Assembly: GCA_028679075.1 (NCBI GenBank)
Contig: JAJRCF010000007.1
Span: forward strand, 1 to 64,000
DNA length: 64,000 nucleotides
Direction: 5' to 3'
Origin: Methanoregula sp.
GTDB taxonomy: Archaea > Halobacteriota > Methanomicrobia > Methanomicrobiales > Methanospirillaceae
Shown: positions 1-64,000 of the stretch, piece by piece
Position numbering within the stretch: the first letter of the stretch is position 1
Layout: each line of letters begins with the position of its first letter
Notes under the pieces: model-generated
The model's database searches: none
The model's input: the letters and a program-made list of their open reading frames with translations, nothing else
What the model was told of the DNA's origin: nothing
Translations under genes and position numbers: made by a program

Positions 1-1167
1 CCCGATATCCAGTACTGCGTTCATCTTCACGTTCTTCGTAAGCCCCCGCTGGTGCAGGGACGGCTGGAAGGCATAGAGCTCGAGGTTTGCACTCCCGGCA
101 ACGGCATCGATCACTTCCTGCAGGTTGAAGAGGGGGGTTTCTGCTTCCTGTGCATGGTTTCCGGTCAGGGCATACACACCGTCCTCGATGAAGATCACCC
201 GTGTCAGGATCCCCTGGGCAGCACAGGCAATGGCAAACGAGACTGCCCCGAATGCCCGTTCAGTCCCATAGGGAGTACCGGTCACGAGAATGGTAACCGG
301 GGGGGAGCGACCGGTATCCTGCAATGGGAACGATGACGACTGCCCCTCCTTCTTCATCTGGATGGATGCCACATTTTCTCCAAGAATGATGTGGTTCTTC
401 CCGAACCGGTCGATCATCTCGTTCAGGTTCCGGATCCGGAACGGCCTGATGGTACAGGCCGATACTACCTGTCCCTGCCCGTCGTCCCAGGTACTGTATC
501 CCCGTGCAGTAGCACACCGTGAGCAGACAAGCATCTGGCAGGAAAGCCCGCGTTTTGTGGCCTTTTCGCAGATCTCTTCGAGCCCCTCCCCGATGTTTTC
601 AAACTCCGTTGGGTTCTGGCTGATGTGACCGCAATGAACACCGTCAAGGTAGGCATACAGTTCCACAGATGCATGTGTCTCAAGGGCGGCCGTGAGGCAT
701 TTCACCAAAGCGAGCGCCGACCGGTGCATATACGGCGATTCGAGCTGGAGGTACCCGATGGTGCTCGGGACCGGCTGCTCGTGCTGCCGTGCGATCTTTG
801 CCACATCGTTCCAGAACGACTGCTGGCCGCTGATGCCGAGACGGTTATGGTCGATCACCTGGTCCGGGTACTTCATCTTCAGGCCTTCGATGGAGATCCC
901 CCGGAGGGCCAGTTCCTGACGGTCGCAGATGATCTGAACGGATGGCAGCGCAAGCATGATCTCCCAGATCCTGGCGGTCCCGGGCTCATGGAGGCTGTAG
1001 AGTGCGTCCCCGGTCAGGAGGAAGGTAAAGACACCCCCGTGGGGCTTGGTGTGATGGAGGAGGTTCTCGGGATTGAGTTTGACAAAGTAAAATTTTAAAC
1101 ACTCTTCAACCCATGAAAGGCGCTCCTGCGATACGGGCCCGCCGAGGAGAAAAAAATGGGGATTCAT
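1..1167 (-). CDS. Three-domain DsrE-like sulfur-relay protein (3' end outside window)
   Basis: An open frame on the minus strand starts at ATG 1167, behind GGAGAAA, and runs without a stop to base 1, giving 389 residues. It aligns along its whole length with the 415-residue paralog at 59818-61065, so only about 26 residues are missing beyond the window. Three alpha/beta segments can be seen: an N-terminal one (about 1-140), a middle DsrE/TusD-like one with the motif CSRCATARGYSTWDD (about 180-290), and a C-terminal DsrE-like one (about 300-389). DsrE-fold proteins carry persulfide sulfur on cysteines. A TusA-like gene and a split YedE permease lie upstream on the same strand, which supports a sulfur uptake and relay operon. 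The overall function is inferred; the fold assignment is moderately secure. Confidence 0.75.
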   Translation of the reverse strand, partial: MNPHFFLLGGPVSQERLSWVEECLKFYFVKLNPENLLHHTKPHGGVFTFLLTGDALYSLHEPGTARIWEIMLALPSVQIICDRQELALRGISIEGLKMKYPDQVIDHNRLGISGQQSFWNDVAKIARQHEQPVPSTIGYLQLESPYMHRSALALVKCLTAALETHASVELYAYLDGVHCGHISQNPTEFENIGEGLEEICEKATKRGLSCQMLVCSRCATARGYSTWDDGQGQVVSACTIRPFRIRNLNEMIDRFGKNHIILGENVASIQMKKEGQSSSFPLQDTGRSPPVTILVTGTPYGTERAFGAVSFAIACAAQGILTRVIFIEDGVYALTGNHAQEAETPLFNLQEVIDAVAGSANLELYAFQPSLHQRGLTKNVKMNAVLDIG

Positions 1168-1231
1168 GTCGTGTTTCTCCCTTAAGGGTACACCGACATG
1201 ATTCATTAGGGTTTTGTTCTTTCCTTAACGG

Positions 1232-1459
1232 TTATTTCTTCGTGAGCCGGATCTCCCACAGGCCCGGGGCGGTCTTTTTTGCATCACAGGCCATGCCGTT
1301 GTCCTCTGCGAACTTCGGGATGGTCGTGGTTGCTGCCGGGGGGTGATCGCAGGAGACGACCAGCATATCCCCGGAACCCAGTGCTGACGATGCCTTCTGC
1401 ACTGCAAGGAGACAGTACGGGCAGACTTTTCCGGTTATGTCAAGTTTTTTCGTTACCAT
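1232..1459 (-). CDS. TusA/SirA-like sulfur carrier protein with CPYC motif
   Basis: A 75-residue protein of TusA size. The start at 1459 is preferred over an in-frame ATG at 1483 because GGTGA lies 8 bases before it and the paralog at 61093-61320 then has the same length. The N-terminus reads LDITGKVCPYC, where classical TusA has CPxP: the first cysteine is the expected persulfide carrier, and a second cysteine three residues on makes a CxxC-like site. A later SCDHPPA segment contains another cysteine. TusA proteins accept sulfur from desulfurases or rhodaneses and pass it to DsrE-type proteins. It sits between the split YedE permease and the DsrE-like gene, so co-transcription is likely. Confidence 0.85.
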   Translation of the reverse strand: MVTKKLDITGKVCPYCLLAVQKASSALGSGDMLVVSCDHPPAATTTIPKFAEDNGMACDAKKTAPGLWEIRLTKK

Positions 1460-1475
1460 GTTGTTCACCATTCCG

Positions 1476-1997
1476 TTACGCAAGCCCCACGGCTTTCAGG
1501 AGTGTTACACCGAATCCGGCTATCCATGCCGTATAGGCGACTGCTCCGATGCACATGCCGATGACAAAGACAAGTGACTTGATGTTCCCTTCCGAGGTCA
1601 TGACAACCTGCCGGAGCGGGCAGCCACCGAGCAGGACGCCAATAAGCCCGACAGCAATCCCGCCAATAATCGCAAGGACAATGTAGGCAGTAACGGTCAA
1701 ACTTGCCGGCGCACCGGGCACGGGCATGAGTCCCTTGTGGAGGAGCCAGAAGAAGTTTTCAAACGCTGCCGGGGTGACAAGCGAGAGGACAAGGAAGCCG
1801 ATGAATGCCCCGATAATGAGGGCGATATACCCGTACAGGAGCCGGGTGTGTTTGAACATGAAGAAGTCCCGGAACCCGCCGATGGAGCAGAACCCGGACC
1901 GCTGCCCGAGCCAGCCGATGAGGAGGCCGAGGAAGAGGGTAACGACAGGGACGGCGATAACAGCAACGTCCTTTGAGAGCCAGCCTGCTGCTGCCAT
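1476..1997 (-). CDS. YeeE/YedE-family sulfur permease, C-terminal-half-like subunit
   Basis: A 173-residue membrane protein with about five hydrophobic helices. It carries the YeeE/YedE signatures RSGFCSIGGFRDFF (near residue 35) and LLGGCPLRQ (near 120), whose cysteines are the conserved positions that move sulfur species such as thiosulfate in this family. A GAGGGGTAATC ribosome site precedes ATG 1997. Only 2 bases separate it from the sister gene upstream. Together the two genes make one full-length YedE, so this is a split permease. The stop lies just upstream of the tusA-like gene. The substrate (thiosulfate, persulfide or a selenium species) cannot be read from the sequence. Confidence 0.85.
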   Translation of the reverse strand: MAAAGWLSKDVAVIAVPVVTLFLGLLIGWLGQRSGFCSIGGFRDFFMFKHTRLLYGYIALIIGAFIGFLVLSLVTPAAFENFFWLLHKGLMPVPGAPASLTVTAYIVLAIIGGIAVGLIGVLLGGCPLRQVVMTSEGNIKSLVFVIGMCIGAVAYTAWIAGFGVTLLKAVGLA

Positions 1998-1999
1998 GA

Positions 2000-2533
2000 T
2001 TACCCCTCACGCTCCGCCATCGATGTGGCAATTTTTATCCCGACAAGGACGCCGACGATGATCGCGATGACGCCGATGAGTGCCACCACGTCACCGTACC
2101 CGATCCGGAGGCCCATGCGGTACGGGCAGCCGCCCATGAAGAGGGCAAAGATCATGAAGAAGATACCGCCCAGCAGGTACCAGATGTATGAGACAGCACT
2201 GCCTGCTTTTGTCCGGAACTCCTGGTAATACCGTGCTGACACGAATGCCCCGATAAGGACCCCGATCACGGTCATGACCGGCGGGATCGCGTTCTGGGAG
2301 ATCGCCGCAACGGCGAGTTTTGTCCCGGCAATATCGTTTACCGCAACGTTCACAACATCGCGGGTGTGGCAGGCGACACAGAAGCCGTAGGCTTCCGGTC
2401 CACCGGCACTGATCAGCAGTACCTGCACGAGCGCAGCAAGGATACCGATGGCGAGCCCGACATAGAGCGGGTTCCGTGCCAAGGTATCCAGGCACGAAAT
2501 TTTCTCTTCTGATTTTGCCTTGGTTTCGGCCAT
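2000..2533 (-). CDS. YeeE/YedE-family sulfur permease, N-terminal-half-like subunit
   Basis: A 177-residue membrane protein with about five hydrophobic segments and the family motifs AYGFCVACHTRDVV (near residue 50) and FMGGCPYRMG (near 133). The CVACH segment adds an extra cysteine and a histidine compared with the sister subunit. There is no Shine-Dalgarno site before ATG 2533, but an archaeal TATA-like element lies about 27 bases upstream, so the transcript is probably leaderless. It is the first gene of a minus-strand operon: yedE half 1, yedE half 2, tusA-like, dsrE-like. Confidence 0.85.
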   Translation of the reverse strand: MAETKAKSEEKISCLDTLARNPLYVGLAIGILAALVQVLLISAGGPEAYGFCVACHTRDVVNVAVNDIAGTKLAVAAISQNAIPPVMTVIGVLIGAFVSARYYQEFRTKAGSAVSYIWYLLGGIFFMIFALFMGGCPYRMGLRIGYGDVVALIGVIAIIVGVLVGIKIATSMAEREG

Positions 2534-2553
2534 AGTAACTAATTCTGAACGAT

Positions 2554-2564
2554 GATAAATAAAC
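2554..2564 (-). promoter_or_regulatory. TATA-like element of the yedE-tusA-dsrE operon
   Basis: Read on the minus strand this is TTTATTTATC, an archaeal TATA-like box centred about 27 bases before ATG 2533. That spacing predicts initiation at or next to the start codon and fits the absence of a ribosome binding site. Confidence 0.5.
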
Positions 2565-2736
2565 CTAGTGAAATTATCCGGGAGGTTAACGATAAAAAAT
2601 TAATATCAGGTATGATTGATTTGACTACATCTAACTCCGGCGCAGGACCACATTATCGCGGAGACTGGGTATCAGGGAAAAACAGAAATCCCGCAGACGA
2701 TGGCGAATAACAGGAAAAACAGGTTGTATTGGGGAA

Positions 2737-3312
2737 TTATGACGTATTGTTCTCTTCCATCTTCTCGCGGACTTCATCGATGTGCATGACTGCATCGAAG
2801 GCCGGGCCGGTGAGGCAATAGCCCTGCTTATCAAGGGCATAGACCGGGAACTTCATCAGTTCTTCCGGGACCGGCTGGGCAGTGAGCTTCTTGAAGTTGA
2901 GCAGGTCGCGGATGTTCAGGCCGATCTTGTCGCAGATCTCTTTGAGTTCCTTTATCCAGCGCTTCAGGTCCCGGACATCGGCACCATCCCACTTGAAGAC
3001 CTGGTAGATCTTCATGTAGGCATCCCGTTCGAGAATGATATGGGTAGAGGTCTTGTCCGATTTCAAGTAGAATTCAAGGAATGCGCGGGAATCCTTGATT
3101 GTCTGGGCGTTCTCGTAGGCAACGGCCCGGCACTCCTTGATGAGGGTCGTCTTTTCCTCGGGCGATAACTGGCTTTTTTCCAGTTTCCCGATCGCCTGGG
3201 AGAGTTCCTTCAGGTCAGCTTCGGTATTTTTCAGCTCGGTGATGATGTCCTCGAACTTCGTGTTGAGCTCCACCCCGAAGAAGGCCTCCATGTATTCGGA
3301 CTTCTGAGTCAT
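2737..3312 (-). CDS. Conserved-looking hypothetical protein with helical N-terminal half
   Basis: A 191-residue soluble protein I do not recognise. Residues 15-85 are charged and helical (likely coiled coil). The rest is mixed, with an NIRDLLNFKKL segment and a single C-terminal cysteine in KQGYCLTGP (near residue 168). No signal peptide or membrane segment is visible. A TATA-like ATTATACAAT on the minus strand lies about 27 bases before ATG 3312 and there is no ribosome site, so the transcript may be leaderless. It is divergent from the siroheme protein at 3396, with 83 bases between them, and lies beside the sulfur permease operon. A role with the siroheme protein is possible but is only inferred from position. 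Confidence 0.7.
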   Translation of the reverse strand: MTQKSEYMEAFFGVELNTKFEDIITELKNTEADLKELSQAIGKLEKSQLSPEEKTTLIKECRAVAYENAQTIKDSRAFLEFYLKSDKTSTHIILERDAYMKIYQVFKWDGADVRDLKRWIKELKEICDKIGLNIRDLLNFKKLTAQPVPEELMKFPVYALDKQGYCLTGPAFDAVMHIDEVREKMEENNTS

Positions 3313-3395
3313 ATGTACAGTATTGGTAAACTGATTGTATAATCGTTAGTACATTGACAACATCTATCCGTTAACGACCCCCATAGATCGATGCT

Positions 3396-4271
3396 ATGTC
3401 ACGTCCGCCAAGACAGATCAACCAGGACCTCTTCACCCGTGGCGGGATCATCACCGAGATCGACCCGGACTTCTGTATCGTCCGGCTCCGCATGCCGGCC
3501 GGTATGATGACTCCTGCCCAGATGAAAGGGATCGGGGAGATTGCCGAACGTCACGGGGTTGAGACACTCCACCTCACAACCCGCCAGACCGTAGAGCTCC
3601 CGCATGTGGATCCCTCGAAGCTTGACGGGCTTCTCGATGATCTTGCAGCGAACGGTACCCCGCTCGGCGCCGAACGCGAGGAAGTCGTGAACGTGACTGC
3701 CTGCCTCGGGACCCGGCACTGCAAGTTCGGGATCATCGACTCGGTGGGCCTTGCAGAGAAGATCGACAAGAAGTTCTTTGGCAAGGAACTGCCGGTGAAG
3801 GTCCGGATCGCCATCTCCTCCTGCCCGAACGGCTGCGAGAGCGAGCGGCTCAACGAGATCGGGATCACCGGCATCCAGCGGCCGATCCGCGACCCCGGGC
3901 TCTGCACCGGCTGCGGCACCTGCACCCACTATTGCCGGGAGAAGGCGATCGAGGTACAGGACGGGCTTGTCGTTGTCGAGGCGAACAAATGTATGGAGTG
4001 CGGGTTCTGCATCAAACCCTGCCCGTTCCATATCATCCGGGGTACCGATCCCGAATACCGTATCACCATAGGAGGCCACCGGGGCAGGCACCCCAAGATC
4101 GGACGGCACTTTATCGATGTGAAGTCGCAGGAAGATGTCATCAGGGTTATTGACAAGGTCATCTACTGGATCTACCGGCAGGCCTCATCCGGCCTGCTCC
4201 TCCCGGAGCAGCTGGATGAACTCGATTTCGACGAGTTCAAGAAATCCATCGTCAAGATGATCGAGGGATGA
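3396..4271 (+). CDS. Small dissimilatory-sulfite-reductase-like protein (siroheme + 4Fe-4S, ferredoxin domain)
   Basis: A 291-residue protein. Residues 15-75 resemble the ferredoxin-like half of nitrite/sulfite reductases. The siroheme-4Fe-4S ligand motifs follow: CLGTRHC (near residue 104) and SSCPNGCESE (near 142), i.e. Cx5C and Cx3C. A two-cluster ferredoxin insert then has CTGCGTCTHYC and CMECGFCIKPCP (residues about 170-210). This is the architecture of the small Dsr-like proteins (Dsr-LP/Fsr relatives) common in methanogens, which reduce sulfite or serve siroheme chemistry. It is half the size of F420-dependent sulfite reductase and lacks the F420H2 oxidase domain, so its electron donor must be separate. 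Its true substrate is unproven; the neighbouring sulfur permease operon supports a sulfur role. Confidence 0.9.
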   Translation: MSRPPRQINQDLFTRGGIITEIDPDFCIVRLRMPAGMMTPAQMKGIGEIAERHGVETLHLTTRQTVELPHVDPSKLDGLLDDLAANGTPLGAEREEVVNVTACLGTRHCKFGIIDSVGLAEKIDKKFFGKELPVKVRIAISSCPNGCESERLNEIGITGIQRPIRDPGLCTGCGTCTHYCREKAIEVQDGLVVVEANKCMECGFCIKPCPFHIIRGTDPEYRITIGGHRGRHPKIGRHFIDVKSQEDVIRVIDKVIYWIYRQASSGLLLPEQLDELDFDEFKKSIVKMIEG

Positions 4272-4286
4272 GCGGCTGACTACCCG

Positions 4287-4300
4287 TTCTTTTTCTTTTC
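4287..4300 (+). terminator. T-rich terminator after the siroheme protein gene
   Basis: A pyrimidine tract with two runs of T begins 16 bases after the stop codon at 4271. T-rich tracts of this kind are the usual archaeal termination signal. Confidence 0.5.
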
Positions 4301-4374
4301 AAAGACAGCACCGGATCTGTTCCGGTTATTCTGACACCGCTTTCCGGGATCATCGGCCGCTTTGATCACATGCG

Positions 4375-4392
4375 GGGGTCGGGCGGTGTACT
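4375..4392 (+). repeat. Core repeat GGGGGTCGGGCGGTGTAC, copy 1
   Basis: Exact 18-base copy of a motif also found at 4526-4543 (inverted), 4625-4642 and 52867-52884 (inverted). The flanks of this copy do not match those of the longer copies. Confidence 0.85.
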
Positions 4393-4525
4393 ACTTTTTG
4401 GAACAGCCGCGGCCCTCACACAACACTTGCCTCTCTCCATCCAGGGTTCTCTGACGTGATTTGACGTACTGTATGGTGACAAAGGACGGCCGGCTCATGC
4501 GGCCGGAACGGACCGAATGCAGGAA

Positions 4526-4543
4526 GTACACCGCCCGACCCCC
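4526..4543 (-). repeat. Core repeat GGGGGTCGGGCGGTGTAC, copy 2 (inverted)
   Basis: Exact inverted 18-base copy. Paired with the copy at 4625 it could form a long stem with an 81-base loop. Confidence 0.85.
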
Positions 4544-4624
4544 ACAAGCCCCCTCTCATTTCCGCGCCGGATTAGTGCAGTTTTACGGGATAAATGACGG
4601 GATTGTCCTGGCTCCATGGGTGAC

Positions 4625-4692
4625 GGGGGTCGGGCGGTGTACAAACAGGGAAGTGAGGATTGTTATCTCAAAAATGGTTTTCTCCAGAGCAC
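4625..4692 (+). repeat. Long dispersed repeat, copy A (about 68 bp)
   Basis: It begins with the 18-base core and runs to CTCCAGAGCAC. It matches the inverse of 52816-52884 at most positions, including an uninterrupted match over the last 30 or so bases, while unrelated DNA flanks both copies. Both copies could encode the peptide VISKMVFSRA, but there is no credible gene around it. Confidence 0.85.
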
Positions 4693-4781
4693 AAAATACC
4701 GTTCGGATTCCTGCAGGGTTTATTTCACGGGCTGCATTTCGGCACAACCCTTATGCCTTCATCAGTCCCATTGCCGCGTAA

Positions 4782-4797
4782 GGCACCCCAGGGTGCC
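4782..4797 (+). promoter_or_regulatory. Leader hairpin before the first KTSC gene
   Basis: Perfect inverted repeat GGCACCC-CA-GGGTGCC, which abuts the ribosome site GGAGA (4799-4803) of the gene at 4811. A TATA-like CCTTATG about 30 bases upstream places the RNA 5' end near the base of the hairpin. The second KTSC gene has the same layout with different stem bases. Confidence 0.7.
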
Positions 4798-4810
4798 CGG
4801 GAGAACAAAC

Positions 4811-5029
4811 ATGAACATGGTCTGGGACAGGAAGGTATCCAACGGGATCCGCGAACTGGGATACGATGTCAAAACGCAAACAATGGCAGTTGTATTCCCC
4901 GGGGGAATCAGGAAGTACCATGCTCCGGTACCCTACCCGCTCTATGCCTCGATCTTCCACGCAACGTTCCCCGAGCGGCTCTACAAAGAGGTCGTTGAGG
5001 GGCAGATCCCCACAGTAACGGGAACCTGA
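4811..5029 (+). CDS. KTSC-domain small protein, copy 1
   Basis: A 72-residue protein spanning a KTSC-type domain: MVWDRKVSNGIRELGYD, a central beta-rich stretch, then the YHAPVPYPLYASIF segment (equivalent to Y-x-x-VP-x-x-xY-x-x-F) and a short helix. KTSC domains are small and occur alone or fused to nucleic-acid-acting proteins; no biochemical role is established to my knowledge. The start at 4811 is set by GGAGA 7 bases upstream and by the identical MNMVW start of the paralog at 5231. The two are about 45% identical. Confidence 0.8.
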   Translation: MNMVWDRKVSNGIRELGYDVKTQTMAVVFPGGIRKYHAPVPYPLYASIFHATFPERLYKEVVEGQIPTVTGT

Positions 5030-5200
5030 AATACGTGCATGCAGGTGCCGGGACAACGATAGACTCTTCTTGTTACGTTTCGTGCCGATTCTCTCATTCA
5101 GATATAAGTTCAGGGACTTTACGAAAAACATGAACGCATCCATACCCGCCGAGCGGGATCCGGCAAATCCTTATCCCCTGTTCGGGCCAAATTTACGGTA

Positions 5201-5219
5201 AGGCACTCCCGCAGTGCCT
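5201..5219 (+). promoter_or_regulatory. Leader hairpin before the second KTSC gene
   Basis: Perfect inverted repeat AGGCACT-CCCGC-AGTGCCT directly before GGAGA (5220-5224). Relative to the first KTSC leader, the C-G closing pair has changed to T-A on both arms, i.e. a compensatory change. Confidence 0.7.
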
Positions 5220-5230
5220 GGAGAAATACC

Positions 5231-5443
5231 TTGAACATGGTCTGGAACAACCGCGTATCCCATCTGATCCAGAAGATAGGGTACGACATCAGCACAGGCA
5301 CGATGGTGATCATCTTTACCGACAAAACCGCCAGATACTACCGCCCGGTATCCTATTCGCTCTATACCGGCTTCGCCCACGCAACCTTTCCGGAGCGGTT
5401 CTATCATCATGTGATTGAGGGTAAAATTCCTCTCGTTAATTAA
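5231..5443 (+). CDS. KTSC-domain small protein, copy 2
   Basis: A 70-residue paralog of the gene at 4811. TTG at 5231 aligns with the ATG of copy 1, keeps MNMVWNNRVSHLIQKIGYD in register and lies 6 bases after GGAGA; ATG 5237 is a possible alternative. The core reads YYRPVSYSLYTGFAHATFPERFY. A less efficient start codon combined with a leader hairpin suggests tight translational control. The function is unknown. Confidence 0.78.
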   Translation: MNMVWNNRVSHLIQKIGYDISTGTMVIIFTDKTARYYRPVSYSLYTGFAHATFPERFYHHVIEGKIPLVN

Positions 5444-5626
5444 CCATACCTGAACAAACGGGATACCAGGGGGCCGGGTGAACCCCGGGCCCCACCAACG
5501 ATCCGGCTTCTTTTTATTACAACGGTTATCGTTTCGGATTGCTTATAGTATCATCCGGATGACCGGCATTACCCTGCAATAATAAAAATCCGTGATTAAA
5601 AAAAAGATTATGAACCTGTCAGTTCT

Positions 5627-5893
5627 TCAGTAGCTGATCGTCCGCATTGCCGTAAGGGTGTCGACTTCCATCTTACGGTAATAGGACTTGGGGTGGCCGC
5701 AGGAGGGGCACTTCCAGTCAGCAGGGAGGGCCGAGAAGGGGGTGCCGGCCTTGATTGGCTGGGCTGCCATGACCTTACCCTCGTACAGTTCCATCCGGTC
5801 CGTGTTGACCAGGATCGTGTTGTTGAATGCCTTGGTCTCTCCGACTGCCGGGTCATAGATATGACCGCACATCATGCACACATACTTGTCCAT
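5627..5893 (-). CDS. Enlarged rubredoxin-like protein
   Basis: An 88-residue protein with both rubredoxin iron knuckles: YVCMMCGHIYDPAVGE (residues 4-19) and WKCPSCGHPKSYYRK (about 59-73). Rubredoxins are usually 50-55 residues. Here about 20 extra residues (FNNTILVNTDRMELYEGKV) lie between the knuckles, with a further tail after the second. The four cysteines should bind one Fe for one-electron transfer in the cytoplasm. It stands alone between the KTSC genes and the desulfurase, and a T-rich stretch lies nearby. Partner enzymes cannot be read from the context. Confidence 0.88.
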   Translation of the reverse strand: MDKYVCMMCGHIYDPAVGETKAFNNTILVNTDRMELYEGKVMAAQPIKAGTPFSALPADWKCPSCGHPKSYYRKMEVDTLTAMRTISY

Positions 5894-6074
5894 CGTGATA
5901 ACCTCTGTATGTCCTGATTTCAGGTATATACTCTATTATCATTCACCCCTTATTAGCGTATTGAATTTAATGGCCGGTTTATATATCCGGCCCCGGCCCT
6001 CAACAACACGGTTATAATAATTCCCGTCGAATGAGGAGAAAAAGCAAAGAGGCTCCATTGTTAACACTACAATA

Positions 6075-7238
6075 ATGGATGCACACCCGGGCGATCCCCC
6101 GCTCATCTACCTCAACAATGCGGCAACCACGTGGCCGAAACCCCAGGGCGTACTTGACGCGGTGACCCGGTCCCTGCAAACCCCGTTTTTCGAACACGGG
6201 CGGTCAACCGCCGGAAGCGCAATGGATTACCCCTCCGAAACCCGGGCAGCACTTGCCGGTCTTTTCCATGCAGAGCAGCCGGACCATTTCATCTTCACAA
6301 GGAGCGCCACAGAATCCTTAAACCTGCTCATCCACGGGTTTGTGAAAAAACAGGGTGCACCCTTCCACGCGATCACTACGGAGCTGGAGCACAACTCGGT
6401 GCTCCGTCCCCTGCATACCCTTACTGGTGAAGGGAGACTCTCGCTCTCCATGGTTCCATTCCAGGAAAGCTACGTCACACTCCAGGATATCAAAAAGGCC
6501 CTTCAGCCGGAGACCCGGCTCGTCGTGATGACACACGGGAGCAATGTGCTCGGCTCGCTGCAGAACATACGGCCGGTTGCGGAATACTGTGCAGAAAACA
6601 ACATCTTCCTCATCGTTGACGGGGCCCAGACGGCCGGCCAGGTCCCCATCAACTTAGAGGCAGTACCTCTTGGGGCGTTTGTCTTCACCGGGCATAAGGC
6701 ACTCTTCGGGATTCCCGGCATTGGCGGGTTTTATCTCGATGACCCGGACGCGATCGTCCCGGTGCAGCAGGGTGGTACTGGCACAGACTCGCGATCGCTT
6801 GCCCACCCGCAGGAGATGCCGCAGAAGTTTGAGGCTGGCACCCCGAACTATCCCGGGATCGCCTCGCTCCTTGCCGGGATCCGGTTCATTGAACATGAGG
6901 GCCAGGACAGGGTCACCCGGAAGGGCAGGGACCTTGCCGCCCTTTTCATCAGCGAGATCACCAGAGACAAAAATATTATTCTCTATACACCTGCTCCCGA
7001 TCTCCCGGTCGTCTCCTTCAATATTCAGGGCCTTGACAACGATGAGGCCGGCTACATCCTCGCAAAGGCCTACAACATCATCACCCGGACCGGTCTCCAC
7101 TGCGCCCCCCTCGTCCATGACCGGATCGATAGTGGGAAGGGATGCATCCGGGTCAGCTTCTCCTGCCTCAATACGCCTGAAGAGTGCCGGTCGGCAGCCA
7201 TGGCTGTGAGGGAGGTGGCAGAGGGTGCGGATCGTTAA
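6075..7238 (+). CDS. Cysteine desulfurase family protein (aminotransferase class V)
   Basis: A 387-residue PLP enzyme. The N-terminal IYLNNAATTWPKP motif, the SATESLNLLIHGF segment, DGAQTAGQVP (about residues 183-192) and the PLP-lysine motif FTGHKALFGIPGIGG (about 200-214) are all present. The C-terminal LHCAPLVH contains the expected active-site cysteine. It fits the cysteine desulfurase-like family that takes sulfur from cysteine for Fe-S or thiolation chemistry. No start codon exists in frame upstream of ATG 6075. TTATAATAA at about 6012 may be the TATA box, giving a leader of some 35-40 bases. The stop overlaps the next gene by 14 bases. Confidence 0.9.
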   Translation: MDAHPGDPPLIYLNNAATTWPKPQGVLDAVTRSLQTPFFEHGRSTAGSAMDYPSETRAALAGLFHAEQPDHFIFTRSATESLNLLIHGFVKKQGAPFHAITTELEHNSVLRPLHTLTGEGRLSLSMVPFQESYVTLQDIKKALQPETRLVVMTHGSNVLGSLQNIRPVAEYCAENNIFLIVDGAQTAGQVPINLEAVPLGAFVFTGHKALFGIPGIGGFYLDDPDAIVPVQQGGTGTDSRSLAHPQEMPQKFEAGTPNYPGIASLLAGIRFIEHEGQDRVTRKGRDLAALFISEITRDKNIILYTPAPDLPVVSFNIQGLDNDEAGYILAKAYNIITRTGLHCAPLVHDRIDSGKGCIRVSFSCLNTPEECRSAAMAVREVAEGADR

Positions 7239-7605
7239 GTCGGTCCAGAGTAAGGTCTGCACAGATGGCTCGCTGATGAAGGAGTTCATTCTCGAAGAGC
7301 CACTCACCCCCGGCTTTCTCACCTTCCTCCGGTCGTTTGGGACCGTAAAGGAATACCCCCACATGAAACGCCCGTACTTCTCCTTTGAGCAGGAGCACTT
7401 CATCTCAATCAAGGGATTTGTCGGCGATCCCAGCGTTGAAGTCCGGTACCGGAAAGAGTTTTCTGACCTGACCTCGGATTATTTTCACCTGCTGCTCTTC
7501 TACTTCCGTGAGGGGGAAAACGGCATCCGGAAGATGCAGGGGATCGAAGAGTCCATCTGGGAGAGGATGAAAGTCAGGCTTCCTGAAGAAGGCGTACCGC
7601 GATGA
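7225..7605 (+). CDS. Hypothetical protein translationally coupled to the cysteine desulfurase
   Basis: A 126-residue soluble protein I do not recognise. GTG 7225 follows GGGAGGTGG and overlaps the desulfurase by 14 bases, which argues for coupled expression. It opens with MRIVKSVQSKVCTDGSLM, has an aromatic middle (HMKRPYFSFEQEHF) and a DYFHLLLFYFREGE helix. It has a single cysteine at residue 12. A role as accessory to the desulfurase is inferred from the overlap only. Confidence 0.75.
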   Translation: MRIVKSVQSKVCTDGSLMKEFILEEPLTPGFLTFLRSFGTVKEYPHMKRPYFSFEQEHFISIKGFVGDPSVEVRYRKEFSDLTSDYFHLLLFYFREGENGIRKMQGIEESIWERMKVRLPEEGVPR

Positions 7606-7713
7606 GCCGGGCCGTTACAGTATCTGCTGCATCGTCACCGTAAAAAGGAGCATTTCCAGAAAAAGGGTGAAGGGATGTGATCCCCCACCGCGTGTGTGGC
7701 TGGCGTTGAAAAA

Positions 7714-8514
7714 TTATTTTTTCATGTAGAGGTGGCCGTAGACGGTCTCGCCTTTCCGCTTGGGGTGGCGCTCGCCAAGGTCGCCGAGGTAATCGACGAA
7801 TGTTGCCTTGGTGCCGTCGACTTCCATCTCCTTCTCGCCGACCGGCTTGTAGCCGGGCATCATGACGTTAATCTTGCCAAAGACATAGATCTCGCCCTTG
7901 ACCAGCTGGCCGCCGACACGGCGGTTTGCGTTGCCCTTGAGGATGATCTTGCCGCCCTCCATGTGGGTGCCGAGGTGGATATCGACATCGCCTTCGATGA
8001 TCATCTCGCCACCGATCATGAAGCTTGCGACATCCGAACCGGCATTGCCCTTCACGCGGAGGACACCGCCGCTCATGCCTCTCCAGTCGCCACGGTATGC
8101 AGCGCCGAGGTAGTTGCCGGCATTGCCGTTGATGGTGAACTCTCCGCCCGCCAGGGCAAGGCCGCAGAAGGAGTGGACGTCACCGTTGACGGTGAGTTTT
8201 CCGCCCTTCATCCAGCTGCCCGTATACATATCGCAGGCATAGTTGACGATCATCTCGCCGCCGGTCATCTTGGCACCGAGGTACTTCATCTTGGTGCAGT
8301 CGCCGTTGACAATGATCTTCGTGTCTGCTGCTGTTGCTCCTGCTTCCCCGGTGATGGTGAAGAAGTCGCCGAGGGTGAGGATCTCCTTGCCCTGGTATGC
8401 GCCGAGTTTTGCAATATCTGCAGCTTTCTTACCGGCAAATGCGTCCGTATTGACGTTCTCGCATTCCAGATAGAGTTCCGGCTGCTTTTTTACTGTGAGT
8501 GTAACCGTGTTCAT
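7714..8514 (-). CDS. fwdC: Formylmethanofuran dehydrogenase subunit C
   Basis: A 266-residue protein built mostly of repeated GG-x4-5-G turns of a parallel beta-helix like that of glutamate synthase domain III (for example MTGGEMIVNY, MKGGKLTVNG, MIGGEMIIEG, MEGGKIILKG). It is the structural subunit bridging FwdA and FwdB in the complex that reduces CO2 and attaches it to methanofuran as formyl. GGTGA lies 6 bases before ATG 8514. It is the last gene of the operon, 11 bases after fwdA. Confidence 0.97.
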   Translation of the reverse strand: MNTVTLTVKKQPELYLECENVNTDAFAGKKAADIAKLGAYQGKEILTLGDFFTITGEAGATAADTKIIVNGDCTKMKYLGAKMTGGEMIVNYACDMYTGSWMKGGKLTVNGDVHSFCGLALAGGEFTINGNAGNYLGAAYRGDWRGMSGGVLRVKGNAGSDVASFMIGGEMIIEGDVDIHLGTHMEGGKIILKGNANRRVGGQLVKGEIYVFGKINVMMPGYKPVGEKEMEVDGTKATFVDYLGDLGERHPKRKGETVYGHLYMKK

Positions 8515-8525
8515 CTCTTTTCACC

Positions 8526-10235
8526 TCACGCCTTGGTTGCATCCACGCTGATGATGTGCTGGTGCGGTGCATAGCTCTCGGGGACCGGGTAGTTTGCCTC
8601 GTTCACGCTGTAGTAGCGGAGGAACTTCTCGCGGACATCGTGCATGACCTGCTTGTTCTCCTTGACTTTCGCGTCCACCCAGAATGTCTCTTTGTGGCCC
8701 ATATCGACGACCTTTCCGCCCTCGACACAGATCTTGCCGCTCTTGAAGAGGTAGGCGACGTTGGCGAATGCCTTCTCGATCTCCGGCCCGCTTGACGGGA
8801 ACTTGTCCGGGTTGATGTTGTAGATGGCGATGTCGGCGTTCATGCCGGGCTTCAGGCCGCCGTAATCCTTGGAAAGGCCAAGGCACTTGGCCGGGCCTGC
8901 ACGGGTCATGGCAGCGAGCTCGTAGAGCGAGATCTCGCGGTCCATGTTCGCGAGGTTGGTTGCACTGATGACCTTGTCGGCTTTCTTGAAGGAGTTGAGG
9001 CGCTCGTCACGGACCTTCTTGGACATCAGCCAGGAGTAGACACGCGGGTAGCGGGTGAACGGGCCGGCGTTCGGGTGGTCGGTGGTGATGAAGCAGCGCA
9101 TCGGGTCCTTTGCATAGAGGGCAATCTCAAGACCTACTGCCCACTGGCTGGCGAAGACGGCGTTGTTCGGGTCATAGATGAAGGGAACAATACCGGCTGC
9201 GGTCTCGAGTTCAACGTCCACGTTGAACCACTTTAAGTGGTTGAGGCCGTGGAGGTGGTGCTCGAACGGACCGTCGGCAGTCATCGTGGTGGTCTCGTCA
9301 AGGGTGACGTTACCGGTATCGATGGTGAGGTTCTTCTGCTTGTTGACGTAGTCCATGACTTCCTTGGCACCAGACTCGAAGTCGCCCCAGTTCGTGCCCT
9401 TGTAGGCGTGGAACTGGAGGTGCGTGGAGTGCAGGACCTGTTCGCGTCCGAAATTGTTCGTTGCCTTGATGCCTTCTGCAAGCTTCAGGGAGTCGATCGT
9501 GGTCTTGTAGTTGCCGGGGTTGCCGAGGTCGTTCTGGTGGAGGTGCATCGAGTGCGGGAGGCCGAGGTACTCGTTTGCCTCGATTAGGCCCTTGATGATC
9601 TCTGCCGGGGTGATCTCGAAGTACGGGACCGGGTCATGGATGGTGAGACAGTTCAGTCCCCATGCCCATGCTTCGGTGCCACCGGGGTTGACGCACTTGA
9701 CACCGTAACCCTTGGTCTGGCGGAGGATCCACGCAATGTAGGCAGCGGTGTTCTCGACCTCGTGGTTCTTGAGGTACTCGAGGATGAACCAGTTGTTGCC
9801 GAAGACCGGGAGTGCGGCTTCGTCAATGATTGGTGTGTCGTGGATCTCCTCGTGGACATGCCGGGCATAGAGCGGGGGCATCGCGGCTTCCATCGCGAAC
9901 GTAAACCCGAGACGGGCGTACTCGTAGCCGGTCTTGAAGACGGTCGGGATTGACTTGCCGCCTTCGATCCTGGTGATGCCGGGCTTCTTGTGGGAGTCGA
10001 AATGCTTGTCCTCTGGGCGGTACCAGCGGCCGGCGTTGACCTTGGGACCTGCAACGTGGGCGTGGACCTCGAGGGCACCTGCCATGACGGTCTTGCCTGC
10101 TGCATCGATGACCTTTGCAGAGGAGCCGACCTTATCAACGATCTTGCCGTCCTTAACGGCGATATCCTTCTTGTCACCCTTGATACCCTGTGTCGGATCA
10201 AAGACGTGACCGTTCTTGATGATATATTCAGACAT
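8526..10235 (-). CDS. fwdA: Formylmethanofuran dehydrogenase subunit A
   Basis: A 569-residue amidohydrolase-like subunit, the usual FwdA length. The N-terminal beta domain leads to the metal motif VHAHVAGPKVNAGRWYRPE (about residues 57-75). The central region has HSMHLHQNDLG and STHLQFHAYKG, and the C-terminal half has ITTDHPNAGPF, which together supply the histidine and aspartate ligands of the binuclear zinc site. FwdA condenses formate with methanofuran after formate has travelled through an internal tunnel from FwdB. The start abuts the stop of fwdB with no gap. Confidence 0.98.
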   Translation of the reverse strand: MSEYIIKNGHVFDPTQGIKGDKKDIAVKDGKIVDKVGSSAKVIDAAGKTVMAGALEVHAHVAGPKVNAGRWYRPEDKHFDSHKKPGITRIEGGKSIPTVFKTGYEYARLGFTFAMEAAMPPLYARHVHEEIHDTPIIDEAALPVFGNNWFILEYLKNHEVENTAAYIAWILRQTKGYGVKCVNPGGTEAWAWGLNCLTIHDPVPYFEITPAEIIKGLIEANEYLGLPHSMHLHQNDLGNPGNYKTTIDSLKLAEGIKATNNFGREQVLHSTHLQFHAYKGTNWGDFESGAKEVMDYVNKQKNLTIDTGNVTLDETTTMTADGPFEHHLHGLNHLKWFNVDVELETAAGIVPFIYDPNNAVFASQWAVGLEIALYAKDPMRCFITTDHPNAGPFTRYPRVYSWLMSKKVRDERLNSFKKADKVISATNLANMDREISLYELAAMTRAGPAKCLGLSKDYGGLKPGMNADIAIYNINPDKFPSSGPEIEKAFANVAYLFKSGKICVEGGKVVDMGHKETFWVDAKVKENKQVMHDVREKFLRYYSVNEANYPVPESYAPHQHIISVDATKA

Positions 10236-11561
10236 TTACGCGCCTCCCTTGGCCATAAGTTCGTCAACACGCTTGTTGATCCTGGTCAGGAGTTCCTCGT
10301 CCGTGAGCACGCCCTCCGGCGGGTCGACGACCTTACGGGTCTCGATCGGGACGTTGTCCATACGATAGGCACAGCCCCCGACTTCAACACCGACCAGGGC
10401 AACCGGGATATGGATATCCGAGATCTCGGTCGTGCAGTTGATGTGCGGGTCGATGGTGACGGTGGGCTTCCTTGAGCTGCTGATCATCGCATCGACCGGG
10501 AAGTGTGCACCCGGGTCGGTTGCAATGTAGAAGCAGGCCTCGACTTCGTTGCGGTTGAGGAGGTCGACAGAGGTCGTCTCACCGGTCTGGTGGCGTGCCT
10601 GGTCTCTCCGGGAGACATCGACGGCGTACGGGAACCCGTACTGCCAGCCGAGCACCTGACCGGAGCCGGTAACGTTCCAGTGACCCCGCATGGCCATGAT
10701 CGCGAATTTCGTGAAGTCGTTCATGTCGCGGGTCAGGTTGATGGCGATATCGATGTTGTGGTTCCTGCCCATGGTGTGGGTAAGACCCATGCCGAAGAAG
10801 ATGATACCGAAGCGGGCCTGTTTCAAGTCCTCGACGATCTCGTAGATCTTCTCTTTCGGGACGCCGCCAACGGTGTCGGGAAGTGCTTCGCCGCGGGCTG
10901 CGGTCCTGAATGCATTCAGGAGTTCGTAGTCAAAGCCCTGCTGGACCTGGATGAACTCATCAGCGCACTTTGCCGTGTCCGTGTACCGGCAGTCAACGCA
11001 GTAGATCTTCCGGCCCTTGTGGCCCTTGACGGTGAAGAAACCGCGGGGGAAGATGGAGTACCGGGACATGTGCCGGGGGTGGGCGTGAGCCGGGTTGCAG
11101 CCCCAGAAGACGACGCGGTCGGCACGGTTCTTGACTTCACCGAGCGTACAGCTCGGGACACCGACATCTTCGATGGCAATCAGGGACGAGCCGTGGCAGA
11201 CGGTTGCACAGTTGTCAACGATCGCACCGCATTTCTCGGCGATCTCGTGGCCGATGCTCATGGCCTGGCAGCTCGTTGATGCCCAGCCGTACATCAGGGT
11301 CTTGCGTGACTTGACGAGCATCTTTGCAGTCCAGTCGATCGCCTCATCGTAGGTGATCTCCTTGTAGGAGCCGTCAGCCTGTCTCATCCGGGGGCGCTTG
11401 ACCCGGCCGGGCTGCCTCTGGTGGTTGAACTTCTCGGCGCCGATGGCGCAGGCGTTCTTGACACCAAGGATGGTCTTGTTGTCATCGGACACGCTGACGA
11501 TGAGGTCATCGCACAGGGTACCGCAGAACGGGCAGATAACATCAGTTACTTCTTTTGGCAT
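10236..11561 (-). CDS. fwdB: Formylmethanofuran dehydrogenase subunit B (Mo/W catalytic subunit)
   Basis: A 441-residue formate-dehydrogenase-like subunit. The N-terminal 4Fe-4S motif is VICPFCGTLCDDL plus NACAIG. The metal-ligand region NCATVCHGSSL (about residue 115) carries cysteine, not selenocysteine. VVFWGCNPAHAHPRHMSRY binds the pterin cofactor. FwdB reduces CO2 to formate at the tungsten or molybdenum bis-pterin site. Which metal is used cannot be decided from sequence, but Mo/W uptake genes (modABC) and moeA are in the same window. Confidence 0.98.
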   Translation of the reverse strand: MPKEVTDVICPFCGTLCDDLIVSVSDDNKTILGVKNACAIGAEKFNHQRQPGRVKRPRMRQADGSYKEITYDEAIDWTAKMLVKSRKTLMYGWASTSCQAMSIGHEIAEKCGAIVDNCATVCHGSSLIAIEDVGVPSCTLGEVKNRADRVVFWGCNPAHAHPRHMSRYSIFPRGFFTVKGHKGRKIYCVDCRYTDTAKCADEFIQVQQGFDYELLNAFRTAARGEALPDTVGGVPKEKIYEIVEDLKQARFGIIFFGMGLTHTMGRNHNIDIAINLTRDMNDFTKFAIMAMRGHWNVTGSGQVLGWQYGFPYAVDVSRRDQARHQTGETTSVDLLNRNEVEACFYIATDPGAHFPVDAMISSSRKPTVTIDPHINCTTEISDIHIPVALVGVEVGGCAYRMDNVPIETRKVVDPPEGVLTDEELLTRINKRVDELMAKGGA

Positions 11562-11567
11562 CGCTCA

Positions 11568-11978
11568 TCACTTCCTAATGAGGCCGCAGGCGTCCTGCAA
11601 TACCTCGACTGCTCCCATAATGCGTGCGTTTGCTGCGATCTCGACATCGACCGGGAATCCCTTGAAACACGGTTCGCCGGTTGAGAATGTATAGGCCGGG
11701 ACGATCCGGTTCGCCCAGGGTCCCATCGGGATGTGGGCAAGGCCCGGGACAAGGTCCTCGCGGGTCTCGACAGCTTTTACAATAACGCTGCCGACCGAGC
11801 TTGTGACCTTGACATTGGTGTTCTTCCAGATCCCGAGTTTCTTCATGTCTTCGGGGTGCATGTGCATGACCGTGCAGGCATCAAAATATTTCTGGGACGT
11901 CTTGCCTGCTTCCATGCCGACACCCTGCTGGATGGTCCGGCACGTGATCATGTTGAGGGTAATCTTTTTCTCTGCCAT
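11568..11978 (-). CDS. fwdD: Formylmethanofuran dehydrogenase subunit D
   Basis: A 136-residue molybdopterin-dinucleotide-binding domain protein, homologous to the C-terminal domain of molybdopterin oxidoreductases. The motifs CTVMHMHPEDMKKLGI and LAHIPMGPWANRIVP are typical. ATG 11978 is preferred over an in-frame ATG at 11990 because GAGGAG sits just before it. It completes the cofactor pocket of FwdB, which starts 7 bases downstream. Confidence 0.95.
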   Translation of the reverse strand: MAEKKITLNMITCRTIQQGVGMEAGKTSQKYFDACTVMHMHPEDMKKLGIWKNTNVKVTSSVGSVIVKAVETREDLVPGLAHIPMGPWANRIVPAYTFSTGEPCFKGFPVDVEIAANARIMGAVEVLQDACGLIRK

Positions 11979-11993
11979 GGGTCTCCTCACTCC

Positions 11994-12257
11994 TCAGACC
12001 TTGGCCGGGAGTTCGGCTGAGCCTTTCCCGGAGAGGCTGATAACATCCATCGGGCACGCTTCAACGCATACCCCGCATCCTGCACAGAGTTCGGCCTTGA
12101 AATCAAGGCTCTTCGCCACACCATCCTGTACCTGGTAGATCTTTTCCTTGGTGACAGGGTCGAGCGTATAAAGCTCGAGTGCATTGACCGGGCACGCAAC
12201 AACACAGTTGTTGCACCCGGAGCACCGTTCCATGTTTACATGTACTGCAAAAGCCAT
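11994..12257 (-). CDS. fwdG: Two-cluster 4Fe-4S ferredoxin subunit of formylmethanofuran dehydrogenase
   Basis: About 87 residues from ATG 12257 (12263 is equally possible; a longer in-frame start at 12296 adds a poor N-terminus). Two complete CxxCxxCxxxCP motifs are present: CSGCNNCVVACP and CAGCGVCVEACP, separated by a VTKEKIYQVQDG linker. It leads the operon, 16 bases before fwdD, and should feed low-potential electrons to FwdB. The symbol follows its position and size; no polyferredoxin fwdF or fwdE lies in this operon. Confidence 0.85.
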   Translation of the reverse strand: MAFAVHVNMERCSGCNNCVVACPVNALELYTLDPVTKEKIYQVQDGVAKSLDFKAELCAGCGVCVEACPMDVISLSGKGSAELPAKV

Positions 12258-12617
12258 GCACATCACACACAAATTTTTCAAACAAATTTTGATCAAATTT
12301 GCTTAGTTCAAACGTGGCATCCGAGCAATAATTAAAGATTGTGAAAGTTACAGGCGGTAAAATGGAATGAATTAATCACAGGATCTGATTTTTACGAGTA
12401 GTTAACATACGTCCTGGCATTTTTTAAGAGATTGACAACCGGCGGAAGAGAAAATCAATATTCTTCCCTTTTGAATATGGTTACGAATATTTTGCAGGCC
12501 GGTTTTTACCGGGAGTGTGATCAGGTCCCGGGCCGGATTGCACCAAATCGCGAAACGCGCCAACTCTGAGATATCGTCTGATATAGTGCGTTTATCAGTC
12601 CCGGGTCAAAAATCCAC
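12258..12617. promoter_or_regulatory. Intergenic region with the likely fwd operon promoter
   Basis: This AT-rich gap precedes the fwd operon. On the minus strand a CTTTAATTATTG element at about 12334-12345 is a plausible TATA box some 75-80 bases before the first start codon. The remainder contains no gene I can support. Confidence 0.4.
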
Positions 12618-13457
12618 TCACGTCTCAACCTGCTCCCATCGTCCGTCCGGGTAATAGGCAATGCGTACCCCATCGTCCGCAAAGAACCTCCCCCCGGGAT
12701 GGGTACTCCACCAGTCGAGGTTGAGCCAGTAGCGGGGGCCATCGTCACCTTGGGTGATGTGGCAACCTACGTCCGTGACATGGTAGCGTTGCCGGATATA
12801 TGCGGCAGCCTCCTCGAACTGCTCACTGGTGTTCCCGATATACACTTCCGGGTAGGCATGGCCGGACGTGCTGTTCTTTGCCGTGACAATGCGGGCACTC
12901 CCGCCAACCGATTCGATCATCGAGACAACAACGATCGCAAAGTCATCGCAGTCACCCTTGAGCCCGAGAGTGATGGTCCGGCTGGCGGGAGAGAAATACT
13001 CCTCGCCATGCGGGTCATCCACATACGTCCAGCGGCTGTACACATTCTCCCAGAGATCGCAGATCTGGGCAAGGTTGAACGTACCTCCATGGACCCTGGG
13101 GATGAGCGAGACTGCATAGTCCCGGGTGACGGGGTCCGATGAGTCCATTGCGTCATGGATCGCAGCAGACCTCCGCGCCTCCGGCCCAATGCCGGAATTA
13201 TTCAGGATGTCAGCAGGGCCTCCGGATGTGTTGACAATGTTCTGGTAAAGGTAGGGGCCGGCGGATTCCGGGCCGGTTGAACCGATACCGGATCCCGTGG
13301 GGACGGCCGGGCCGGAAGTGACGCAGCCGGCGCTGATAATACACAGGACGACAAGGAGCAGGACAAACGGCAGATATGAGAACGGGGTCGCATTGGGAAA
13401 ACTCTGCCCGTGGGAGCAGGTAAGTTTTGGAAACGTCCTTTCCTTGCGTGATCGCAT
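12618..13457 (-). CDS. Transglutaminase-like lipoprotein
   Basis: A 279-residue exported protein. A positively charged N-terminus and hydrophobic stretch (about residues 27-43) end in IISAGC, a lipobox-like site. The mature part has a transglutaminase-core triad: Cys in KGDCDDFAIVVVSMIE (about 165-180), His in GHAYPEVYIG (about 200-209) and Asp in LNLDWWSTHPGG (about 245). Such cysteine-protease-fold proteins act on surface proteins or cell-wall-like material; the target is unknown. A second transglutaminase-like protein is at 49573-51201. The true start may be internal because the N-terminus before the hydrophobic stretch is long. Confidence 0.8.
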   Translation of the reverse strand: MRSRKERTFPKLTCSHGQSFPNATPFSYLPFVLLLVVLCIISAGCVTSGPAVPTGSGIGSTGPESAGPYLYQNIVNTSGGPADILNNSGIGPEARRSAAIHDAMDSSDPVTRDYAVSLIPRVHGGTFNLAQICDLWENVYSRWTYVDDPHGEEYFSPASRTITLGLKGDCDDFAIVVVSMIESVGGSARIVTAKNSTSGHAYPEVYIGNTSEQFEEAAAYIRQRYHVTDVGCHITQGDDGPRYWLNLDWWSTHPGGRFFADDGVRIAYYPDGRWEQVET

Positions 13458-13520
13458 CCCGGATGATCTCGCAGCACCCCAGTATTACCTTTTGTATTTT
13501 TTCTTACAAATAATCCGTTT

Positions 13521-14264
13521 TTAGTATCCTTTTGCAGGTATTTCCTCCTGGTTGTCAGTGACCCTGCTCTCCGGGAGTCCTATCCTCACCTCAGACTGCC
13601 AGATCATGGAAACAACACAGAGACCGATGGAGAACATACTGATGGCAATCATTTCGTAAAGCGATACATGGATCGCAGACTGAATTACCAGGAAAAAAAA
13701 GAGGACCGTGGCATGGTAGACATGAAAACCGAGGATCCGTTTGTCAAGGACATCGCAGGGCCGTATTGATCCGTAAATCCTGGTATCATTGAACGGGTAG
13801 AACAGGCAGATCCCCTTACGGCAGCACAGGTCTTCTGCAAGGTGGAGGAGCATGCCAGACAGCAGCCCTGCAAGCAATCCCATGACCAGAATGACGGGAA
13901 TCGTATTTTTAAAAAGCATAATCAGGATATACGCGATTGCTGCAAGCATAATGAAGTACAGGAGGATCCCGATGATTGAATGGGTCACCCGTTTGTCATC
14001 CGGTTTCGCCGGTGTTTTGAAAAATCGTTGGTACACAAAGCAGATGACCGGTATACAGGTTCGCCTGCCAGCCTGTACCATCCCCCACGCGATCATACGA
14101 AGAGGGTTATTTTTAGGCCGTTTCATCTGGATATCCGGAATGATGGCACCGATACCCATTCCGATGGACACCAGTACTGCCAGAAATGGATCAAAATCCA
14201 CAATCGCGCTGCTGATAATTATACTGCATAACAGTACAAGTACGAGGTGATGGCGTGTGATCAT
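13521..14264 (-). CDS. YdjM/DUF457-like membrane-bound putative metal-dependent hydrolase, copy 1
   Basis: A 247-residue multi-pass membrane protein (about six helices). It has the family pattern GAIIPDIQMKRPK near residue 40, RVTHSIIGILLYF near 93, and a metal-motif segment LLHLAEDLCCRKGICLFYPF near 145. It is clearly homologous to the gene at 37483-38295, sharing MITRHH at the start, the PDxQMKRPK motif and GSIRPCD. The family name comes from a predicted hydrolase fold; the substrate is unknown. It reads away from the transglutaminase-like gene with a 63-base gap. Confidence 0.75.
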   Translation of the reverse strand: MITRHHLVLVLLCSIIISSAIVDFDPFLAVLVSIGMGIGAIIPDIQMKRPKNNPLRMIAWGMVQAGRRTCIPVICFVYQRFFKTPAKPDDKRVTHSIIGILLYFIMLAAIAYILIMLFKNTIPVILVMGLLAGLLSGMLLHLAEDLCCRKGICLFYPFNDTRIYGSIRPCDVLDKRILGFHVYHATVLFFFLVIQSAIHVSLYEMIAISMFSIGLCVVSMIWQSEVRIGLPESRVTDNQEEIPAKGY

Positions 14265-14294
14265 GGATATGGCCAGCAGGGATTATCCGGGATT

Positions 14295-14711
14295 TCAGCT
14301 TGCGACAGCGGGTTCCGGAACAATAAACCGTTTGGCATTCTTCTTCTTGGTCAGCCAGAGGAGTTCTCTGTTTACAAATGCAAATGCGGTCATCAGCAGG
14401 ACCCGGACATGGGGCGGGACACCGGACGTATCGGTTGCCTGCGGCGTGAGCAGGTACTTTTTTGTAAGGGAGCGCCGGCCATCAGGAAGTGAATCTAGGG
14501 CATTGATCATTTCATCGGTGGGTACCTCGTCTAAGGATACAGCAATAAATGCAACCTCAGTCCCAACCCACTTGCTCCGGGAGACCCGGTAAAAGAGTCC
14601 CGGGGTCTTACATCCCTGTACCTTTTCAATTGTCCATCCGTCATACTGGGGTAACATGTGGCGGAGGTCCCTCTCCGCGAAGAGTTCCATCACATCTTTT
14701 TGTGAGCCCAT
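14295..14711 (-). CDS. Hypothetical protein divergent from the Opp-type transporter
   Basis: A 138-residue soluble protein I do not recognise, with two parts: an acidic/aromatic N-terminal half (LRHMLPQYDGWTIEKVQGC, then YRVSRSKWVGTEVAFIAVSL) resembling a small alpha/beta domain, and a basic C-terminal end (LLWLTKKKNAKRF). It shares a 147-base divergent promoter region, containing a 33-base palindrome, with the ABC transporter genes. A regulatory role is possible from position, but no DNA-binding motif is seen. Confidence 0.65.
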   Translation of the reverse strand: MGSQKDVMELFAERDLRHMLPQYDGWTIEKVQGCKTPGLFYRVSRSKWVGTEVAFIAVSLDEVPTDEMINALDSLPDGRRSLTKKYLLTPQATDTSGVPPHVRVLLMTAFAFVNRELLWLTKKKNAKRFIVPEPAVAS

Positions 14712-14758
14712 AGCGTATCACCACTTTGTTGTTTGTCCGGAAATATAAGTTTTGGTAA

Positions 14759-14791
14759 TTTTGTTTAACTTTTAATTAAAATTAAACAAAA
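14759..14791. promoter_or_regulatory. 33-base AT-rich palindrome in a divergent promoter region
   Basis: Arms TTTTGTTTAA (14759-14768) and TTAAACAAAA (14782-14791) are perfect inverse copies around a centre that is itself TTTTAATTAAAA. A TATA-like TTAAATAAAT follows at about 14796 for the transporter genes, and another TATA-like element faces the hypothetical gene at 14711. It is placed like an operator controlling one or both directions. Confidence 0.65.
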
Positions 14792-14858
14792 ATGGTTAAA
14801 TAAATCCATGGTTGATTGGTATTAGCTACACGGAGTACCGTTTTTCGGGTGAAGATCC

Positions 14859-16505
14859 ATGGAAGAAAGTTCAGGCCAGAAAAGAAAACGCATCATCGTA
14901 TATGGGGGCCTATGCCTCATCGTGATCATTGCATTGTGTATTGCTGCATGGGGGTCCGGAATCGGTAATGCTGCGGAGGGGGATTCGAAAAATAAGGAGA
15001 TCTCCGCAGATGAGGTCATTATCCCTGCCAGTTCCTCGTCATCAATCACCTACACCAGCAACATGCAGAAAGGCGGCGTGCCACCTGGGATTTACCAGGG
15101 ACTGGTCATCAAGGATCTCAACGGCACGTTTGATCCCGCTCTTGCAGAGAGCTGGGATGTTTCCGCCGATGCAAAAACCTGGACATTCCACCTTGCAAAA
15201 GACGCATTGTGGAGCGACGGCGTCCCGTTCACCTGTGCCGATGTGAAATTTACCAACGATTATTTAAAATCCAATAACCTCACGCTGGCGTTCGTGCTCA
15301 ACGATGTCCAGTCCATTGAATGCCCGGATGACAGCACGGCAGTCATCACACTGAAGACCTCCTATTCCGGTTTCCTCGACCAGATCTCGCGGCAGCCGGG
15401 CATCACCATCTCCCCACAGCATATCTGGCAGAACATTACCGACCCGCAACACTACGAGGATGAAAAGTTCATCGGTACCGGTCCGTTTGTCTTTGACCAG
15501 AATACCGCCGGGTATGCCCGCCTTCTTAAGAATGATGCCTATTATGGCAAGAAAGCACAGATCAGCGGCGTAGTCCTCAAGGTGATCACCAACCCGGACA
15601 GCCAGGTGCTGGCACTGAAGAACGGAGAGGTCGATGTTGTCTCCGACATCTCTCCCGCAGTTGCCAAGAGCCTTGATGGCGAGAAGAACATTGCCGTGTA
15701 CACGGTAAAAGATACCGGTGCATATGAAGTCGCCTTCAACCTCGCGCAATACCCGGCCAACATCACCGCGTTCAGAAGAGCGATAAGCCATGCCGTGGAC
15801 CGCGATACAATCAGTTCCCTGTTCGGGACCGGCCGGCCTACGGAGACCACATTCCTGATCCCGAGCCTTGCCGGCAAGTATGTCAACCCGGAAGACGTGG
15901 GCATGTACACCTATAACCTGACCGAGGCACGTGAGATCCTGAAGAACTCCGGGTTTACCTGGGACGGGAAGGGGTTGCTTCTCGGTCCGGATGGAAACGT
16001 GGTTACGCTCACCATCCCGCTCGGCACCAAGGGCCAGGCCAGCGGAGGTAACCAGAAGATCGTTTCCGTCCTGAAAAACGACTGGGAAAAACTGGGGATA
16101 ACCTTAAGCACGGTCTCGTACGACGACCAGAAGCAGTACAAGAAGGCAATCAATGCAAACGCAGTCTTCCTCGATTCGTTCCCGGTTACATTACATGACG
16201 ATGCCGACGCGTTAACAAATTTTGCCGTTACGCCGCTCCAGGATACTAATTACTACAATTATAACAATCCCGAATACAATGCCCTTGTCGCCGGGATCCG
16301 GAATACGGCAGACCAGACTAAGATCATGAGCATGGCGTACCAGATGCAGGATATCCTTGCAAAGGACATCCCGACCGTGCCGGTCTGCACATCTGATACG
16401 ATTGTCGCGTACCGTTCCGACCGGTTCACCGGGTGGGACCTCGGGCAGGGGTACTATAGTGTGACGGACCCTCGGGTGCTGACCAACCTGATCCCGGTGA
16501 AGTGA
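14859..16505 (+). CDS. ABC transporter substrate-binding protein, family 5 (peptide/nickel type)
   Basis: A 548-residue extracellular solute-binding protein anchored by one N-terminal helix (about residues 11-31) with no lipobox cysteine. The family 5 signature is seen in ALAESWDVSADAKTWTFHLAKDALWSDGVPFTCADV (quoted in part: SADAKTWTFHLAKDALWSDG, about 88-107). GGGTGAAGATCC precedes ATG 14859. It is the first gene of a five-gene importer. The ligand could be an oligopeptide, nickel chelate or other small molecule and cannot be read from sequence. Confidence 0.93.
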   Translation: MEESSGQKRKRIIVYGGLCLIVIIALCIAAWGSGIGNAAEGDSKNKEISADEVIIPASSSSSITYTSNMQKGGVPPGIYQGLVIKDLNGTFDPALAESWDVSADAKTWTFHLAKDALWSDGVPFTCADVKFTNDYLKSNNLTLAFVLNDVQSIECPDDSTAVITLKTSYSGFLDQISRQPGITISPQHIWQNITDPQHYEDEKFIGTGPFVFDQNTAGYARLLKNDAYYGKKAQISGVVLKVITNPDSQVLALKNGEVDVVSDISPAVAKSLDGEKNIAVYTVKDTGAYEVAFNLAQYPANITAFRRAISHAVDRDTISSLFGTGRPTETTFLIPSLAGKYVNPEDVGMYTYNLTEAREILKNSGFTWDGKGLLLGPDGNVVTLTIPLGTKGQASGGNQKIVSVLKNDWEKLGITLSTVSYDDQKQYKKAINANAVFLDSFPVTLHDDADALTNFAVTPLQDTNYYNYNNPEYNALVAGIRNTADQTKIMSMAYQMQDILAKDIPTVPVCTSDTIVAYRSDRFTGWDLGQGYYSVTDPRVLTNLIPVK

Positions 16506-16533
16506 CCGGGGTCACCCATCCGGGAACCGCTGC

Positions 16534-17514
16534 ATGATCGATGGACATTACCTCCTTCGGAGGATTGGTTACAGCGGTGCAGCGTTCGTCATCTGCGTAA
16601 CGCTCACTTTTTTTATCCTGCACCTGATGCCCGGGGATTACATCACCAATTACCTCCTCTCGATATCAAATTACCTTCCCCAGGAGGCCGTGGACCAGTT
16701 TTACCAGCAGTACGGGCTTGACCGTCCCCTCTGGGAACAGTACGTCATCTACGTTTGCAATATCCTGCAGGGCCACTGGGGGTACTCGTACCAGTACGGC
16801 CTCCCGGTGTTTCCTATGATTATGCAGAAACTCACCTGGTCGCTCGTCATCCTGCTCCCCGCAGTCCTCTTGGGGATTGCCATCGGGATCGTGCTCGGCG
16901 CATGGTCCGGGTGGAAGTCCGGGGGGAAGAAGGACCTTGCGCTCTTTAATTTCATGATCGTGTTCCGTGCAATCCCGGAATTCTGGTGGGCGATTATGGC
17001 GGTGTGGGTCTTTGCCTTTTCCCTGCAGTGGTTTCCGCTCGGAGGGTTTACGAGCATCAGCGTCCTGTCATCAGGCCTCAACCCGTGGGATGTCCTGTAC
17101 CATGCCATTCTCCCGATCTGCCTGCTGACATCCTTTATTGTGGCCGGGAACTACTACGTGATGCGCAACTCGATGATCGCGGTCATTGGGGAAGACTACA
17201 TCACAACGGCCCGGGCAAAGGGGCTGGACGAGCGTGCCGTCCTCTGGCGACATGCGCTGAAGAATGCCCTCCTGCCCATGGTGACGATGACGACCTTTCA
17301 GGTCGCCGGCATCATCATGGGTAGTGTATTCATCGAGACGGTTTTCTCCTGGCCGGGGATCGGCCTCCTGACCACCGACGCGCTCAGGATGCGGGACCTG
17401 CCCATTCTCGAAGGAATCTTCCTCTTAGACGCACTCATGACCATCGGCGCCATGCTGGCTGCCGATATTCTTGCCTCGCACCTGGACCCGCGGATCCGGA
17501 TGGGAGATCAATGA
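16534..17514 (+). CDS. ABC transporter permease, OppB/DppB type
   Basis: A 326-residue inner permease with six predicted helices. The cytoplasmic EAA loop reads DYITTARAKGLDERAVLWRH (about residues 222-241), followed by KNALLPMVT. The N-terminal YLLRRIGYSG with LMPGD is typical of DppB. Its stop overlaps the start of the second permease in ATGA. Confidence 0.93.
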   Translation: MIDGHYLLRRIGYSGAAFVICVTLTFFILHLMPGDYITNYLLSISNYLPQEAVDQFYQQYGLDRPLWEQYVIYVCNILQGHWGYSYQYGLPVFPMIMQKLTWSLVILLPAVLLGIAIGIVLGAWSGWKSGGKKDLALFNFMIVFRAIPEFWWAIMAVWVFAFSLQWFPLGGFTSISVLSSGLNPWDVLYHAILPICLLTSFIVAGNYYVMRNSMIAVIGEDYITTARAKGLDERAVLWRHALKNALLPMVTMTTFQVAGIIMGSVFIETVFSWPGIGLLTTDALRMRDLPILEGIFLLDALMTIGAMLAADILASHLDPRIRMGDQ

Positions 17515-18332
17515 CCCGGAATGCGTTCCTCTGGATCAGCGTCGCGATCCTCGCTGTTTATTTTACGGTTGCACTGCTGGCTCCCTTCATCGCCCCTTAT
17601 GGCGCAACGGAGATCACCGGATCTCCTTTCCAGCCCCCGGACAGCGGGCACCTGTTCGGGACAAATGATGTGGGCCAGGATATCTTTTCCCAGCTGGTGT
17701 ATGGGTCCCGGGTTACCCTGATCTTTGGGTTCTGCTCCGCATTGTTATCGGTATCGATCAGTACCTGCGCCGGTATTGTCCTCGGGTATTACGGGGGAAA
17801 TCTCGATGAGGTTGTCTGCAGGATTCTCGACATCCTGATGCCCATCCCCATCTTCCCCCTGCTCATCGTGCTGACCACGTTCTTCAATCCCGGGATTGTA
17901 CAGGTCAGCATCCTGATGGGGGTCCTCGGGAGCATCCACGGCATTCGTCTTATCCGGGCCCCGGCACTCTCGCTTGCAGAGACCCCGTTTATCGAAGGCG
18001 CCAGATCGATCGGGGCAACGGATCTCCGCATCATGTCCCGGCATATCCTCCCCAACCTGATGCCAGTCGTGACCGCGAAATTTGTCTCATCGTCGCAACA
18101 TTATCTCGTGATGGGGGTGGGACTGAGCTTTATCGGGCTCTGGGATACCATGACCGTTGACTGGGGCTCGATGATCCAGAACGCCTATTCGAGCGGGGCT
18201 CTCTCCCTTGGACTCTGGTGGTGGATCCTCCCGCCCGGCATTGCGGTTGTCGGAATCTCCCTTGCCCTTGCCCTTGCCGGCTACAGCCTCGAAGAGTCCT
18301 TCAACCCCCGGCTGGAGGTAAACCGCATATGA
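17511..18332 (+). CDS. ABC transporter permease, OppC/DppC type
   Basis: A 273-residue permease with the OppC-type N-terminal LLAPFIAPYGATEI, the HLFGTNDVGQDIFSQLVYG segment, and the EAA loop IEGARSIGATDLRIMSRHIL (about residues 160-179). It pairs with the preceding permease and shares ATGA overlaps with both of its neighbours. Confidence 0.93.
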   Translation: MTRNAFLWISVAILAVYFTVALLAPFIAPYGATEITGSPFQPPDSGHLFGTNDVGQDIFSQLVYGSRVTLIFGFCSALLSVSISTCAGIVLGYYGGNLDEVVCRILDILMPIPIFPLLIVLTTFFNPGIVQVSILMGVLGSIHGIRLIRAPALSLAETPFIEGARSIGATDLRIMSRHILPNLMPVVTAKFVSSSQHYLVMGVGLSFIGLWDTMTVDWGSMIQNAYSSGALSLGLWWWILPPGIAVVGISLALALAGYSLEESFNPRLEVNRI

Positions 18333-19264
18333 GCCTGCTTGAGATCGCTGGCCTGTCCGTGCAGTTCGAGGGGAGGGACGGTACGGTGCCGGTACTTGAC
18401 AACATCGATCTTGAGATCAACTCGGGTGACCGAGTGGCCCTCATCGGGGAGTCCGGGTGTGGTAAAACCGTCTTCGGGATGTCGGTGATGCGGCTTCTCC
18501 CGTCAAATGCCCGGGTCACCGGGTCTGCCCGGTATGCCGGAAGGGATCTTTTACTGGCTGACGAACGGGAGATGCAACAGGTCCGCGGGAAGAAGATCGC
18601 CATGATCTCCCAGAACTCCGCGTCTGTCCTCAACCCGGTCCTTACGATTGGCGACCAGATCGCAGAATCCCTTACCATTCACACATCCTGCCGGGGAAAG
18701 GATCTGCACCGGGAAGTGATCGCATTGCTCACCAGCCTCGGGATCGAACGCCCGGAAGAGAATATGCAGAAGTACCCCCACCAGTTCTCCGGGGGCATGC
18801 GGGAGCGTATCCTGATCGCCATGGCACTTGCCTGTAACCCGGACCTCATCATTGCCGATGAACCGACCTCCGGGCTCGATGCACTGGTGAAAGCGCAGAT
18901 CCTGGAGCTCCTGAGGACCGTCATGCAGGACCGAACCCTTCTCCTGATCACGCACGATCTCGGGACTGCATCGGCTCTTGCATCGCATACGGCAGTGATG
19001 TACGCAGGGGAGATCGTGGAGTACGGCCCAACCCAGGAACTCTTTACGTACCCCCTACACCCGTACACGCAGGGGCTAATCGCGGCATCCCCCTCGGCAG
19101 GATTCCACCCGATCCCCGGTGTGAGCCCGGCACCGGGTCAGGTACCTCCCGGTTGCTGGTTCTGCCCGCGATGCACCTGTGCAACGGACCGGTGCAGTAC
19201 TGGCCATCCCTCATTAAAGAAGACCGGAACGAACCGGCAGGTCAGGTGTCTCCGGTATGATTGA
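18329..19264 (+). CDS. ABC transporter ATP-binding protein, OppD/DppD type
   Basis: A 311-residue ATPase. ATG 18329 follows GGAGGTAAACC and overlaps the permease stop; a longer in-frame start at 18218 lies inside the permease and is rejected. Walker A is GESGCGKT, the signature is QFSGGMRERILIAMAL, Walker B is LIIADEPTSGLD. The C-terminal cysteine cluster CWFCPRCTCATDRC matches the cysteine-rich end of Opp-type ATPases. Confidence 0.94.
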   Translation: MSLLEIAGLSVQFEGRDGTVPVLDNIDLEINSGDRVALIGESGCGKTVFGMSVMRLLPSNARVTGSARYAGRDLLLADEREMQQVRGKKIAMISQNSASVLNPVLTIGDQIAESLTIHTSCRGKDLHREVIALLTSLGIERPEENMQKYPHQFSGGMRERILIAMALACNPDLIIADEPTSGLDALVKAQILELLRTVMQDRTLLLITHDLGTASALASHTAVMYAGEIVEYGPTQELFTYPLHPYTQGLIAASPSAGFHPIPGVSPAPGQVPPGCWFCPRCTCATDRCSTGHPSLKKTGTNRQVRCLRYD

Positions 19265-20075
19265 GGTCGATGCTGTTTCTAAGTATTACACTTCAGGATT
19301 CTTCTCAAGGATTCGGACCTACGCTGTAGAGGACGTATCGCTCTCCATCAGGCGGGGAGAGACACTCGGCCTTGTCGGGGAGAGCGGGAGCGGGAAGTCC
19401 ACGCTTGGAAGGATGATGCTCCGGCTCGTGGAGCCCAGTGCCGGAAGGATCGTGTTCGAAGGGATCGACCTGCGTGCGCTCAAAACACCGGCCATGCGGC
19501 AGCTCCGGCCCCGGATGCAGATCGTGTTCCAGGACCCCGATACCGCGCTGGACCCCCGGATGACTATCTGGGAGTCCGTTGCCGAACCACTCATGGTCTG
19601 GCAGCAGGGGAGCCGCCACGAGAGAGACGACCGGGTCCTGGAACTCTTCGCGATGGTCGGACTCCAGCCGGAGCTTGCGGATCGCCGGCCCTTCGAGCTC
19701 TCCGGCGGGCAGAAGCAGCGGGCTGCGATTGCCCGGGCCATTGCACTCGAACCGGAGTTCATCGTCCTTGATGAGCCCACCGCAGCGCTCGACCTTTCCG
19801 TCCAGGCCCAGATCTTAAGCCTTGTCCAGGTACTCCGGAAGCGGATGAACTTAACGCTCCTGTTTATCTCCCATGACCTCCAGGTAGTGGAACAGATGAG
19901 CGGTTCCGTGGCCGTGCTGCACAAAGGAAGAATTGTGGAGTACGGCAGGACTGCGGATATCCTGCATTGCCCGGCACACCCGTATACGATCCAGCTTGTA
20001 GAGGCAGCCCGGAGGAGCGAGGTGTGGTTCGGGAAGCAGCGTGGCAATCCTGGTCCCGGTGATGGCGCCGGATGA
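19257..20075 (+). CDS. ABC transporter ATP-binding protein, OppF/DppF type
   Basis: A 272-residue ATPase with Walker A GESGSGKST, signature ELSGGQKQRAAIARAIAL, Walker B FIVLDEPTAALD and the H-loop ISHDLQ. It starts inside the last codons of the previous ATPase, so the five importer genes form one operon. It is shorter than many OppF proteins and lacks a C-terminal cysteine cluster. Confidence 0.94.
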   Translation: MIEVDAVSKYYTSGFFSRIRTYAVEDVSLSIRRGETLGLVGESGSGKSTLGRMMLRLVEPSAGRIVFEGIDLRALKTPAMRQLRPRMQIVFQDPDTALDPRMTIWESVAEPLMVWQQGSRHERDDRVLELFAMVGLQPELADRRPFELSGGQKQRAAIARAIALEPEFIVLDEPTAALDLSVQAQILSLVQVLRKRMNLTLLFISHDLQVVEQMSGSVAVLHKGRIVEYGRTADILHCPAHPYTIQLVEAARRSEVWFGKQRGNPGPGDGAG

Positions 20076-20148
20076 TATCTCCATTTCGCGCTTTTTCCGA
20101 CACTGTCGAATCCTGTTTTTATTCCGGTTACGTATTAATAATATATAA

Positions 20149-20170
20149 TTAACAAATGATCGTTGTTTAA
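20149..20170. promoter_or_regulatory. Inverted-repeat element upstream of pilin array 1
   Basis: TTAACAA-N7-TTGTTTAA lies just upstream of an AT-rich TATA-like stretch (about 20171-20185). Near-identical elements with a 7-base spacer occur at 27738, 32818 and 36412. Confidence 0.6.
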
Positions 20171-20197
20171 TACTTTTAATTAAAAATCGGTGTTGAC

Positions 20198-20248
20198 ATG
20201 GCAGGACAAGTTAGCAGCCGTGCGGCTGTCGCTCGTGCTCCGCCGTGA
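20198..20248 (+). CDS. Candidate 16-residue leader peptide of pilin array 1
   Basis: An ATG-started frame of 16 codons ending in TGA reads MAGQVSSRAAVARAPP. It lies 37 bases before the pilin A1 start. The duplicate leader at 27787-27837 has a frame of the same length (MAGQVYSRAVAARAPS) with only substitutions, whereas the DNA right after the stop has a one-base indel. GGTG lies shortly before the start. Whether it is translated is not known. Confidence 0.4.
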   Translation: MAGQVSSRAAVARAPP

Positions 20249-20285
20249 TATGTTCTCATGGAGATTTGAGCAAGAGGATGAACCT

Positions 20286-21089
20286 ATGCATTATCTGAAG
20301 AGACTGACAAGAAAAAATGGCGACGAGGGCGTTTCACCGGTGATTGGCGTGATGCTGATGCTCGTAGTGGTAATCATCATCGCGGCGGTCGTGAGCGGCT
20401 TTGCCGGCGGGCTGGTCGGGGGGAATAACCAGAAGTCCCCGACACTTACGATGGATGTGAAGATCTCGAACACGGGAAGCTGGATCGGGAGCGGGTTTAC
20501 CGCAACGGTCACCAGCGTGAGCGAGCCGATTGCCTCGAAGAATCTCAAACTCGTGACATCGTGGAAGACCACCAACCGGGATACCGGGGCAAGTCTCTCC
20601 GGGGGAAATACGTCAATGCCGCATGTGAATAATGTGGCAAGTCCAAAGATAGGAAGTGGCGAACTCATTTCCAGCAATGCACCCTATGGATCAGGTGCAG
20701 GTGTGAATACCTCAACCGGTGCACAGAGCCTGACCGATCCCTACTCAAAACCGGACCAGCAGTTCGGCAACTTTTCGCTGGTACAGGGAACCGGCCTGAT
20801 CGCATTCCCGTACGGAAGTTATCTCGCTACGGCCGTTGGTTCTGCCACGGGCCAGAGCGATCTTGGCGGGTATGGCATCCCGGTCTCGGTCAACCCCTCA
20901 TCGAAAGGTCCGTATAAATATACGACAGCGGCAGGTTATTTTGTCACGGGATCCCTTGACGCAACCCAGGCAGTACTGGGTGGCGGGTGGGAGAACCTGA
21001 GATCCGGGGATTCCGTGAACGTGAGGGTAATCCACATCCCGACCGGCAAGGTAATTTTAGAGAAAGATGTTGTGGTATCGGAGGGGTGA
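20286..21089 (+). CDS. Type IV pilin-like protein, subtype A (A1)
   Basis: A 267-residue secreted subunit. The class III signal peptide ends KNGDEG|VSPVIGVMLML, where a prepilin peptidase should cut after Gly, leaving a hydrophobic assembly helix (archaeal type IV pilin N-terminal domain, DUF1628 type). ATG 20286 with AGAGGATG is preferred; ATG 20250 would lengthen the leader by 12 residues. Subtype A marks: LTMDVKISNTG, GSGFTATVTSVSEPI, TSWK, QQFGNFSL and the C-terminal block WENLRSGDSVNVRVIHIPTG. It heads a six-gene array. Confidence 0.88.
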   Translation: MHYLKRLTRKNGDEGVSPVIGVMLMLVVVIIIAAVVSGFAGGLVGGNNQKSPTLTMDVKISNTGSWIGSGFTATVTSVSEPIASKNLKLVTSWKTTNRDTGASLSGGNTSMPHVNNVASPKIGSGELISSNAPYGSGAGVNTSTGAQSLTDPYSKPDQQFGNFSLVQGTGLIAFPYGSYLATAVGSATGQSDLGGYGIPVSVNPSSKGPYKYTTAAGYFVTGSLDATQAVLGGGWENLRSGDSVNVRVIHIPTGKVILEKDVVVSEG

Positions 21090-21096
21090 GAAGATC

Positions 21097-21711
21097 GTGA
21101 CAAGGAAATATTCAGACAGCGCAGTGTCCCCGGTCGTGGGTGTGATGCTGATGCTGGTCGTGGTGATCATCATCGCTGCAGTGGTATCTGCATTTGCCGG
21201 CAGTTCGGTGAACAGCCAGAAGAAAGCTCCCCAGGCAACCATCCAGGGAAAGTTCAGTGTATCCAGCGGTATGGAGATTACCCATGCCGGAGGGGATGCG
21301 CTTGCAACAAACGAGCTTGTCTTCACGGTACGAAACAGCCCGGTCTTCGGGCCGAACCTTGAGCAGACCACGGCACAGATCCTCAACAAGTCGACGATCC
21401 AGGACGGGAAGGGCCAGTGGCTCGATAATGGCGACGGCAGTACGAACGTCACGTCATTTAAATCCGGGGATACCCTGTTCATCAACAGCACCTATATCCG
21501 GTGCGATTATCTCCAGCCGGTCATTGCACCCAGTGGTTACAAAGACGCAGTCTCGTCGTCAAAAGACCAGTTCACCTATACAGGAACGGAGACACAGCGC
21601 TGGGGGCTCTGTTTCAAGAACAACGACAACCTCGGCAAGACCTTCTACCTCGATATCAGCGACAAGAAGGGGAACCTCATCTCCCGCAGCGAGGTAACGA
21701 TCACCTCATGA
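21097..21711 (+). CDS. Type IV pilin-like protein, subtype B (B1)
   Basis: A 204-residue pilin. GTG 21097 follows GAGGGGTGAG and gives VTRKYSDSAVSPVVGVMLML; an in-frame ATG at 21067 lies inside A1. Subtype B marks: PQATIQGKFSVSSGMEITHA, GGDALATNELVFTV, a gap of variable sequence, then CFKNNDNLGKTFYLDISDKK and a C-terminal SEVTITS. It begins 7 bases after A1, so the two are probably made together. Confidence 0.87.
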   Translation: MTRKYSDSAVSPVVGVMLMLVVVIIIAAVVSAFAGSSVNSQKKAPQATIQGKFSVSSGMEITHAGGDALATNELVFTVRNSPVFGPNLEQTTAQILNKSTIQDGKGQWLDNGDGSTNVTSFKSGDTLFINSTYIRCDYLQPVIAPSGYKDAVSSSKDQFTYTGTETQRWGLCFKNNDNLGKTFYLDISDKKGNLISRSEVTITS

Positions 21712-21761
21712 TCGGGGAGGTGCACGAAGACTGATTGATGAGGGAAACAGGTGAATACGGA

Positions 21762-22541
21762 ATGAAAAACCAGAGAGATATGGCCGTGTCCCCGGTAATC
21801 GGCGTGATGCTGATGCTGGTCGTGGTGATCATCATCGCAGCGGTCGTGAGCGGATTTTCCGGTGGGCTTGTCGGCGGGAGCAACCAGAAGACCCCGTCAC
21901 TCACGATGGATGTGAAGATCGCGAACTCGGGGACGTGGACAGCAAGCGGGTTCTCCGCAACCGTTACCGGCGTGAGTGACCCCATCCTCACGAGCGATCT
22001 CAAGCTTATCACGTCCTGGAAAACACGGATGAAAAACAATGCAGGGACCGCGAATGCAGATTTGAGCCTGATTTCGAACGGGACCATCATTACTGGTGGA
22101 AAAACTGTTGTCAGCGGTGTTGAGAATGTCAATGTGGTGGAACCGGATGCCGGTTCGGATGCGGTCAAAAGCATTGCACCGTATGGATTTGGATTTCCCT
22201 TAGCCCCCGGGCAGGCTGCTATTCCCCAGAGCCGGGAAACACCCTATAAAAATGTGGACCAGCAGTTCGGGAATTATACCCTGACACCGGGTGTCAGTAT
22301 TAGTGCGAAACCGTTCGGTAGCAAACAGGATGGAACCGGGGATCCCTACACCAATGGATATGGACTCAGTTACCCCTATGCTTATACTACGGATAGTGAG
22401 GGATATATCGATCCCATGCAGGCTGTACTGGGGCACGGGTGGGAGGAGCTCCGTGCCGGTGATATCGTGACCGTGAAGGTTGTCCACGTCCCGAGCGGAA
22501 AGACGCTCTATACCAAGGACGTTGCAGTAACGGAGGGATGA
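21762..22541 (+). CDS. Type IV pilin-like protein, subtype A (A2)
   Basis: About 259 residues from ATG 21762 (AGGTGA upstream); ATG 21738 and TTG 21735 are in-frame alternatives. The signal region is MKNQRDMAVSPVIGVMLML. Subtype A marks: LTMDVKIANSGTW, ASGFSATVTGVSDPI, QQFGNYTL, DPMQAVLGHGWEELRAGDIV, VKVVHVPSGKTLYTKDVAV. The central part (about residues 95-180) differs from the other A genes. Confidence 0.87.
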   Translation: MKNQRDMAVSPVIGVMLMLVVVIIIAAVVSGFSGGLVGGSNQKTPSLTMDVKIANSGTWTASGFSATVTGVSDPILTSDLKLITSWKTRMKNNAGTANADLSLISNGTIITGGKTVVSGVENVNVVEPDAGSDAVKSIAPYGFGFPLAPGQAAIPQSRETPYKNVDQQFGNYTLTPGVSISAKPFGSKQDGTGDPYTNGYGLSYPYAYTTDSEGYIDPMQAVLGHGWEELRAGDIVTVKVVHVPSGKTLYTKDVAVTEG

Positions 22542-22547
22542 GAGATC

Positions 22548-23201
22548 ATGACAAAGAACCATAACGACAGCGCAGTCTCCCCGGTCATTGGTGTGATGCT
22601 GATGCTGGTCGTTGTCATCATCATCGCGGCCATTGTCTCCGCATACGGCGGAGGGATTACAAGCGGCCAGTCCAAAGCCCCGCAGGCGCAGGTCAAAGGA
22701 ATGTTCAGCATAACGGACGGGATGACTATTACCAACGCCGGCGGGGATTCCCTCGCAACAAAGGACCTGGTCTTCACGATCCGTGACGGCCCGACGTTCG
22801 GGACAGACCTTGAATCATCAACCGCCCAGACGGTGAACATGTCGACAATTCAGGTCAGTGCAGTATTGAGCAGAACTGGCGAAGCCGGCCCTATGAGAAC
22901 CTTAGACGGGGCATTCTACATGGTCTCGTTTAATCCCGGCGACACGGTGACGATCAAGCCGGCTGATTGCACCTGTAATTTTCTCCAGCCCGGTATCGCA
23001 CCAACGGATTTCAAGAACAATGTCAGGTCCGATGGTTACACGTACGAGACCGATCCCGCCATCAATACCGACGGCGTGGAAACTGCGGCATGGGCACTCT
23101 GCATCCGGAACCAGAACAGTATCGGAAAGAGCTTCATCCTTGAGGTGAGTGACACTGCAGGCCATTCGATCTCAAAGAGTGATGTGGTGATCACCGCATA
23201 A
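22548..23201 (+). CDS. Type IV pilin-like protein, subtype B (B2)
   Basis: A 217-residue pilin starting MTKNHNDSAVSPVIGVMLML behind GAGGGATGAG, 6 bases after A2. Subtype B marks: PQAQVKGMFSITDGMTITNA, GGDSLATKDLVFTI, DGPTFGTDLESSTAQ, then a region containing two cysteines (PADCTCNFLQPGIAP), and the C-terminal ALCIRNQNSIGKSFILEVSD. Confidence 0.87.
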   Translation: MTKNHNDSAVSPVIGVMLMLVVVIIIAAIVSAYGGGITSGQSKAPQAQVKGMFSITDGMTITNAGGDSLATKDLVFTIRDGPTFGTDLESSTAQTVNMSTIQVSAVLSRTGEAGPMRTLDGAFYMVSFNPGDTVTIKPADCTCNFLQPGIAPTDFKNNVRSDGYTYETDPAINTDGVETAAWALCIRNQNSIGKSFILEVSDTAGHSISKSDVVITA

Positions 23202-23219
23202 TCATCATTTTTGGAAGTC

Positions 23220-24182
23220 ATGGTCAAAATGAAGAACAAAGAACAATCCAGGCCCCTGAATGAGCGGGGGGCACTGAAGAAAGAATGCGACAACGCGGTT
23301 TCACCGGTTGTCGGTGTGATGCTGATGCTGGTTGTCGTTGTCATCATCGCGGCGATCGTCAGCGGATTTTCCGGAGGGTTGGTCGGAGGCAACAACCAGA
23401 AAGCCCCGACCCTCAACATGGATGTAAAGATCGCCAACTCGGGAAGTTACCGTAGCACCGAATTATCGGCAACGGTCAATGGCTTGAGCGAACCGATCCC
23501 GACAAAGGATCTTAAGATTATCACTTCATGGACGACGACAGTAAAACAGAATTATTATATTGACAGTGATGCCATTAATAAAAATTCAGTTGCAGGTACC
23601 GGCTGTATAGTCAATCGTCCAAACGGGACGGTCTATCATGGCGGTGCTGAAGTCATACCGGGTATCACGAATTCGTGTACGGGGAGAACCCCTTGTAGCG
23701 TCGCACCGTACGGGTTTGGGCCTGGCGTCGAAAATAGTTCCACCTCTGATTTGGCAGAAGGAACTACTGGGGGTGCGGTGGTTCCTGAATTCAACTGGCA
23801 AGCTTTCACCGTAACTCATTTCGGCAATTACAGCCTGCAACAGGGAACCGTGATGATGGCCGAAGCGGGCGGGCGGTGTCTTAACTGGCCTATGACCGGG
23901 GGAATACCAGATACCTACGATATGGGAGGGTATGGCTCTAAGGCAGGTCAGACCGTCCATCCGTATACGTACGTAACTGGAAATTTCTATAGGGTATATT
24001 CCGGGAGTAAAACCACCCCTCAGGAGATTCTCACGGACAATGGTGAGATCGATGGTATGCAGGCCCTGTTGGGATGCGGCTGGGAGAACCTGCGGGCCGG
24101 TGATATTGTGAACATGAAGGTTGTCCACCTCCCCTCTGGGAAAACGATCTTCGACAAGAACATTGTCGTGAGTCCTACGTGA
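23220..24182 (+). CDS. Type IV pilin-like protein, subtype A with long variable insert (A3)
   Basis: About 320 residues from ATG 23220 (TTG 23211 and ATG 23229 are alternatives). The leader is unusually long, about 26 residues before ECDNAVSPVVGVMLML. The conserved A frame is present (LNMDVKIANSG, VNGLSEPIPTKDLKIITSWT, FGNYSL, ALLGCGWENLRAGDIVNMKV). About 100 extra residues in the middle contain four or more cysteines (GTGCIVN, NSCTGRTPCSVAPYG, GGRCLNW). Part of the insert (23540-23600) is AT-rich compared with its flanks. Confidence 0.85.
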   Translation: MVKMKNKEQSRPLNERGALKKECDNAVSPVVGVMLMLVVVVIIAAIVSGFSGGLVGGNNQKAPTLNMDVKIANSGSYRSTELSATVNGLSEPIPTKDLKIITSWTTTVKQNYYIDSDAINKNSVAGTGCIVNRPNGTVYHGGAEVIPGITNSCTGRTPCSVAPYGFGPGVENSSTSDLAEGTTGGAVVPEFNWQAFTVTHFGNYSLQQGTVMMAEAGGRCLNWPMTGGIPDTYDMGGYGSKAGQTVHPYTYVTGNFYRVYSGSKTTPQEILTDNGEIDGMQALLGCGWENLRAGDIVNMKVVHLPSGKTIFDKNIVVSPT

Positions 24183-24192
24183 GGTGATCATC

Positions 24193-24843
24193 ATGATGAA
24201 TCTTCATAACACTCATAATGCCGATGCAGTCTCACCTGTTATCGGAGTAATGCTGATGTTGGTCGTGGTGATCATCATCGCGGCCATTGTCTCTGCATTT
24301 GGGGGTGGGCTTGTCAGTAGCCAGCCCAAGACCCCCCAGGCAACGATCAAGGCCACCTTCAGCGTCGCGGACGGCATGACCATCCGTCATGCCGGGGGGG
24401 ATGCGATTCCGTACAATAATCTCGTCTTTATTATCAAGACCGGACCCGGATTCGGACCGAATACAGAATCGGTTTCTACGCAGAACATCAATACGAACCT
24501 GATCACCGATCAGGATGGGAACCCGGTGTTTTCGACCGGCCAGATCACCGGTAAGACAGCCTTCAAACCCGGGGACACACTCTTTATCAGTGCAGAGAAC
24601 AGCACATGCTATCCGCTGCAACCCGTGATATCTGAGGCATTGATCGGTCCATCTCGTGGGAATACGAAGTGTAGTCCATGGTGGAACCCCGTAACCAACC
24701 CAACAACATATAATGGAGGTTGCGGCGCATTCTGGCAACTCTGTTTCCGAAACCCTAAAAATGTCGGCAAGGTTTTCATTCTCCAGACAAGTGACAAGGC
24801 GGGGAACCTGATCTCCCGGAACGAAGTGAAAATCACACCGTAA
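24193..24843 (+). CDS. Type IV pilin-like protein, subtype B with cysteine-rich insert (B3)
   Basis: About 216 residues from ATG 24193 (GAGGTGATC upstream; GTG 24184 is an alternative). The signal region is MMNLHNTHNADAVSPVIGVM. Subtype B marks: PQATIKATFSVADGMTIRHA, GGDAIPYNNLVFII, GPGFGPNTES. A segment with four cysteines (STCYPLQ, NTKCSPWWN, GGCGAFWQLC) sits where other B genes have a short loop. It is the last gene of array 1. Confidence 0.86.
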   Translation: MMNLHNTHNADAVSPVIGVMLMLVVVIIIAAIVSAFGGGLVSSQPKTPQATIKATFSVADGMTIRHAGGDAIPYNNLVFIIKTGPGFGPNTESVSTQNINTNLITDQDGNPVFSTGQITGKTAFKPGDTLFISAENSTCYPLQPVISEALIGPSRGNTKCSPWWNPVTNPTTYNGGCGAFWQLCFRNPKNVGKVFILQTSDKAGNLISRNEVKITP

Positions 24844-25234
24844 CGGGAGCGCCGGAAATACATACCTTCGCAATCGGGCAGGAATACCCTCCACTGCAGG
24901 AAAAACGTGCAGGGCGAATGGCAGACTTCCTCCCGTTTACCTGCACATTTTTTTTCTTTGAAAGGTTACGGTCTTCCCGGGTGTTCCCCGCAGCAGGACC
25001 GGTGGACATTCATACACGGCAATTCACGCCCGGGTTGTCCTGTGCGATTTACCGGAACCCGCGTGAACAGGATTGATGAATCATTGCGCTTTTCAATATG
25101 TACCTGAAGGGACACTCCTTTACGTCCCGGCGCTGGGCAGACCACAGACTGTCCCGGCCTCTCTCATCCGGACCGCCCGGTATGTAAAACCATTGTAATT
25201 AATAAATCTAAAAAATTAATCAAATATTGTAACC
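24844..25234. other. Gene-free gap after pilin array 1
   Basis: A hairpin plus T-run terminator lies at the start of the gap and an AT-rich promoter-like stretch lies before the methyltransferase gene at 25235. Nothing else is recognised. Confidence 0.5.
24907..24956 (+). terminator. Stem plus T-run terminator of pilin array 1
   Basis: GTGCAGG (24907-24913) pairs with CCTGCAC (24940-24946), followed by A and a run of nine T, then C and more T. It lies 64 bases after the B3 stop. Confidence 0.6.
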
Positions 25235-26167
25235 ATGAACAATAGAAATTCCATAAACGGACCGGTACCCGGGACAGATAGCTTACCGGGAACATACTGG
25301 CAGGAGCGGTGGAAGAAGCAGCGTCTTGCCCGGCTCGCCGTGCCACGCACCGGCTCCCCGGATTCGTTCTGGAACAATAAAAAAAGACTTTCCGATCACT
25401 TCATCCAGAACCTTGACAGCGGGAGGAAGGAAGCGGAGGAGCGGATTTCCGGCATGGGGATCCGTGACGGGTCGCGGGTGCTCGACATCGGGGCCGGCAC
25501 CGGCACGCTCGCCATCCCACTCGCCGTGCATGGCTGCGATGTCGTGGCCGTGGAACCCGGCGAAGAAATGCGCGATGCGCTCGGCCTGTACGAAAAACAG
25601 CAGCAGGTACGGCCCATCACGATCGTCCCGAAGCGCTGGGAGGAGGTGACACCAGAAGAACTGGGAGCGCCCTTCGATGTCGTGATCGCATCCTACAGCC
25701 TCATGATCACCGATATCGGCGACGCGATCCGGAAGATGCAGTCAGTCTGCACCGGCCAGGTGCACCTCTTCTGGTTTTTGACCCAGCCGTACACCGCCAT
25801 GCTCAATACGGCGCTCTGGCCACAAGTCCACGGCGCGGAATTTCCCGGCGAACCTACGGCAGACTGCCTCTGGCAGGTGCTGTATGAGATGGGGATCTAT
25901 GCAAATCTTACTGTTGAAGCGAGCTGCGAGCCGGCGTATTTCCCTACGATTGATGACGCAGCAAAGGATTTCTGCAAACGTCTTGACTGCACAACACCGG
26001 AACAGGACCGTGCCGTCCGCGAGTACTGCGAGACCACCCTTACAAAGACAGAACGGGGATACCGCGTTGCAGGTGAAGCGCTCGGGGCGCACATCTGGTG
26101 GGATGCGAATAGCAGCAGGTGTGCACAAGATCGGAGCAGGAATACCCTGAGATATCCCAACACCTGA
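25235..26167 (+). CDS. Class I SAM-dependent methyltransferase (paralog family, member 1)
   Basis: A 310-residue cytoplasmic enzyme. SAM motif I is VLDIGAGTGTLAIPLAVHGC (about residues 86-105), the acidic post-I residue is in VAVEPGEEMRDAL, and motif IV-like DVVIASYSLM is near 157. It belongs to a four-member family in this window (25235, 36525, 38928, 40439) sharing the N-terminal FWNNKK, KRWEEVTPEELGAPFD, VHLFWFL and LYEMGIYA. The family ends HIWW. The substrate is unknown; related genes sit beside FmdE and a Mop protein at 38600-41330. Confidence 0.82.
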   Translation: MNNRNSINGPVPGTDSLPGTYWQERWKKQRLARLAVPRTGSPDSFWNNKKRLSDHFIQNLDSGRKEAEERISGMGIRDGSRVLDIGAGTGTLAIPLAVHGCDVVAVEPGEEMRDALGLYEKQQQVRPITIVPKRWEEVTPEELGAPFDVVIASYSLMITDIGDAIRKMQSVCTGQVHLFWFLTQPYTAMLNTALWPQVHGAEFPGEPTADCLWQVLYEMGIYANLTVEASCEPAYFPTIDDAAKDFCKRLDCTTPEQDRAVREYCETTLTKTERGYRVAGEALGAHIWWDANSSRCAQDRSRNTLRYPNT

Positions 26168-26190
26168 TTTCTACCTCCTCATGATCCGCC

Positions 26191-26937
26191 ATGACAGAAA
26201 CCTTTGACCCTTTCTGGAAATATGACGAAGATGCCTGCCAGTACAATGAGTTTACAAGAGCCACATATGCCCGGATCTACCCGGTGATTGCCGACCAGAT
26301 CCTCGAACGCACCGGGATCACCCGGGGTGCCTGTCTTGACGTTGGATCCGGGCCGGCACTGCTTGCGATTGCCCTTGCCCTCCTGTCGGATCTCCGCGTT
26401 ACGGCACTCGACAGTTCACCGGAAATGTATGAACTGGCACGCAGGAATATCCGGGACCGGTGCATGGAGGCACTGGTGGTTCCCCTTATCGGGGATGTCC
26501 ACGCGATCCCGGCAGCGGATGCCGCGTTCAGTCTCGTGGTCAGCCGGGGGTCGTTCCATTCCTGGGAAGATCTTCCTGCAGCGTTTTTGGAAATCTCCCG
26601 GGTCCTACGGCCAGGTGGCATGGCCTATATCGGAGGAGGTTATGGCAGTGCCCGGATCCGTGACGAAGTACTTGCAGACCGCAGGGAGCGTGAGTTCGTT
26701 GGCGATCCCATGTATCCTCCAAGGCCCCGGTTCCCTAAGTTCAGTGTCAGTGAAATTGAGGTCTCGCTCGAAGTGGCCGGGATCAGCGATTACCGGATCC
26801 GCATTGATGATTCAGGATTCTGGATAATTATCCGGAAAAATGAAGAACAAAAAAACCGGCATGGTCCTGCGTTGGGTAAAGAAACCGGTCCGGAAAACCT
26901 GCCGCAATTTCACGATGGATTCTTTTTTACACAATGA
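26191..26937 (+). CDS. Class I SAM-dependent methyltransferase, UbiE-like
   Basis: A 248-residue methyltransferase. SAM motif I is CLDVGSGPALLAIALAL (about residues 48-64), followed by VTALDSSPEMYELARRN, a GDVHAIPAADAAFSLVVSRG segment (about 105-124) and ISRVLRPGGMAYIGGG. This is the UbiE/methyltransferase 11 layout, different from the upstream paralog family. The last 35 residues are polar and probably not part of the fold. It starts 23 bases after the preceding methyltransferase gene, so they may be co-transcribed. Confidence 0.8.
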   Translation: MTETFDPFWKYDEDACQYNEFTRATYARIYPVIADQILERTGITRGACLDVGSGPALLAIALALLSDLRVTALDSSPEMYELARRNIRDRCMEALVVPLIGDVHAIPAADAAFSLVVSRGSFHSWEDLPAAFLEISRVLRPGGMAYIGGGYGSARIRDEVLADRREREFVGDPMYPPRPRFPKFSVSEIEVSLEVAGISDYRIRIDDSGFWIIIRKNEEQKNRHGPALGKETGPENLPQFHDGFFFTQ

Positions 26938-27737
26938 TCGTGCACCAGTGTACGGGATGGAAAAACCGGCAGAGCGGCCTGCGCAAAAAAAGATCCTGCC
27001 CGGATAAAAAGTTTCGGAAACCGGCGTTTAGTACCCTGTCAGGATCCGGCTGCTATCCCTGCAACAACTCCTGCCACTCTTCCCCGATCACCCCGGATCC
27101 GGCACTCACAGCCGGTTCCGACCACGTCCCGAACCTTGTGGAAGGGGTCGATCCTCGAATTAAAAGGGCCCTATTAGCGCAGTTTTGCCTCTCCGGTGTG
27201 AAAAATAAAATTCCGGGGCAATACAGAGCGATTTAAAATGATTTCCGCAGGTGTTTTCATGGAATTCCGCAGTTTTTCGGGTTCCCGAAAAATGACCTTG
27301 CGGGGAAATCGTTCAAAATAACCTCTGTTTGCCAAAAGAGGGCTGATTTGGGGTATGGGGGCCTTGGCCCAACCAGTACTCTCCACGGGACAATTCTCCG
27401 ACGTCCGAAAGGTCGTAAGACCGTGAGGAAGAGAAGAACGCATCAGCGTTCTTCGAAGGTCGGCTGATGCCTCCCTTCTCATTTCTCGGGTTTGATAACC
27501 CTTGAAATTTCGAAGACCCTGCGGGCCTTCTCGTTGTCGAGGTCCTGATGCACCTCTCCAACTCATCAGAGTTCTTCGATTGAGCCCCGTTACCCGGGAG
27601 CCCTCCGGGAGACCATCTGATCCCCCTCATGATCTCAGTGCGAGCCAATCCGTAACGATATACAATTTGCCAAATCGATTTAATTCAATTTAACTGATTT
27701 TGATCAATGTAAAAAAATTAAATATAACTTCGAAAAA
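26938..27737. other. Long gene-free region with structured repeat
   Basis: No convincing protein gene is present. The region contains repeat copy 1 (27165-27522) and further small inverted repeats up to about 27625: CTGATG/CATCAG around 27550-27572 and CCCGG/CCGGG around 27593-27610. AT-rich promoter DNA for pilin array 2 follows. Confidence 0.6.
27165..27522. repeat. Structured dispersed repeat, copy 1 (about 358 bp)
   Basis: It matches 34446-34751 over about 300 bases with many exact blocks, including TTAGCGCAGTTTTGCCTCTC, ATGATTTCCGCAGGTGTTTT, GAATTCCGCAGTTTTTCGG and GACGTCCGAAAGGTCGTAAG. Small hairpins are built in: GGTC-GTAA-GACC with a GNRA-type loop, GAAGAACGC-ATCA-GCGTTCTTC, and GGGTT-TGAT-AACCC. 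Copy 1 has about 70 bases between two CGAAG blocks that copy 2 lacks. No plausible transposase or open frame belongs to it. Confidence 0.85.
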
Positions 27738-27758
27738 TTAACAAAAGATCATTGTTAA
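27738..27758. promoter_or_regulatory. Inverted-repeat element upstream of pilin array 2
   Basis: TTAACAA-AAGATCA-TTGTTAA has perfect 7-base arms and a 7-base spacer, directly before an AT-rich TATA-like stretch. It matches the element before array 1. Confidence 0.65.
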
Positions 27759-27786
27759 ATATTTTTAATTAATAATGGTGATGGAC

Positions 27787-27837
27787 ATGGCAGGACAAGT
27801 ATACAGCCGTGCGGTTGCCGCTCGTGCTCCGTCATGA
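27787..27837 (+). CDS. Candidate 16-residue leader peptide of pilin array 2
   Basis: MAGQVYSRAVAARAPS, 16 codons then TGA, preceded by GGTGAT. It is the counterpart of the frame at 20198-20248 in the other array leader. A further in-frame ATG two codons upstream (27781) is possible. Translation is not shown. Confidence 0.4.
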   Translation: MAGQVYSRAVAARAPS

Positions 27838-27875
27838 TATTGTTCTCATGGAGATTTGAGCAAGAGGAAGAACCT

Positions 27876-28586
27876 ATGCATTTTCAGAAGAGACTGACAA
27901 GAAAAAATGGCGACACGGGCGTCTCACCGGTGATTGGGGTGATGCTGATGCTCGTTATCGTCATCATCATCGCGGCAGTAGTTTCCGCGTTTGCCGGGGG
28001 TACTGTAAGCGGAACACAGAAAGCCCCATCGCTCACTGCTGAGTTCCATATTAAGAACGGGGGGACTGCTGCCACTTCGTACTTCTCTATGAAAGTACTG
28101 GGGGTCAGCGAGCCGATCCCGACAAATAACCTGAGAGTAATTACGTCGTGGACGACTACCAACAAGACGCCCGGTGATGACTTTGGAAAAGCGATCAATG
28201 GCGGAAATACGACTTACGCAGGAATTGGAGGAGTCTCCATTCCGGATGAAATAGCCGGTACCAGTTCCATAACCGTCCCTACCGGCTATGGCAATGGAGT
28301 TCAGAATTGGGCAAACGACACGTATCACCCGGAGGAGACAATGTGGGGGAATTTCACCCTGACTTCCGGAACCTCGACATTTGATAGACCCGTGGATTAT
28401 GGAACTGGAATATCAACGGGATCTTATTGGTACAATTCAGATTCCCACAGCACTGATCCCATGGAAGCTATCCTTGGCACAAAATGGAATCACCTGAGAG
28501 CAGGTGATACCGTGACCGTACGCATCATGGCTGCAAACTCCGGAAAAATACTCGTGGACCAGAATGTCCTTGTGGAGGGTCCATGA
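27876..28586 (+). CDS. Type IV pilin-like protein, subtype A (A4)
   Basis: A 236-residue pilin, first gene of array 2. ATG 27876 is preferred by analogy with A1; the upstream FSWRFEQEEEP frame is shared by both arrays. The signal region is MHFQKRLTRKNGDTGVSPVI, almost identical to A1. The mature part diverges more than other A genes: LTAEFHIKNGGTAATSYFSM, VLGVSEPIPTNNLRVITSWT, WGNFTL, MEAILGTKWNHLRAGDTVTV. It has no cysteines. Confidence 0.87.
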   Translation: MHFQKRLTRKNGDTGVSPVIGVMLMLVIVIIIAAVVSAFAGGTVSGTQKAPSLTAEFHIKNGGTAATSYFSMKVLGVSEPIPTNNLRVITSWTTTNKTPGDDFGKAINGGNTTYAGIGGVSIPDEIAGTSSITVPTGYGNGVQNWANDTYHPEETMWGNFTLTSGTSTFDRPVDYGTGISTGSYWYNSDSHSTDPMEAILGTKWNHLRAGDTVTVRIMAANSGKILVDQNVLVEGP

Positions 28587-29116
28587 TACCGAAGAATGAG
28601 CAGGCTGTCTCACCGATTGTCGGCGTGATGCTGATGCTGGTTGTTACCATCATCATTGCGGCACTGGTCTCCGCATTCAGCGGGGGAGCGGTGAGCGGGA
28701 CCCAGAAAGCCCCCCAGGCAACGATCCAGGCAACCTACAGTCAGACAACCGGGATGACCATCTCCCACGGCGGCGGGGATCCGATACCGCTTGCCACGAC
28801 AAAGGTCATCGTGAAACCTTTGCGATCGTTCGGGGAAGATGCCACCCGGTACTCATGGGTGGTGAACAAGAGTTATGTCCTTAACAGCGCAGGCCTGACC
28901 TGGGCGACCGCACGGGCATTCATTCCCGGCGACACGGTCACCATCAGTTCGGCCAACCTGAGCTACGTCCAGCAGCGGCCGGATATGACAACGGACGAAC
29001 AGGATCCGTCATTCGGGTTTACCAACTCAAACAACTTAGGACTCTCCTTCGAGCTCCAGTTCCAGGATTCCAGCGGGAAGACCATCGGGCAGAGCACCGT
29101 GACGATCAGCCGGTGA
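28583..29116 (+). CDS. Type IV pilin-like protein, subtype B (B4)
   Basis: A 177-residue pilin whose ATG overlaps the A4 stop (ATGA), showing direct coupling of the A/B pair. The signal region is MIPKNEQAVSPIVGVMLML. Subtype B marks: PQATIQATYSQTTGMTISHG, GGDPIPLATTKVIV, NSNNLGLSFELQFQDSSGK. It is the shortest B member of the two arrays. Confidence 0.87.
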   Translation: MIPKNEQAVSPIVGVMLMLVVTIIIAALVSAFSGGAVSGTQKAPQATIQATYSQTTGMTISHGGGDPIPLATTKVIVKPLRSFGEDATRYSWVVNKSYVLNSAGLTWATARAFIPGDTVTISSANLSYVQQRPDMTTDEQDPSFGFTNSNNLGLSFELQFQDSSGKTIGQSTVTISR

Positions 29117-29125
29117 GATGACAGT

Positions 29126-29890
29126 ATGACACGCAGGTACCATACATCCAGAGAGGACCACGCGGTCTCACCGGTGGTGGGAGTGATGCTGATGCTGGTT
29201 GTCACGATCATCATCGCAGCAGTTGTTACCGGGTTCTCCGGAGGGCTGATCGGGAAGGTCGACGAGAAGGCCCCGACCCTCACCGTGGACGTGAAGATCA
29301 TCAACATGGGGAGCTGGACCGGGAGCGGGTTCTTTGCAACCGTTACTTCGGTAAGTGGGCCAATCTCGACCAGGGATATCAAGATCGTGACGTCGTGGAC
29401 GGCCTCACGGTCGTCCGCCAACGCATTTCAGAGTATATCCGGCGGGAATACGACCCGGCCGGGGATGACCAATGTAAATGCACTCGGGGATCCGACAATC
29501 CCCGTCAGCTTGGTCGCGCCGTTCGGCACCGGACCGGGAATCAACGGGAGTGCAACGATCGGATCTCTCGATACGGACGCGGCAACGTTTTCGAGCCTTT
29601 GGCAGCAGTTTGGGAATTATTCACTGATGTCGGGGACTACCCTGACGGCACAGCCGTGCGGGGCGGCAGACTTAGAGACTATCGGCGGCTCGAGCGCCGA
29701 CCAGGGATACGGAGTCCGAACCATGTATCAGTACGCACCAGAGGGAGCGACCTATCTCGATCCCGCTTCAGCAGTCCTCGGGCCTCACTGGGAGAGCCTG
29801 AAGGCGGGGGACAGAGTGAACGTGAAGGTGATCTACACACCCACCGGGTCGGTCATCTTCCAGAAGGATATACCGGTAACGGAGGGATAA
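29126..29890 (+). CDS. Type IV pilin-like protein, subtype A (A5)
   Basis: A 254-residue pilin starting MTRRYHTSREDHAVSPVVGV. Subtype A marks: LTVDVKIINMGSW, GSGFFATVTSVSGPISTRDI, SLWQQFGNYSL, GTTLTAQPCGA, SAVLGPHWESLKAGDRVNVK. GGTGAGATG precedes the start. It shares the VAPFGTGPGINGS segment with A6. Confidence 0.87.
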   Translation: MTRRYHTSREDHAVSPVVGVMLMLVVTIIIAAVVTGFSGGLIGKVDEKAPTLTVDVKIINMGSWTGSGFFATVTSVSGPISTRDIKIVTSWTASRSSANAFQSISGGNTTRPGMTNVNALGDPTIPVSLVAPFGTGPGINGSATIGSLDTDAATFSSLWQQFGNYSLMSGTTLTAQPCGAADLETIGGSSADQGYGVRTMYQYAPEGATYLDPASAVLGPHWESLKAGDRVNVKVIYTPTGSVIFQKDIPVTEG

Positions 29891-29894
29891 GAAG

Positions 29895-30503
29895 ATGGAA
29901 CCAGTCAGTCATGACGCAGTATCGCCGGTGATCGGTGTGATGCTGATGCTCGTTGTCGTGATCATCATCGCGGCCGTAGTATCGGCATTTGCCAGCGGGA
30001 CGATGGGGAATACCGCCAAGCCCCCTTCGGCAACGATCAAGGGAATCTTCAGCCAGTCGGGAGGGATGCAGATCATCCATACCGGCGGCGATGTCCTTCC
30101 AACGGCAAATCTCGTCTTCACCGTGAGTAACGACGCCTCCTTCGGGCAGGCCCTCGGGACGATGACCACGCAGGTGCTCGATAAGAAAATTATCACGGAT
30201 TCCAAGGGAAACCAGCTGATCAACACGGACGGGACAACGAATGTGACCTCGTTAGGGCCGGGACAGACGCTGTACATCAGCCAAGCAAATTTAGCGCCCA
30301 AATATCTCCAGCCACAGGTTGTACCTAACGAGGGTACCATCTCGTTTGGCGGACGGATCTGGACGTATACGATGGAGAAACCATCGTACTGGAAGATGTG
30401 CTTTGTCAACCCCGACAATGTCGGAAAGACCTTCACCCTCCTCGTGAGCGACAAGAGCTCGGGAGCGGTGGTGGCCAGAAATACGGTGGTTGTCGAGCCA
30501 TAA
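29895..30503 (+). CDS. Type IV pilin-like protein, subtype B (B5)
   Basis: A 202-residue pilin starting MEPVSHDAVSPVIGVMLMLV 4 bases after A5, with GGAGGGAT upstream. Subtype B marks: PPSATIKGIFSQSGGMQIIH, GGDVLPTANLVFTV, SFGQALGTMTTQVLDKKII, CFVNPDNVGKTFTLLVSDKS. Confidence 0.87.
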   Translation: MEPVSHDAVSPVIGVMLMLVVVIIIAAVVSAFASGTMGNTAKPPSATIKGIFSQSGGMQIIHTGGDVLPTANLVFTVSNDASFGQALGTMTTQVLDKKIITDSKGNQLINTDGTTNVTSLGPGQTLYISQANLAPKYLQPQVVPNEGTISFGGRIWTYTMEKPSYWKMCFVNPDNVGKTFTLLVSDKSSGAVVARNTVVVEP

Positions 30504-30538
30504 ACGGTCATCAGGGTAGATGAGGAGAGGAAGACCGT

Positions 30539-31552
30539 ATGCATCTTTGGAATGGAGTGACAGGAAACGATAACGACAAGGGCGTCTCTGTGGTGGTTGG
30601 CATCATGCTGATGCTCGTTGTCGTCGTCATCATCGCGGCCCTGGTCTCGGGGTATGCCGGAGGGATGATCAAGACAAACCAGAAGGCTCCGAACCTCGCG
30701 ATGGACGTGAAGATCACGAACGATGGGTACTGGCACGGGAGCGGGTTCTTCGCAACTGTTACCGCGGTAAGCGAACCGATCCCGACAAAAGACCTCAGGA
30801 TCCTGACCTCGTGGAAGCACGGCACGGAGATCGGAGGAGCTACGACAGTAGCGGACACGCAGAATATCAATACACTCTTTGCTCCGAATACTACGCTCGG
30901 CAGCGGACTCTATGTCGCCCCGTTCGGCATCGGACCGGGAGTCAACGAGACGGGAACGCTTTGGGGCGAAGATACGAATACGACTGCATTTTCAGGCGCC
31001 TGGCAGCAGTTCGGGAATTACACGCTGGTACCGGGGACAACCCTGACGGCTCAGCCATGCGGGGCAAAAGACGGGGGCCGTTTCGGCAGCTCGGGGGAGA
31101 ACAACCATTACGGGGGGTATGGCGCAGACAATGCATCATACGAGGTCTGGGTTGAGGATGTTACCACGACTTGTTATTATAGGTTTACTGTGAAAACTGG
31201 CACGATTAATTCATGGGGTTGTTGTGCAGTTGGGGATACAACCTGTTCAGCGTATAAAAATTATGCATACTATCTGCCAGGTGGATCAATGTATAAGTAC
31301 ATAGAATCTGGTAGATATCAGGTATATACTCAAGAGGTAACAACACCCGGTCATTATAACCCCGTGGCTGCAACAAGCGCCACAAAATATAGGTATGTCA
31401 ACTGCGGCAGCAGCTGTATCGATCCCGCCAAAGCGCTTCTCGGCACCAACTGGAATAACCTGATACCGGGGGATACCGTGAACGTCAGGGTGATCCACAT
31501 CCCGACCGGGAAGACGATCTTCAACCAGGACGTACCGGTGACGGAGGCCTGA
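30539..31552 (+). CDS. Type IV pilin-like protein, subtype A with AT-rich cysteine insert (A6)
   Basis: A 337-residue pilin, the longest here, behind GAGGAGAGG. The signal region is NDNDKGVSVVVGIMLML, with SVVVG in place of SPVVG. The A frame is normal up to GTTLTAQPCGAKDGGRFG and from SCIDPAKALLGTNWNNLIPG onwards. Between them (about 31140-31400) is an AT-rich insert rich in Tyr and Cys (TTCYYRFTVK, WGCCAVGDTTCSAYKNYAYY). Codon choice in the insert differs sharply from the flanks. No B partner follows. Confidence 0.86.
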   Translation: MHLWNGVTGNDNDKGVSVVVGIMLMLVVVVIIAALVSGYAGGMIKTNQKAPNLAMDVKITNDGYWHGSGFFATVTAVSEPIPTKDLRILTSWKHGTEIGGATTVADTQNINTLFAPNTTLGSGLYVAPFGIGPGVNETGTLWGEDTNTTAFSGAWQQFGNYTLVPGTTLTAQPCGAKDGGRFGSSGENNHYGGYGADNASYEVWVEDVTTTCYYRFTVKTGTINSWGCCAVGDTTCSAYKNYAYYLPGGSMYKYIESGRYQVYTQEVTTPGHYNPVAATSATKYRYVNCGSSCIDPAKALLGTNWNNLIPGDTVNVRVIHIPTGKTIFNQDVPVTEA

Positions 31553-31556
31553 TACG

Positions 31557-32288
31557 GTGAGACCATCCGACACGCAAGCGGTCTCAGCGGTTGTCGGCGT
31601 GATGCTGATGCTGGCCGTCACGATCATCATCGCGGCAGTGGTGGCCGGGTTCTCCGGTGGGATGATCGGGACTGTCCAGAAGACCCCGAACCTCATTCTG
31701 GACGTGAAGATTGTCAACAGCGGGTTTTGGACAACGAGCGGGTTCTCTGCCATCGTTGTCGAGACGAGCAGACCGATCCCGACAAGGGATATCAAGATCG
31801 TAACGTCGTGGACTATCGTCAACAGAACCACGGGCGAACTGGAGACCGGCGGAAGCACGGTAATGCCGGATGTCGATAACATCAATCACGATGTCTGTAA
31901 TGCGAATCAATGGACGCCTACTGATCCTTCAATAGCTGCACCTTTCTCGACCGGATTTAACTCTGGGCGAGTAGAGTCCCAGTACCAATTCGGGTCATAT
32001 ACGCTGGTACCGGGATCCACCATGTCGGCCCCCACCCAGCATTGTCTATGTCTATGTTTTTATGATAGCACATGTCCGACTGCTTCCAATAACTGTATTG
32101 ATTCCGGTGCGTACGGGACCAGACAGCAGTACGCCTATCCAGATCCCACCTTTATCGATGCTGCCACAGCGGTTCTTGGGGAGGGTTGGCAACAACTGCG
32201 AGCCGGAGATACCGTAAATGTCAAGGTGATCCATACCCCGACCAACAAGATCCTCTTCAACAAAAACGTACTGGTGACGGAGGGATGA
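31557..32288 (+). CDS. Type IV pilin-like protein, subtype A with cysteine cluster (A7)
   Basis: A 243-residue pilin from GTG 31557, 4 bases after A6. The signal region is MRPSDTQAVSAVVGVMLMLA, with SAVVG in place of SPVVG. Subtype A marks: LILDVKIVNSGFW, TSGFSAIVVETSRPIPTRDI, YQFGSYTL, TAVLGEGWQQLRAGDTVNVK. The variable region carries a cysteine cluster (HCLCLCFYDSTCPTASNNC). Confidence 0.86.
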   Translation: MRPSDTQAVSAVVGVMLMLAVTIIIAAVVAGFSGGMIGTVQKTPNLILDVKIVNSGFWTTSGFSAIVVETSRPIPTRDIKIVTSWTIVNRTTGELETGGSTVMPDVDNINHDVCNANQWTPTDPSIAAPFSTGFNSGRVESQYQFGSYTLVPGSTMSAPTQHCLCLCFYDSTCPTASNNCIDSGAYGTRQQYAYPDPTFIDAATAVLGEGWQQLRAGDTVNVKVIHTPTNKILFNKNVLVTEG

Positions 32289-32381
32289 GCCGAGGGGACC
32301 ACCCCATACTCCTCACCGGTGATCGACGCGATGCCGATGCCGTACGTGAAAAATCCCCATGAAATGCCCGGGGCAGACTGA
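32289..32381 (+). pseudogene. Decayed pilin N-terminus after A7
   Basis: In the A7 frame, straight after its stop codon, the sequence reads YSSPVIDAMPMPYVKNP and stops at 32379-32381. The DNA TCACCGGTGAT and the two GATGC repeats match the conserved start of the pilin genes (SPVIGVMLML), with the early differences all being transitions. The membrane helix is lost. It may be the remains of the B gene expected here. Confidence 0.45.
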
Positions 32382-32815
32382 CTGAGGGAAAACAATTTGT
32401 TAGCGTCGGGGCGGTTAACTCCCGGAATTTTTTTTAATCACGCCGCGAACGGCACAGGAAAAAGAACAATCCACCGGTAGCCGCTGCGGGGGATACTAGC
32501 TGCTTTTCTGGCAGGATATGATCATGTCGGGTCCCGGTCTTTTTAGTCCGGGCAGGATCTATGTTATTGCAGGCCGGTCTGCCGGATTTTTTCCATCGTG
32601 AATATGAGGATAGAGTCTTTTGGGATATCTCCCCGCGGGAACCAACTGGCTGAAGACTGGATCGTACCGGGGCTCATGTAAGGTGTTTACCGCCCCATGC
32701 TCATTCCCTGCCCCTCTTCATTTTACGGTCTCCAGTGAATAGCGGCATTAAAAATTTTAATTAATTAAAAAATTATCATCCAAAAAATATTAATACTAAT
32801 AGGTAAATCAGAATT
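32382..32815. other. Gene-free gap after pilin array 2
   Basis: Contains a T-run after CCGGAA (about 32427-32436) that could end array 2 transcripts, and AT-rich promoter-like DNA from about 32750. No gene was recognised. Confidence 0.4.
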
Positions 32816-32840
32816 AATTAACAAAATGTAATTGTTAATT
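32816..32840. promoter_or_regulatory. Inverted-repeat element before a small secreted protein gene
   Basis: AATTAACAA-AATGTAA-TTGTTAATT has perfect 9-base arms and the same 7-base spacer as the elements before both pilin arrays. Confidence 0.6.
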
Positions 32841-32860
32841 AATAATTATTGATCGGGAGA

Positions 32861-33085
32861 ATGATGAAAATTACTGCGATAATTCTGGCCTGCCTAACCT
32901 GTATCCCCGGGATTACTGCAGGCTTTACTGGCATACCCGACACTACTGCCTCCTGCAACGGCAGCAGCAGCAATCCCCTTGGCCAGTGGCAGAAGACTTT
33001 TCACCGGCGCCGGGGAATCTCCTCTCCCGATACGGCACATGCCATCAGTACTTTTCCAGAATACCGGGACACCGTGAGGGGGTGA
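32861..33085 (+). CDS. Small secreted hypothetical protein
   Basis: A 74-residue frame from ATG 32861. MMKITAIILACLTCIPGITA is a clear signal peptide, followed by about 50 polar residues with one cysteine. GGGAGA abuts the start, which is closer than ideal, so ATG 32864 may be used. It lies behind the same inverted repeat as the pilin arrays. I do not recognise a family; the second half may not be conserved. Confidence 0.5.
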   Translation: MMKITAIILACLTCIPGITAGFTGIPDTTASCNGSSSNPLGQWQKTFHRRRGISSPDTAHAISTFPEYRDTVRG

Positions 33086-33226
33086 TCATGACCGAAAATG
33101 TAAAAAAGTAAATCCGGAATGGTGCCCCCCGCCATGGGAACATGCAAGGAGGATACCATGAACAAGAACAATGAATTGAACCCGGCGGGATATCTCCCCG
33201 TCGTAAGAAGATGCAAGGAGAAAACC

Positions 33227-33784
33227 ATGAAAACAAACGAAAGGAACAGGAAATGCTCTGCAACCGGCCTGCGGCTGCAGCTCGCTCTGGCAGCGATGAT
33301 CTGTCTCTGCCTTGTTGCAATAGCTCCCGCTGTTGCATTATATCCAGATCCTCCATTCATCGATGAGCAACCCGTGACGGTATCTAATAGTACTTACTAT
33401 GGTACTTTCGATGATGTCGCTTACAATCAAAGCAGTTTCTTCGGTATTTGCGGTCTTGTAGAATATGGCTATAACTGGACTACCGGATCATACCCCGACC
33501 GGAAGCCCCTGTATAACCTGACTATCGAGGGCACAGTCTATCCGGAAGGGAATGGCATAATCCCCACCAATTACCAGTGGAACATCGTCGATGCTCTTGA
33601 CAAAAACGCCACCCTGTACAAGAAAGGCCTTGCCGGATATGTTAATCAGAGCGGTACGTATTATCTCTGGTACGGCAACGATACAGCCGCCCGCAGTTTT
33701 TACAGCAACCGTTCCGATTGGCTCTTCCCAACCGTTGAGAATGCAACGTACATCGTACAGCTTGACGTGACTTACAACCCATGA
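33227..33784 (+). CDS. Secreted, sequon-rich hypothetical protein
   Basis: A 185-residue exported protein. ATG 33227 follows GCAAGGAGAAAACC. The signal peptide LQLALAAMICLCLVAIAPAV (about residues 15-34) precedes a beta-rich mature domain with many N-x-S/T sites (NST, NQS, NWT, NLT, NAT, NDT, NRS), so N-glycosylation is likely. An in-frame ATG at 33158, behind a duplicated copy of the same leader, would add 23 residues. The family is not recognised. It may be a surface protein connected with the nearby pilins. Confidence 0.7.
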   Translation: MKTNERNRKCSATGLRLQLALAAMICLCLVAIAPAVALYPDPPFIDEQPVTVSNSTYYGTFDDVAYNQSSFFGICGLVEYGYNWTTGSYPDRKPLYNLTIEGTVYPEGNGIIPTNYQWNIVDALDKNATLYKKGLAGYVNQSGTYYLWYGNDTAARSFYSNRSDWLFPTVENATYIVQLDVTYNP

Positions 33785-34031
33785 CCGGCAGGAATACACG
33801 AGTCATGGAATAACCCGGATCCGGAAAGATGCCCAGAGATTGTGCATCCCGGAACCGGATCCTGTGAATAACAGGAAGTCCCAGGACGGGCCTCCTTCAG
33901 ACACATGAAGGGGTACCCCGGCCTGCTGTCGGGTACGGGCTCGTCCGAAGAACACATACTATTACTCGGAAAATCTGTTATAGTTTTTCTTCCAACCCTG
34001 ACTGTACCGGGGGCCCGGGTAATCCACCCCG

Positions 34032-34181
34032 CTATCTCAATCGTTTTTCAAACATGATATAATTGGCTTTGTTGTCGGGATGATATCCGCGAATTATTTT
34101 GGAATTTTTCAGAGAATAAAAAACCGAAAGCCGGTGAATATTTCCGGATTTATACCCGAGGGCAACAAGATTAATTCTCAC
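34032..34181 (-). pseudogene. Possible gene fragment, 49 codons
   Basis: A GTG-started frame with protein-like composition: VRINLVALGYKSGNIHRLSV, then LKNSKIIRGYHPDNKANYIM, ending FEKRLR. No ribosome site is visible. It could be a small toxin-like gene or a remnant. No family is assigned. Confidence 0.25.
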
Positions 34182-34188
34182 ATTGCAA

Positions 34189-34217
34189 CCGGATTTGACA
34201 ATGGTTCCCAAATCCGG
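34189..34217. repeat. Inverted repeat
   Basis: CCGGATTTG (34189-34197) and CAAATCCGG (34209-34217) form a perfect 9-base stem with an 11-base loop. A further CCGGATTTG occurs at about 34238. It lies between two minus-strand fragments. Confidence 0.6.
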
Positions 34218-34247
34218 ATAGTAGAGACAAGTATTCTCCGGATTTGA

Positions 34248-34439
34248 TCAAAATTTTTCCTGATTATATGAATAATCCGCGATTAGTTTTTTCTTCATGA
34301 CCTTGATGGCAACAATCCTGATATCATTTACGCCATTTTCCTTACGGACCCGGAAAACAATACCGTTGCTGACAAAAGCCATATTTACCGGAATGAGGTC
34401 ACGGATCACCGGCAGCCCATTATCCCGCCCGATATGCAA
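34248..34439 (-). CDS. Small hypothetical protein or fragment, 63 aa
   Basis: MHIGRDNGLPVIRDLIPVNM followed by VFRVRKENGVNDIRIVAIKV and a lysine-rich end. The composition is protein-like, but there is no ribosome site and no recognised family. It abuts the start of structured repeat copy 2. Confidence 0.3.
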   Translation of the reverse strand: MHIGRDNGLPVIRDLIPVNMAFVSNGIVFRVRKENGVNDIRIVAIKVMKKKLIADYSYNQEKF

Positions 34440-34445
34440 ATTGAT

Positions 34446-34751
34446 AGAGCCCTGTTAGCGCAGTTTTGCCTCTCCGGCGTAAAAAATTAGAATCCGAGCC
34501 CGATACTAACGATTTAGAATGATTTCCGCAGGTGTTTTGGGGGAATTCCGCAGTTTTTCGGTATCCCTAAAAAACGATGTCTCCCAGAAATCGCCCTTAA
34601 CGGGCCCCGATTGCCAAAATGGGGCTGGTTTATCAAAAGGGGTTCCCAACCGGAATCATTGCTCGCTATGGGTTAGTTCTCAGACGTCCGAAAGGTCGTA
34701 AGACCTTGAGGAAGAGAAGAATGCATCAGCGTTCGTCGAAGACCCTGCGGT
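34446..34751. repeat. Structured dispersed repeat, copy 2 (about 306 bp)
   Basis: Matches 27165-27522 (see that entry) in the same orientation. It keeps GTCCGAAAGGTCGTAAGACC exactly, keeps an imperfect form of the ATCA-loop hairpin (GAAGAATGC/GCGTTCGTC), and ends GAAGACCCTGCGG. It sits just upstream of a toxin-antitoxin pair. Confidence 0.85.
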
Positions 34752-34802
34752 CAATGTATTAATAATCATCACGGTGTACCTATCTGGTAACAGGGAACTG
34801 TA

Positions 34803-35093
34803 ATGGATCTCTACAAGACAATCGCAGAAAAACGGGAAGCAATCCTTGCACTTGCAGACAGGTTCGGGATCAGGAACATCCGAATCTTCGGCTCCGTTGC
34901 CCGTCATGAAGCCCGCGAAGGAAGCGACATCGATTTTCTTGTTGAGTTCCCATCAGGAACATCGCTTTTCATACATGCTGCATTCCAGCGGGAACTCTCA
35001 GAACTCCTCGGATGTAATGTGGATGTCGCATCGGTCAACGGCCTCAAAGAACAGATCCGTCACACGGTCATACAGGAAGCAGTGCCACTATGA
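34803..35093 (+). CDS. mntA: MntA-type nucleotidyltransferase antitoxin
   Basis: A 96-residue minimal nucleotidyltransferase. The signature IFGSVARHEAREGSDIDFLV (GSxxR...SDxDxxV, about residues 30-50) supplies the metal-binding aspartates. In type VII toxin-antitoxin systems this antitoxin AMPylates or otherwise modifies the HEPN toxin encoded next to it. Its stop overlaps the start of the HEPN gene (ATGA). The gene is intact although the toxin is frameshifted. Confidence 0.88.
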   Translation: MDLYKTIAEKREAILALADRFGIRNIRIFGSVARHEAREGSDIDFLVEFPSGTSLFIHAAFQRELSELLGCNVDVASVNGLKEQIRHTVIQEAVPL

Positions 35094-35426
35094 GAAAGGA
35101 TCGTGACCGTCTTTTCGATATCAAAGAAGCAATTGATCGTATCTCAGAAAAGCTCCCCCAATCAAAAGAGGAGTTTGCCGGATCAGATCTTCTTTTAGGT
35201 CTGGGTCCTCTACCATATTCAGGTAATCGGTGAAGCTGCTAATGGTATCTCCCCGGAATTTCAGAATAACCATAAAAAAATCCCGTGGAAAGATATCATT
35301 GCCATGCGGCACCTTCTCGTCCACCAGTATTTTGGTATCGATCTGGACGAGGTCTGGAATACCACAGAACGGGATCTTCCTCTGTTAAAACAGGAAATAA
35401 ACCGGATTCTGGAACAACAGGAATGA
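35090..35426 (+). pseudogene. HEPN (DUF86) toxin, frameshifted
   Basis: The frame opening at ATG 35090 (MRKDRDRLFDIKEAIDRISE) stops at 35237 after out-of-frame residues. Shifting by one base near 35195-35199 restores a HEPN protein: VWVLYHIQVIGEAANGISPE, IPWKDIIAMRHLLVHQYFGI and a normal end at 35426. The RNase motif Rx4HxY (RHLLVHQY) is intact in the second frame. One extra G in the GG at 35198-35199 explains the break. A sequencing error is possible. Confidence 0.8.
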
Positions 35427-35616
35427 ACCCTTTTTTTACAGCCACATCCATGATGCCCGGCACGCTGGAAGGGAGGGAGTATGCGAACACCCTGTTACAA
35501 GCTGCCAGTGAAAACATTCATTATTTTTTTACTAATTGCAAATTAGTATGGTCTCTACCAGGATCCTGGAACATCCCGTTATCCTGCAGAAAAACGGGAT
35601 GATTCAGGTCCGGGTT

Positions 35617-36063
35617 TCAGGGAGAAGGTGAATCATCCTGCGCTGGTGGGGAGACGGCAACCGGCTTGGCGGCAGGTGTCGCTGTTCCCGGCCGCGGGGC
35701 CGGTGATTTCTGCAGCAGCGGCATCCCATCCCGCCCGAGCTCGACAAGACCGGTGTCGCAGACCCGGAAGAACCGCCACGCGTATTCGGGCGAACAGATC
35801 CAGAGCTCGCGGGAAATTTCCCGGGATGACGGGAACATCTTCAGACCGGCGATCTCCGCATGGGCCTCCCGCTCCAGCCATTGCAGGGTACACTTGATGT
35901 ACCGCATACGCTTGATTTTTACCGGGGCATGACACGGAGGAATCGTGATGGAAAAATCGGCAAGCATCCCCGGCCCACGCTCATAGTACTGGACAATCCC
36001 GCGGGGCTTTGCGATCGTATCCGCTTTCTCAAGCGCCCGGATCGGGTGGCGGCCCCGGGTCAT
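35617..36063 (-). CDS. Hypothetical protein with proline-rich tail
   Basis: A 148-residue protein from ATG 36063 (GGAG 10 bases upstream). The frame stays open upstream to 36276, but that part reads like noncoding DNA. The core, IKRMRYIKCTLQWLEREAHA to SRELWICSPEYAWRFFRVCD, looks like a folded alpha/beta domain with conserved-looking Trp and Arg. The last 30 residues are Pro/Ala-rich and disordered. No family is recognised. TATA-like elements lie at about 36290-36302 on this strand, so a longer form cannot be excluded. Confidence 0.6.
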   Translation of the reverse strand: MTRGRHPIRALEKADTIAKPRGIVQYYERGPGMLADFSITIPPCHAPVKIKRMRYIKCTLQWLEREAHAEIAGLKMFPSSREISRELWICSPEYAWRFFRVCDTGLVELGRDGMPLLQKSPAPRPGTATPAAKPVAVSPPAQDDSPSP

Positions 36064-36524
36064 GTCAGGGCTCCGCAGGGAACGGGATACCAAAAGTAAA
36101 TTCTGATTAGCGCCGGATCGTTCCGGTCTACCCGGGCCGGAAAAATCCCGGCGGCCGGCCCGGGTCTTATGATCGTATGGAGTGATGAGTGTGCGATGTG
36201 AGGTTCTCCTTGTTTGTTGTTCCGACCCTGGATCCTGCACTGTGGAGGAGCGTGGGGTCATCGGACGATTCTGCAAATGTTATATTCAAACATATATACG
36301 CTTTTTAGTATGCTCCTGTGACCGGCAATACGGGCTGGTCTCACCCGCGTCCACAGTATACTTCCCCAGACGCCACCTCCCAGTACCGGACATACATCCG
36401 GATAATTATTATTAACATTTCAAAATTGTTAATTATAAAAAGTTACTAACAGGTGACCGTATGCACCACGGGATCGTACAACCCTGCACCCGGTTCCATG
36501 ACAGGGAACCATTCAGGATTTTTT
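36064..36524. other. Divergent intergenic region
   Basis: Holds TATA-like elements for the minus-strand gene (about 36290) and the inverted-repeat element at 36412 before the methyltransferase gene. No other feature was recognised. Confidence 0.4.
36412..36432. promoter_or_regulatory. Inverted-repeat element before a methyltransferase gene
   Basis: TTAACAT-TTCAAAA-TTGTTAA has one mismatch in the arms and the same 7-base spacer as the elements at 20149, 27738 and 32818. Confidence 0.5.
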
Positions 36525-37373
36525 ATGATTGATATCAGCACGATAGACTGGAACCAGGCCTGGAAAGAGATCGAACAGGAGAAGAAAGAGAAGAACGAGT
36601 TCGCCAGTTGTACGGAGCGGTGGAAGGACCGCGAGCGGTGCAGGAAATTCAACCTGAAAATACAGGAGGATAACTGGAAGCAGGCTTGGGAACGGATCCA
36701 CACCATGAAGTGCACCCCCTCGTCCCGGGTGCTCGATATTGGTGCCGGCCCCGGGACGCTTGCCATTCCCCTATCCGGGATTGTCCGTCATGTTACCGCG
36801 GTCGAGCCTTCCCCCGGGATGCTCGAATGCCTGCACGAGAACATGAAGGAGCGGGAGATCATCAATATCTCGACTATCCAGAAAAAATGGGAGGATGTCG
36901 ACCCCGCAACGGATCTCGATGGGCCGTACGACGTGGTTGTGGCGTCCTACTCGCTGGGAGTACAGGACCTCCGGGCGGCTCTTGAAAAGATGGATGCGGT
37001 CTCTGCGAAATACGCTTACATCTTCTGGTTTGCCCACCTGATGTCACCCCGCTTCCAGCATTATCATGCAATCTGGGAAGAACTCTTCGGCGTACCCCCG
37101 TCCCCCCGGCACACCCCCAATATTATTTTCAACCTGCTCAACCAGATGGGGATCTACGCCAATGTCGAGATATCCCGCACAGAAAACATCACCCGGTTTC
37201 CAGGTATTTCGGACGCGGTCGCCGACCAGCGGGAGGCCCTGAATCTCACCGATGACCGGCAGGTCTCGGTCCTCGCAGAATACCTTGAAAAATTCCTGCT
37301 CAAAGAAAACGGGCAATACCTCCTGAAAAGCAAGTCCTACCAGGCCAAGATATGGTGGGAGAAGGAGAGCTGA
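36525..37373 (+). CDS. Class I SAM-dependent methyltransferase (paralog family, member 2)
   Basis: A 282-residue enzyme from ATG 36525; starts at 36498 or GTG 36453 are possible. SAM motif I is VLDIGAGPGTLAIPLSGIVR (about residues 70-89), followed by VTAVEPSPGMLECL and the post-motif KKWEDVDPATDLDGPYDVVV. It shares IFWFAHL, LLNQMGIYANVE and the KIWW end with the three other paralogs but is the most divergent member. It has a charged N-terminal helix rich in Lys and Glu. The substrate is unknown. Confidence 0.8.
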   Translation: MIDISTIDWNQAWKEIEQEKKEKNEFASCTERWKDRERCRKFNLKIQEDNWKQAWERIHTMKCTPSSRVLDIGAGPGTLAIPLSGIVRHVTAVEPSPGMLECLHENMKEREIINISTIQKKWEDVDPATDLDGPYDVVVASYSLGVQDLRAALEKMDAVSAKYAYIFWFAHLMSPRFQHYHAIWEELFGVPPSPRHTPNIIFNLLNQMGIYANVEISRTENITRFPGISDAVADQREALNLTDDRQVSVLAEYLEKFLLKENGQYLLKSKSYQAKIWWEKES

Positions 37374-37482
37374 TAAGTCCAAAAAACCAATCCATCCGCG
37401 TACCCTTTCTTGAGAACAGGATAAAGAGATCCTGAAAAGCACAACAACACCGGCTTCCGGTCCCGGTTATCCCGGCATCCGG

Positions 37483-38295
37483 TTAACCAAAATAATACAC
37501 GCCCATCATGAGCCCCGAAGTCGGATACCGGGGCGCTCCCGGGAAACTCACCGGGTCCAGCAGGACGACCGGCGGAACTGTCGGTCTCGCATCTTTGGGA
37601 TCTTCCGGAATGATCTCCACTTCCGATGACCAGATCATCATCCCCATGCATGAGGCGAGCCCGAAGAGACAGATGAACGTTGTGGAGTGTGTATATCCGG
37701 TCGCCAGGTACTGGAAAGCGAGGACGATACCGGCCACCGAGCCATAATAGTAATGGAACTGCGCGATCCTCCGGTCGTTGGCATCACAGGGCCGGATCGA
37801 TCCGGAGACCTTCATGGTACTGAACGGGAAAAATGGCGTAATCCCCTTCCTGGTACAGAGGTCTTCGACCAGATGCAGGACCATGCCAAGCATCACGCCC
37901 GACAGAAACATGATTGAGATCCCCAGTGCTGTTCCCTGCAAAAAGATAGACGCCGGGACCAGCAGGAAGCCTGCAAGGACTGCCCAGAGCAGCACAATTC
38001 CCGGGACAGAGTGTGTCAGCCATTTGTCCCTGGTATCAAAAGTACGCCCGGTCAGGTGCCGGTAGAAAGAGCAGAGCAGAGGTGTGCATATGAAACTGCC
38101 AAACAGGGTCACTATCCATGCAAATACCCGGACCTGAATCCCCTTTGGTCTTTTCATCTGGACGTCCGGCAGGATGGCACCAATACAGGCACCAGTGCAG
38201 ATAACGAATATCAATACCGGAGACGCCGGCACCAGCGCACTGCATAGGATAAGTGTACAGAGAATTGTCAGTGCGATATGGTGCCGGGTGATCAT
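37483..38295 (-). CDS. YdjM/DUF457-like membrane-bound putative metal-dependent hydrolase, copy 2
   Basis: A 270-residue multi-pass membrane protein homologous to the gene at 13521-14264. Shared motifs are MITRHH, GAILPDVQMKRPKG, KWLTHSVPGIVLL, VLHLVEDLCTRKGITPFFPF and GSIRPCD. The conserved His and Asp/Glu residues in the second and third of these motifs are the predicted metal ligands. It converges on the methyltransferase gene at 37373. The function is unproven. Confidence 0.75.
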   Translation of the reverse strand: MITRHHIALTILCTLILCSALVPASPVLIFVICTGACIGAILPDVQMKRPKGIQVRVFAWIVTLFGSFICTPLLCSFYRHLTGRTFDTRDKWLTHSVPGIVLLWAVLAGFLLVPASIFLQGTALGISIMFLSGVMLGMVLHLVEDLCTRKGITPFFPFSTMKVSGSIRPCDANDRRIAQFHYYYGSVAGIVLAFQYLATGYTHSTTFICLFGLASCMGMMIWSSEVEIIPEDPKDARPTVPPVVLLDPVSFPGAPRYPTSGLMMGVYYFG

Positions 38296-38601
38296 GGCGG
38301 TTGCTCCGGTTCACGACCAGGATTGTGTGACTCCCAGTCTCCTTGGCATTTGTGTGAGTGTATGAGTCCACGGCATATCCTAATATTTCAGGTGGACACT
38401 CACTATGTTGCGCTTTTCCGGATTATAATGATTATCTTTTACTTATTCAAATTGTTAACATAAATTAATTAATAAATTCCCGGGGTAAGAGATTATTTCC
38501 TGCAAAAAATACATACTTCTGTCTCGGTTGCCGGACTGTCTGCAGGACACGGGGCTGCAGTATTATTAACAGGAGAATAAATTTTTACAAAAAAGGGAGA
38601 G

Positions 38602-38811
38602 TTAATCGACCGCTACCATCACTTCGGAGGCCTTGACCACTGCGTACACCTTCGACCCTTCCTTCAGTTTCAGGGATTCTGCCGAGTGGGTTGTGATGGA
38701 GGAGACCATCTCGTTGCCCCCGGCGATGGTGATCACGACTTCGGTACTGACCGGGCCCTTCTTGAGGGACTTCACGGTGCCCGCAATCTGGTTTCGTGCA
38801 CTGATCTTCAT
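38602..38811 (-). CDS. Mop-type molybdate/tungstate-binding protein (TOBE domain), copy 1
   Basis: A 69-residue single TOBE domain, MKISARNQIAGTVKSLKKGP through LKEGSKVYAVVKASEVMVAV. Mop proteins bind molybdate or tungstate oxyanions as oligomers and buffer them in the cytoplasm. ATG 38811 is chosen because GGTGA precedes it and copy 2 at 52956 has the same start; an ATG at 38823 would add MVKT. It is nearly identical to copy 2 (about 4 differences), so the duplication is recent or under strong constraint. Confidence 0.9.
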   Translation of the reverse strand: MKISARNQIAGTVKSLKKGPVSTEVVITIAGGNEMVSSITTHSAESLKLKEGSKVYAVVKASEVMVAVD

Positions 38812-38927
38812 GGTTTTCACCATGCCATAGTATACATGGATAGCAATAAAGCTTCGCCCATCAACAGATCCATAAAATCCCGTGGTAAAAACAGATCGTT
38901 GATTAGGGTAAAAGTTAGTGTAATACT

Positions 38928-39839
38928 ATGAACGCGGGTCCAGCCACAACACCGGATACTTTCACATTATTGCCCGCAGTGGAAAATGCCTGCGGCACGA
39001 TCTCGTTTCGCGAGCGGTGGCGCCAGTTGAAACTCGCCCATTGCGCTGTCCCCAACTACGGCAGCTCCCGCCAGTTCTGGGGCAATAAGAAGAAGATCCA
39101 CACGGTATACTTAAAAGGCGATGGCAGACATGATGAAAAGACCAATGCCCGTCTTGCGGCCATGAATATTCCCGATGGTTCGCGGGTTCTTGACATCGGT
39201 GCCGGCCCGGGAACGTATGCCATCCCGCTTGCAAAGAAGCATTGCAAGGTAACGGTTATCGAACCCTCACCCGTCATGCGGGAGATGCTTGAGGCCCGGA
39301 TAAAAAAAGAGAAGATCAAAAATATTACCGTCATCCCCAAACGCTGGGAGGATGTGAACCCTGCTGAACTCGGCGCCCCGTTCGATGCCGTCATCGCATC
39401 GTTCTCGCTAACGATGATGGATATAGGGGAGGCGCTTCTCAAGATGCATGCAAGCTGCAACGGAACTGTGCACCTCTTCTGGTTCCTGACATCGCCGGCA
39501 TGGGCACAGGTCAACAAAGACCTCTGGCCGCACCTCCACGGGGGGATTTTTCCCGGCGAGCCTACCGCGGACTGGCTCTGGCAGATCCTGTACGAGATGG
39601 GGATCTGTGCAAGCATCCAGCCGGAATCCCAGGTCTCGGTTTCACGGTATGCTGATGTAGACGAAGCAGTCGTTGAGTTCCGGCAGCGCCTGAACTGCAC
39701 GACACCGGCCCATGAAGAGATCGTCAGGAATTATTTCCATACGGTCCTGCGACAGGATGGGGACAGTCTCATTCTCGGGAACGGAACACGCAGTGCCCAT
39801 ATCTGGTGGAACACCATGGACCAGCAGGACGTGACATGA
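38928..39839 (+). CDS. Class I SAM-dependent methyltransferase (paralog family, member 3)
   Basis: A 303-residue paralog of the enzymes at 25235 and 40439. The N-terminal SFRERWRQLKLAHCAVPNYG and FWGNKKKIH are followed by SAM motif I VLDIGAGPGTYAIPLAKKHC (about residues 86-105) and KRWEDVNPAELGAPFDAVIA. The end GTRSAHIWWN matches the family. Its stop lies just upstream of the FmdE-family gene, with the next methyltransferase after that, suggesting an operon of methyltransferase, FmdE, methyltransferase. Confidence 0.85.
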   Translation: MNAGPATTPDTFTLLPAVENACGTISFRERWRQLKLAHCAVPNYGSSRQFWGNKKKIHTVYLKGDGRHDEKTNARLAAMNIPDGSRVLDIGAGPGTYAIPLAKKHCKVTVIEPSPVMREMLEARIKKEKIKNITVIPKRWEDVNPAELGAPFDAVIASFSLTMMDIGEALLKMHASCNGTVHLFWFLTSPAWAQVNKDLWPHLHGGIFPGEPTADWLWQILYEMGICASIQPESQVSVSRYADVDEAVVEFRQRLNCTTPAHEEIVRNYFHTVLRQDGDSLILGNGTRSAHIWWNTMDQQDVT

Positions 39840-39877
39840 CAGGTCCGCACGAACACGATTTAAAATATGGTGAAACC

Positions 39878-40435
39878 ATGAGCGATTACGAAGTTTTATT
39901 CAACAAGGCAAAGGCATTCCACGGTCATGTTTGTCCGGGGATAGTCCTTGGGACGCGGCTGACCATTGCAGGGATGCGGGAACTGGGTATGAACCCCCAT
40001 GAATCCCAGCGCAACCTTATCATCTACATGGAGATCGACCGGTGCGGGGCGGATGCCGTCCAGGCGATCACGGGATGTTCACTCGGCCACCGCTCCTTAA
40101 AGCACAGGGACTTTGGGAAATTTGCCGCCACATTTGTCGACCTCGCAACAAGAAAAGCCGTCAGGGTGGCAGTCCACGAGAAGAAACGGGCCGAGCACGA
40201 CAAGCTCGATCCAAAGGACGTGATCAGGATCCTCGGGGAATGCCCGGAAGAGGAGATCCTGAAGATCGAGAGGGTATCGATCGATATTCCCGATGACGAT
40301 ATCCCGGGATTCCCCCATGGAAAAGCGGTCTGCAGTGTCTGCGGGGAGCAGGTCATGGACAACCGGCACATCGTTGTGGACGGCAAGGTTATGTGTAAGA
40401 ACTGCGGAACGAAATCGTATTATACGGTGCTTTGA
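39878..40435 (+). CDS. FmdE-family protein with C-terminal zinc ribbon
   Basis: A 185-residue protein from ATG 39878 (GGTGA upstream); ATG 39836, overlapping the preceding gene, is an alternative. It has the FmdE core FHGHVCPGIVLGTRL (about residues 14-28) and DRCGADAVQAITGCSLG, and a C-terminal ribbon with CSVCG and CKNCG. FmdE was found beside molybdenum formylmethanofuran dehydrogenase genes but is not a required subunit; related proteins are linked to metal or cofactor handling. Here it lies between two methyltransferase genes and 1 kb from a Mop protein, far from the fwd operon. Its actual role is open. Confidence 0.88.
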   Translation: MSDYEVLFNKAKAFHGHVCPGIVLGTRLTIAGMRELGMNPHESQRNLIIYMEIDRCGADAVQAITGCSLGHRSLKHRDFGKFAATFVDLATRKAVRVAVHEKKRAEHDKLDPKDVIRILGECPEEEILKIERVSIDIPDDDIPGFPHGKAVCSVCGEQVMDNRHIVVDGKVMCKNCGTKSYYTVL

Positions 40436-40438
40436 ATC

Positions 40439-41326
40439 TTGAAAGAATTCTGCCGGTCGGCAACGGGTCCCATCATCCCCCCGCAACCGGATCCCCGGTA
40501 CTGGCGCGACATCTGGCGGCAGATGAAACTCGCCCGGATGGCAACGCCGGGATTTGAGGGTGCGGGTGCGTACTGGAGCAACCGGAAGAACGTGACCGAA
40601 CATGTAAAGGGCCGTACCCGCCAGTCCTGGCAGGGAAACGTGGACGCACAGTTCAGGGCTATGAACATCCCTGCCGGTGCCCGCGTCCTCGATATCGGGG
40701 GAGGGACCGGGACCCACGCGGTCCCCCTTGCGATAATGGGCTGCGATGTCACCATGGTCGAACCCTCTGATGCCATGCGTGAAGAACTGCAGAAGAACCT
40801 AACTGCTTCGGGAGCCGGACCGCTCGCAGTGATACCCGCCCGGTGGGAGGACGTCTCCCGGGAAGAGCTTGGCGATCCGTTCGACATTGTGATGGCATCT
40901 TATTCCCTCTCCATGATGGATATCGGTGAGGCCCTCGAAAAGATGCAGGCCTGCTGCCGGGGGACCGTCCACCTCTTCTGGTTCCTCACCCCGCCGTCAT
41001 GGGCACGGGTCAGCCGGGACCTCTGGCCCCGGCTGTATGGCAGGGAATATCCGGGTGAACCCCTCGCGGACTGCCTCTGGCAGATCCTGTACGAGATGGG
41101 GATCTATGCCAGCCTGACAACAGAGCGCAAGACCGAGACTGTTTACCGGAGTGTTGAGGACGCAGTGGGGGAATATTCCCGGCGCCTGAACCGTTCAACA
41201 AAAGAACAGGAAAAGATCCTGGGGGAATATTTCAGACAACAACTCCGTCCCTGCGGCAAAGGGTTTGAACTGGACGGGGTGTCCTGCAGTGCCCATATCT
41301 GGTGGGATCCGGCAGGCCGCCGCTGA
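40439..41326 (+). CDS. Class I SAM-dependent methyltransferase (paralog family, member 4)
   Basis: A 295-residue paralog of 25235 and 38928. TTG 40439 lies 3 bases after the FmdE-family stop, and the N-terminal YWRDIWRQMKLARMATP aligns with the other members, so this start is preferred over ATG 40520. SAM motif I is VLDIGGGTGTHAVPLAIMGC. ARWEDVSREELGDPFDIVMA, VHLFWFLTPPSWARVSRDLW, ILYEMGIYASL and SAHIWWD complete the family pattern. Confidence 0.84.
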   Translation: MKEFCRSATGPIIPPQPDPRYWRDIWRQMKLARMATPGFEGAGAYWSNRKNVTEHVKGRTRQSWQGNVDAQFRAMNIPAGARVLDIGGGTGTHAVPLAIMGCDVTMVEPSDAMREELQKNLTASGAGPLAVIPARWEDVSREELGDPFDIVMASYSLSMMDIGEALEKMQACCRGTVHLFWFLTPPSWARVSRDLWPRLYGREYPGEPLADCLWQILYEMGIYASLTTERKTETVYRSVEDAVGEYSRRLNRSTKEQEKILGEYFRQQLRPCGKGFELDGVSCSAHIWWDPAGRR

Positions 41327-41513
41327 CACCGGGTGCGGTACTGCGCCGACATGATGTTCACACACATTTTTTTAATTTACATACCCGGTAGCACCGGTCA
41401 TCCCGGTTCCGGATACCCGATCAGGTAAGTCAATAATTTCTCCTGAACAAATACAAAAGATCAACAATTATAATTAAAACAAAATTTTTATAACCCCTTC
41501 CCGATCTCCATGT

Positions 41514-41891
41514 ATGCCCGCAGCAAAGATGATACAGGAATCTGGGCTGGCGCTTCCCGGGCTGTATCGGGTTGATACCGTACGGACCTGGCACATTGTT
41601 CTGTTCACCCTAATCCTCGGCAGCCTCTTCCTGCTGGATATCGGGACAACCCAGATCATTCTCCGGATGGGGGGCGTGGAACTCAATCCCCTGATGACCA
41701 GGATCGTGACAAACCCGGCACTGCACCTTGCAATCAAGTCTGTGGTCCTGCTGGCGGCAGTACTCGTGGCAACACTGGTAGAACGGTATGTACGGGGGTC
41801 CAGCATTTACCTTTACGGCATCCTGATCCCGCTGTACATCATCGTCCTGGTCAACAACCTCTTCGTTATCCTGCCCCGGCTGCTGCTGTGA
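41514..41891 (+). CDS. DUF5658-type small membrane protein
   Basis: A 125-residue protein with three or four membrane helices. The conserved block FLLDIGTTQIILRMGGVELN-P-LM (about residues 44-66) fits DUF5658 membrane proteins of unknown role. It converges on the divergent pilin-like gene at 41897 with only 5 bases between the stops. Confidence 0.75.
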   Translation: MPAAKMIQESGLALPGLYRVDTVRTWHIVLFTLILGSLFLLDIGTTQIILRMGGVELNPLMTRIVTNPALHLAIKSVVLLAAVLVATLVERYVRGSSIYLYGILIPLYIIVLVNNLFVILPRLLL

Positions 41892-41896
41892 TTTTG

Positions 41897-42871
41897 TCAG
41901 TAGGCCCCGATTTTGATATCGGTTGTCTCAATGATCAGCGTCATGTTGGGATAGCCAGTATCTCTTTTAAACGTCAGCAGGGTTTCATGCTCCGAAAGAG
42001 GCGTTATCATAACATTGTCGCATTGACTCAGTTTTTCAACGCTGGTCACATTCACCGATTGCCATAATGTTGCATTCCATACTGTTGCATTCCTGAAACG
42101 ATCCGGGGGGGTATCGATGCTCAGGTACATACTGGTAGCGTAGGTAATCGGTTCTTCAGTATGCACAGAACTGTTCAGACGCAGCATCCCGTTCCCGTTA
42201 CCGCTGATATGGGAATGCCGGCTGTCCGGCGTGATATTTACTACGCGGATCTTTATCGAAGAGCAGTTTTGATTACCGGTAATTTCCGATACTGAACGGA
42301 CATGTTCCACCTCCACAAGGGATGCCGCGAGCCCGTACGTAACATCGCTCCAGCGATAGAACTCCAGCGGGGTGGACAGGTTGCGTTCGGTATTCAGGAC
42401 ATAGGTATTACCATACATCCATCCATAGCCCTGGTCCTGCCAGAAATTATTCACCGGTTTATAGGAAAATTTCACGAGACTGAAATTATGTACTATCCCA
42501 GGGTAGGGAGTCCCGAGGCCGTCAGGTGTGTTGTTGGTCCAATTGAGCCGGAAGTACCCGGTGGAGGAGGTATCAAGGGGAGAGGCATTCCAGATCTTCA
42601 GTTCCCCGCCGGATTTTACCGGGTCAAAGGCAAACTCCCCACCCCCCAGCGGGATGGGTTCGGATAATCTTATCTCCTTTTTCATGGACACGGCAGTATC
42701 GATATCCGAGGAAAATTTTAAGAAGCCGGTCTCGACCTCCTTGATGTGGGAGATCTCGGACTGTGCTTTCATGGAGGGAACGTAATACGCGTTCCATGCG
42801 GCAAAAAACGTCACTGCGACAGCAAGGATGAGCATCACCGCAATGACCGGGGCAACGGCATCGTCTCTCAT
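41897..42871 (-). CDS. Divergent archaeal type IV pilin-like protein, large
   Basis: A 324-residue exported subunit. MRDDAVAPVIAVMLILAVAV resembles the archaeal pilin N-terminus, though with a very short leader. The mature part is beta-rich with many Asn sequons (NTT, NCS, NMT and others). It does not fit subtype A or B. Its start overlaps the stop of the pilin-like gene before it (42868-42871), so the two are coupled. It may be a minor pilin or a tip or cell-surface subunit. It points away from the pilin and secretion genes at 43600. Confidence 0.75.
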   Translation of the reverse strand: MRDDAVAPVIAVMLILAVAVTFFAAWNAYYVPSMKAQSEISHIKEVETGFLKFSSDIDTAVSMKKEIRLSEPIPLGGGEFAFDPVKSGGELKIWNASPLDTSSTGYFRLNWTNNTPDGLGTPYPGIVHNFSLVKFSYKPVNNFWQDQGYGWMYGNTYVLNTERNLSTPLEFYRWSDVTYGLAASLVEVEHVRSVSEITGNQNCSSIKIRVVNITPDSRHSHISGNGNGMLRLNSSVHTEEPITYATSMYLSIDTPPDRFRNATVWNATLWQSVNVTSVEKLSQCDNVMITPLSEHETLLTFKRDTGYPNMTLIIETTDIKIGAY

Positions 42872-43311
42872 GGGCCGATCCTCCCTGTATAGATCACGGT
42901 CCTGGGTGTAACGAGTTTGACGCTCTCATTACCCAGGAGATCCTGTTTCATTTTCACGGTGATGTTACTCCCAAGATCGAATACATCTTTGTCCGGCACC
43001 AGCAGGAACTGAGTATTTGGATTTGTATAGGTCTCATTATAGCGGTAGGATTCCCGCCAGGTATCATTACCGACAATACCGACAATAACTGAAAGATCCT
43101 CTGCCTTCACCCAGTCCCCGCCTTTATGCCAGAGCGTGATATTCCGCGTGTCATTGCTCATCTTGATCGTAATGCCCGGGTCGCGGTCGGTCGGGAGATA
43201 ATTATACAGAACTGTAGAAAAAACCGCGAGCAGCACGATAACAAGGGCGACCATAAGCATCTCCCCGACAACTTCGGAAACCCCGGAATCCCCCTGATAG
43301 TTATGCAGCAT
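42868..43311 (-). CDS. Divergent archaeal type IV pilin-like protein, small
   Basis: About 147 residues from ATG 43311 (GAGGTGG close upstream; ATG 43323 adds 4 residues and 43371 adds 20). The signal region is NYQGDSGVSEVVGEMLMVAL, with a Glu after Ser (VSEVVGE) where the A/B pilins have SPVVGV; a Glu near +5 is the classical assembly residue of bacterial pilins. The C-terminal part is beta-rich. It is the first of a two-gene unit, divergent from the third pilin pair with 288 bases between. Confidence 0.75.
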   Translation of the reverse strand: MLHNYQGDSGVSEVVGEMLMVALVIVLLAVFSTVLYNYLPTDRDPGITIKMSNDTRNITLWHKGGDWVKAEDLSVIVGIVGNDTWRESYRYNETYTNPNTQFLLVPDKDVFDLGSNITVKMKQDLLGNESVKLVTPRTVIYTGRIGP

Positions 43312-43599
43312 TGGCCACCTCATTTTTATGTTCCGGTTATGTACCTGCCGGGTAATGGGTAATCGGAGCATCGTTGCAGTGATTGTTTATGAAGGGGAAT
43401 TTTTCCATATTCAGCACCAGGTATTAAAAAATTCTTTAGTTGCAGTACTAATGTTAAATCTTAACCTTTAATTAATGGTAATTGTAAATATGATTTACTA
43501 AACATTGTTCCGGATACCTCCATAATCAATAGAAACAATAGAAAAAATTCAATTTATAATTAGTGTGTCCGGCCGTCCCTGAAAAATTACGAGTGTACC

Positions 43600-44229
43600 A
43601 TGAGAATCAAATCTGATGATGGTGTTTCCCCGGTTGTTGGCGTCATGCTTATGCTTGCAGTGACGGTGATCATCGCCGCCATTGTCAGCGCAGCCGCGGG
43701 GGGATTGTCCGGTACCGAGAAGAAAGCCCCTTCGGCGATCCTCGAAGTGCACTTCTACGATAACCGGTCATATGGCGGAGGTGTATTCTCTTCCGATACC
43801 ATGACCATCGAGCACATGAGCGGGAATCCCCTCCAGACAAAGGATCTCAGTATCGCCACGTACTTCAGGAACGCATCCGGCCTGATCAAGGGATCCCTCA
43901 TGGGCGAGAAGTCTGTACCCGTGGGATCGCAGAATTGCGGCGTCCTATACATCAATAATCCGGACCGGTTCGGGGAACCGCGGCAGGATTCCGGGATCAC
44001 CGGGTACCAGAACTGGTTCGGGAACTCGTCGGCAGTGCTGATGCCGGGTGATATGCTCGTGACCCCTGCCCAGTACTTTGGATCATCAAATAATACTGCT
44101 CTCCATCAGATTCTCACGATTGATCCCGATGCCGATCCTGCATATCGGGCCGGCGCGGTTGTCAATGTGAAGATTGTACACATCCCCACCGGGCAGGTGA
44201 TCTTTGACAAAGACGTGGTGGTTATTTGA
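43600..44229 (+). CDS. Type IV pilin-like protein, subtype A (A8)
   Basis: A 209-residue pilin starting MRIKSDDGVSPVVGVMLMLA. It keeps the A-type C-terminal block RAGAVVNVKIVHIPTGQVIF and KDVVVI, and an LQTKDLSIATYFRNASG segment in the place of the TSW block. It is shorter than array A genes. It begins the four-gene set pilin A8, pilin B8, secretion ATPase, membrane platform. Confidence 0.85.
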   Translation: MRIKSDDGVSPVVGVMLMLAVTVIIAAIVSAAAGGLSGTEKKAPSAILEVHFYDNRSYGGGVFSSDTMTIEHMSGNPLQTKDLSIATYFRNASGLIKGSLMGEKSVPVGSQNCGVLYINNPDRFGEPRQDSGITGYQNWFGNSSAVLMPGDMLVTPAQYFGSSNNTALHQILTIDPDADPAYRAGAVVNVKIVHIPTGQVIFDKDVVVI

Positions 44230-44732
44230 AACAGACTGGCTCCTCTGATCATGCAGTCTCCCCGGTTGTCGGTGTGATGCTGATGCTTGCGGTGACCGTC
44301 ATGGTTGCTGCGCTCGTAAGCACGTATGCCGGTGGGTTTTCCGGAGGATCAGAGAAAAGCCCCCAGAGTTCGATCCGGGCAACTCCCACCCTTTTACAGG
44401 ACCGGATTTATTTCGAGCATAATGGCGGCGACCCGTTCATGCTCAGCTCTGTCAGGGTGGTATTGCGGGCCAACGATAATACCACCTCCTTTTCGGTCAA
44501 CGATGCGGGAAGTACTCTCGTCAGTGCGTTCAGGGAAGTGGGCAACACCGGCAGCACTTCCGATACCACCATCCAGGCCGGGGATACCTTTTTTGTCCAG
44601 GCTGCGAACGGGGATAACCAGACCTGGATGAAATTCGGGAGCATGATCCTGACGAACAACACCCGGATCACGTGGCTGATCGTGGACAAGGAAACCAGCA
44701 AGTCCATCTCATCGGGTTCGTTCTATCTCTGA
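44226..44732 (+). CDS. Type IV pilin-like protein, subtype B (B8)
   Basis: A 168-residue pilin. TTG 44226 overlaps the A8 stop, giving MKQTGSSDHAVSPVVGVMLM. B-type marks: PQSSIRATPTLLQDRIYFEH, GGDPFMLSSVRVVL, and a C-terminal ITWLIVDKETSKSISSGSFY. Its overlap with A8 repeats the A/B coupling seen in the arrays. The ATPase gene starts 19 bases downstream. Confidence 0.84.
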   Translation: MKQTGSSDHAVSPVVGVMLMLAVTVMVAALVSTYAGGFSGGSEKSPQSSIRATPTLLQDRIYFEHNGGDPFMLSSVRVVLRANDNTTSFSVNDAGSTLVSAFREVGNTGSTSDTTIQAGDTFFVQAANGDNQTWMKFGSMILTNNTRITWLIVDKETSKSISSGSFYL

Positions 44733-44751
44733 AAATGTGATACGGGGTACC

Positions 44752-46686
44752 ATGATCCAGGATATTCTTGTTATCGTATCGTGCATGTTCACGCTCATAG
44801 GGCTGAACGGGATCTTCACAGATCTGAAAAACCGGATCTCTTCCCCAAAAGACCCGCTCCCCCCGGATGCAACCCCGCCTCTTCCTGCAGACCTGCATAA
44901 AAAAGAGTTCCCGGGTTTTAACACTCAGGCAATGAAGGCAGCCGGGGAGCAGGTCCTTACCACGCTTGCCGAGCCGTCATGGCAGGGTGTGGCCGCCTTT
45001 GCAGCAGCCATTGCCACAGCCCTGGTTACCGGTATCATCGCCCTCTTCATCGACCTTCCCGATCCGGTCCTGATCGCGCTCGGCCTCGTCTCCCTTGCCG
45101 CAACCGGGCTGTCGGCGGAGACCTTGCGCAGGAGATACATTGCGGGCTCGTGGCTCCCCCCGGGTCTTTTTGGGAAAAAGGAAGTGGCGGCCGCCCCGGT
45201 CCCGGACAAAAAACCGGAACTCCCGACCCCACCTGTTGATTCCCTCCCGGGGGAACTCCCGGGTACGGCCTCCCTTGCCACGCTCGAACGGTACTGGGTA
45301 TTCGAACCCTACGCCTACATCAGGATCGAGCGGGTCAGTAACGAGGGCTTCACGTACATTGTCGTCGAACCGCCCATCTCACAGAAAGAAAAAACAATCC
45401 TGATGGAGACCTATGCCCACCTGAGGGATATCATCATCTATGACGATGTTGAGAAGAAGAAAGACGAACGGATCGATCCCGTTGCCGTGGCAAAGATCAT
45501 CCGTGAATTCGACCCGGACATTACCGAAGACCGGGTTGCCATCCTCACGTATTACATCAAACGGGACCTGACTGGCTATGGCCCGCTCGATGTCCTCATG
45601 CGGGACCCGGCCCTCGAAGACCTCAGCTGCAACGGCCACGACCTGCCGGTCTTTATCTTCCACCGGGCGTACGGCAGCCTGCCCACCAGTATCCATTTCA
45701 GCGAGGCCGAGCTCAACCAGTTCGTCTTAAAACTCGCCCAGAAAGCCAACAAGCAGATCTCGCTCTCGAACCCGATGGTCGATGCCACCCTCCCCAACGG
45801 CGCCCGTGTCCAGATCACGTACAGCGAGGTGGTCTCGACCAAGGGCAGCTCGTTCACGATCCGGAAGTTCCGGGCCGAGCCCATGACCCCGCTCGATCTC
45901 ATCCGGTACGGTACGTATGACGCCGGGATCCTTGCATTCCTCTGGCTTGCCATCGAGCACCGCAAAAGCCTCCTCGTTGTCGGCGGCACGGCAAGCGGCA
46001 AGACCTCGATGATGAACGCAGTCTCTCTCTTCATCCCGCAGAATGCCAAAATCGTATCCCTTGAAGATACCCGGGAGATCCAGCTGCCGCACAAGAACTG
46101 GCTTCCCACCCAGACCCGGGAGATCGCGGCAGAAGGCCTCAAAGGCGATATTGATCTCTTCTCGCTTTTGAAAGCCTGTATGCGGCAGCGGCCGGAGTAT
46201 ATTATTGTCGGGGAAGTCCGGGGTAAAGAAGCCCAGACACTCTTCCAGGCCATGAACTCGGGCCACTCCACCCTCTCGACCATCCATGCCGGCAGCGTGT
46301 ACGAAGCGATCAACCGGCTGACCCACGACCCGATCAACGTGCCCCCGGTCATGTTCCAGGCCCTCGACCTTGTCGTGGTCCAGTCCATCTACACGCTCGG
46401 GAAGACACGGATCCGCCGCTGCCTCTCTATCCACGAGATCGAGGTCGACAGGCACGGGGAGATCAACCCCATTCTCCTGTACGACTGGGATATCCAGAAG
46501 GATACGTTCCCGAAAAGATATGAAAAGTCCAAGGTCCTCGCCGAGATCGCATTCCATTGCGGCTGGGACGAGCTGGAGCTGGAACACCAGCTGAAGAAAC
46601 GCGAGGAGTTTTTCACCTGGGCCCTCGAAGTGGAGCCGCCCTCGCTCCGGGACCTGGCGAACGCTATCCACGACCTGGGAGACTGA
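44752..46686 (+). CDS. Type IV pilus secretion ATPase (GspE/PilB/TadA/FlaI family) with N-terminal membrane segments
   Basis: A 644-residue protein from ATG 44752 (GGGGT upstream). The first 20 residues (IQDILVIVSCMFTLIGLNGI) and residues about 80-125 (FAAAIATALVTGIIALFI and VLIALGLVSLAATGL) look like membrane helices, unlike most family members. The motor domain follows: Walker A VVGGTASGKTS (about 412-422), Walker B-type IIVGEVRGKEA (about 488) and the His box SGHSTLSTIHAG. It should power assembly of the adjacent pilins together with the membrane protein encoded next. Confidence 0.92.
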   Translation: MIQDILVIVSCMFTLIGLNGIFTDLKNRISSPKDPLPPDATPPLPADLHKKEFPGFNTQAMKAAGEQVLTTLAEPSWQGVAAFAAAIATALVTGIIALFIDLPDPVLIALGLVSLAATGLSAETLRRRYIAGSWLPPGLFGKKEVAAAPVPDKKPELPTPPVDSLPGELPGTASLATLERYWVFEPYAYIRIERVSNEGFTYIVVEPPISQKEKTILMETYAHLRDIIIYDDVEKKKDERIDPVAVAKIIREFDPDITEDRVAILTYYIKRDLTGYGPLDVLMRDPALEDLSCNGHDLPVFIFHRAYGSLPTSIHFSEAELNQFVLKLAQKANKQISLSNPMVDATLPNGARVQITYSEVVSTKGSSFTIRKFRAEPMTPLDLIRYGTYDAGILAFLWLAIEHRKSLLVVGGTASGKTSMMNAVSLFIPQNAKIVSLEDTREIQLPHKNWLPTQTREIAAEGLKGDIDLFSLLKACMRQRPEYIIVGEVRGKEAQTLFQAMNSGHSTLSTIHAGSVYEAINRLTHDPINVPPVMFQALDLVVVQSIYTLGKTRIRRCLSIHEIEVDRHGEINPILLYDWDIQKDTFPKRYEKSKVLAEIAFHCGWDELELEHQLKKREEFFTWALEVEPPSLRDLANAIHDLGD

Positions 46687-46694
46687 CAACCGTG

Positions 46695-48542
46695 ATGCTG
46701 CCGCTGGCCCTGCAAAAAGCCGAGAAGAAGGTGACCGATCTCGAGCTCACGGTCCACGGTAGTAGCCTGAAAAAGGATCTCCGGTCGGCCCACATGGCCA
46801 TGACGGCCGAAGACTATCTCCACACGATCCATCTCAATGTCCTTGGCACGTTCGTCATGTTCTGTGCGATCTATGCATTTTTCCTGGTCAGCGGGTTTTC
46901 GTGGCAGGTATTCGGGATGAGCACCACGGACATGCTGGTCTGGGCCCTCCTCTTCATCCTGATCGTGCCCGGGATGTACGCGATGCTGGTCTATTACCCG
47001 CAGATCGTTGCCCGCGGCCGGAAGAGCCGGATCGATCTCGACTTGCCCTATGCCATCTCCTACATGCAGGCGCTCTCCACCACCATGCCGCCCTACGATA
47101 TCATCCGCAAGGTGTACGAGGAGCAGGACATGTTCGGCGAGATCTCAAAGGAGTTCGGCATGCTTGTCCGGAACGTCGAACTCTTCGGCGACGACCTGGA
47201 TGCCGCCATGAAGGATCTCCAGCGCACCACCCCTTCCACCAATCTCCGCGATTTCTTAAACGACCTGGCGATCGTCTTCGACAGCGGGGGGAATATCTCC
47301 TCCTATCTTGCGGCCAAGACCGAATATTACCGGGACCAGGCCAAGCAGGAAGTCGAACTGGTCTTAAAGACCATCGAGATCATGGCGGAGGTGTACGTAA
47401 CCGCGTTCGTTGCCGGCCCTATCGCGCTCATCATCATGATCGTGGCGCAGGGTATGACCAACAACCAGGAGATGACATGGATCCTGCCCCTGATGTATGT
47501 CTGTATCCCGGCCGGGGCACTGATCCTGATCTGGATCCTCTCCCTGATGCTCCCCCCCGAAAACCTGGAAATCTCCCGGAAGGAGACCCTTGAGGAAAGT
47601 TTTGGGTCCAGCGTACTGGGGACAGAAGAGGAGGGACGGCCTGAAGACGATCCGAAAAACCGGGAATTTTATAAACGGATCGCGGACAGCAAACGGAAAA
47701 ATTACTTCATGAACCAGGTGCGGCACCCGTTCCGGACCTATATCCGGAGTTACTATTACGGGATGGGACTGGGAGTCGTCTTCGCGGCGATCGTTGCCTT
47801 GTTCTGGTTTACCGGGGGATTCGATGCCCTGATCCCGCACGACCGGATGGAGACCGTCCTCTGCCTCATGATCATCGTGTTCATGGCGCCGATTGCCGTC
47901 TCGTTTGAGGGGCGGCGCTGGTATGTGCGGAACATCGAGGAGCACCTGCCTGATTTCCTCCGGGAACTTTCAGATATGAAGGATATCGGGATCACCCTGC
48001 AGGAGGCCATCCACCGGATCGCCGGGGCAAAACTCGGCGTGCTGAGTTCGGAACTCATGGTTGCATCCCGGGATATCCAGTCCGGCGCTTACGTGAACTC
48101 CGCACTGGTCAAGATGGAAGAGCGGATCGGTCTTGTATCCGTGAAGCGGGCGATCTCCCTGCTGGTCCGGGCGAGCGAGATCACGTCCAACTTAAAACAG
48201 ATCTTCATCATCGCCATCACGGATTTCGAATACTATCTCAAGCTAAAACGGGAGCGGTCGAACACCACGATCATCTACGTGATGATCATCTACCTCTCGT
48301 TCGGTATTTACCTGTACACCGCCTACCAGCTGAACGTGCCGTTCCTCACGGCATTCAAGGGCATGAATGTCAACATTGATATGGCCGGTAACCTGACCGA
48401 AATGTTCCGCATCGGGATCATCCTCGCCACGTTCTCCGGCATCATGGCCGGGCAGTTCAGTTCGAACAGTATTCTCGCCGGCTTCAAGCACAGCATTGTT
48501 CTTCTCATCGCAACGATCGCGCTGTTTATATTCGTGATGTGA
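46695..48542 (+). CDS. Type IV pilus membrane platform protein (TadC/FlaJ-like, duplicated T2SSF domain)
   Basis: A 615-residue multi-pass membrane protein from ATG 46695 (GTG 46692 also possible). It has two T2SSF-type halves: ALSTTMPPYDIIRKVYEEQD (about residues 120-140) with LRDFLNDLAIVFDSGGNISS, and a second with LPDFLRELSDMKDIGITLQE (about 415-435). The helices flanking each half form the platform on which the ATPase acts. Such double-domain proteins are typical of archaeal pilus systems. It starts 8 bases after the ATPase stop. Confidence 0.92.
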   Translation: MLPLALQKAEKKVTDLELTVHGSSLKKDLRSAHMAMTAEDYLHTIHLNVLGTFVMFCAIYAFFLVSGFSWQVFGMSTTDMLVWALLFILIVPGMYAMLVYYPQIVARGRKSRIDLDLPYAISYMQALSTTMPPYDIIRKVYEEQDMFGEISKEFGMLVRNVELFGDDLDAAMKDLQRTTPSTNLRDFLNDLAIVFDSGGNISSYLAAKTEYYRDQAKQEVELVLKTIEIMAEVYVTAFVAGPIALIIMIVAQGMTNNQEMTWILPLMYVCIPAGALILIWILSLMLPPENLEISRKETLEESFGSSVLGTEEEGRPEDDPKNREFYKRIADSKRKNYFMNQVRHPFRTYIRSYYYGMGLGVVFAAIVALFWFTGGFDALIPHDRMETVLCLMIIVFMAPIAVSFEGRRWYVRNIEEHLPDFLRELSDMKDIGITLQEAIHRIAGAKLGVLSSELMVASRDIQSGAYVNSALVKMEERIGLVSVKRAISLLVRASEITSNLKQIFIIAITDFEYYLKLKRERSNTTIIYVMIIYLSFGIYLYTAYQLNVPFLTAFKGMNVNIDMAGNLTEMFRIGIILATFSGIMAGQFSSNSILAGFKHSIVLLIATIALFIFVM

Positions 48543-48672
48543 CGGCCGGTATTCCGGCAGGCGATGAGCCGGAACCTGCCGGTAAAAATAATTTCCTGAA
48601 GAATCCCGCTTGTAAAGCCTGTCTCAAAACCTAAAAAATAATTATTTATGTGATTTTCCCGGTTTTACAAAT

Positions 48673-49557
48673 TCAACCAAACGTTTCATCGGAATACACA
48701 CTCGTGTATGAAGTGGTTGAGTCCGTACTGGTTTCCGTATCAAGCCGGGAGGGCATGGCACCGGTCAGGATCTTTACCTCTGCATCCAGGTATGCACCCT
48801 CTATCGTAATGTGGAATGTCCCTTCTTTATAGACCGGGATGTATCGTGGAATCGTTGGTCCTGTATAGGTCTCTGTTGATCCGTCAGCATGGGTGATCTC
48901 TTCGGTTATTTTTTGCTTTCCGGTATCCGAACTATATTCATAACCATATCCATCCTCTGCCACAATTTCGTGTGTCAGGTTGTCCCTTACGGTTATTTTC
49001 AGGTAGGGCCTTTGGACCGGTTTCGTCTTATCTCCTCTGCATACGTCATTCAGGCAATCGTTTTGAGGAGTTACTACATAGACAATATACAACGGTCCCT
49101 CGGCGACATTAACCAGAAGTCCTTCTGCTCCCCCGGTCAAATGGTATTTTTTCTCAAATTCAATACTACGGTCGAGACGATTGTATGAGGGGGTGCTGTT
49201 GATTTGGTTTGCATGGAGTACTGGGTAGGGATCCGGTGTCAGGATGGGCGTAACCACTTTTACAACTTCGGATTTCACAGGTATCATTTCCACAACCAGG
49301 CTCTGTGACACCGGTGATGTACGGGTGGGCAGGGTGGGAGCATCTTCAGCCATGTAAGTACCCTCAAGGGTGATCCCCGGGGTTTGCTCAGGTTCGGCCG
49401 GTTTCTGTGTGAACTTATTGATACATCCTCCTGACACGATCGCCACAATGAGCAGTATCACGATGGCCGTCTCCATGATCACTGTCGTACCCCTGTGAGA
49501 GGGGCCTGGGAATCTGGCGGGGACATTTATTATAGTGTGGCTGGGATCTCGCGGCAT
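48673..49557 (-). CDS. Lipoprotein of unknown function
   Basis: A 294-residue exported protein. ATG 49557 follows a strong GGAGAGG site, although an internal ATG at 49476 sits directly before the hydrophobic segment (ETAIVILLIVAIVSGGC), which ends in a lipobox-like SGGC. The N-terminal 27 residues are therefore an unusual extension. The mature part is Thr/Pro-rich and then beta-rich, with CLNDVC (two cysteines, about residues 170-175). It lies 15 bases downstream of the PEGA/transglutaminase gene and is probably co-transcribed with it. No family is recognised. Confidence 0.7.
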   Translation of the reverse strand: MPRDPSHTIINVPARFPGPSHRGTTVIMETAIVILLIVAIVSGGCINKFTQKPAEPEQTPGITLEGTYMAEDAPTLPTRTSPVSQSLVVEMIPVKSEVVKVVTPILTPDPYPVLHANQINSTPSYNRLDRSIEFEKKYHLTGGAEGLLVNVAEGPLYIVYVVTPQNDCLNDVCRGDKTKPVQRPYLKITVRDNLTHEIVAEDGYGYEYSSDTGKQKITEEITHADGSTETYTGPTIPRYIPVYKEGTFHITIEGAYLDAEVKILTGAMPSRLDTETSTDSTTSYTSVYSDETFG

Positions 49558-49572
49558 GGAATATTCCTCTCC

Positions 49573-51201
49573 TTAAATGGGGATGATCGTTGCCTTTGCG
49601 GACTGGAATTGTGCATCCATGGTGCCCGGGGAGAACCCGGACCCGGTGGTTTCAAGGTAATAGTACCGCCTTCCATTAAGGGGATAATAATACCCGTTGC
49701 AGGTTTCGCAGGTTACAGCCACAGCCGCATGTTCCGGTAAAATGACAACCGCAACATCATACCTCATTTCCTTAAGCAATGCCGCCGCAAGGATGGCGGT
49801 GTCCTCACAGTCGCCATTCCCGTCGGCAAGTGTCTCTATGGGATATTTCCAGTAATCGTCTGCCTGGTTGTTTGCCTGATCGCTGTCGCCCTGGTAGGTA
49901 ATACTCTGGACGAACGCGACTACATTCCGGTAATCATTGCGGGCAGCATAACTCTTGAAATCGTTGGCATCCTTGAGCTTGTTGATCAGCGTGTGGAGGT
50001 ACTGGCGATCGTTTTCATTGATGACATATGCCGAGAAGGTATCGGGAGTAATATTTGTCGGATGCGGTTGGTTCTTATAATAGGTGTACAGATCCTTGGG
50101 GATATCGAGGGTAATTGTTGCTTCATGATTATTAGCGATCCACGTGTATTTCTTCTCAATAACCGGGGTTGTGTTTATTCGTAACCAGCCCGGCTGGCTC
50201 ATCATGCTGCTCTCGTTCTGGTACTGCCATTCCTGATCGGTGACGGATCCCCCGGTAGTATCGGTGAGATCGACAAAGATCTCGTGCGTGGAACCCGGAC
50301 TGAACCCGAATGACCGGTTCACCAGTGCACTATTCTGCGACCGGAACATCCGCAGTACATAATACCCTGAAGGGATCGTTTCAAGGTTTAAGGGAGTAGA
50401 TCCTTTGAACGAATCATTCAGGTATACTCCCTGCCCCTGGGGTGATGAATCAATATACAGGGTACATGTCGTGGGGATCATGGCAAGGTCGGCCTTGGCC
50501 AGCGTGGATTCCCCACCTTTGATATTCACGATACCGGTAAAATTCCAGTAGCCGGTCTTGGTAATATCGACAGTGTGGTTTCCGGACGTGATCCGTTGAA
50601 GATTTGTGGGTGTCGTCCCGGCGTCATTGCCATCAATACGCACGTCTGCTCCTTCCGGGAAGGAACTCACGCTCAGGAAACCGGCCCCGGGCAACGGGAC
50701 GAGATATTCCGTATATTCCGTTGTTATATCCGTGGCTGCGGAAATAACGTCACGATAATCTTCATATCCTGTTTTCCTTATCAGGACTTCGTGGCGTCCG
50801 GGCATCAGGTTGTCAACAATAAGCGGTGTCACTCCCCGGATTTTACCATCAACAAACAGATCCCCGCCTGGGGGTTCTGACCGGATCGTTACTTTGCCCC
50901 GGTCGGGTAACCGGTTAAGGTTGGCAATAATATCCCGGTGCGTTCCTTCTTCGATACTGACGTTGGATGTGTAATCTTCATACCCATTCCTGTTCACGAG
51001 GACAGTATGGGACCCACAGATGACAGGAACATTCGCCACAGGAGTAATGCCGGAATAGTTGCCATCAATTATTACCTCACTCCCCTGAGGTATCGATGCA
51101 ACAGAAAGTGAACATGATACATTCGTGGCAGATACCGTTGTTATCAGAAGTATCGTGAGGGTTATGAGAAGACCGGTCACGGGGATAAATCGGTTTTGCA
51201 T
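49573..51201 (-). CDS. Secreted PEGA-repeat protein with transglutaminase-like domain
   Basis: A 542-residue protein from ATG 51201 (a frame back to 51261 exists but the promoter lies inside it). A signal peptide (about residues 6-27) is followed by four PEGA repeats with pattern PxGxxVxxDGxxxGxTPxxxxx-GxHxVxxxxxGY (for example IPQGSEVIIDGNYSGITPVA, EPPGGDLFVDGKIRGVTPLI, FPEGADVRIDGNDAGTTPTN). The C-terminal domain has GNGDCEDTAILAAALL (catalytic Cys) and PEHAAVAV (His). PEGA domains are found in surface proteins, and here they may position a cysteine-protease-like domain at the envelope. Confidence 0.85.
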   Translation of the reverse strand: MQNRFIPVTGLLITLTILLITTVSATNVSCSLSVASIPQGSEVIIDGNYSGITPVANVPVICGSHTVLVNRNGYEDYTSNVSIEEGTHRDIIANLNRLPDRGKVTIRSEPPGGDLFVDGKIRGVTPLIVDNLMPGRHEVLIRKTGYEDYRDVISAATDITTEYTEYLVPLPGAGFLSVSSFPEGADVRIDGNDAGTTPTNLQRITSGNHTVDITKTGYWNFTGIVNIKGGESTLAKADLAMIPTTCTLYIDSSPQGQGVYLNDSFKGSTPLNLETIPSGYYVLRMFRSQNSALVNRSFGFSPGSTHEIFVDLTDTTGGSVTDQEWQYQNESSMMSQPGWLRINTTPVIEKKYTWIANNHEATITLDIPKDLYTYYKNQPHPTNITPDTFSAYVINENDRQYLHTLINKLKDANDFKSYAARNDYRNVVAFVQSITYQGDSDQANNQADDYWKYPIETLADGNGDCEDTAILAAALLKEMRYDVAVVILPEHAAVAVTCETCNGYYYPLNGRRYYYLETTGSGFSPGTMDAQFQSAKATIIPI

Positions 51202-51227
51202 ACGAGTGTGATTATGTATGGTAAAAA

Positions 51228-51241
51228 TACTATTTATATAG
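51228..51241 (-). promoter_or_regulatory. TATA box of the PEGA/transglutaminase gene
   Basis: On the minus strand CTCTATATAAATAG is a textbook archaeal TATA box about 30 bases before ATG 51201. It implies a nearly leaderless transcript and supports that start, for which no ribosome site is seen. Confidence 0.65.
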
Positions 51242-51395
51242 AGCACAAATGTGTTTAACACTCATGCATTGTATAATGAAAAAGGTTTACTTATTAAGGG
51301 GGGTCCGGAATTTGTGTGGTGGATTTCATGCCTCCTGATCAGATGCACTGGCAGATGGGAATAATAACCTGAAACTCCCAGATACGAATACCAGC

Positions 51396-51680
51396 ATGTC
51401 ATCATCCTTCCCGCCCCCCATTCCCCCCTATCCTGGTTGGACGCGCCGGGAATACCGGCTCTCCCGTCCGGTAACAGAAGGGGATATCGCGGCTTTTTTA
51501 GGGAACGAGGAACTCTACGTGCGGGAGACGGCAACGGGCCCGGTGAACATTATCCACAAATACGGTCTTGTCGAACTCCATTGCATTGTCGGCGAGCCGG
51601 TGATCGAGGTCTGGTTCAACCCGGAGAGCGGGGCCTATCCCTCGGAATACCTGGATGCCCTTCTTGCAACCCGGTTTTAA
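51396..51680 (+). CDS. Small hypothetical protein
   Basis: A 94-residue soluble protein: a proline-rich N-terminus (SSSFPPPIPPYPGWTRREYR) and a small alpha/beta domain including GDIAAFLGNEELYVRETATG, VNIIHKYGLVELHCIVGEPV and VWFNPESGAYPSEYLDALL. The regular alternation of hydrophobic residues suggests a real folded domain. No family is recognised and no ribosome site is obvious. Confidence 0.6.
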   Translation: MSSSFPPPIPPYPGWTRREYRLSRPVTEGDIAAFLGNEELYVRETATGPVNIIHKYGLVELHCIVGEPVIEVWFNPESGAYPSEYLDALLATRF

Positions 51681-52064
51681 CCGGACGATAGTGACGGGTG
51701 ATCCGATCCGGCTGTCGGGATAGAATGGTTCACCGGCATAATAGAGTGGTCTGTACGAGCGGCATGTAAACTGTTTGACACGGACCGTGATGGTACGTTT
51801 GTTTTCACTTTCCTGTAGTACCCCGGTTTTTTCTGCCGGATATCGTATCGGAATTGTCAAACCGGTGATCTGGGATTGGGTGTTTACCGGCGATAAAGGT
51901 AAAATCCCGCTTTATTATAAGGTTAATTTTAAAATTCAGCTTTGAAAAAATGTTTTTTTAAGATTTTGGGCAAGATAAAAATCGACAGATATATAACAAA
52001 TTAAAAAAATAAATAAATTTACACGTCGGTTTTCCGCCGGTAAAATTGTATTTGGAGCATTGAA
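51681..52064. promoter_or_regulatory. Intergenic region with the archaellin promoter
   Basis: An AT-rich stretch from about 51900 carries AGATATATAAC (about 51988-51998), a likely TATA box. TTGGAGC precedes the archaellin start. Nothing else was recognised in the first 200 bases. Confidence 0.45.
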
Positions 52065-52706
52065 ATGGATCAATCTGATGAAAACGGATTTACCGGCCTT
52101 GAAGCATCGCTTGTGCTGATCGCATTTGTTGTTGTCGCGGCCGTGTTCTCGTACGTTGTGCTGGGCGGGGGGTTCTTCACGACCCAGACTGCACAGGCTG
52201 CTGTGTACAATGGTGTAGGTCAGGCAAGTTCGAGCATGGAGATTGTCGGAGAGGTAATGGGAATAAAATGGGAGACGGGCACGGAACAGCTGGATTATAT
52301 TAATGTCAGTGTTACCCTTTCATCAGGAGGAACACCGATGGATCTGTCACAGACGGTGATCTCCTACTCCGACAGCAATAACGGCTGGCAAAAAGAGTAC
52401 AGGGCTGCGAGCGGGGGCATTGAAGACTGTACCGGTGTACTTGACACGGTCGGTGCCGGTGTAGACAATGCTGGCGCAGGTACTCCTCCCTTATGGTGTG
52501 TCTCCCAGTTCATCAATGATCAGAAACCAACCGATCCCAACACCCTGCTCGAAACCCACGAGGTCTGGATCCTGAGCATCCAGACACCGGCAACTGCAAC
52601 GCCGAATACCAAGTTCAAATACAACCTCCAGCCCCCGGTTGGAGCGGGTCTCATCATCATAAGGACGCTCCCCGGCGATTTTGGACTGGTTCAGATGATT
52701 AATTAA
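52065..52706 (+). CDS. Archaellin (archaeal flagellin)
   Basis: A 213-residue archaellum filament subunit. The class III signal peptide MDQSDENGFTG|LEASLVLIAF is followed by the hydrophobic assembly helix (VVVAAVFSYVVL), then the archaellin pattern FTTQTAQAAVYNGVGQASSS, a beta-domain with EVMGIKW and YINVSVTLSSGG, and the C-terminal PPVGAGLIIIRTLPGDF. This differs from the SPVIG pilins, so it belongs to the archaellum and not to the pilus. No other archaellum genes lie in the window. Two cysteines (EDCTGV, LWCVSQF) are unusual for an archaellin. Confidence 0.9.
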   Translation: MDQSDENGFTGLEASLVLIAFVVVAAVFSYVVLGGGFFTTQTAQAAVYNGVGQASSSMEIVGEVMGIKWETGTEQLDYINVSVTLSSGGTPMDLSQTVISYSDSNNGWQKEYRAASGGIEDCTGVLDTVGAGVDNAGAGTPPLWCVSQFINDQKPTDPNTLLETHEVWILSIQTPATATPNTKFKYNLQPPVGAGLIIIRTLPGDFGLVQMIN

Positions 52707-52740
52707 TTTTTTCTTGTCATCACCCTCACCCTTTTTTTCC
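52707..52740 (+). terminator. T-rich terminator after archaellin
   Basis: TTAATTTTTTC directly after the stop and a second run of eight T at about 52731-52738 form a typical double T-tract terminator. Confidence 0.6.
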
Positions 52741-52815
52741 GGATATTTTATTGGGAGAGTATCGTGAGTACAGCAGAGGAGTAACAGTACTGCCTATCCG
52801 ATTTTTCAAAAAAAA

Positions 52816-52884
52816 GTGCTCTGGAGAAAACCATTTTTGAGATGACATCTCTCACTCCCCCAGTTTGTACACCGCCCGACCCCC
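52816..52884 (-). repeat. Long dispersed repeat, copy B (inverted)
   Basis: Inverse copy of 4625-4692, with the 18-base core at 52867-52884. It lies between the archaellin and the Mop protein, 48 kb from copy A. Confidence 0.85.
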
Positions 52885-52955
52885 CCAACGAGTGCAACGT
52901 AAGCCCGGGAGCGTTAGCATCCCGAAATGATTTTCCAGAGCAAAAAAGTAAGGGA

Positions 52956-53165
52956 TTAATCGACTGCAACCATCACTTCGGAGGCCTTGACAACCGCGTA
53001 GACCTTCGATCCCTCATACAGTTTCAGCGATTCTGCGGAATGAGTGGTGATGGAGGAGACCATCTCCTGGCCTCCGGCAATTGCGATAACGACTTCGGTG
53101 CTGACCGGGCCCTTCTTGAGGGACTTCACGGTTCCTGCAATCTGGTTTCGTGCACTGATCTTCAT
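52956..53165 (-). CDS. Mop-type molybdate/tungstate-binding protein (TOBE domain), copy 2
   Basis: A 69-residue TOBE domain nearly identical to the protein at 38602-38811; differences include IAIAGGQE for ITIAGGNE and YEGS for KEGS. ATG 53165 follows GGTGA. It is divergent from the molybdate/tungstate transporter operon at 53312, where an oxyanion buffer is expected. The final third of the frame is identical in both copies. Confidence 0.9.
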   Translation of the reverse strand: MKISARNQIAGTVKSLKKGPVSTEVVIAIAGGQEMVSSITTHSAESLKLYEGSKVYAVVKASEVMVAVD

Positions 53166-53311
53166 GGTTTTCACCGGGGGGATTATACAATTTCCCCATT
53201 TATAGAGTATTCCCCGGTCAGTATAATTATTTTCAATTAACAAAACCAAAAAGTAAATCAATACTTTTTTATTACCTCTGCACCGATCCATAATCCTCGG
53301 AAACGATCATT

Positions 53312-54160
53312 ATGACAAAAAACCTGGACAAATCCACAACCGTTTTCATCGGCATCGCACTCGTCATCCTGTTCATCGCTGCGGCATGTGCCGGCTGCAC
53401 ATCGTCATCGCAGGGTGCGAAGAGTACCGCTGCGGCAACAACTGCCGCCCCCACGGAGAGCATCCTTGTCTTTGCCGGTGCGGGACTGAAAGCCCCGATG
53501 GAAGACATTGCTGCCACCTTCACGCAGAAGTATGGCATCGGCGTCCAGTACAGCTATGGCGGGAGTGGAGTCCTCATCACCCAGATGAACCTGACCCACA
53601 AGGGGGATGTCTTCATCCCCGGCTCGACAAACGAGTGGAAGACCGCAAAGACACAAGGCCTTGTCGATTCCTACCAGCTCGTTGCCTACCACGTGCCGGT
53701 AATTGTCGTGCAGAAAGGTAACCCGAAGAACATCGCCTCGCTCAAGGATCTCGCACAACCCGGCCTGAAAGTCGCTCTCGGGGATGTCAATGCCACGGCC
53801 ATCGGCAAGGCGGGGGCAAAGATGTTCAAGAAGATGAACATCACTGCGGCCGTTGAGAAGAACGTAGTGACCCGCACCCCGACCATCAACGAACTGGTCA
53901 CGATCATGAACGCCGGGCAGGCAGACGCCGCCATCCTGACGCTCGACAACGTCAATGCAGAGAAGATGGACATGATTACCATCCCGCTCGCTGACAACGA
54001 AGTCCTGATCACCCCCATCGGAGTGACCACTTTCACGCAGAACAGTGAAGGGGCAACAAAGTTCGTTGCGTTTGTTGCATCGGACGAGGGCAAGGCAATC
54101 TTTGGAAAGCACGGGTTCCCGCTCTACCCGGACCCGGCCTATGCCAATGTCCAGCCGTAA
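53312..54160 (+). CDS. modA: Molybdate/tungstate ABC transporter substrate-binding protein
   Basis: A 282-residue lipoprotein: hydrophobic segment IALVILFIAAACAGC (about residues 17-31) with a lipobox, a Thr/Ala linker, then the periplasmic-binding fold ILVFAGAGLKAPMEDIAATF (about 51-70), YSYGGSGVLITQM and GDVFIPGSTNEW. The GSG and FIPGS loops are the oxyanion-contacting regions of ModA/WtpA. It is followed by trmO, modB and modC. Sequence does not tell tungstate from molybdate. Confidence 0.93.
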   Translation: MTKNLDKSTTVFIGIALVILFIAAACAGCTSSSQGAKSTAAATTAAPTESILVFAGAGLKAPMEDIAATFTQKYGIGVQYSYGGSGVLITQMNLTHKGDVFIPGSTNEWKTAKTQGLVDSYQLVAYHVPVIVVQKGNPKNIASLKDLAQPGLKVALGDVNATAIGKAGAKMFKKMNITAAVEKNVVTRTPTINELVTIMNAGQADAAILTLDNVNAEKMDMITIPLADNEVLITPIGVTTFTQNSEGATKFVAFVASDEGKAIFGKHGFPLYPDPAYANVQP

Positions 54161-54176
54161 AGGAGACCGGGACGGG

Positions 54177-54656
54177 ATGACGGGCTTCCGGCCGATCGGG
54201 GTAGCCCATTCGCCACTCAGGACACGGGGTGCACCCCCATTCCAGAGTTCCTTCTCGCAGGCCGAGGGGACGATCGAGGTCTTTTTCGAATACCGGGAAG
54301 GACTCCGCGACATCGAAGGGTTCTCCCACCTCATCATCCTCTCCCATTTCAACCAGGCAGAGAAGCGGGCGCTTGCGGAAAAACCGCTCCTGGACGGGGA
54401 GGCAAACCATGGGATCTTCGCCACCCGCCACTTCAACCGCCCCAACCCGATCGGGATCTCGTACGTTGCCCTGACGGGGATCACGGACGGGATGCTCTCG
54501 GTAAAAGGCATCGACCTTCTTGACGGGACACCGGTCCTCGATATCAAGCCCTATATCCCGGCATTTGACATCATCCCCGGTGCCGCCTCCGGGTGGGTCA
54601 CCGACGTACATATCGGGAGGCTCCGGGAAGCGGGTGCAGGTGTCCGGCAGCAGTAA
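54177..54656 (+). CDS. trmO: TrmO-type tRNA methyltransferase (UPF0066)
   Basis: A 159-residue protein with the UPF0066/TrmO pattern: FRPIGVAHSPLRT, GTIEVFFEYREGLRDIEGFS (about residues 35-54), HLIILSHFN, GIFATRHFNRPNPIGISYVA, and DGTPVLDIKPYIPAFD. Bacterial TrmO N-methylates the threonylcarbamoyl modification of tRNA A37. ATG 54177 is preferred; an earlier in-frame ATG (54147) overlaps modA. It sits inside the mod operon, 16 bases after modA and 21 before modB. Confidence 0.85.
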   Translation: MTGFRPIGVAHSPLRTRGAPPFQSSFSQAEGTIEVFFEYREGLRDIEGFSHLIILSHFNQAEKRALAEKPLLDGEANHGIFATRHFNRPNPIGISYVALTGITDGMLSVKGIDLLDGTPVLDIKPYIPAFDIIPGAASGWVTDVHIGRLREAGAGVRQQ

Positions 54657-54677
54657 CCGGATGGGCAGGAGACGCGG

Positions 54678-55451
54678 ATGCGGAAAATATCGCTGGCCTT
54701 AACCCTCATCCTTTTTCTTGTTATCAGCGGGATGCTCCTTGGCCTCCTCTTCTACTCCCCTCTCTCCACTCTTCTTGCGAGCCTTGCAAGCCCCGAGATC
54801 CGGTTTGCGATCCTGCTCAGTCTCATAACGAGCGTGGTATCGACACTCATCTGCATCGCGATTGCCGTACCGGTTGCCTGGGCACTCGCCCGGTACCAGT
54901 TTTTCGGGAAACGGATCGCGACCATCGTTTTGACTCTTCCCCTGACTCTCCCGCCGCTGGTTGCCGGCATCGCACTCCTCCTCTTCTTTGGTACAACCCC
55001 GTGGGGAAAGGCGCTCGACAGCGCCGGCTTTGCCGTAATCTTCACACCGCTCGGGATCATCGTTGCGGAAGTCTTCGTCAACCTCCCCTACATGGTCCGC
55101 ATCATGCGTTCCACGTTTGCTGCCATCAATCCACGGTTCGAGCACGTGGCAAAGACACTCGGGTGCAACGAGACAGGGGCATTCTTCCGGGTTTCCCTTC
55201 CCATGGCACGGCACGGGCTTATTGCCGGAACCGTGATCACGTGGTCCAAGGCAATGGGGGAGTTTGGCGCCGTGCTGATGCTTGCCGGCGCAACGACCAT
55301 GCGGACCGAGACACTGCCCATCGCCCTCTACCTCAACATCTCGACCGGTGACGTGGACCTTGCCATTGCAGCCGCGACCATCCTGATCCTGATCTCGCTT
55401 GTCGCGCTCTGCACGGTCGAATACCTTGACCGGGACGTGAACGTCTTTTAG
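54678..55451 (+). CDS. modB: Molybdate/tungstate ABC transporter permease
   Basis: A 257-residue permease with about six helices. The cytoplasmic loop EHVAKTLGCNETGAFFRVSL (about residues 153-172) is the EAA motif contacting ModC; it is followed by GTVITWSKAMGEFGAVLMLA, characteristic of ModB. It starts 21 bases after trmO and is followed 12 bases later by modC. Confidence 0.94.
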   Translation: MRKISLALTLILFLVISGMLLGLLFYSPLSTLLASLASPEIRFAILLSLITSVVSTLICIAIAVPVAWALARYQFFGKRIATIVLTLPLTLPPLVAGIALLLFFGTTPWGKALDSAGFAVIFTPLGIIVAEVFVNLPYMVRIMRSTFAAINPRFEHVAKTLGCNETGAFFRVSLPMARHGLIAGTVITWSKAMGEFGAVLMLAGATTMRTETLPIALYLNISTGDVDLAIAAATILILISLVALCTVEYLDRDVNVF

Positions 55452-55463
55452 GAGGACCGATCC

Positions 55464-56528
55464 ATGCTGCGCATCGAATCCCTCTCCATCACGCTGGGAG
55501 AATTCTCCGTTCGTGACGTATCGCTTGAGATCCGTTCCGATGAATACTTCATCATCCTCGGCCCGACCGGTGCGGGAAAGACCGTTCTGTTGGAGACCAT
55601 TGCCGGGATCTATACTCCATACGCCGGAAAAATCTTCCTCGATAACATGGAGATCACGGCACGCGAGCCCCGCGAACGGAACATCGGCATGGTGTACCAG
55701 GACTACATGCTCTTCCCCCATCTCACGGTCGAAGAGAACATCGCGTTCGGGCTGCGCCAGAAAAAGGTTCCCGCGGATGAACAGCGCGATCGCGTGCAGG
55801 AGATGCACGACCTGATGGAGATCGGGCATCTTGCAAAGCGCTACCCGGGCACGCTCTCCGGCGGGGAACAGCAGAGAGTTGCCCTTGCAAGGGCGCTCGT
55901 ACTCCGGCCCGAGATCCTGCTTCTCGATGAGCCGATGAGCGCACTTGACGGCCGCACACGGGATAAGATGCGCCGGGAACTCGCCCGGATCCGGAAAGTT
56001 ACCGGGACCACAATTGTCCAGATTACCCACCATTTCGACGATGTCTTTGCCCTTGCCGACCGGATCGCCATCATGCGCGAGGGGCGGATTGTGCAGGTGG
56101 GGGAGACTTCTGAAGTATTTCTTCACCCCGTGGACACCTTCGTTGCCGAGTTCCTGGGCATCAGCAATATCATACGGGGGAGATCGGTACGCGAGGGGAA
56201 TATCGCCCGTATCGCGCCCGCCCGCGGCCCGGCCTTTACTGCGGCCTCATCGGTCACGGGAGACGTGGTCGCTACCCTGCATGCAGAGGACGTGATCCTC
56301 TCAAAGGCCCCGTTCGAGTCCAGCGCCCGCAACTGCCTGCCGGGGACCGTTACCGAGATCGTTCCTTCAGGGAGCACAGTACGGGTGGTCCTGGATGCGG
56401 GGTTCCCGCTCACGGCACTCCTCACCCGCGAGAGCTGCCGTGACCTTGACCTGAAGCAGGGGAGTGAGGTATATGCAACGTTCAAGGCCACGGCCATCCA
56501 CGTGATGCCGGTCAATGACAGGGAATAA
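55464..56528 (+). CDS. modC: Molybdate/tungstate ABC transporter ATP-binding protein
   Basis: A 354-residue ATPase with Walker A LGPTGAGKT (about residues 32-40), signature TLSGGEQQRVALARAL, Walker B ILLLDEPMSALD and the H-loop THHFDD. The C-terminal third is a regulatory TOBE domain (for example LPGTVTEIVPSGSTVRVVLD, about 292-311) that can sense the imported oxyanion. It ends 9 bases before the convergent beta-propeller gene. Confidence 0.95.
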   Translation: MLRIESLSITLGEFSVRDVSLEIRSDEYFIILGPTGAGKTVLLETIAGIYTPYAGKIFLDNMEITAREPRERNIGMVYQDYMLFPHLTVEENIAFGLRQKKVPADEQRDRVQEMHDLMEIGHLAKRYPGTLSGGEQQRVALARALVLRPEILLLDEPMSALDGRTRDKMRRELARIRKVTGTTIVQITHHFDDVFALADRIAIMREGRIVQVGETSEVFLHPVDTFVAEFLGISNIIRGRSVREGNIARIAPARGPAFTAASSVTGDVVATLHAEDVILSKAPFESSARNCLPGTVTEIVPSGSTVRVVLDAGFPLTALLTRESCRDLDLKQGSEVYATFKATAIHVMPVNDRE

Positions 56529-56537
56529 AAAAAGGAT

Positions 56538-58850
56538 TTACCGGATCTTCACCTCGTTGATCCGGTCCAGTGATTTTGCAAGATCGCTCATCACGATCTT
56601 TGAGTCAGACATCGTATACAGCGTGTCTTCGATATAGAGCGCACGCTGGACCGGGGCCATGTCCCCGGAGTACCCGTCGTAGTGCGTCACCTTGCCCTTC
56701 AGGATAAAACCTGTTTTCGGCCGGAGAATGTACACGTACGCACCTCCCCATGCCGGCGGTTGGGAACACCCGTACCCGGGGGCATTGCAGGAATATTCTG
56801 CCGTCAGGTGGAGAGGCAGTACGAGGAGGTCCTTCTCCGGGTCAAAGAGGAATGCTTTCGGGTCGTACAGTACCGGGGAGTCACTGCCGGAGGCTCCCAG
56901 CGATTCACTGTCAACAAGTACCGGGTTGCCCACGTCTGCGACATTGAAGAGCGCGATCTTGACCGGCCCGGACCGCGAGTCCTTGCCGACGCCGATGATA
57001 TGGGTCGCGTCATAGGGGTGCAGGTAGTTTGAGAACCCGGGGATCTTCAGCTCGCCGAGAATGGCCGGGTGGTACGGGTCGGAGAGCCCGATCACGTAGA
57101 AGGGATCCGTCTCACGGAACGTGACGAGATAGAGCCGGTCGCCCATGAACCGGGCCGCATAGATCCGCTCTCCGGGAGCGATATCTGACAGCGTCCCAAG
57201 CACGTTGAGTTTTCCGTCAAGCACCGTGATCTTACTTGACGATGCGGTACTCCATCGTCCCGTGGCGGTTTCAATGGTGGTTGCCACGCGGAGATTGCCA
57301 CCATATTCGTCAAGGGAGTACTGGTTGAGAAGCATCCCATCCACGTCTCCTCCGGCCCTGTACGTGATCTTCCCGTTATCGATCGCAAAGGAGTAGATCG
57401 TTGTCGAAGCGATCGTACCGTACCTGCTCATGTCAGGGATCGCGATGTAAAGCGTCTCCGGGGACATGTATACGGTGCCGGTTGTCCCGACAATGAACGA
57501 TTTTGCAGAGACCGGTTCCCGTGCAGCAATGTCCAGCGAGCCGATGGTGGAGAAGGAAAAGTCCTGGTCTGTGGTGTTGAACGCGTACACTGGCGGTGTG
57601 GTGATACCGCCGTGGTCGTCATGGATCGCAGGAAGTTCGAGGTCATCGGGCTGGTAGGGCACCGGCAGGCTGCTGATGAAATAGAGCTGCGTCCCGATCA
57701 TCCGTGAACTTGTGTACGAACCATCGATGTCCAGTTCCCGGACCAGCACCGGGGATGCGGGATCTTTTGCCGAGAAGACATAGACGAGCGTCCTCTGCAC
57801 GGAGCCGGGGTGCCGGCTGCATGCACCGGGGGCACAGGTGACCATGGGCCGTGTCCAGTAGTCCGTTGCGATCAGGACAACGTTGTCGCCGTTGATATAC
57901 AGGTCCCGGGGTTGGCCGGAGAACCGGAGCGTGGAGAGGATCTCTGCGTCCTTTGCCGGGTATGCCTTGAGGATATGCATGCAGTTGCCCGAGACAACGT
58001 AGATGTTTTCCCCGTCGGTCTTGATAATGTCCGCTTCATCGACCTGCGTTACCTGGACATTGGTTTTTGAAAAATCACGGGTGACCGAAGCGGCGGTAGT
58101 CGGTGCTGCCACCGGTGCAGAGGTATGGACTGGTGCGATTGTCGGGACCAATGTCTGTGGTGGCGGGGAGGAGGAAGTCCTGATTGTCCCGGTCATGCCG
58201 GAGAACTCTCCGGACTGGCTCTTCTGGGTCGGTTTGAACGAAGACGCATAGACCTGGACCAGCAGTTCTTCGTCAGCAGGGAGGTTGGTTACTCCCGTGA
58301 TGCTGAATATATCCCCGACAACCCGGTTGCCGATCGGGCTGATGGTGATGTAATAGTTCCCGCCACTCGGAACCTGCGTTACAAGGGTAGCCGGTGTTGC
58401 GATCGGCAGAGGTACTGTTGTTGGTGCAAATCCAACGGACGGGGCTGCAACGACGTTGAAGAGCGCTGTTCCCGTTGCCTCCTCCTTTATTGCTTCGACA
58501 ATCACGAGGTATTCGTCCGGCTTGAACGTTGAGGTGTCTACTTCAAAGCTGAACGTGCGTGCCCCGGCCGGGACCAGCACGGGTGTGGTGGTGGGCGTTG
58601 ATCCTGCCACCGGAGTACCCGTGTGCGACCGGATGTACGCGATCACGTCATCCCGGGTTGCGAGCTGATCGATACTCGTCACGATCCCGGAGACAACCGG
58701 GATCTTTTCGGGTATTGCGGGTGCAGGTGCAGGGACACCCAAGGCCGGGCTGGCAGCCGGGGCCTGGACCATGGGGAGGATGATAATTGTTGCAAGTATG
58801 CCAAGGATACAGCCGAGGACTATCAGGACACTGTCACTTTTGGTCAGCAG
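56538..58850 (-). CDS. Membrane-anchored or secreted beta-propeller protein with probable CTG start
   Basis: The frame from ATG 58772 encodes 744 residues but lacks a signal peptide. The same frame is open upstream to TGA 58857-58859 and there encodes TKSDSVLIVLGCILGILATI, a clear membrane helix. The only start-like codons there are CTG 58850 and 58847, with a near-perfect ribosome site AGGTGATC just upstream. The start is therefore placed at CTG 58850 (770 residues). After a Pro/Ala linker come two similar beta domains (SFEVDTSTFKPDEYLVIVEA; LPADEELLVQVYASSFKPTQ), then a beta-propeller beginning VTQVDEADIIKTDGENIYVV, of the archaeal secreted WD40-like family. The role is unknown. Confidence 0.8.
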   Translation of the reverse strand: MLTKSDSVLIVLGCILGILATIIILPMVQAPAASPALGVPAPAPAIPEKIPVVSGIVTSIDQLATRDDVIAYIRSHTGTPVAGSTPTTTPVLVPAGARTFSFEVDTSTFKPDEYLVIVEAIKEEATGTALFNVVAAPSVGFAPTTVPLPIATPATLVTQVPSGGNYYITISPIGNRVVGDIFSITGVTNLPADEELLVQVYASSFKPTQKSQSGEFSGMTGTIRTSSSPPPQTLVPTIAPVHTSAPVAAPTTAASVTRDFSKTNVQVTQVDEADIIKTDGENIYVVSGNCMHILKAYPAKDAEILSTLRFSGQPRDLYINGDNVVLIATDYWTRPMVTCAPGACSRHPGSVQRTLVYVFSAKDPASPVLVRELDIDGSYTSSRMIGTQLYFISSLPVPYQPDDLELPAIHDDHGGITTPPVYAFNTTDQDFSFSTIGSLDIAAREPVSAKSFIVGTTGTVYMSPETLYIAIPDMSRYGTIASTTIYSFAIDNGKITYRAGGDVDGMLLNQYSLDEYGGNLRVATTIETATGRWSTASSSKITVLDGKLNVLGTLSDIAPGERIYAARFMGDRLYLVTFRETDPFYVIGLSDPYHPAILGELKIPGFSNYLHPYDATHIIGVGKDSRSGPVKIALFNVADVGNPVLVDSESLGASGSDSPVLYDPKAFLFDPEKDLLVLPLHLTAEYSCNAPGYGCSQPPAWGGAYVYILRPKTGFILKGKVTHYDGYSGDMAPVQRALYIEDTLYTMSDSKIVMSDLAKSLDRINEVKIR

Positions 58851-59136
58851 AAGAGATCACCTTCCTCTTAGGTGTTTTATAAAATTATTTATTGATTTTG
58901 ATTTTATTTTTAAAAAATGATAATTTTTTCCAGGCGATCTGTATCGCAGGGAAAAAATTGTCACGAGAAAATGGTGAGACCAGTTTCCCCATAATTTGGG
59001 GATGTGAGAGCAGTTTTTGCATCCACCAACAAATACATATCCTATTTTTTATTTTGTTTTTGGAATCCGATGGGTTCACACAACTTTACAACGATTACGT
59101 GACCGGTTGGTGATCGGTCAGAGGGTCCCCCTCATT
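58851..59136. other. AT-rich intergenic region
   Basis: Holds the ribosome site and promoter of the beta-propeller gene (TATA-like TTATAAAA on the minus strand at about 58877-58884) and a large hairpin at 58922-58959. Frames across it on both strands mirror each other through the hairpin and are not genes. Confidence 0.5.
58922..58959. terminator. Large symmetrical hairpin, probable terminator
   Basis: AATTTTTTCC-AG-GCGAT-CTGT-ATCGC-AG-GGAAAAAATT has a 10-bp outer stem, a 2x2 internal AG/AG loop and a 5-bp inner stem with a 4-base loop. It lies about 180 bases after the DUF2284 gene and about 70 bases before the propeller gene on the same strand. Confidence 0.6.
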
Positions 59137-59772
59137 TCAGTCGATCAGCAGGAGCGCCATAAGCTCCGGGTGTCCCTTGACCGGGAACCGGATCGGCATG
59201 CCTGCCCTCTCCGCGGTCTTCACCATGTTGACACCGACCGCGTGCTCGGGAATCCGGGCCTGGGTCGGGTGGACACAGATCCCTGCCTTCACGTTGCAGG
59301 TCTCGCAGAGCCGGCACGAGCCGTTGATGAATGCAAGTGCCAACGGGTTGCCGGCATTGAACGCGATCCGTTCCAGCTCGAGCATCACCGGGGCAAATGT
59401 ACCGGTGCCGTTGAAATGATCCTTCCAGAACTTCGTTGCCTGTTCTTTCTTGTCGGCCGGGGCTTCCGGGTCGAGCCAGTACTTGTACACCGAACAGATC
59501 ACATCGGGATCGGCCACTGCGGGTGAGATGAACTTGACCAGGAGGGCATACCGGTATTCCGAAAGGATCTTCCGGAACTCATCCGGGGTCGGGACGTACG
59601 GCGGGCAGGTCAGCTTCTTTCCGTAACCGATGCACCCGGCCCGGCACTTCAGCGGTACCCGGTTCTCGACTGCCACATCTCTTGCCTGGATCACCTTTGC
59701 ATCAGCGGCACCGAGATCTTTTGCGGCCGTGACAAGGAACGCATACTCATCCGTCTTATCGTGCAGCTCCAT
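59137..59772 (-). CDS. DUF2284 metal-binding protein
   Basis: A 211-residue cytoplasmic protein with cysteine motifs typical of DUF2284: PLKCRAGCIGYGKKLTCPPY (about residues 40-59) and NGSCRLCETCNVKAGICVHP (about 149-168). These cysteines may bind an Fe-S cluster or metal. The biochemical function is unknown. It lies 45 bases downstream of the second DsrE-like gene on the same strand, so an operon with the sulfur-relay pair is plausible. Confidence 0.88.
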   Translation of the reverse strand: MELHDKTDEYAFLVTAAKDLGAADAKVIQARDVAVENRVPLKCRAGCIGYGKKLTCPPYVPTPDEFRKILSEYRYALLVKFISPAVADPDVICSVYKYWLDPEAPADKKEQATKFWKDHFNGTGTFAPVMLELERIAFNAGNPLALAFINGSCRLCETCNVKAGICVHPTQARIPEHAVGVNMVKTAERAGMPIRFPVKGHPELMALLLID

Positions 59773-59817
59773 GGGAATAATGTTCGATCGCGGTGTGTAA
59801 AAGGGTGGTGGCGTATC

Positions 59818-61065
59818 CTAAAACACCAGCACCCGCTGGTGCTCCGCCTGGACATTGCCCGGGGGATAGAACAGGATCTTGCCAAGGCCCGGGAACCCGA
59901 TGTCGAGGACCGCATTCAGGTCCTTGTTCTTCGAAAGGCCCCGCTTCTGGAGCGATGGCACGAGGACAAAGAAGTGGAGGTTCTCGCTGCCGGCAACCGC
60001 ATTGATCACGTCCTGGATATTGAACGGCACGGACTCCTTTGGGGTCCGGTGACTGCCGGCAACCGAATAGACCCCGTCCTCCATGAAGATCACCCGGGTC
60101 AGGATTCCCTGGTGGGCGCAGGCAACGGCAAGCGAGACAGCACCAAACGCATGCTCGGTGCTGTACGGGCTCCTGGTTACGAGGATCGTGACCGGGGGTG
60201 CCGTACTGCTCTTCTCCGCACGGTCGAAGGAGACGGCCGGCCCTTTCTTCGGGAACTGGATGGACCCGGCATTGTCTGCAAGGATGATGTGGGAATGTTC
60301 GAACCGGTCGATCATCGCGTTCAGGTCCCGTATCCGGAACGGCTTGATCGTGCAGGTGGAGACGACCACGCCCTGGCCATCGTCCCAGGTGCTGTAGCCC
60401 CGTGCCGTGGCACAGCGGTTGCAGGCAAGGAAGAGGCCCGTCAGTCCCTGCTTGGACGCACGGTCATGGAGCTCTTCAAGGCCCCGCCCGACATTATCTG
60501 ACTCCGTAGGGCTCTGTCCTATGTGGCTCATGTGGATACCGTCAAGATACGCGTAGAGTTCCGGTGAAAGCCGGGCCTCGAGCCCGGCCGAGATACACCG
60601 GACGCCATACCATGCCGGGATATGCATGTAGGGCGATTCGTTCTGGAGCCAGCCGATCGCGTCGGGGAGTGGCGGCCGGTTCTGCCGGACGAGCCCGATA
60701 ACATCCTTCCAGAACGAGGGCTGGTTATCTGCGGCAAGGCCGTTCTGATCGATCACCTGGTCGGGATATTTCATCCGGAGGCGTTCGACCGAGATCCCGC
60801 GGAGTTCCAGTTCCTGCCGGTCACAAATGATCCGGACTGCTGTGAGGGAGAGGATTACAGACCAGGCCTGCTGGGATTCCTCCTCCTCAAGGCTGTACAA
60901 CGCATTGCCGGTCATGAGGAACGTAACGGCCGGGCTCTCCGCAGGTGCCCGGTGCATCAGTGATTCCGGGTAGAGCTGGACAAAGAAAAACTTGAGGCAT
61001 TCCTCGATCCACGAGAGCCGTTCAACAGAGACCTTACCGGAAAGGAGGAAAAAATGCGTTGTCAT
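59818..61065 (-). CDS. Three-domain DsrE-like sulfur-relay protein, second copy
   Basis: A 415-residue complete paralog of the gene at the left window edge. The N-terminal segment (HFFLLSGKVSVERLSWIEEC), the middle DsrE-like domain with FLACNRCATARGYSTWDDGQ (about residues 214-233) and the C-terminal DsrE-like domain (PVTILVTRSPYSTEHAFGAV to the end) are in the same order. A TusA-like gene again lies immediately upstream, so the dsrE-tusA unit has been duplicated as a block, without the YedE genes. Sulfur transfer is inferred from fold and context. Confidence 0.82.
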   Translation of the reverse strand: MTTHFFLLSGKVSVERLSWIEECLKFFFVQLYPESLMHRAPAESPAVTFLMTGNALYSLEEEESQQAWSVILSLTAVRIICDRQELELRGISVERLRMKYPDQVIDQNGLAADNQPSFWKDVIGLVRQNRPPLPDAIGWLQNESPYMHIPAWYGVRCISAGLEARLSPELYAYLDGIHMSHIGQSPTESDNVGRGLEELHDRASKQGLTGLFLACNRCATARGYSTWDDGQGVVVSTCTIKPFRIRDLNAMIDRFEHSHIILADNAGSIQFPKKGPAVSFDRAEKSSTAPPVTILVTRSPYSTEHAFGAVSLAVACAHQGILTRVIFMEDGVYSVAGSHRTPKESVPFNIQDVINAVAGSENLHFFVLVPSLQKRGLSKNKDLNAVLDIGFPGLGKILFYPPGNVQAEHQRVLVF

Positions 61066-61092
61066 GATGGGACTGCCATGGGATACCCCAGC

Positions 61093-61320
61093 CTATTTTC
61101 TTGCAAGCCTGATCTCCCAGTGGCCGTCCGGTGACTGGATCGTTTCCATCGAGAGGTCTTCCTCTCGCGCGATCCGGGGAATGGAGGTCGTAACGGCGGG
61201 GAAATTATCGCAGGTAATGAATAATTCACCGGAGGGCCTTAAAGCCTTTGCTTCTCTTGCCACCACGGAGAGGCAGTACGGGCTGGTCTTCCCGCAGAAA
61301 CCGAGTTTCTTCTGTTTCAT
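61093..61320 (-). CDS. TusA-like protein with degenerate SPYC motif
   Basis: A 75-residue paralog of 1232-1459. ATG 61320 is chosen for its GGGTGATT site; an in-frame ATG at 61347 is possible. The motif CPYC is here SPYC (GFCGKTSPYCLSVVAREA), so the usual first carrier cysteine is lost while the second, and a nearby cysteine in GFCGK, remain. The TCDNFPAVTTSIPR segment is conserved with the other copy. Either sulfur is carried on the second cysteine or the protein has changed role. Confidence 0.82.
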   Translation of the reverse strand: MKQKKLGFCGKTSPYCLSVVAREAKALRPSGELFITCDNFPAVTTSIPRIAREEDLSMETIQSPDGHWEIRLARK

Positions 61321-61445
61321 GGCAACAATCACCCGTCTTCGTTTCATTTTACGTTCACCCGTCCCGGGTTATATTCTCATATGTTTTCCCGTGTATAATC
61401 ACAAGATGTAAACCCGATAAAGAAGTACACCAGACATGATCAACC

Positions 61446-61622
61446 ATGAGTGACGCGAAGATCAAGAAAGCATTGCAGGAAGCAGGTATTGGAGAGAAGA
61501 TCACCTGTGAGCAGGCATTTGTCATTGCAGAGAAGGCGAAGGTCACCCGGATGGCAGTCGGCGAATACTGCACCAGAAACAAGATTAAGATCCGGGCCTG
61601 TCAGCTGGGCTGCTTCAAATGA
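61446..61622 (+). CDS. 58-residue protein coupled to moeA
   Basis: MSDAKIKKALQEAGIGEKIT, then CEQAFVIAEKAKVTRMAVGE, YCTRNKIKIRACQLGCFK. It looks like a small helical, helix-turn-helix-sized domain with a C-terminal CQLGC pair and two further cysteines. Its stop overlaps the moeA start (ATGA), so the two are translated together. A cofactor or metal-related role beside MoeA is possible; no family is named with confidence. Confidence 0.75.
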   Translation: MSDAKIKKALQEAGIGEKITCEQAFVIAEKAKVTRMAVGEYCTRNKIKIRACQLGCFK

Positions 61623-62827
61623 GCAGGTTCCTGAACGTCATTTCCGTAGCAGATGCCGTTGCAGTAGCGGAGAAGATCGCCCCGATGCCGGCGATGGAGA
61701 CGGTGCCGGTTGTGCAGTCGGCCGGTCGCGTACTGGCCGCTGATATTTCGGCTGATATCGATATCCCCGGCTTCGATCGTTCTGTGGTGGACGGGTATGC
61801 AGTCCGGTCAGCGGATACAACCGGGGCGGGGGATTCAGTACCCGCTCTCCTCCGGTGTATTGGCCGCGTGGCGATGGGGACGCATGATACGGCGCTCTCC
61901 CTGGGTGTCGGGGAATGTGCATATATTCCGACCGGGGGCGTGCTCCCGCAGGGAGCCGATGCGGCCGTGATGGTGGAATATACCGAGAAGGCCGGGGATA
62001 CGGTACTCATCAAAAAGACCGCATCGCATGGCGAGAACATCATTTTACGTGACGAGGATTTCAAAGCCGGGGAAACAGTTTTTCACAAGGGGAGGCAGCT
62101 CACTCCCCGGGACGCAGGTGTCCTGTCGGCCTGCGGGTGTGCGACCGTTCCGGTAGCGAAGAAACCCATTGTCGGGATCATCTCGACCGGTAACGAACTC
62201 GTACCTTCAACCACGGTGCCTGGCCCGGGGCAGGTACGGGACGCGAATGCCACGATGCTTGCGGCGTGGATTGCGGAGTACGGGTGCGAGCCGAAGCTGT
62301 ATGGGGTTGTGAAAGATGAACGCGAGGCGTTCGAAGCCGTGCTTGATCGGGCGGTTCCCGAATGCGATGTCGTGCTCCTCTCGGGAGGCAGCTCCAAGGA
62401 TGACCGGGACATGACTGCAAGAGTCATTGCCACGCAGGGAGAAGTGCTGGTCCACGGGCTCGCACTCGCACCGGGCAAGCCCACGATCATCGGGAAGATC
62501 AAGGACAAACCGGTCTTCGGCCTCCCGGGTCACCCGGCCTCGGCCTTTGTTGTCCTGATCGCGATCGTCCGCCCATTGCTCGACAGGATGCTCGGGCAGG
62601 CAAAGCCGTCCCTCCGGACCGTCAAGGCAACTCTCTCGATAAATATCCCCTCGCAGAGGGGGCGGGAGGAGTACATTCGCGTGAGAGTGGAGAACGGTGT
62701 TGTAACGCCTCTCTTTGGCAAGTCAGGACTCCTGAACACGCTCGTGCAGAGCGACGGGCTTGTTCGCATTCCCGCCGGGTTCGAAGGACTTGAAAAGGGA
62801 AGCGAGGTCGAAGTAATTTTATGGTAA
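61619..62827 (+). CDS. moeA: Molybdopterin molybdenumtransferase
   Basis: A 402-residue MoeA. SRFLNVISVADAVAVAEKIA, the substrate-contact motif FDRSVVDGYAVRS (about residues 53-65), GVLPQGADAAVMVEYTE, the GIISTGNELV and LLSGGSSKDDRDMT motifs of the MogA-like domain, VHGLALAPGKPTIIG, and GLPGHPASAFVVL are all present, followed by domain IV. MoeA inserts Mo or W into molybdopterin, which here would feed formylmethanofuran dehydrogenase. No linked domain for metal uptake is fused. Confidence 0.96.
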   Translation: MSRFLNVISVADAVAVAEKIAPMPAMETVPVVQSAGRVLAADISADIDIPGFDRSVVDGYAVRSADTTGAGDSVPALLRCIGRVAMGTHDTALSLGVGECAYIPTGGVLPQGADAAVMVEYTEKAGDTVLIKKTASHGENIILRDEDFKAGETVFHKGRQLTPRDAGVLSACGCATVPVAKKPIVGIISTGNELVPSTTVPGPGQVRDANATMLAAWIAEYGCEPKLYGVVKDEREAFEAVLDRAVPECDVVLLSGGSSKDDRDMTARVIATQGEVLVHGLALAPGKPTIIGKIKDKPVFGLPGHPASAFVVLIAIVRPLLDRMLGQAKPSLRTVKATLSINIPSQRGREEYIRVRVENGVVTPLFGKSGLLNTLVQSDGLVRIPAGFEGLEKGSEVEVILW

Positions 62828-63016
62828 TACTTCCGTTCCCGCAGGGGAAGAGCAGGATTGAAAATGCTGGATGGTCATCAGACCCGAAGCAGGAGAAGAT
62901 CACCAGGTCTTCGACCAGGACACGCTTCGGAGTCTCCACTATTCATTTTTATTGAACCCGTCTCTTGAAAAAAGGGGATGTCAGGGTACATTCTGTACCT
63001 GTTTTTCCATTTTGCG

Positions 63017-64000
63017 TCAGTAATAGATCAGGGTGCCGTTTCCAAGCAGGGGCTTGTCGCTTGTGGGAGTGATGGTGGCCACCATGCCGGGAGCGCTTGC
63101 GGTCTTCACATCGATGAGCAGGTTGACTTCACCCATGGGTGCCGTGACGACTTTCTGTAAAAGCAGCGTGCTGTTGTCATAGATCCCGACTGTCAGCGCT
63201 TCACCGGAATTATCCTGCTTCTGGATTGTTGCCTGTACGACAGTATCGGTCATCAGGACCGGGAACGTGTGGTTGCCGGTACCGGATACCTTCTGGAGGG
63301 AGCCCGGGTTCCCGACGATGCCGGTAAAGGTGCCGGGGTAGACCACCTTCACCCGGACACCTTTTGGTTGTTCCGCCAGCGGAGCGGGTGGCTGGGTCTG
63401 CGTGACTGTCGGGGTAATGACCGTGACCTGACTGCCTCCGGCAGGGCCCAGCGGGTATTGGGATATAAGGTAAATTCCCCCGAACACCACGAGCAGTGCT
63501 ATAATGACCAGGGCCCCGGCGATGAGAATCTGGTGGCTCTGCCCGTGGTCCGTTTTACGTGAACCTGATGAACTGTCTGGAGTATTGTCATTATGTGGCC
63601 CGATGGTGATGCCGGTCACGGGAATGTCAGGAGTATAGGTGCCGGGCAATTCCCGCACCTGCCCGGGGCTCGGGGGGCGTGTCATTACCGCAGGCCGGAT
63701 GTAAACAGGGTGTTCAGGTATCTCCACGGACTCTGGTATATCCTCATCTTCAGTGTCACTCCCGGCTTTTACAGAACCTGTATCGGGATCCTGTGGCTCA
63801 GCCGGCTGGACTTCTTCAGGTTCACGAGGATCTTCCCGTGTTGTTCTATCAGCCGGAATTTCCGGCATATCCGCAGGAGTATGCAGGGATTTTGTCGCTG
63901 CAAGTACCATGCTGGCAAACGATGACGGGGCTTCGGTTTCCGGTGCTGGTTCCGGCTCTACCGGTGTTTCGTGAACAGGTTCCTCCGGCAATTCACCGGT
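63017..64000 (-). CDS. Single-pass membrane protein with acidic Pro-rich cytoplasmic part (5' end outside window)
   Basis: The frame is open to the right window edge, so the N-terminus is missing; TTG 63991 is only the first start-like codon visible. About 130 acidic, Pro/Glu-rich residues are followed by one helix (ILIAGALVIIALLVVFGGIY) and a beta-rich outer domain (VVYPGTFTGIVGNPGSLQKV, VVQATIQKQDNSGEALTVGI). This resembles the archaeal single-pass proteins that often start with a zinc ribbon, but that part is outside. No enzyme motif is seen. Confidence 0.7.
   Translation of the reverse strand, partial: TGELPEEPVHETPVEPEPAPETEAPSSFASMVLAATKSLHTPADMPEIPADRTTREDPREPEEVQPAEPQDPDTGSVKAGSDTEDEDIPESVEIPEHPVYIRPAVMTRPPSPGQVRELPGTYTPDIPVTGITIGPHNDNTPDSSSGSRKTDHGQSHQILIAGALVIIALLVVFGGIYLISQYPLGPAGGSQVTVITPTVTQTQPPAPLAEQPKGVRVKVVYPGTFTGIVGNPGSLQKVSGTGNHTFPVLMTDTVVQATIQKQDNSGEALTVGIYDNSTLLLQKVVTAPMGEVNLLIDVKTASAPGMVATITPTSDKPLLGNGTLIYY

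Follow-up and report, generated by a model that had tools for sequence, protein, structure and literature searches.

The alternating ArlB1/ArlB2 archaellum of Methanocaldococcus villosus was proposed to assemble from preformed heterodimers (PMC8821640); here and below, statements from the literature refer to the available sections of the papers cited. Among pili, UpsA/UpsB and AapA/AapB of Sulfolobales are adjacent pilin pairs (PMC4371748). The Aap operon contains two adjacent pilins, but its filament consists of AapB alone (PMC11178815), and in the literature covered, the filament with two regularly alternating subunits was the archaellum (PMC11178815, PMC8821640). Of the roughly 11 pilin paralogues of Methanospirillum hungatei, only one lies outside clusters of two or three genes; the clusters are often near ABC transporter genes (PMC4704411). 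In their 2016 census, Makarova et al. described euryarchaeal PilA-family systems with ATPase/TadC and noted tandem duplication in arCOG02981 (PMC4858521). Here we describe pilin arrays in a 64,000-nt stretch of Methanoregula sp. DNA, which is referred to as the window.

Pilin genes of the window and their two families

A preliminary description of the window had reported 12 pilins of two subtypes, A and B, in the orders A-B-A-B-A-B (array 1) and A-B-A-B-A-A (array 2). Pilin_N scores and all-against-all BLASTP confirmed this inventory, as 12 full-length pilin ORFs were located in those orders between positions 20286 and 32288 (Table 1). All 12 matched Pilin_N (PF07790) with scores of 51.6 to 81.2 bits, relative to the Pfam cut-off of 25.2 bits, and by reading, each start had a short charged leader, a putative cleavage region, and a hydrophobic N-terminal helix (residues 12-34 in B1 and 18-40 in A1). 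The gaps within the five array pairs were 7, 6, 10, -4, and 4 nt, the gaps between pairs were 50, 18, 9, and 35 nt, and the A6-A7 gap was 4 nt. A third A-B locus, the pair A0-B0, was not part of the preliminary description. This pair was located directly upstream of motor genes encoding the ATPase (T2SSE) and the platform (T2SSF); neither array had an adjacent motor. With A0 and B0 included, all 14 A/B genes in the window scored above 25.2 bits for Pilin_N, which identified them as archaeal type IV pilins.

Table 1. Positions of pilin genes, neighboring genes, and leader elements in the window
Feature	Position	Strand	Domain match
Operator-like palindrome TTAACAAATGATCGTTGTTTAATA, array 1; followed by leader with possible hairpin	20149..20172	+	
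A1, type A pilin, array 1 pair 1	20286..21089	+	
B1, type B pilin, array 1 pair 1; GTG start	21097..21711	+	
A2, type A pilin, array 1 pair 2	21762..22541	+	
B2, type B pilin, array 1 pair 2	22548..23201	+	
A3, type A pilin, array 1 pair 3; mature part with 5 Cys	23220..24182	+	
B3, type B pilin, array 1 pair 3	24193..24843	+	
SAM methyltransferase adjoining hexad; also in G188 (83% identical)	25235..26167	+	
SAM methyltransferase; G018 and G193 have a DNA homologue downstream of their single pilin pair	26191..26937	+	
Operator-like palindrome, array 2	27738..27761	+	
A4, type A pilin, array 2	27876..28586	+	
B4, type B pilin, array 2; 4-nt overlap with A4	28583..29116	+	
A5, type A pilin, array 2	29126..29890	+	
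B5, type B pilin paired with A5, array 2	29895..30503	+	
A6, type A pilin without own B, array 2	30539..31552	+	
A7, type A pilin without own B, array 2; GTG start	31557..32288	+	
Pilin-like protein adjoining motor	41897..42871	-	Pilin_N, 18.4 bits (under cut-off)
Divergent Pilin_N protein adjoining motor, of neither type; candidate minor pilin	42868..43371	-	
A0, A-like pilin of motor-linked pair	43600..44229	+	
B0, B-like pilin; TTG start, 4-nt overlap with A0; weakest type assignment	44226..44732	+	
Pilus assembly ATPase, T2SSE	44737..46686	+	PF00437, E 4e-35
Pilus membrane platform, T2SSF; start uncertain	46647..48542	+	PF00482, E 3e-28

When the mature parts of the 14 pilins were compared by BLASTP, A1 to A7 scored 56 to 169 bits against each other and B1 to B5 scored 58 to 151 bits, whereas all A-versus-B scores listed were at or below 25 bits. 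A and B were therefore separate groups, and the finding that would have undone the preliminary description, a mixing of the two, did not appear. The idea that A and B are unrelated proteins was also rejected, since alignment of the mature A and B profiles with hhalign yielded a probability of 85% and an E value of 6.7e-6. Hence, the "two subtypes" were two old paralogous families that are distantly homologous. The A proteins were bigger and contained a long variable central insertion. A search of solved structures with the mature A profile returned no matches at E values up to 10, and a search with the mature B profile returned five, which were regarded as chance matches (best E value, 0.22).

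The type labels of A0 and B0 were weaker than those of the array genes. A0 scored 29 to 43 bits against other A proteins and 16 to 25 bits against B proteins; B0 scored 19 to 34 bits against B1, B3, B4, and B5, had no match to B2, and scored 16 to 18 bits against A proteins. Because A0 and B0 are included in the A and B profiles, the profile scores of these two genes do not prove their type independently.

The A-B pair in other genomes

We surveyed 232 genomes of the order Methanomicrobiales with A and B profiles derived from sequences in these genomes. Up to 13 A and 16 B candidates were scored in each genome, and for each type the 150 best matches were listed. A neighbor was defined as the next listed match downstream within 700 nt. 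By this rule, 124 of the 150 best A matches were followed by a B, more than expected by chance; the absence of the alternation from all relatives, which would have undone the preliminary description, was thus not observed. The other successions among the matches listed were B to A (37), A to A (5), and B to B (0), and 21 A and 113 B matches had no listed match within 700 nt downstream. The distribution was patchy, with A present in 95 of the 232 genomes.

We also fetched loci with good A or B matches, a set in which unpaired genes are under-represented, so the 150 + 150 list is the less biased count. In the fetched loci of the order plus the window, the gene after 129 A genes was B in 107 cases, an unclassified pilin in 9, A in 6, absent in 5, and beyond an edge in 2; 115 B genes were preceded by A in 107 cases and by no gene or an edge in 8. 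In the later loci (L067-L092), A was found in 20 of 26. Here, 35 A genes were followed by B (31) or an unclassified pilin (4), and 33 B genes were preceded by A (31), B (1), or no gene or an edge (1). The median distance from the A stop to the B signal motif was 25 nt (n = 106), and that from the B stop to the next A signal motif was 63 nt (n = 39), in a set of genes with a recognised signal motif less than 400 nt away. Single-pair A-B loci recurred across the phylum, A-B pairs preceding motor genes also occurred in two further families of this phylum, and one A-B-B case was found outside the order.

Of 108 A-B pairs, 107 were used for an analysis of co-divergence; the B gene of the remaining pair lacked a recognised signal motif (masked stretch). 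Partners co-diverged (r = 0.87), and none of 2,000 within-genome shuffles reached this value. Co-divergence caused by linkage would be expected if A and B were independent pilins that became adjacent through block duplication and had no partnership. The short A-B spacing is consistent with this idea, and so is the co-divergence of A and B genes of neighboring pairs (r = 0.38 to 0.71). However, cognate pairs had r values of 0.85 to 0.93 and were higher in every comparison made, B-B successions were absent among the order matches listed (the A-B-B case being outside the order), and the pair recurred in single-pair loci. We consider independent pilins very unlikely. Co-divergence of partners beyond that of neighboring pairs supports a two-subunit module and, together with recurrence in the order and beyond and tight spacing, the view of the A-B pair as a genuine unit.

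Pairing was not absolute, as array 2 ended in extra A genes without B; A genes without B were also found in G188 and G205. This raises the idea that one pair member (say, B) is the sole major pilin and the other a minor, cap, or assembly pilin present in low amounts. The Aap pilus provides a precedent, because AapA was proposed to have such a role beside a filament of AapB alone (PMC11178815). The unpaired A genes indicate that A and B need not occur in a 1:1 ratio, and the greater size and more variable insertion of A fit as well. In contrast, A and B were multiplied jointly in hexads and most other runs, a duplication that a minor pilin does not need, and the tight spacing suggests matched synthesis. 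On balance, a major and a minor pilin seem unlikely.

Instead, we infer that the arrays probably encode structural subunits of type IV pili, with a matched A-B pilin pair as the basic module of a two-subunit filament. Read from the sequence, both members are Pilin_N proteins, A lies closely upstream of B, the two partners are inherited jointly and co-diverge, and one pair adjoins an ATPase and platform. A and B would be synthesised in matched amounts and would find each other in the membrane as cognate partners. A T2SSE/T2SSF motor, most likely that at 44737-48542, would add them together, and the product would be a filament with two kinds of subunits, as in the alternating archaellum. By analogy, the main warning against A-B co-polymerisation is Aap, where two adjacent pilins accompany a one-pilin filament.

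Array 1, array 2, and their leaders

The A and B trees (FastTree support values) gave the same picture, with pairs 1, 2, and 3 of array 1 each clustering with the matching hexad position from other genera and families. The position order was kept in 9 of the 10 A-B-A-B-A-B runs among the matches listed, which covered three families. In the tenth run (G135), the pairs clustered with each other and with those of G137, indicating that pairs are duplicated locally there. Recent tandem duplication of one pair was ruled out as the origin of array 1, since its positions formed separate clades spanning families. Such duplication fits the G135/G137 run. The earlier view of subunits duplicated as pairs and interchangeable was not supported for array 1, which consists of three separate old lineages. 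The trees also excluded the possibility that array 2 is a copy of array 1.

The hexad type of array 1 was found in at least 6 of the 232 genomes (the window, G188, G029, G131, G132, and G099). Formylmethanofuran dehydrogenase subunit A (TIGR03121) was located within about 10 kb of the hexad in the window, G029, G131, and G132 (4 of 6) and was not found within that distance in G188 and G099. Between the window and G188, the hexad proteins were 82 to 93% identical (neighboring genes, 79 to 85%), and dN/dS values of 0.075 to 0.204 pointed to purifying selection. We read array 1 as an ordered set of long standing, made up of three non-equivalent pairs and not of spares, and this non-equivalence suggests that the roles of the pairs probably differ (conditions, filament types, or segments).

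Another view is that the pairs are alternative, separately used pili that are gained or swapped at one site, altering surface properties such as adhesion and virus or parasite attachment. At the site of the hexad in the window, G018 and G193 carried a single pair from another clade, preceded by the transporter and by a leader of the same type. The patchy occurrence of A and the local expansion common to G135 and G137 fit this view, as does array 2, which was less conserved than the hexad (B4 was 66% identical to its G188 counterpart, and A6 and A7 were placed loosely in the tree). Purifying selection on the hexad, its order across families, and the full length of all 12 array genes argue against it. 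Such variation of the repertoire is possible but unlikely as the general explanation, and for array 2 and the whole site it is compatible with the two-subunit filament that we favor. Pilin antigenic variation from silent cassettes is expected to leave truncated, promoterless silent copies. Another pilin match in the genome was a short Pilin_N match at C14:33211-33375, in an 83-aa frame; the 12 array genes were full length and had signal regions.

The leaders of both arrays shared an operator-like palindrome, TTAACAAATGATCATTGTTAAATA. At two or fewer mismatches, the 2.5-Mb genome contained two copies, which were located only at the array heads. The operator pattern was derived from the window and G188 leaders, so their five matches hold by construction; a search with TTTATATA did not mark the array heads. 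A0-B0 did not have the palindrome and is probably switched on apart from arrays 1 and 2, which, with a common dedicated promoter/leader, are probably switched on jointly. In an alignment of eight leader sequences, 90% of the cells in the hairpin were paired (reached by 42 of 500 shuffles), the covariation score was reached by 18 of 500 shuffles, and two pairs were changed on both sides (218 of 500 shuffles), which weakly suggests a conserved hairpin. Rfam at the gathering threshold had no matches in the whole window, and ARAGORN detected no tRNA in it.

A more specific version of the two-subunit proposal is that array 1 encodes a programmed composite pilus, in which three non-equivalent, obligate A-B heterodimers, whose genes are kept in a fixed order, are assembled into one filament or an ordered set of filaments and are co-expressed with array 2 via the operator/leader. 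We consider this decidedly unlikely; if true, it would be an archaeal pilus of matched heterodimers instead of one major pilin.

Comparison with described filaments

The fixed A-B pairs, in the same order in some relatives, suggest that this archaeon may make two-subunit surface fibres. A conserved, co-diverging pair in many methanogens would point to pili of two subunits as a possibly common type in that group, and the ordered hexad makes it testable why three non-equivalent pairs stay together in one order. The preliminary description knew of no archaeal pilus with this design. As far as the literature was searched, this held for the paired arrays, but adjacent pilin pairs had already been described (PMC4371748, PMC4704411).

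The heteropolymeric PilE1/PilE2 type 4 pilus of Streptococcus sanguinis differs in being bacterial, with pilins that are alike and stochastically arranged (PMC10628169). In Haloferax volcanii, any one of PilA1 to PilA6 forms a pilus alone, and the available text describes no A/B division or paired arrays (PMC4371748). M. hungatei belongs to the same order of methanogens and has clustered pilins, but no two-type division, alternation, or pair arrays were reported in the sections available (PMC4704411). The PilA-family systems of Makarova et al. resemble the window locus in having pilins with ATPase/TadC, although no A/B pair, ordered hexad, or co-divergence was described in the available text (PMC4858521). 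The Ups and Aap operons are similar to A0-B0 in that two adjacent pilins lie next to an assembly ATPase and platform, but arrays of pairs were not described in those sections (PMC4371748, PMC11178815). UpsA (NF046073; cut-off, 130 bits) scored 13.8 to 24.6 bits in seven of the eight window pilins scanned (of 14), and B1 was unlisted. In a search of the 12 array genes plus A0 and B0 for archaellin (PF01917), only B1 was listed, at 15.8 bits versus a cut-off of 29.5 (listing E, 1 or 0.1). The M. villosus filament is built of archaellins instead of Pilin_N proteins, whereas the present system has up to six pairs and is described at the gene level; the likeness lies in two different subunits with an N-terminal helix and, putatively in the present system, a beta head (PMC8821640).

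A-B pairs as a unit of inheritance

The genome around the window (2.5 Mb in 40 contigs, 90% complete) contained 23 matches to the archaeal pilin domain Pilin_N. The pilin genes of array 1 (A1B1A2B2A3B3) and array 2 (A4B4A5B5A6A7), with two methyltransferase genes between the arrays, fell by mature part into seven type A and five type B genes; BLAST found no useful A-versus-B similarity, and profile comparison identified the types as distant homologues. Judging from sequence, type A looks like type B plus a long variable central insertion. Type labels were weaker for A0-B0, the motor-linked pair (A0, 29 to 43 bits versus other A proteins; B0, at most 34 bits versus other B proteins; BLAST). A short Pilin_N match away from the arrays (G000:C14:33211-33375; 83-aa frame, 32.5 bits) was possibly a fragment.

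Search profiles were built on the mature parts only. Among 232 genomes of the order, A was present in 95 and B in 91, and A was present in 78 of 392 genomes in a phylum sample. The alternation, which the preliminary description had proposed to seek in related genomes, was present in the order: among the best 150 A and 150 B matches listed, the next match downstream within 700 nt gave A-B 124 times, B-A 37 times, A-A 5 times, and B-B 0 times. The median A-to-B gap was 25 nt, versus 63 nt from B to the next A. In 20 further A-bearing stretches, fetched later from families f8 and f9 and additional loci of the order, 31 of 35 A genes were followed by B, with many of the distant B labels coming from weak scores. 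One of these loci (L080) was an exception, A-B-B, and an assembly ATPase or platform gene lay within the same stretch in 12 of the 20. In a genome of another family (G029; L003-L010), Pilin_N matched 52 times, and several A-B arrays were present; at L009, A alternated in a six-gene run with pilins left unclassified by the A and B profiles.

Co-divergence of partners was also found. Patristic distances of A and B were correlated across 107 pairs from 38 genomes of the order (r = 0.868), versus a mean r of 0.26 after partners were reshuffled within genomes; none of 2000 trials reached 0.868. Because linkage alone would give co-divergence, cognate partners were compared with neighbouring array genes. 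Within arrays, r was 0.91-0.93 for cognates versus 0.67-0.71 for neighbours (36 neighbours). When hexads (three-pair ABABAB runs) were left out, the values were 0.85-0.93 versus 0.38-0.51 (18 neighbours), and the bootstrap lower bound of one cognate-neighbour difference was 0.005. The A and B trees had 38 of 62 well-supported splits in common (shuffles gave at most 9), and the A splits in conflict at high support were 1 of 47 at 0.95, 6 of 62 at 0.9, and 14 of 76 at 0.8. These sequence comparisons indicated that the A-B pair is a unit of inheritance whose partners correspond more closely to each other than to non-partner genes with almost the same linkage. We propose that translation of A and B would be coupled and that the two proteins, once processed, would be inserted together; the motor would then take them from the membrane as partners to build a filament of two subunit types.

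The ordered array 1 and the different make-up of array 2

The pairs had previously been read as duplicated and interchangeable, a reading that array 1 did not support. Its pairs 1, 2, and 3 formed separate clades in both trees, and each grouped with the pairs at the corresponding position in eight further hexads: one in G188 (same genus), six in another family (two per genome in G029, G131, and G132), and one in G099 (third family). Supports of the position clades were 0.94-0.995 (A) and 0.92-0.997 (B). Position-ordered hexads, the window's included, made up nine of the ten ABABAB runs among the matches listed. The tenth (G135) lay inside a four-pair run whose pairs grouped together and with G137; thus, local pair duplication also occurs. 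The G135 and G137 pairs (L034, L035-L036) clustered in both trees as a local expansion. Hexad proteins of the window and G188 were 82-93% identical, and dN/dS of all six genes was 0.075-0.204, similar to that of neighbouring transporter genes (0.14). Since the array 1 pairs are old and non-equivalent, it is more likely that they serve different roles than that they are spares.

In array 2, A4-B4 clustered with the leading pairs of short arrays from G188, G131, and G029, and A5-B5 grouped with a G011 pair (supports, 0.89 and 0.93). A6 and A7 were loose members of a group with A-A-A runs of G188 and G205. These extra A genes show that A and B do not always occur in a 1:1 ratio, which counts for a rival in which A or B is only a minor pilin. 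That rival has real precedent in the Sulfolobus Aap pilus, whose two pilins are encoded side by side but whose filament is AapB alone (PMC11178815). A protein without a Pfam match lay 3' of the A-rich array in both the window and G188 (39% identical).

Shared leader and neighbouring genes

A leader beginning with a palindrome near TTAACAAATGATCATTGTTAAATA preceded both arrays; in G188, it was found ahead of the hexad, of array 2, and of one additional pair. In G018 and G193, a leader of this kind lay after a homologous transporter operon. Behind it came a single A-B pair from another clade and a homologue of the second methyltransferase; the motor genes lay beyond these, in the opposite orientation relative to the pair. 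Array 2 and the transporter-linked site would better fit a location where the repertoire changes.

At up to 2 mismatches, the window's genome had exactly two palindrome copies, both at array heads, and 0 matches to a reversed control. Across 39 genomes of the genus, there were 12 matches in 9 genomes (reversed control, 1). Nine of the 12, those whose surroundings were inspected, were at pilin operon heads, including all 7 without mismatch, 5 of which were exact by construction because the pattern was drawn from the window and G188; those in G192 and G193 were independent. The other three had 2 mismatches each. Since the palindrome, at this mismatch limit, marks only the two array heads in the window's genome, arrays 1 and 2 are probably one regulon, with A0-B0 outside. 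The leader may form a hairpin, for which support was weak. The palindrome and leader would be good bait for a candidate pilus regulator.

Outside Methanoregula, a 389-422-aa frame matching SfLAP at 25.5-35.0 bits (cut-off, 35), with sub-threshold thioredoxin matches, followed six of the seven hexads; after the seventh (second hexad of G132), only short frames were found at this position. There may be a link between this frame and the cysteine residues in the pilin pairs. Formylmethanofuran dehydrogenase genes were neighbours of hexads, roughly 10 kb away or less, in four of the six genomes with this hexad type. A transglutaminase family has been tied to type IV pili in Methanomicrobiales (Makarova et al. 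2016, PMC4858521).

Features of the pilus region and of compared loci
Feature	Location	Strand	Remark
Twelve full-length pilin ORFs	20286-32288	+	Two arrays, all PF07790 archaeal type IV pilins
A0-B0 pair	43600-44732		4-nt overlap; assembly ATPase and platform genes directly downstream
Operator-like palindrome and conserved leader	20149-20172, 27738-27761		Heads of arrays 1 and 2
SAM methyltransferases	25235-26167, 36453-37373, 38928-39839, 40439-41326		Across pilus region; cross-match in DNA
Transglutaminase-like proteins	12618-13457, 49573-51261		Second with four PEGA stretches
Protein without Pfam match	33119-33784; G188 L031 5242-5841		
Formylmethanofuran dehydrogenase	8526-10235; G029:C3, G131:C42, G132:C1		Near hexads without obvious reason
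SfLAP-matching frames	L004 8227-9465, 14284-15546; L025 12410-13603; L027 4544-5710, 11059-12252; L032 9196-10461		

Comparison with known systems

Adjacent pilins beside a motor have been reported (PMC4371748). Clusters of 2-3 pilin genes are known from M. hungatei, frequently alongside ABC transporter genes (PMC4704411), and a census noted tandem duplications (PMC4858521). Two subunits alternate in one archaellum (PMC8821640), and two pilins combine stochastically in one bacterial pilus (PMC10628169). Searches of an open-access library, with few subscription journals or preprints, found no description of ordered hexads or of co-diverging A and B families.
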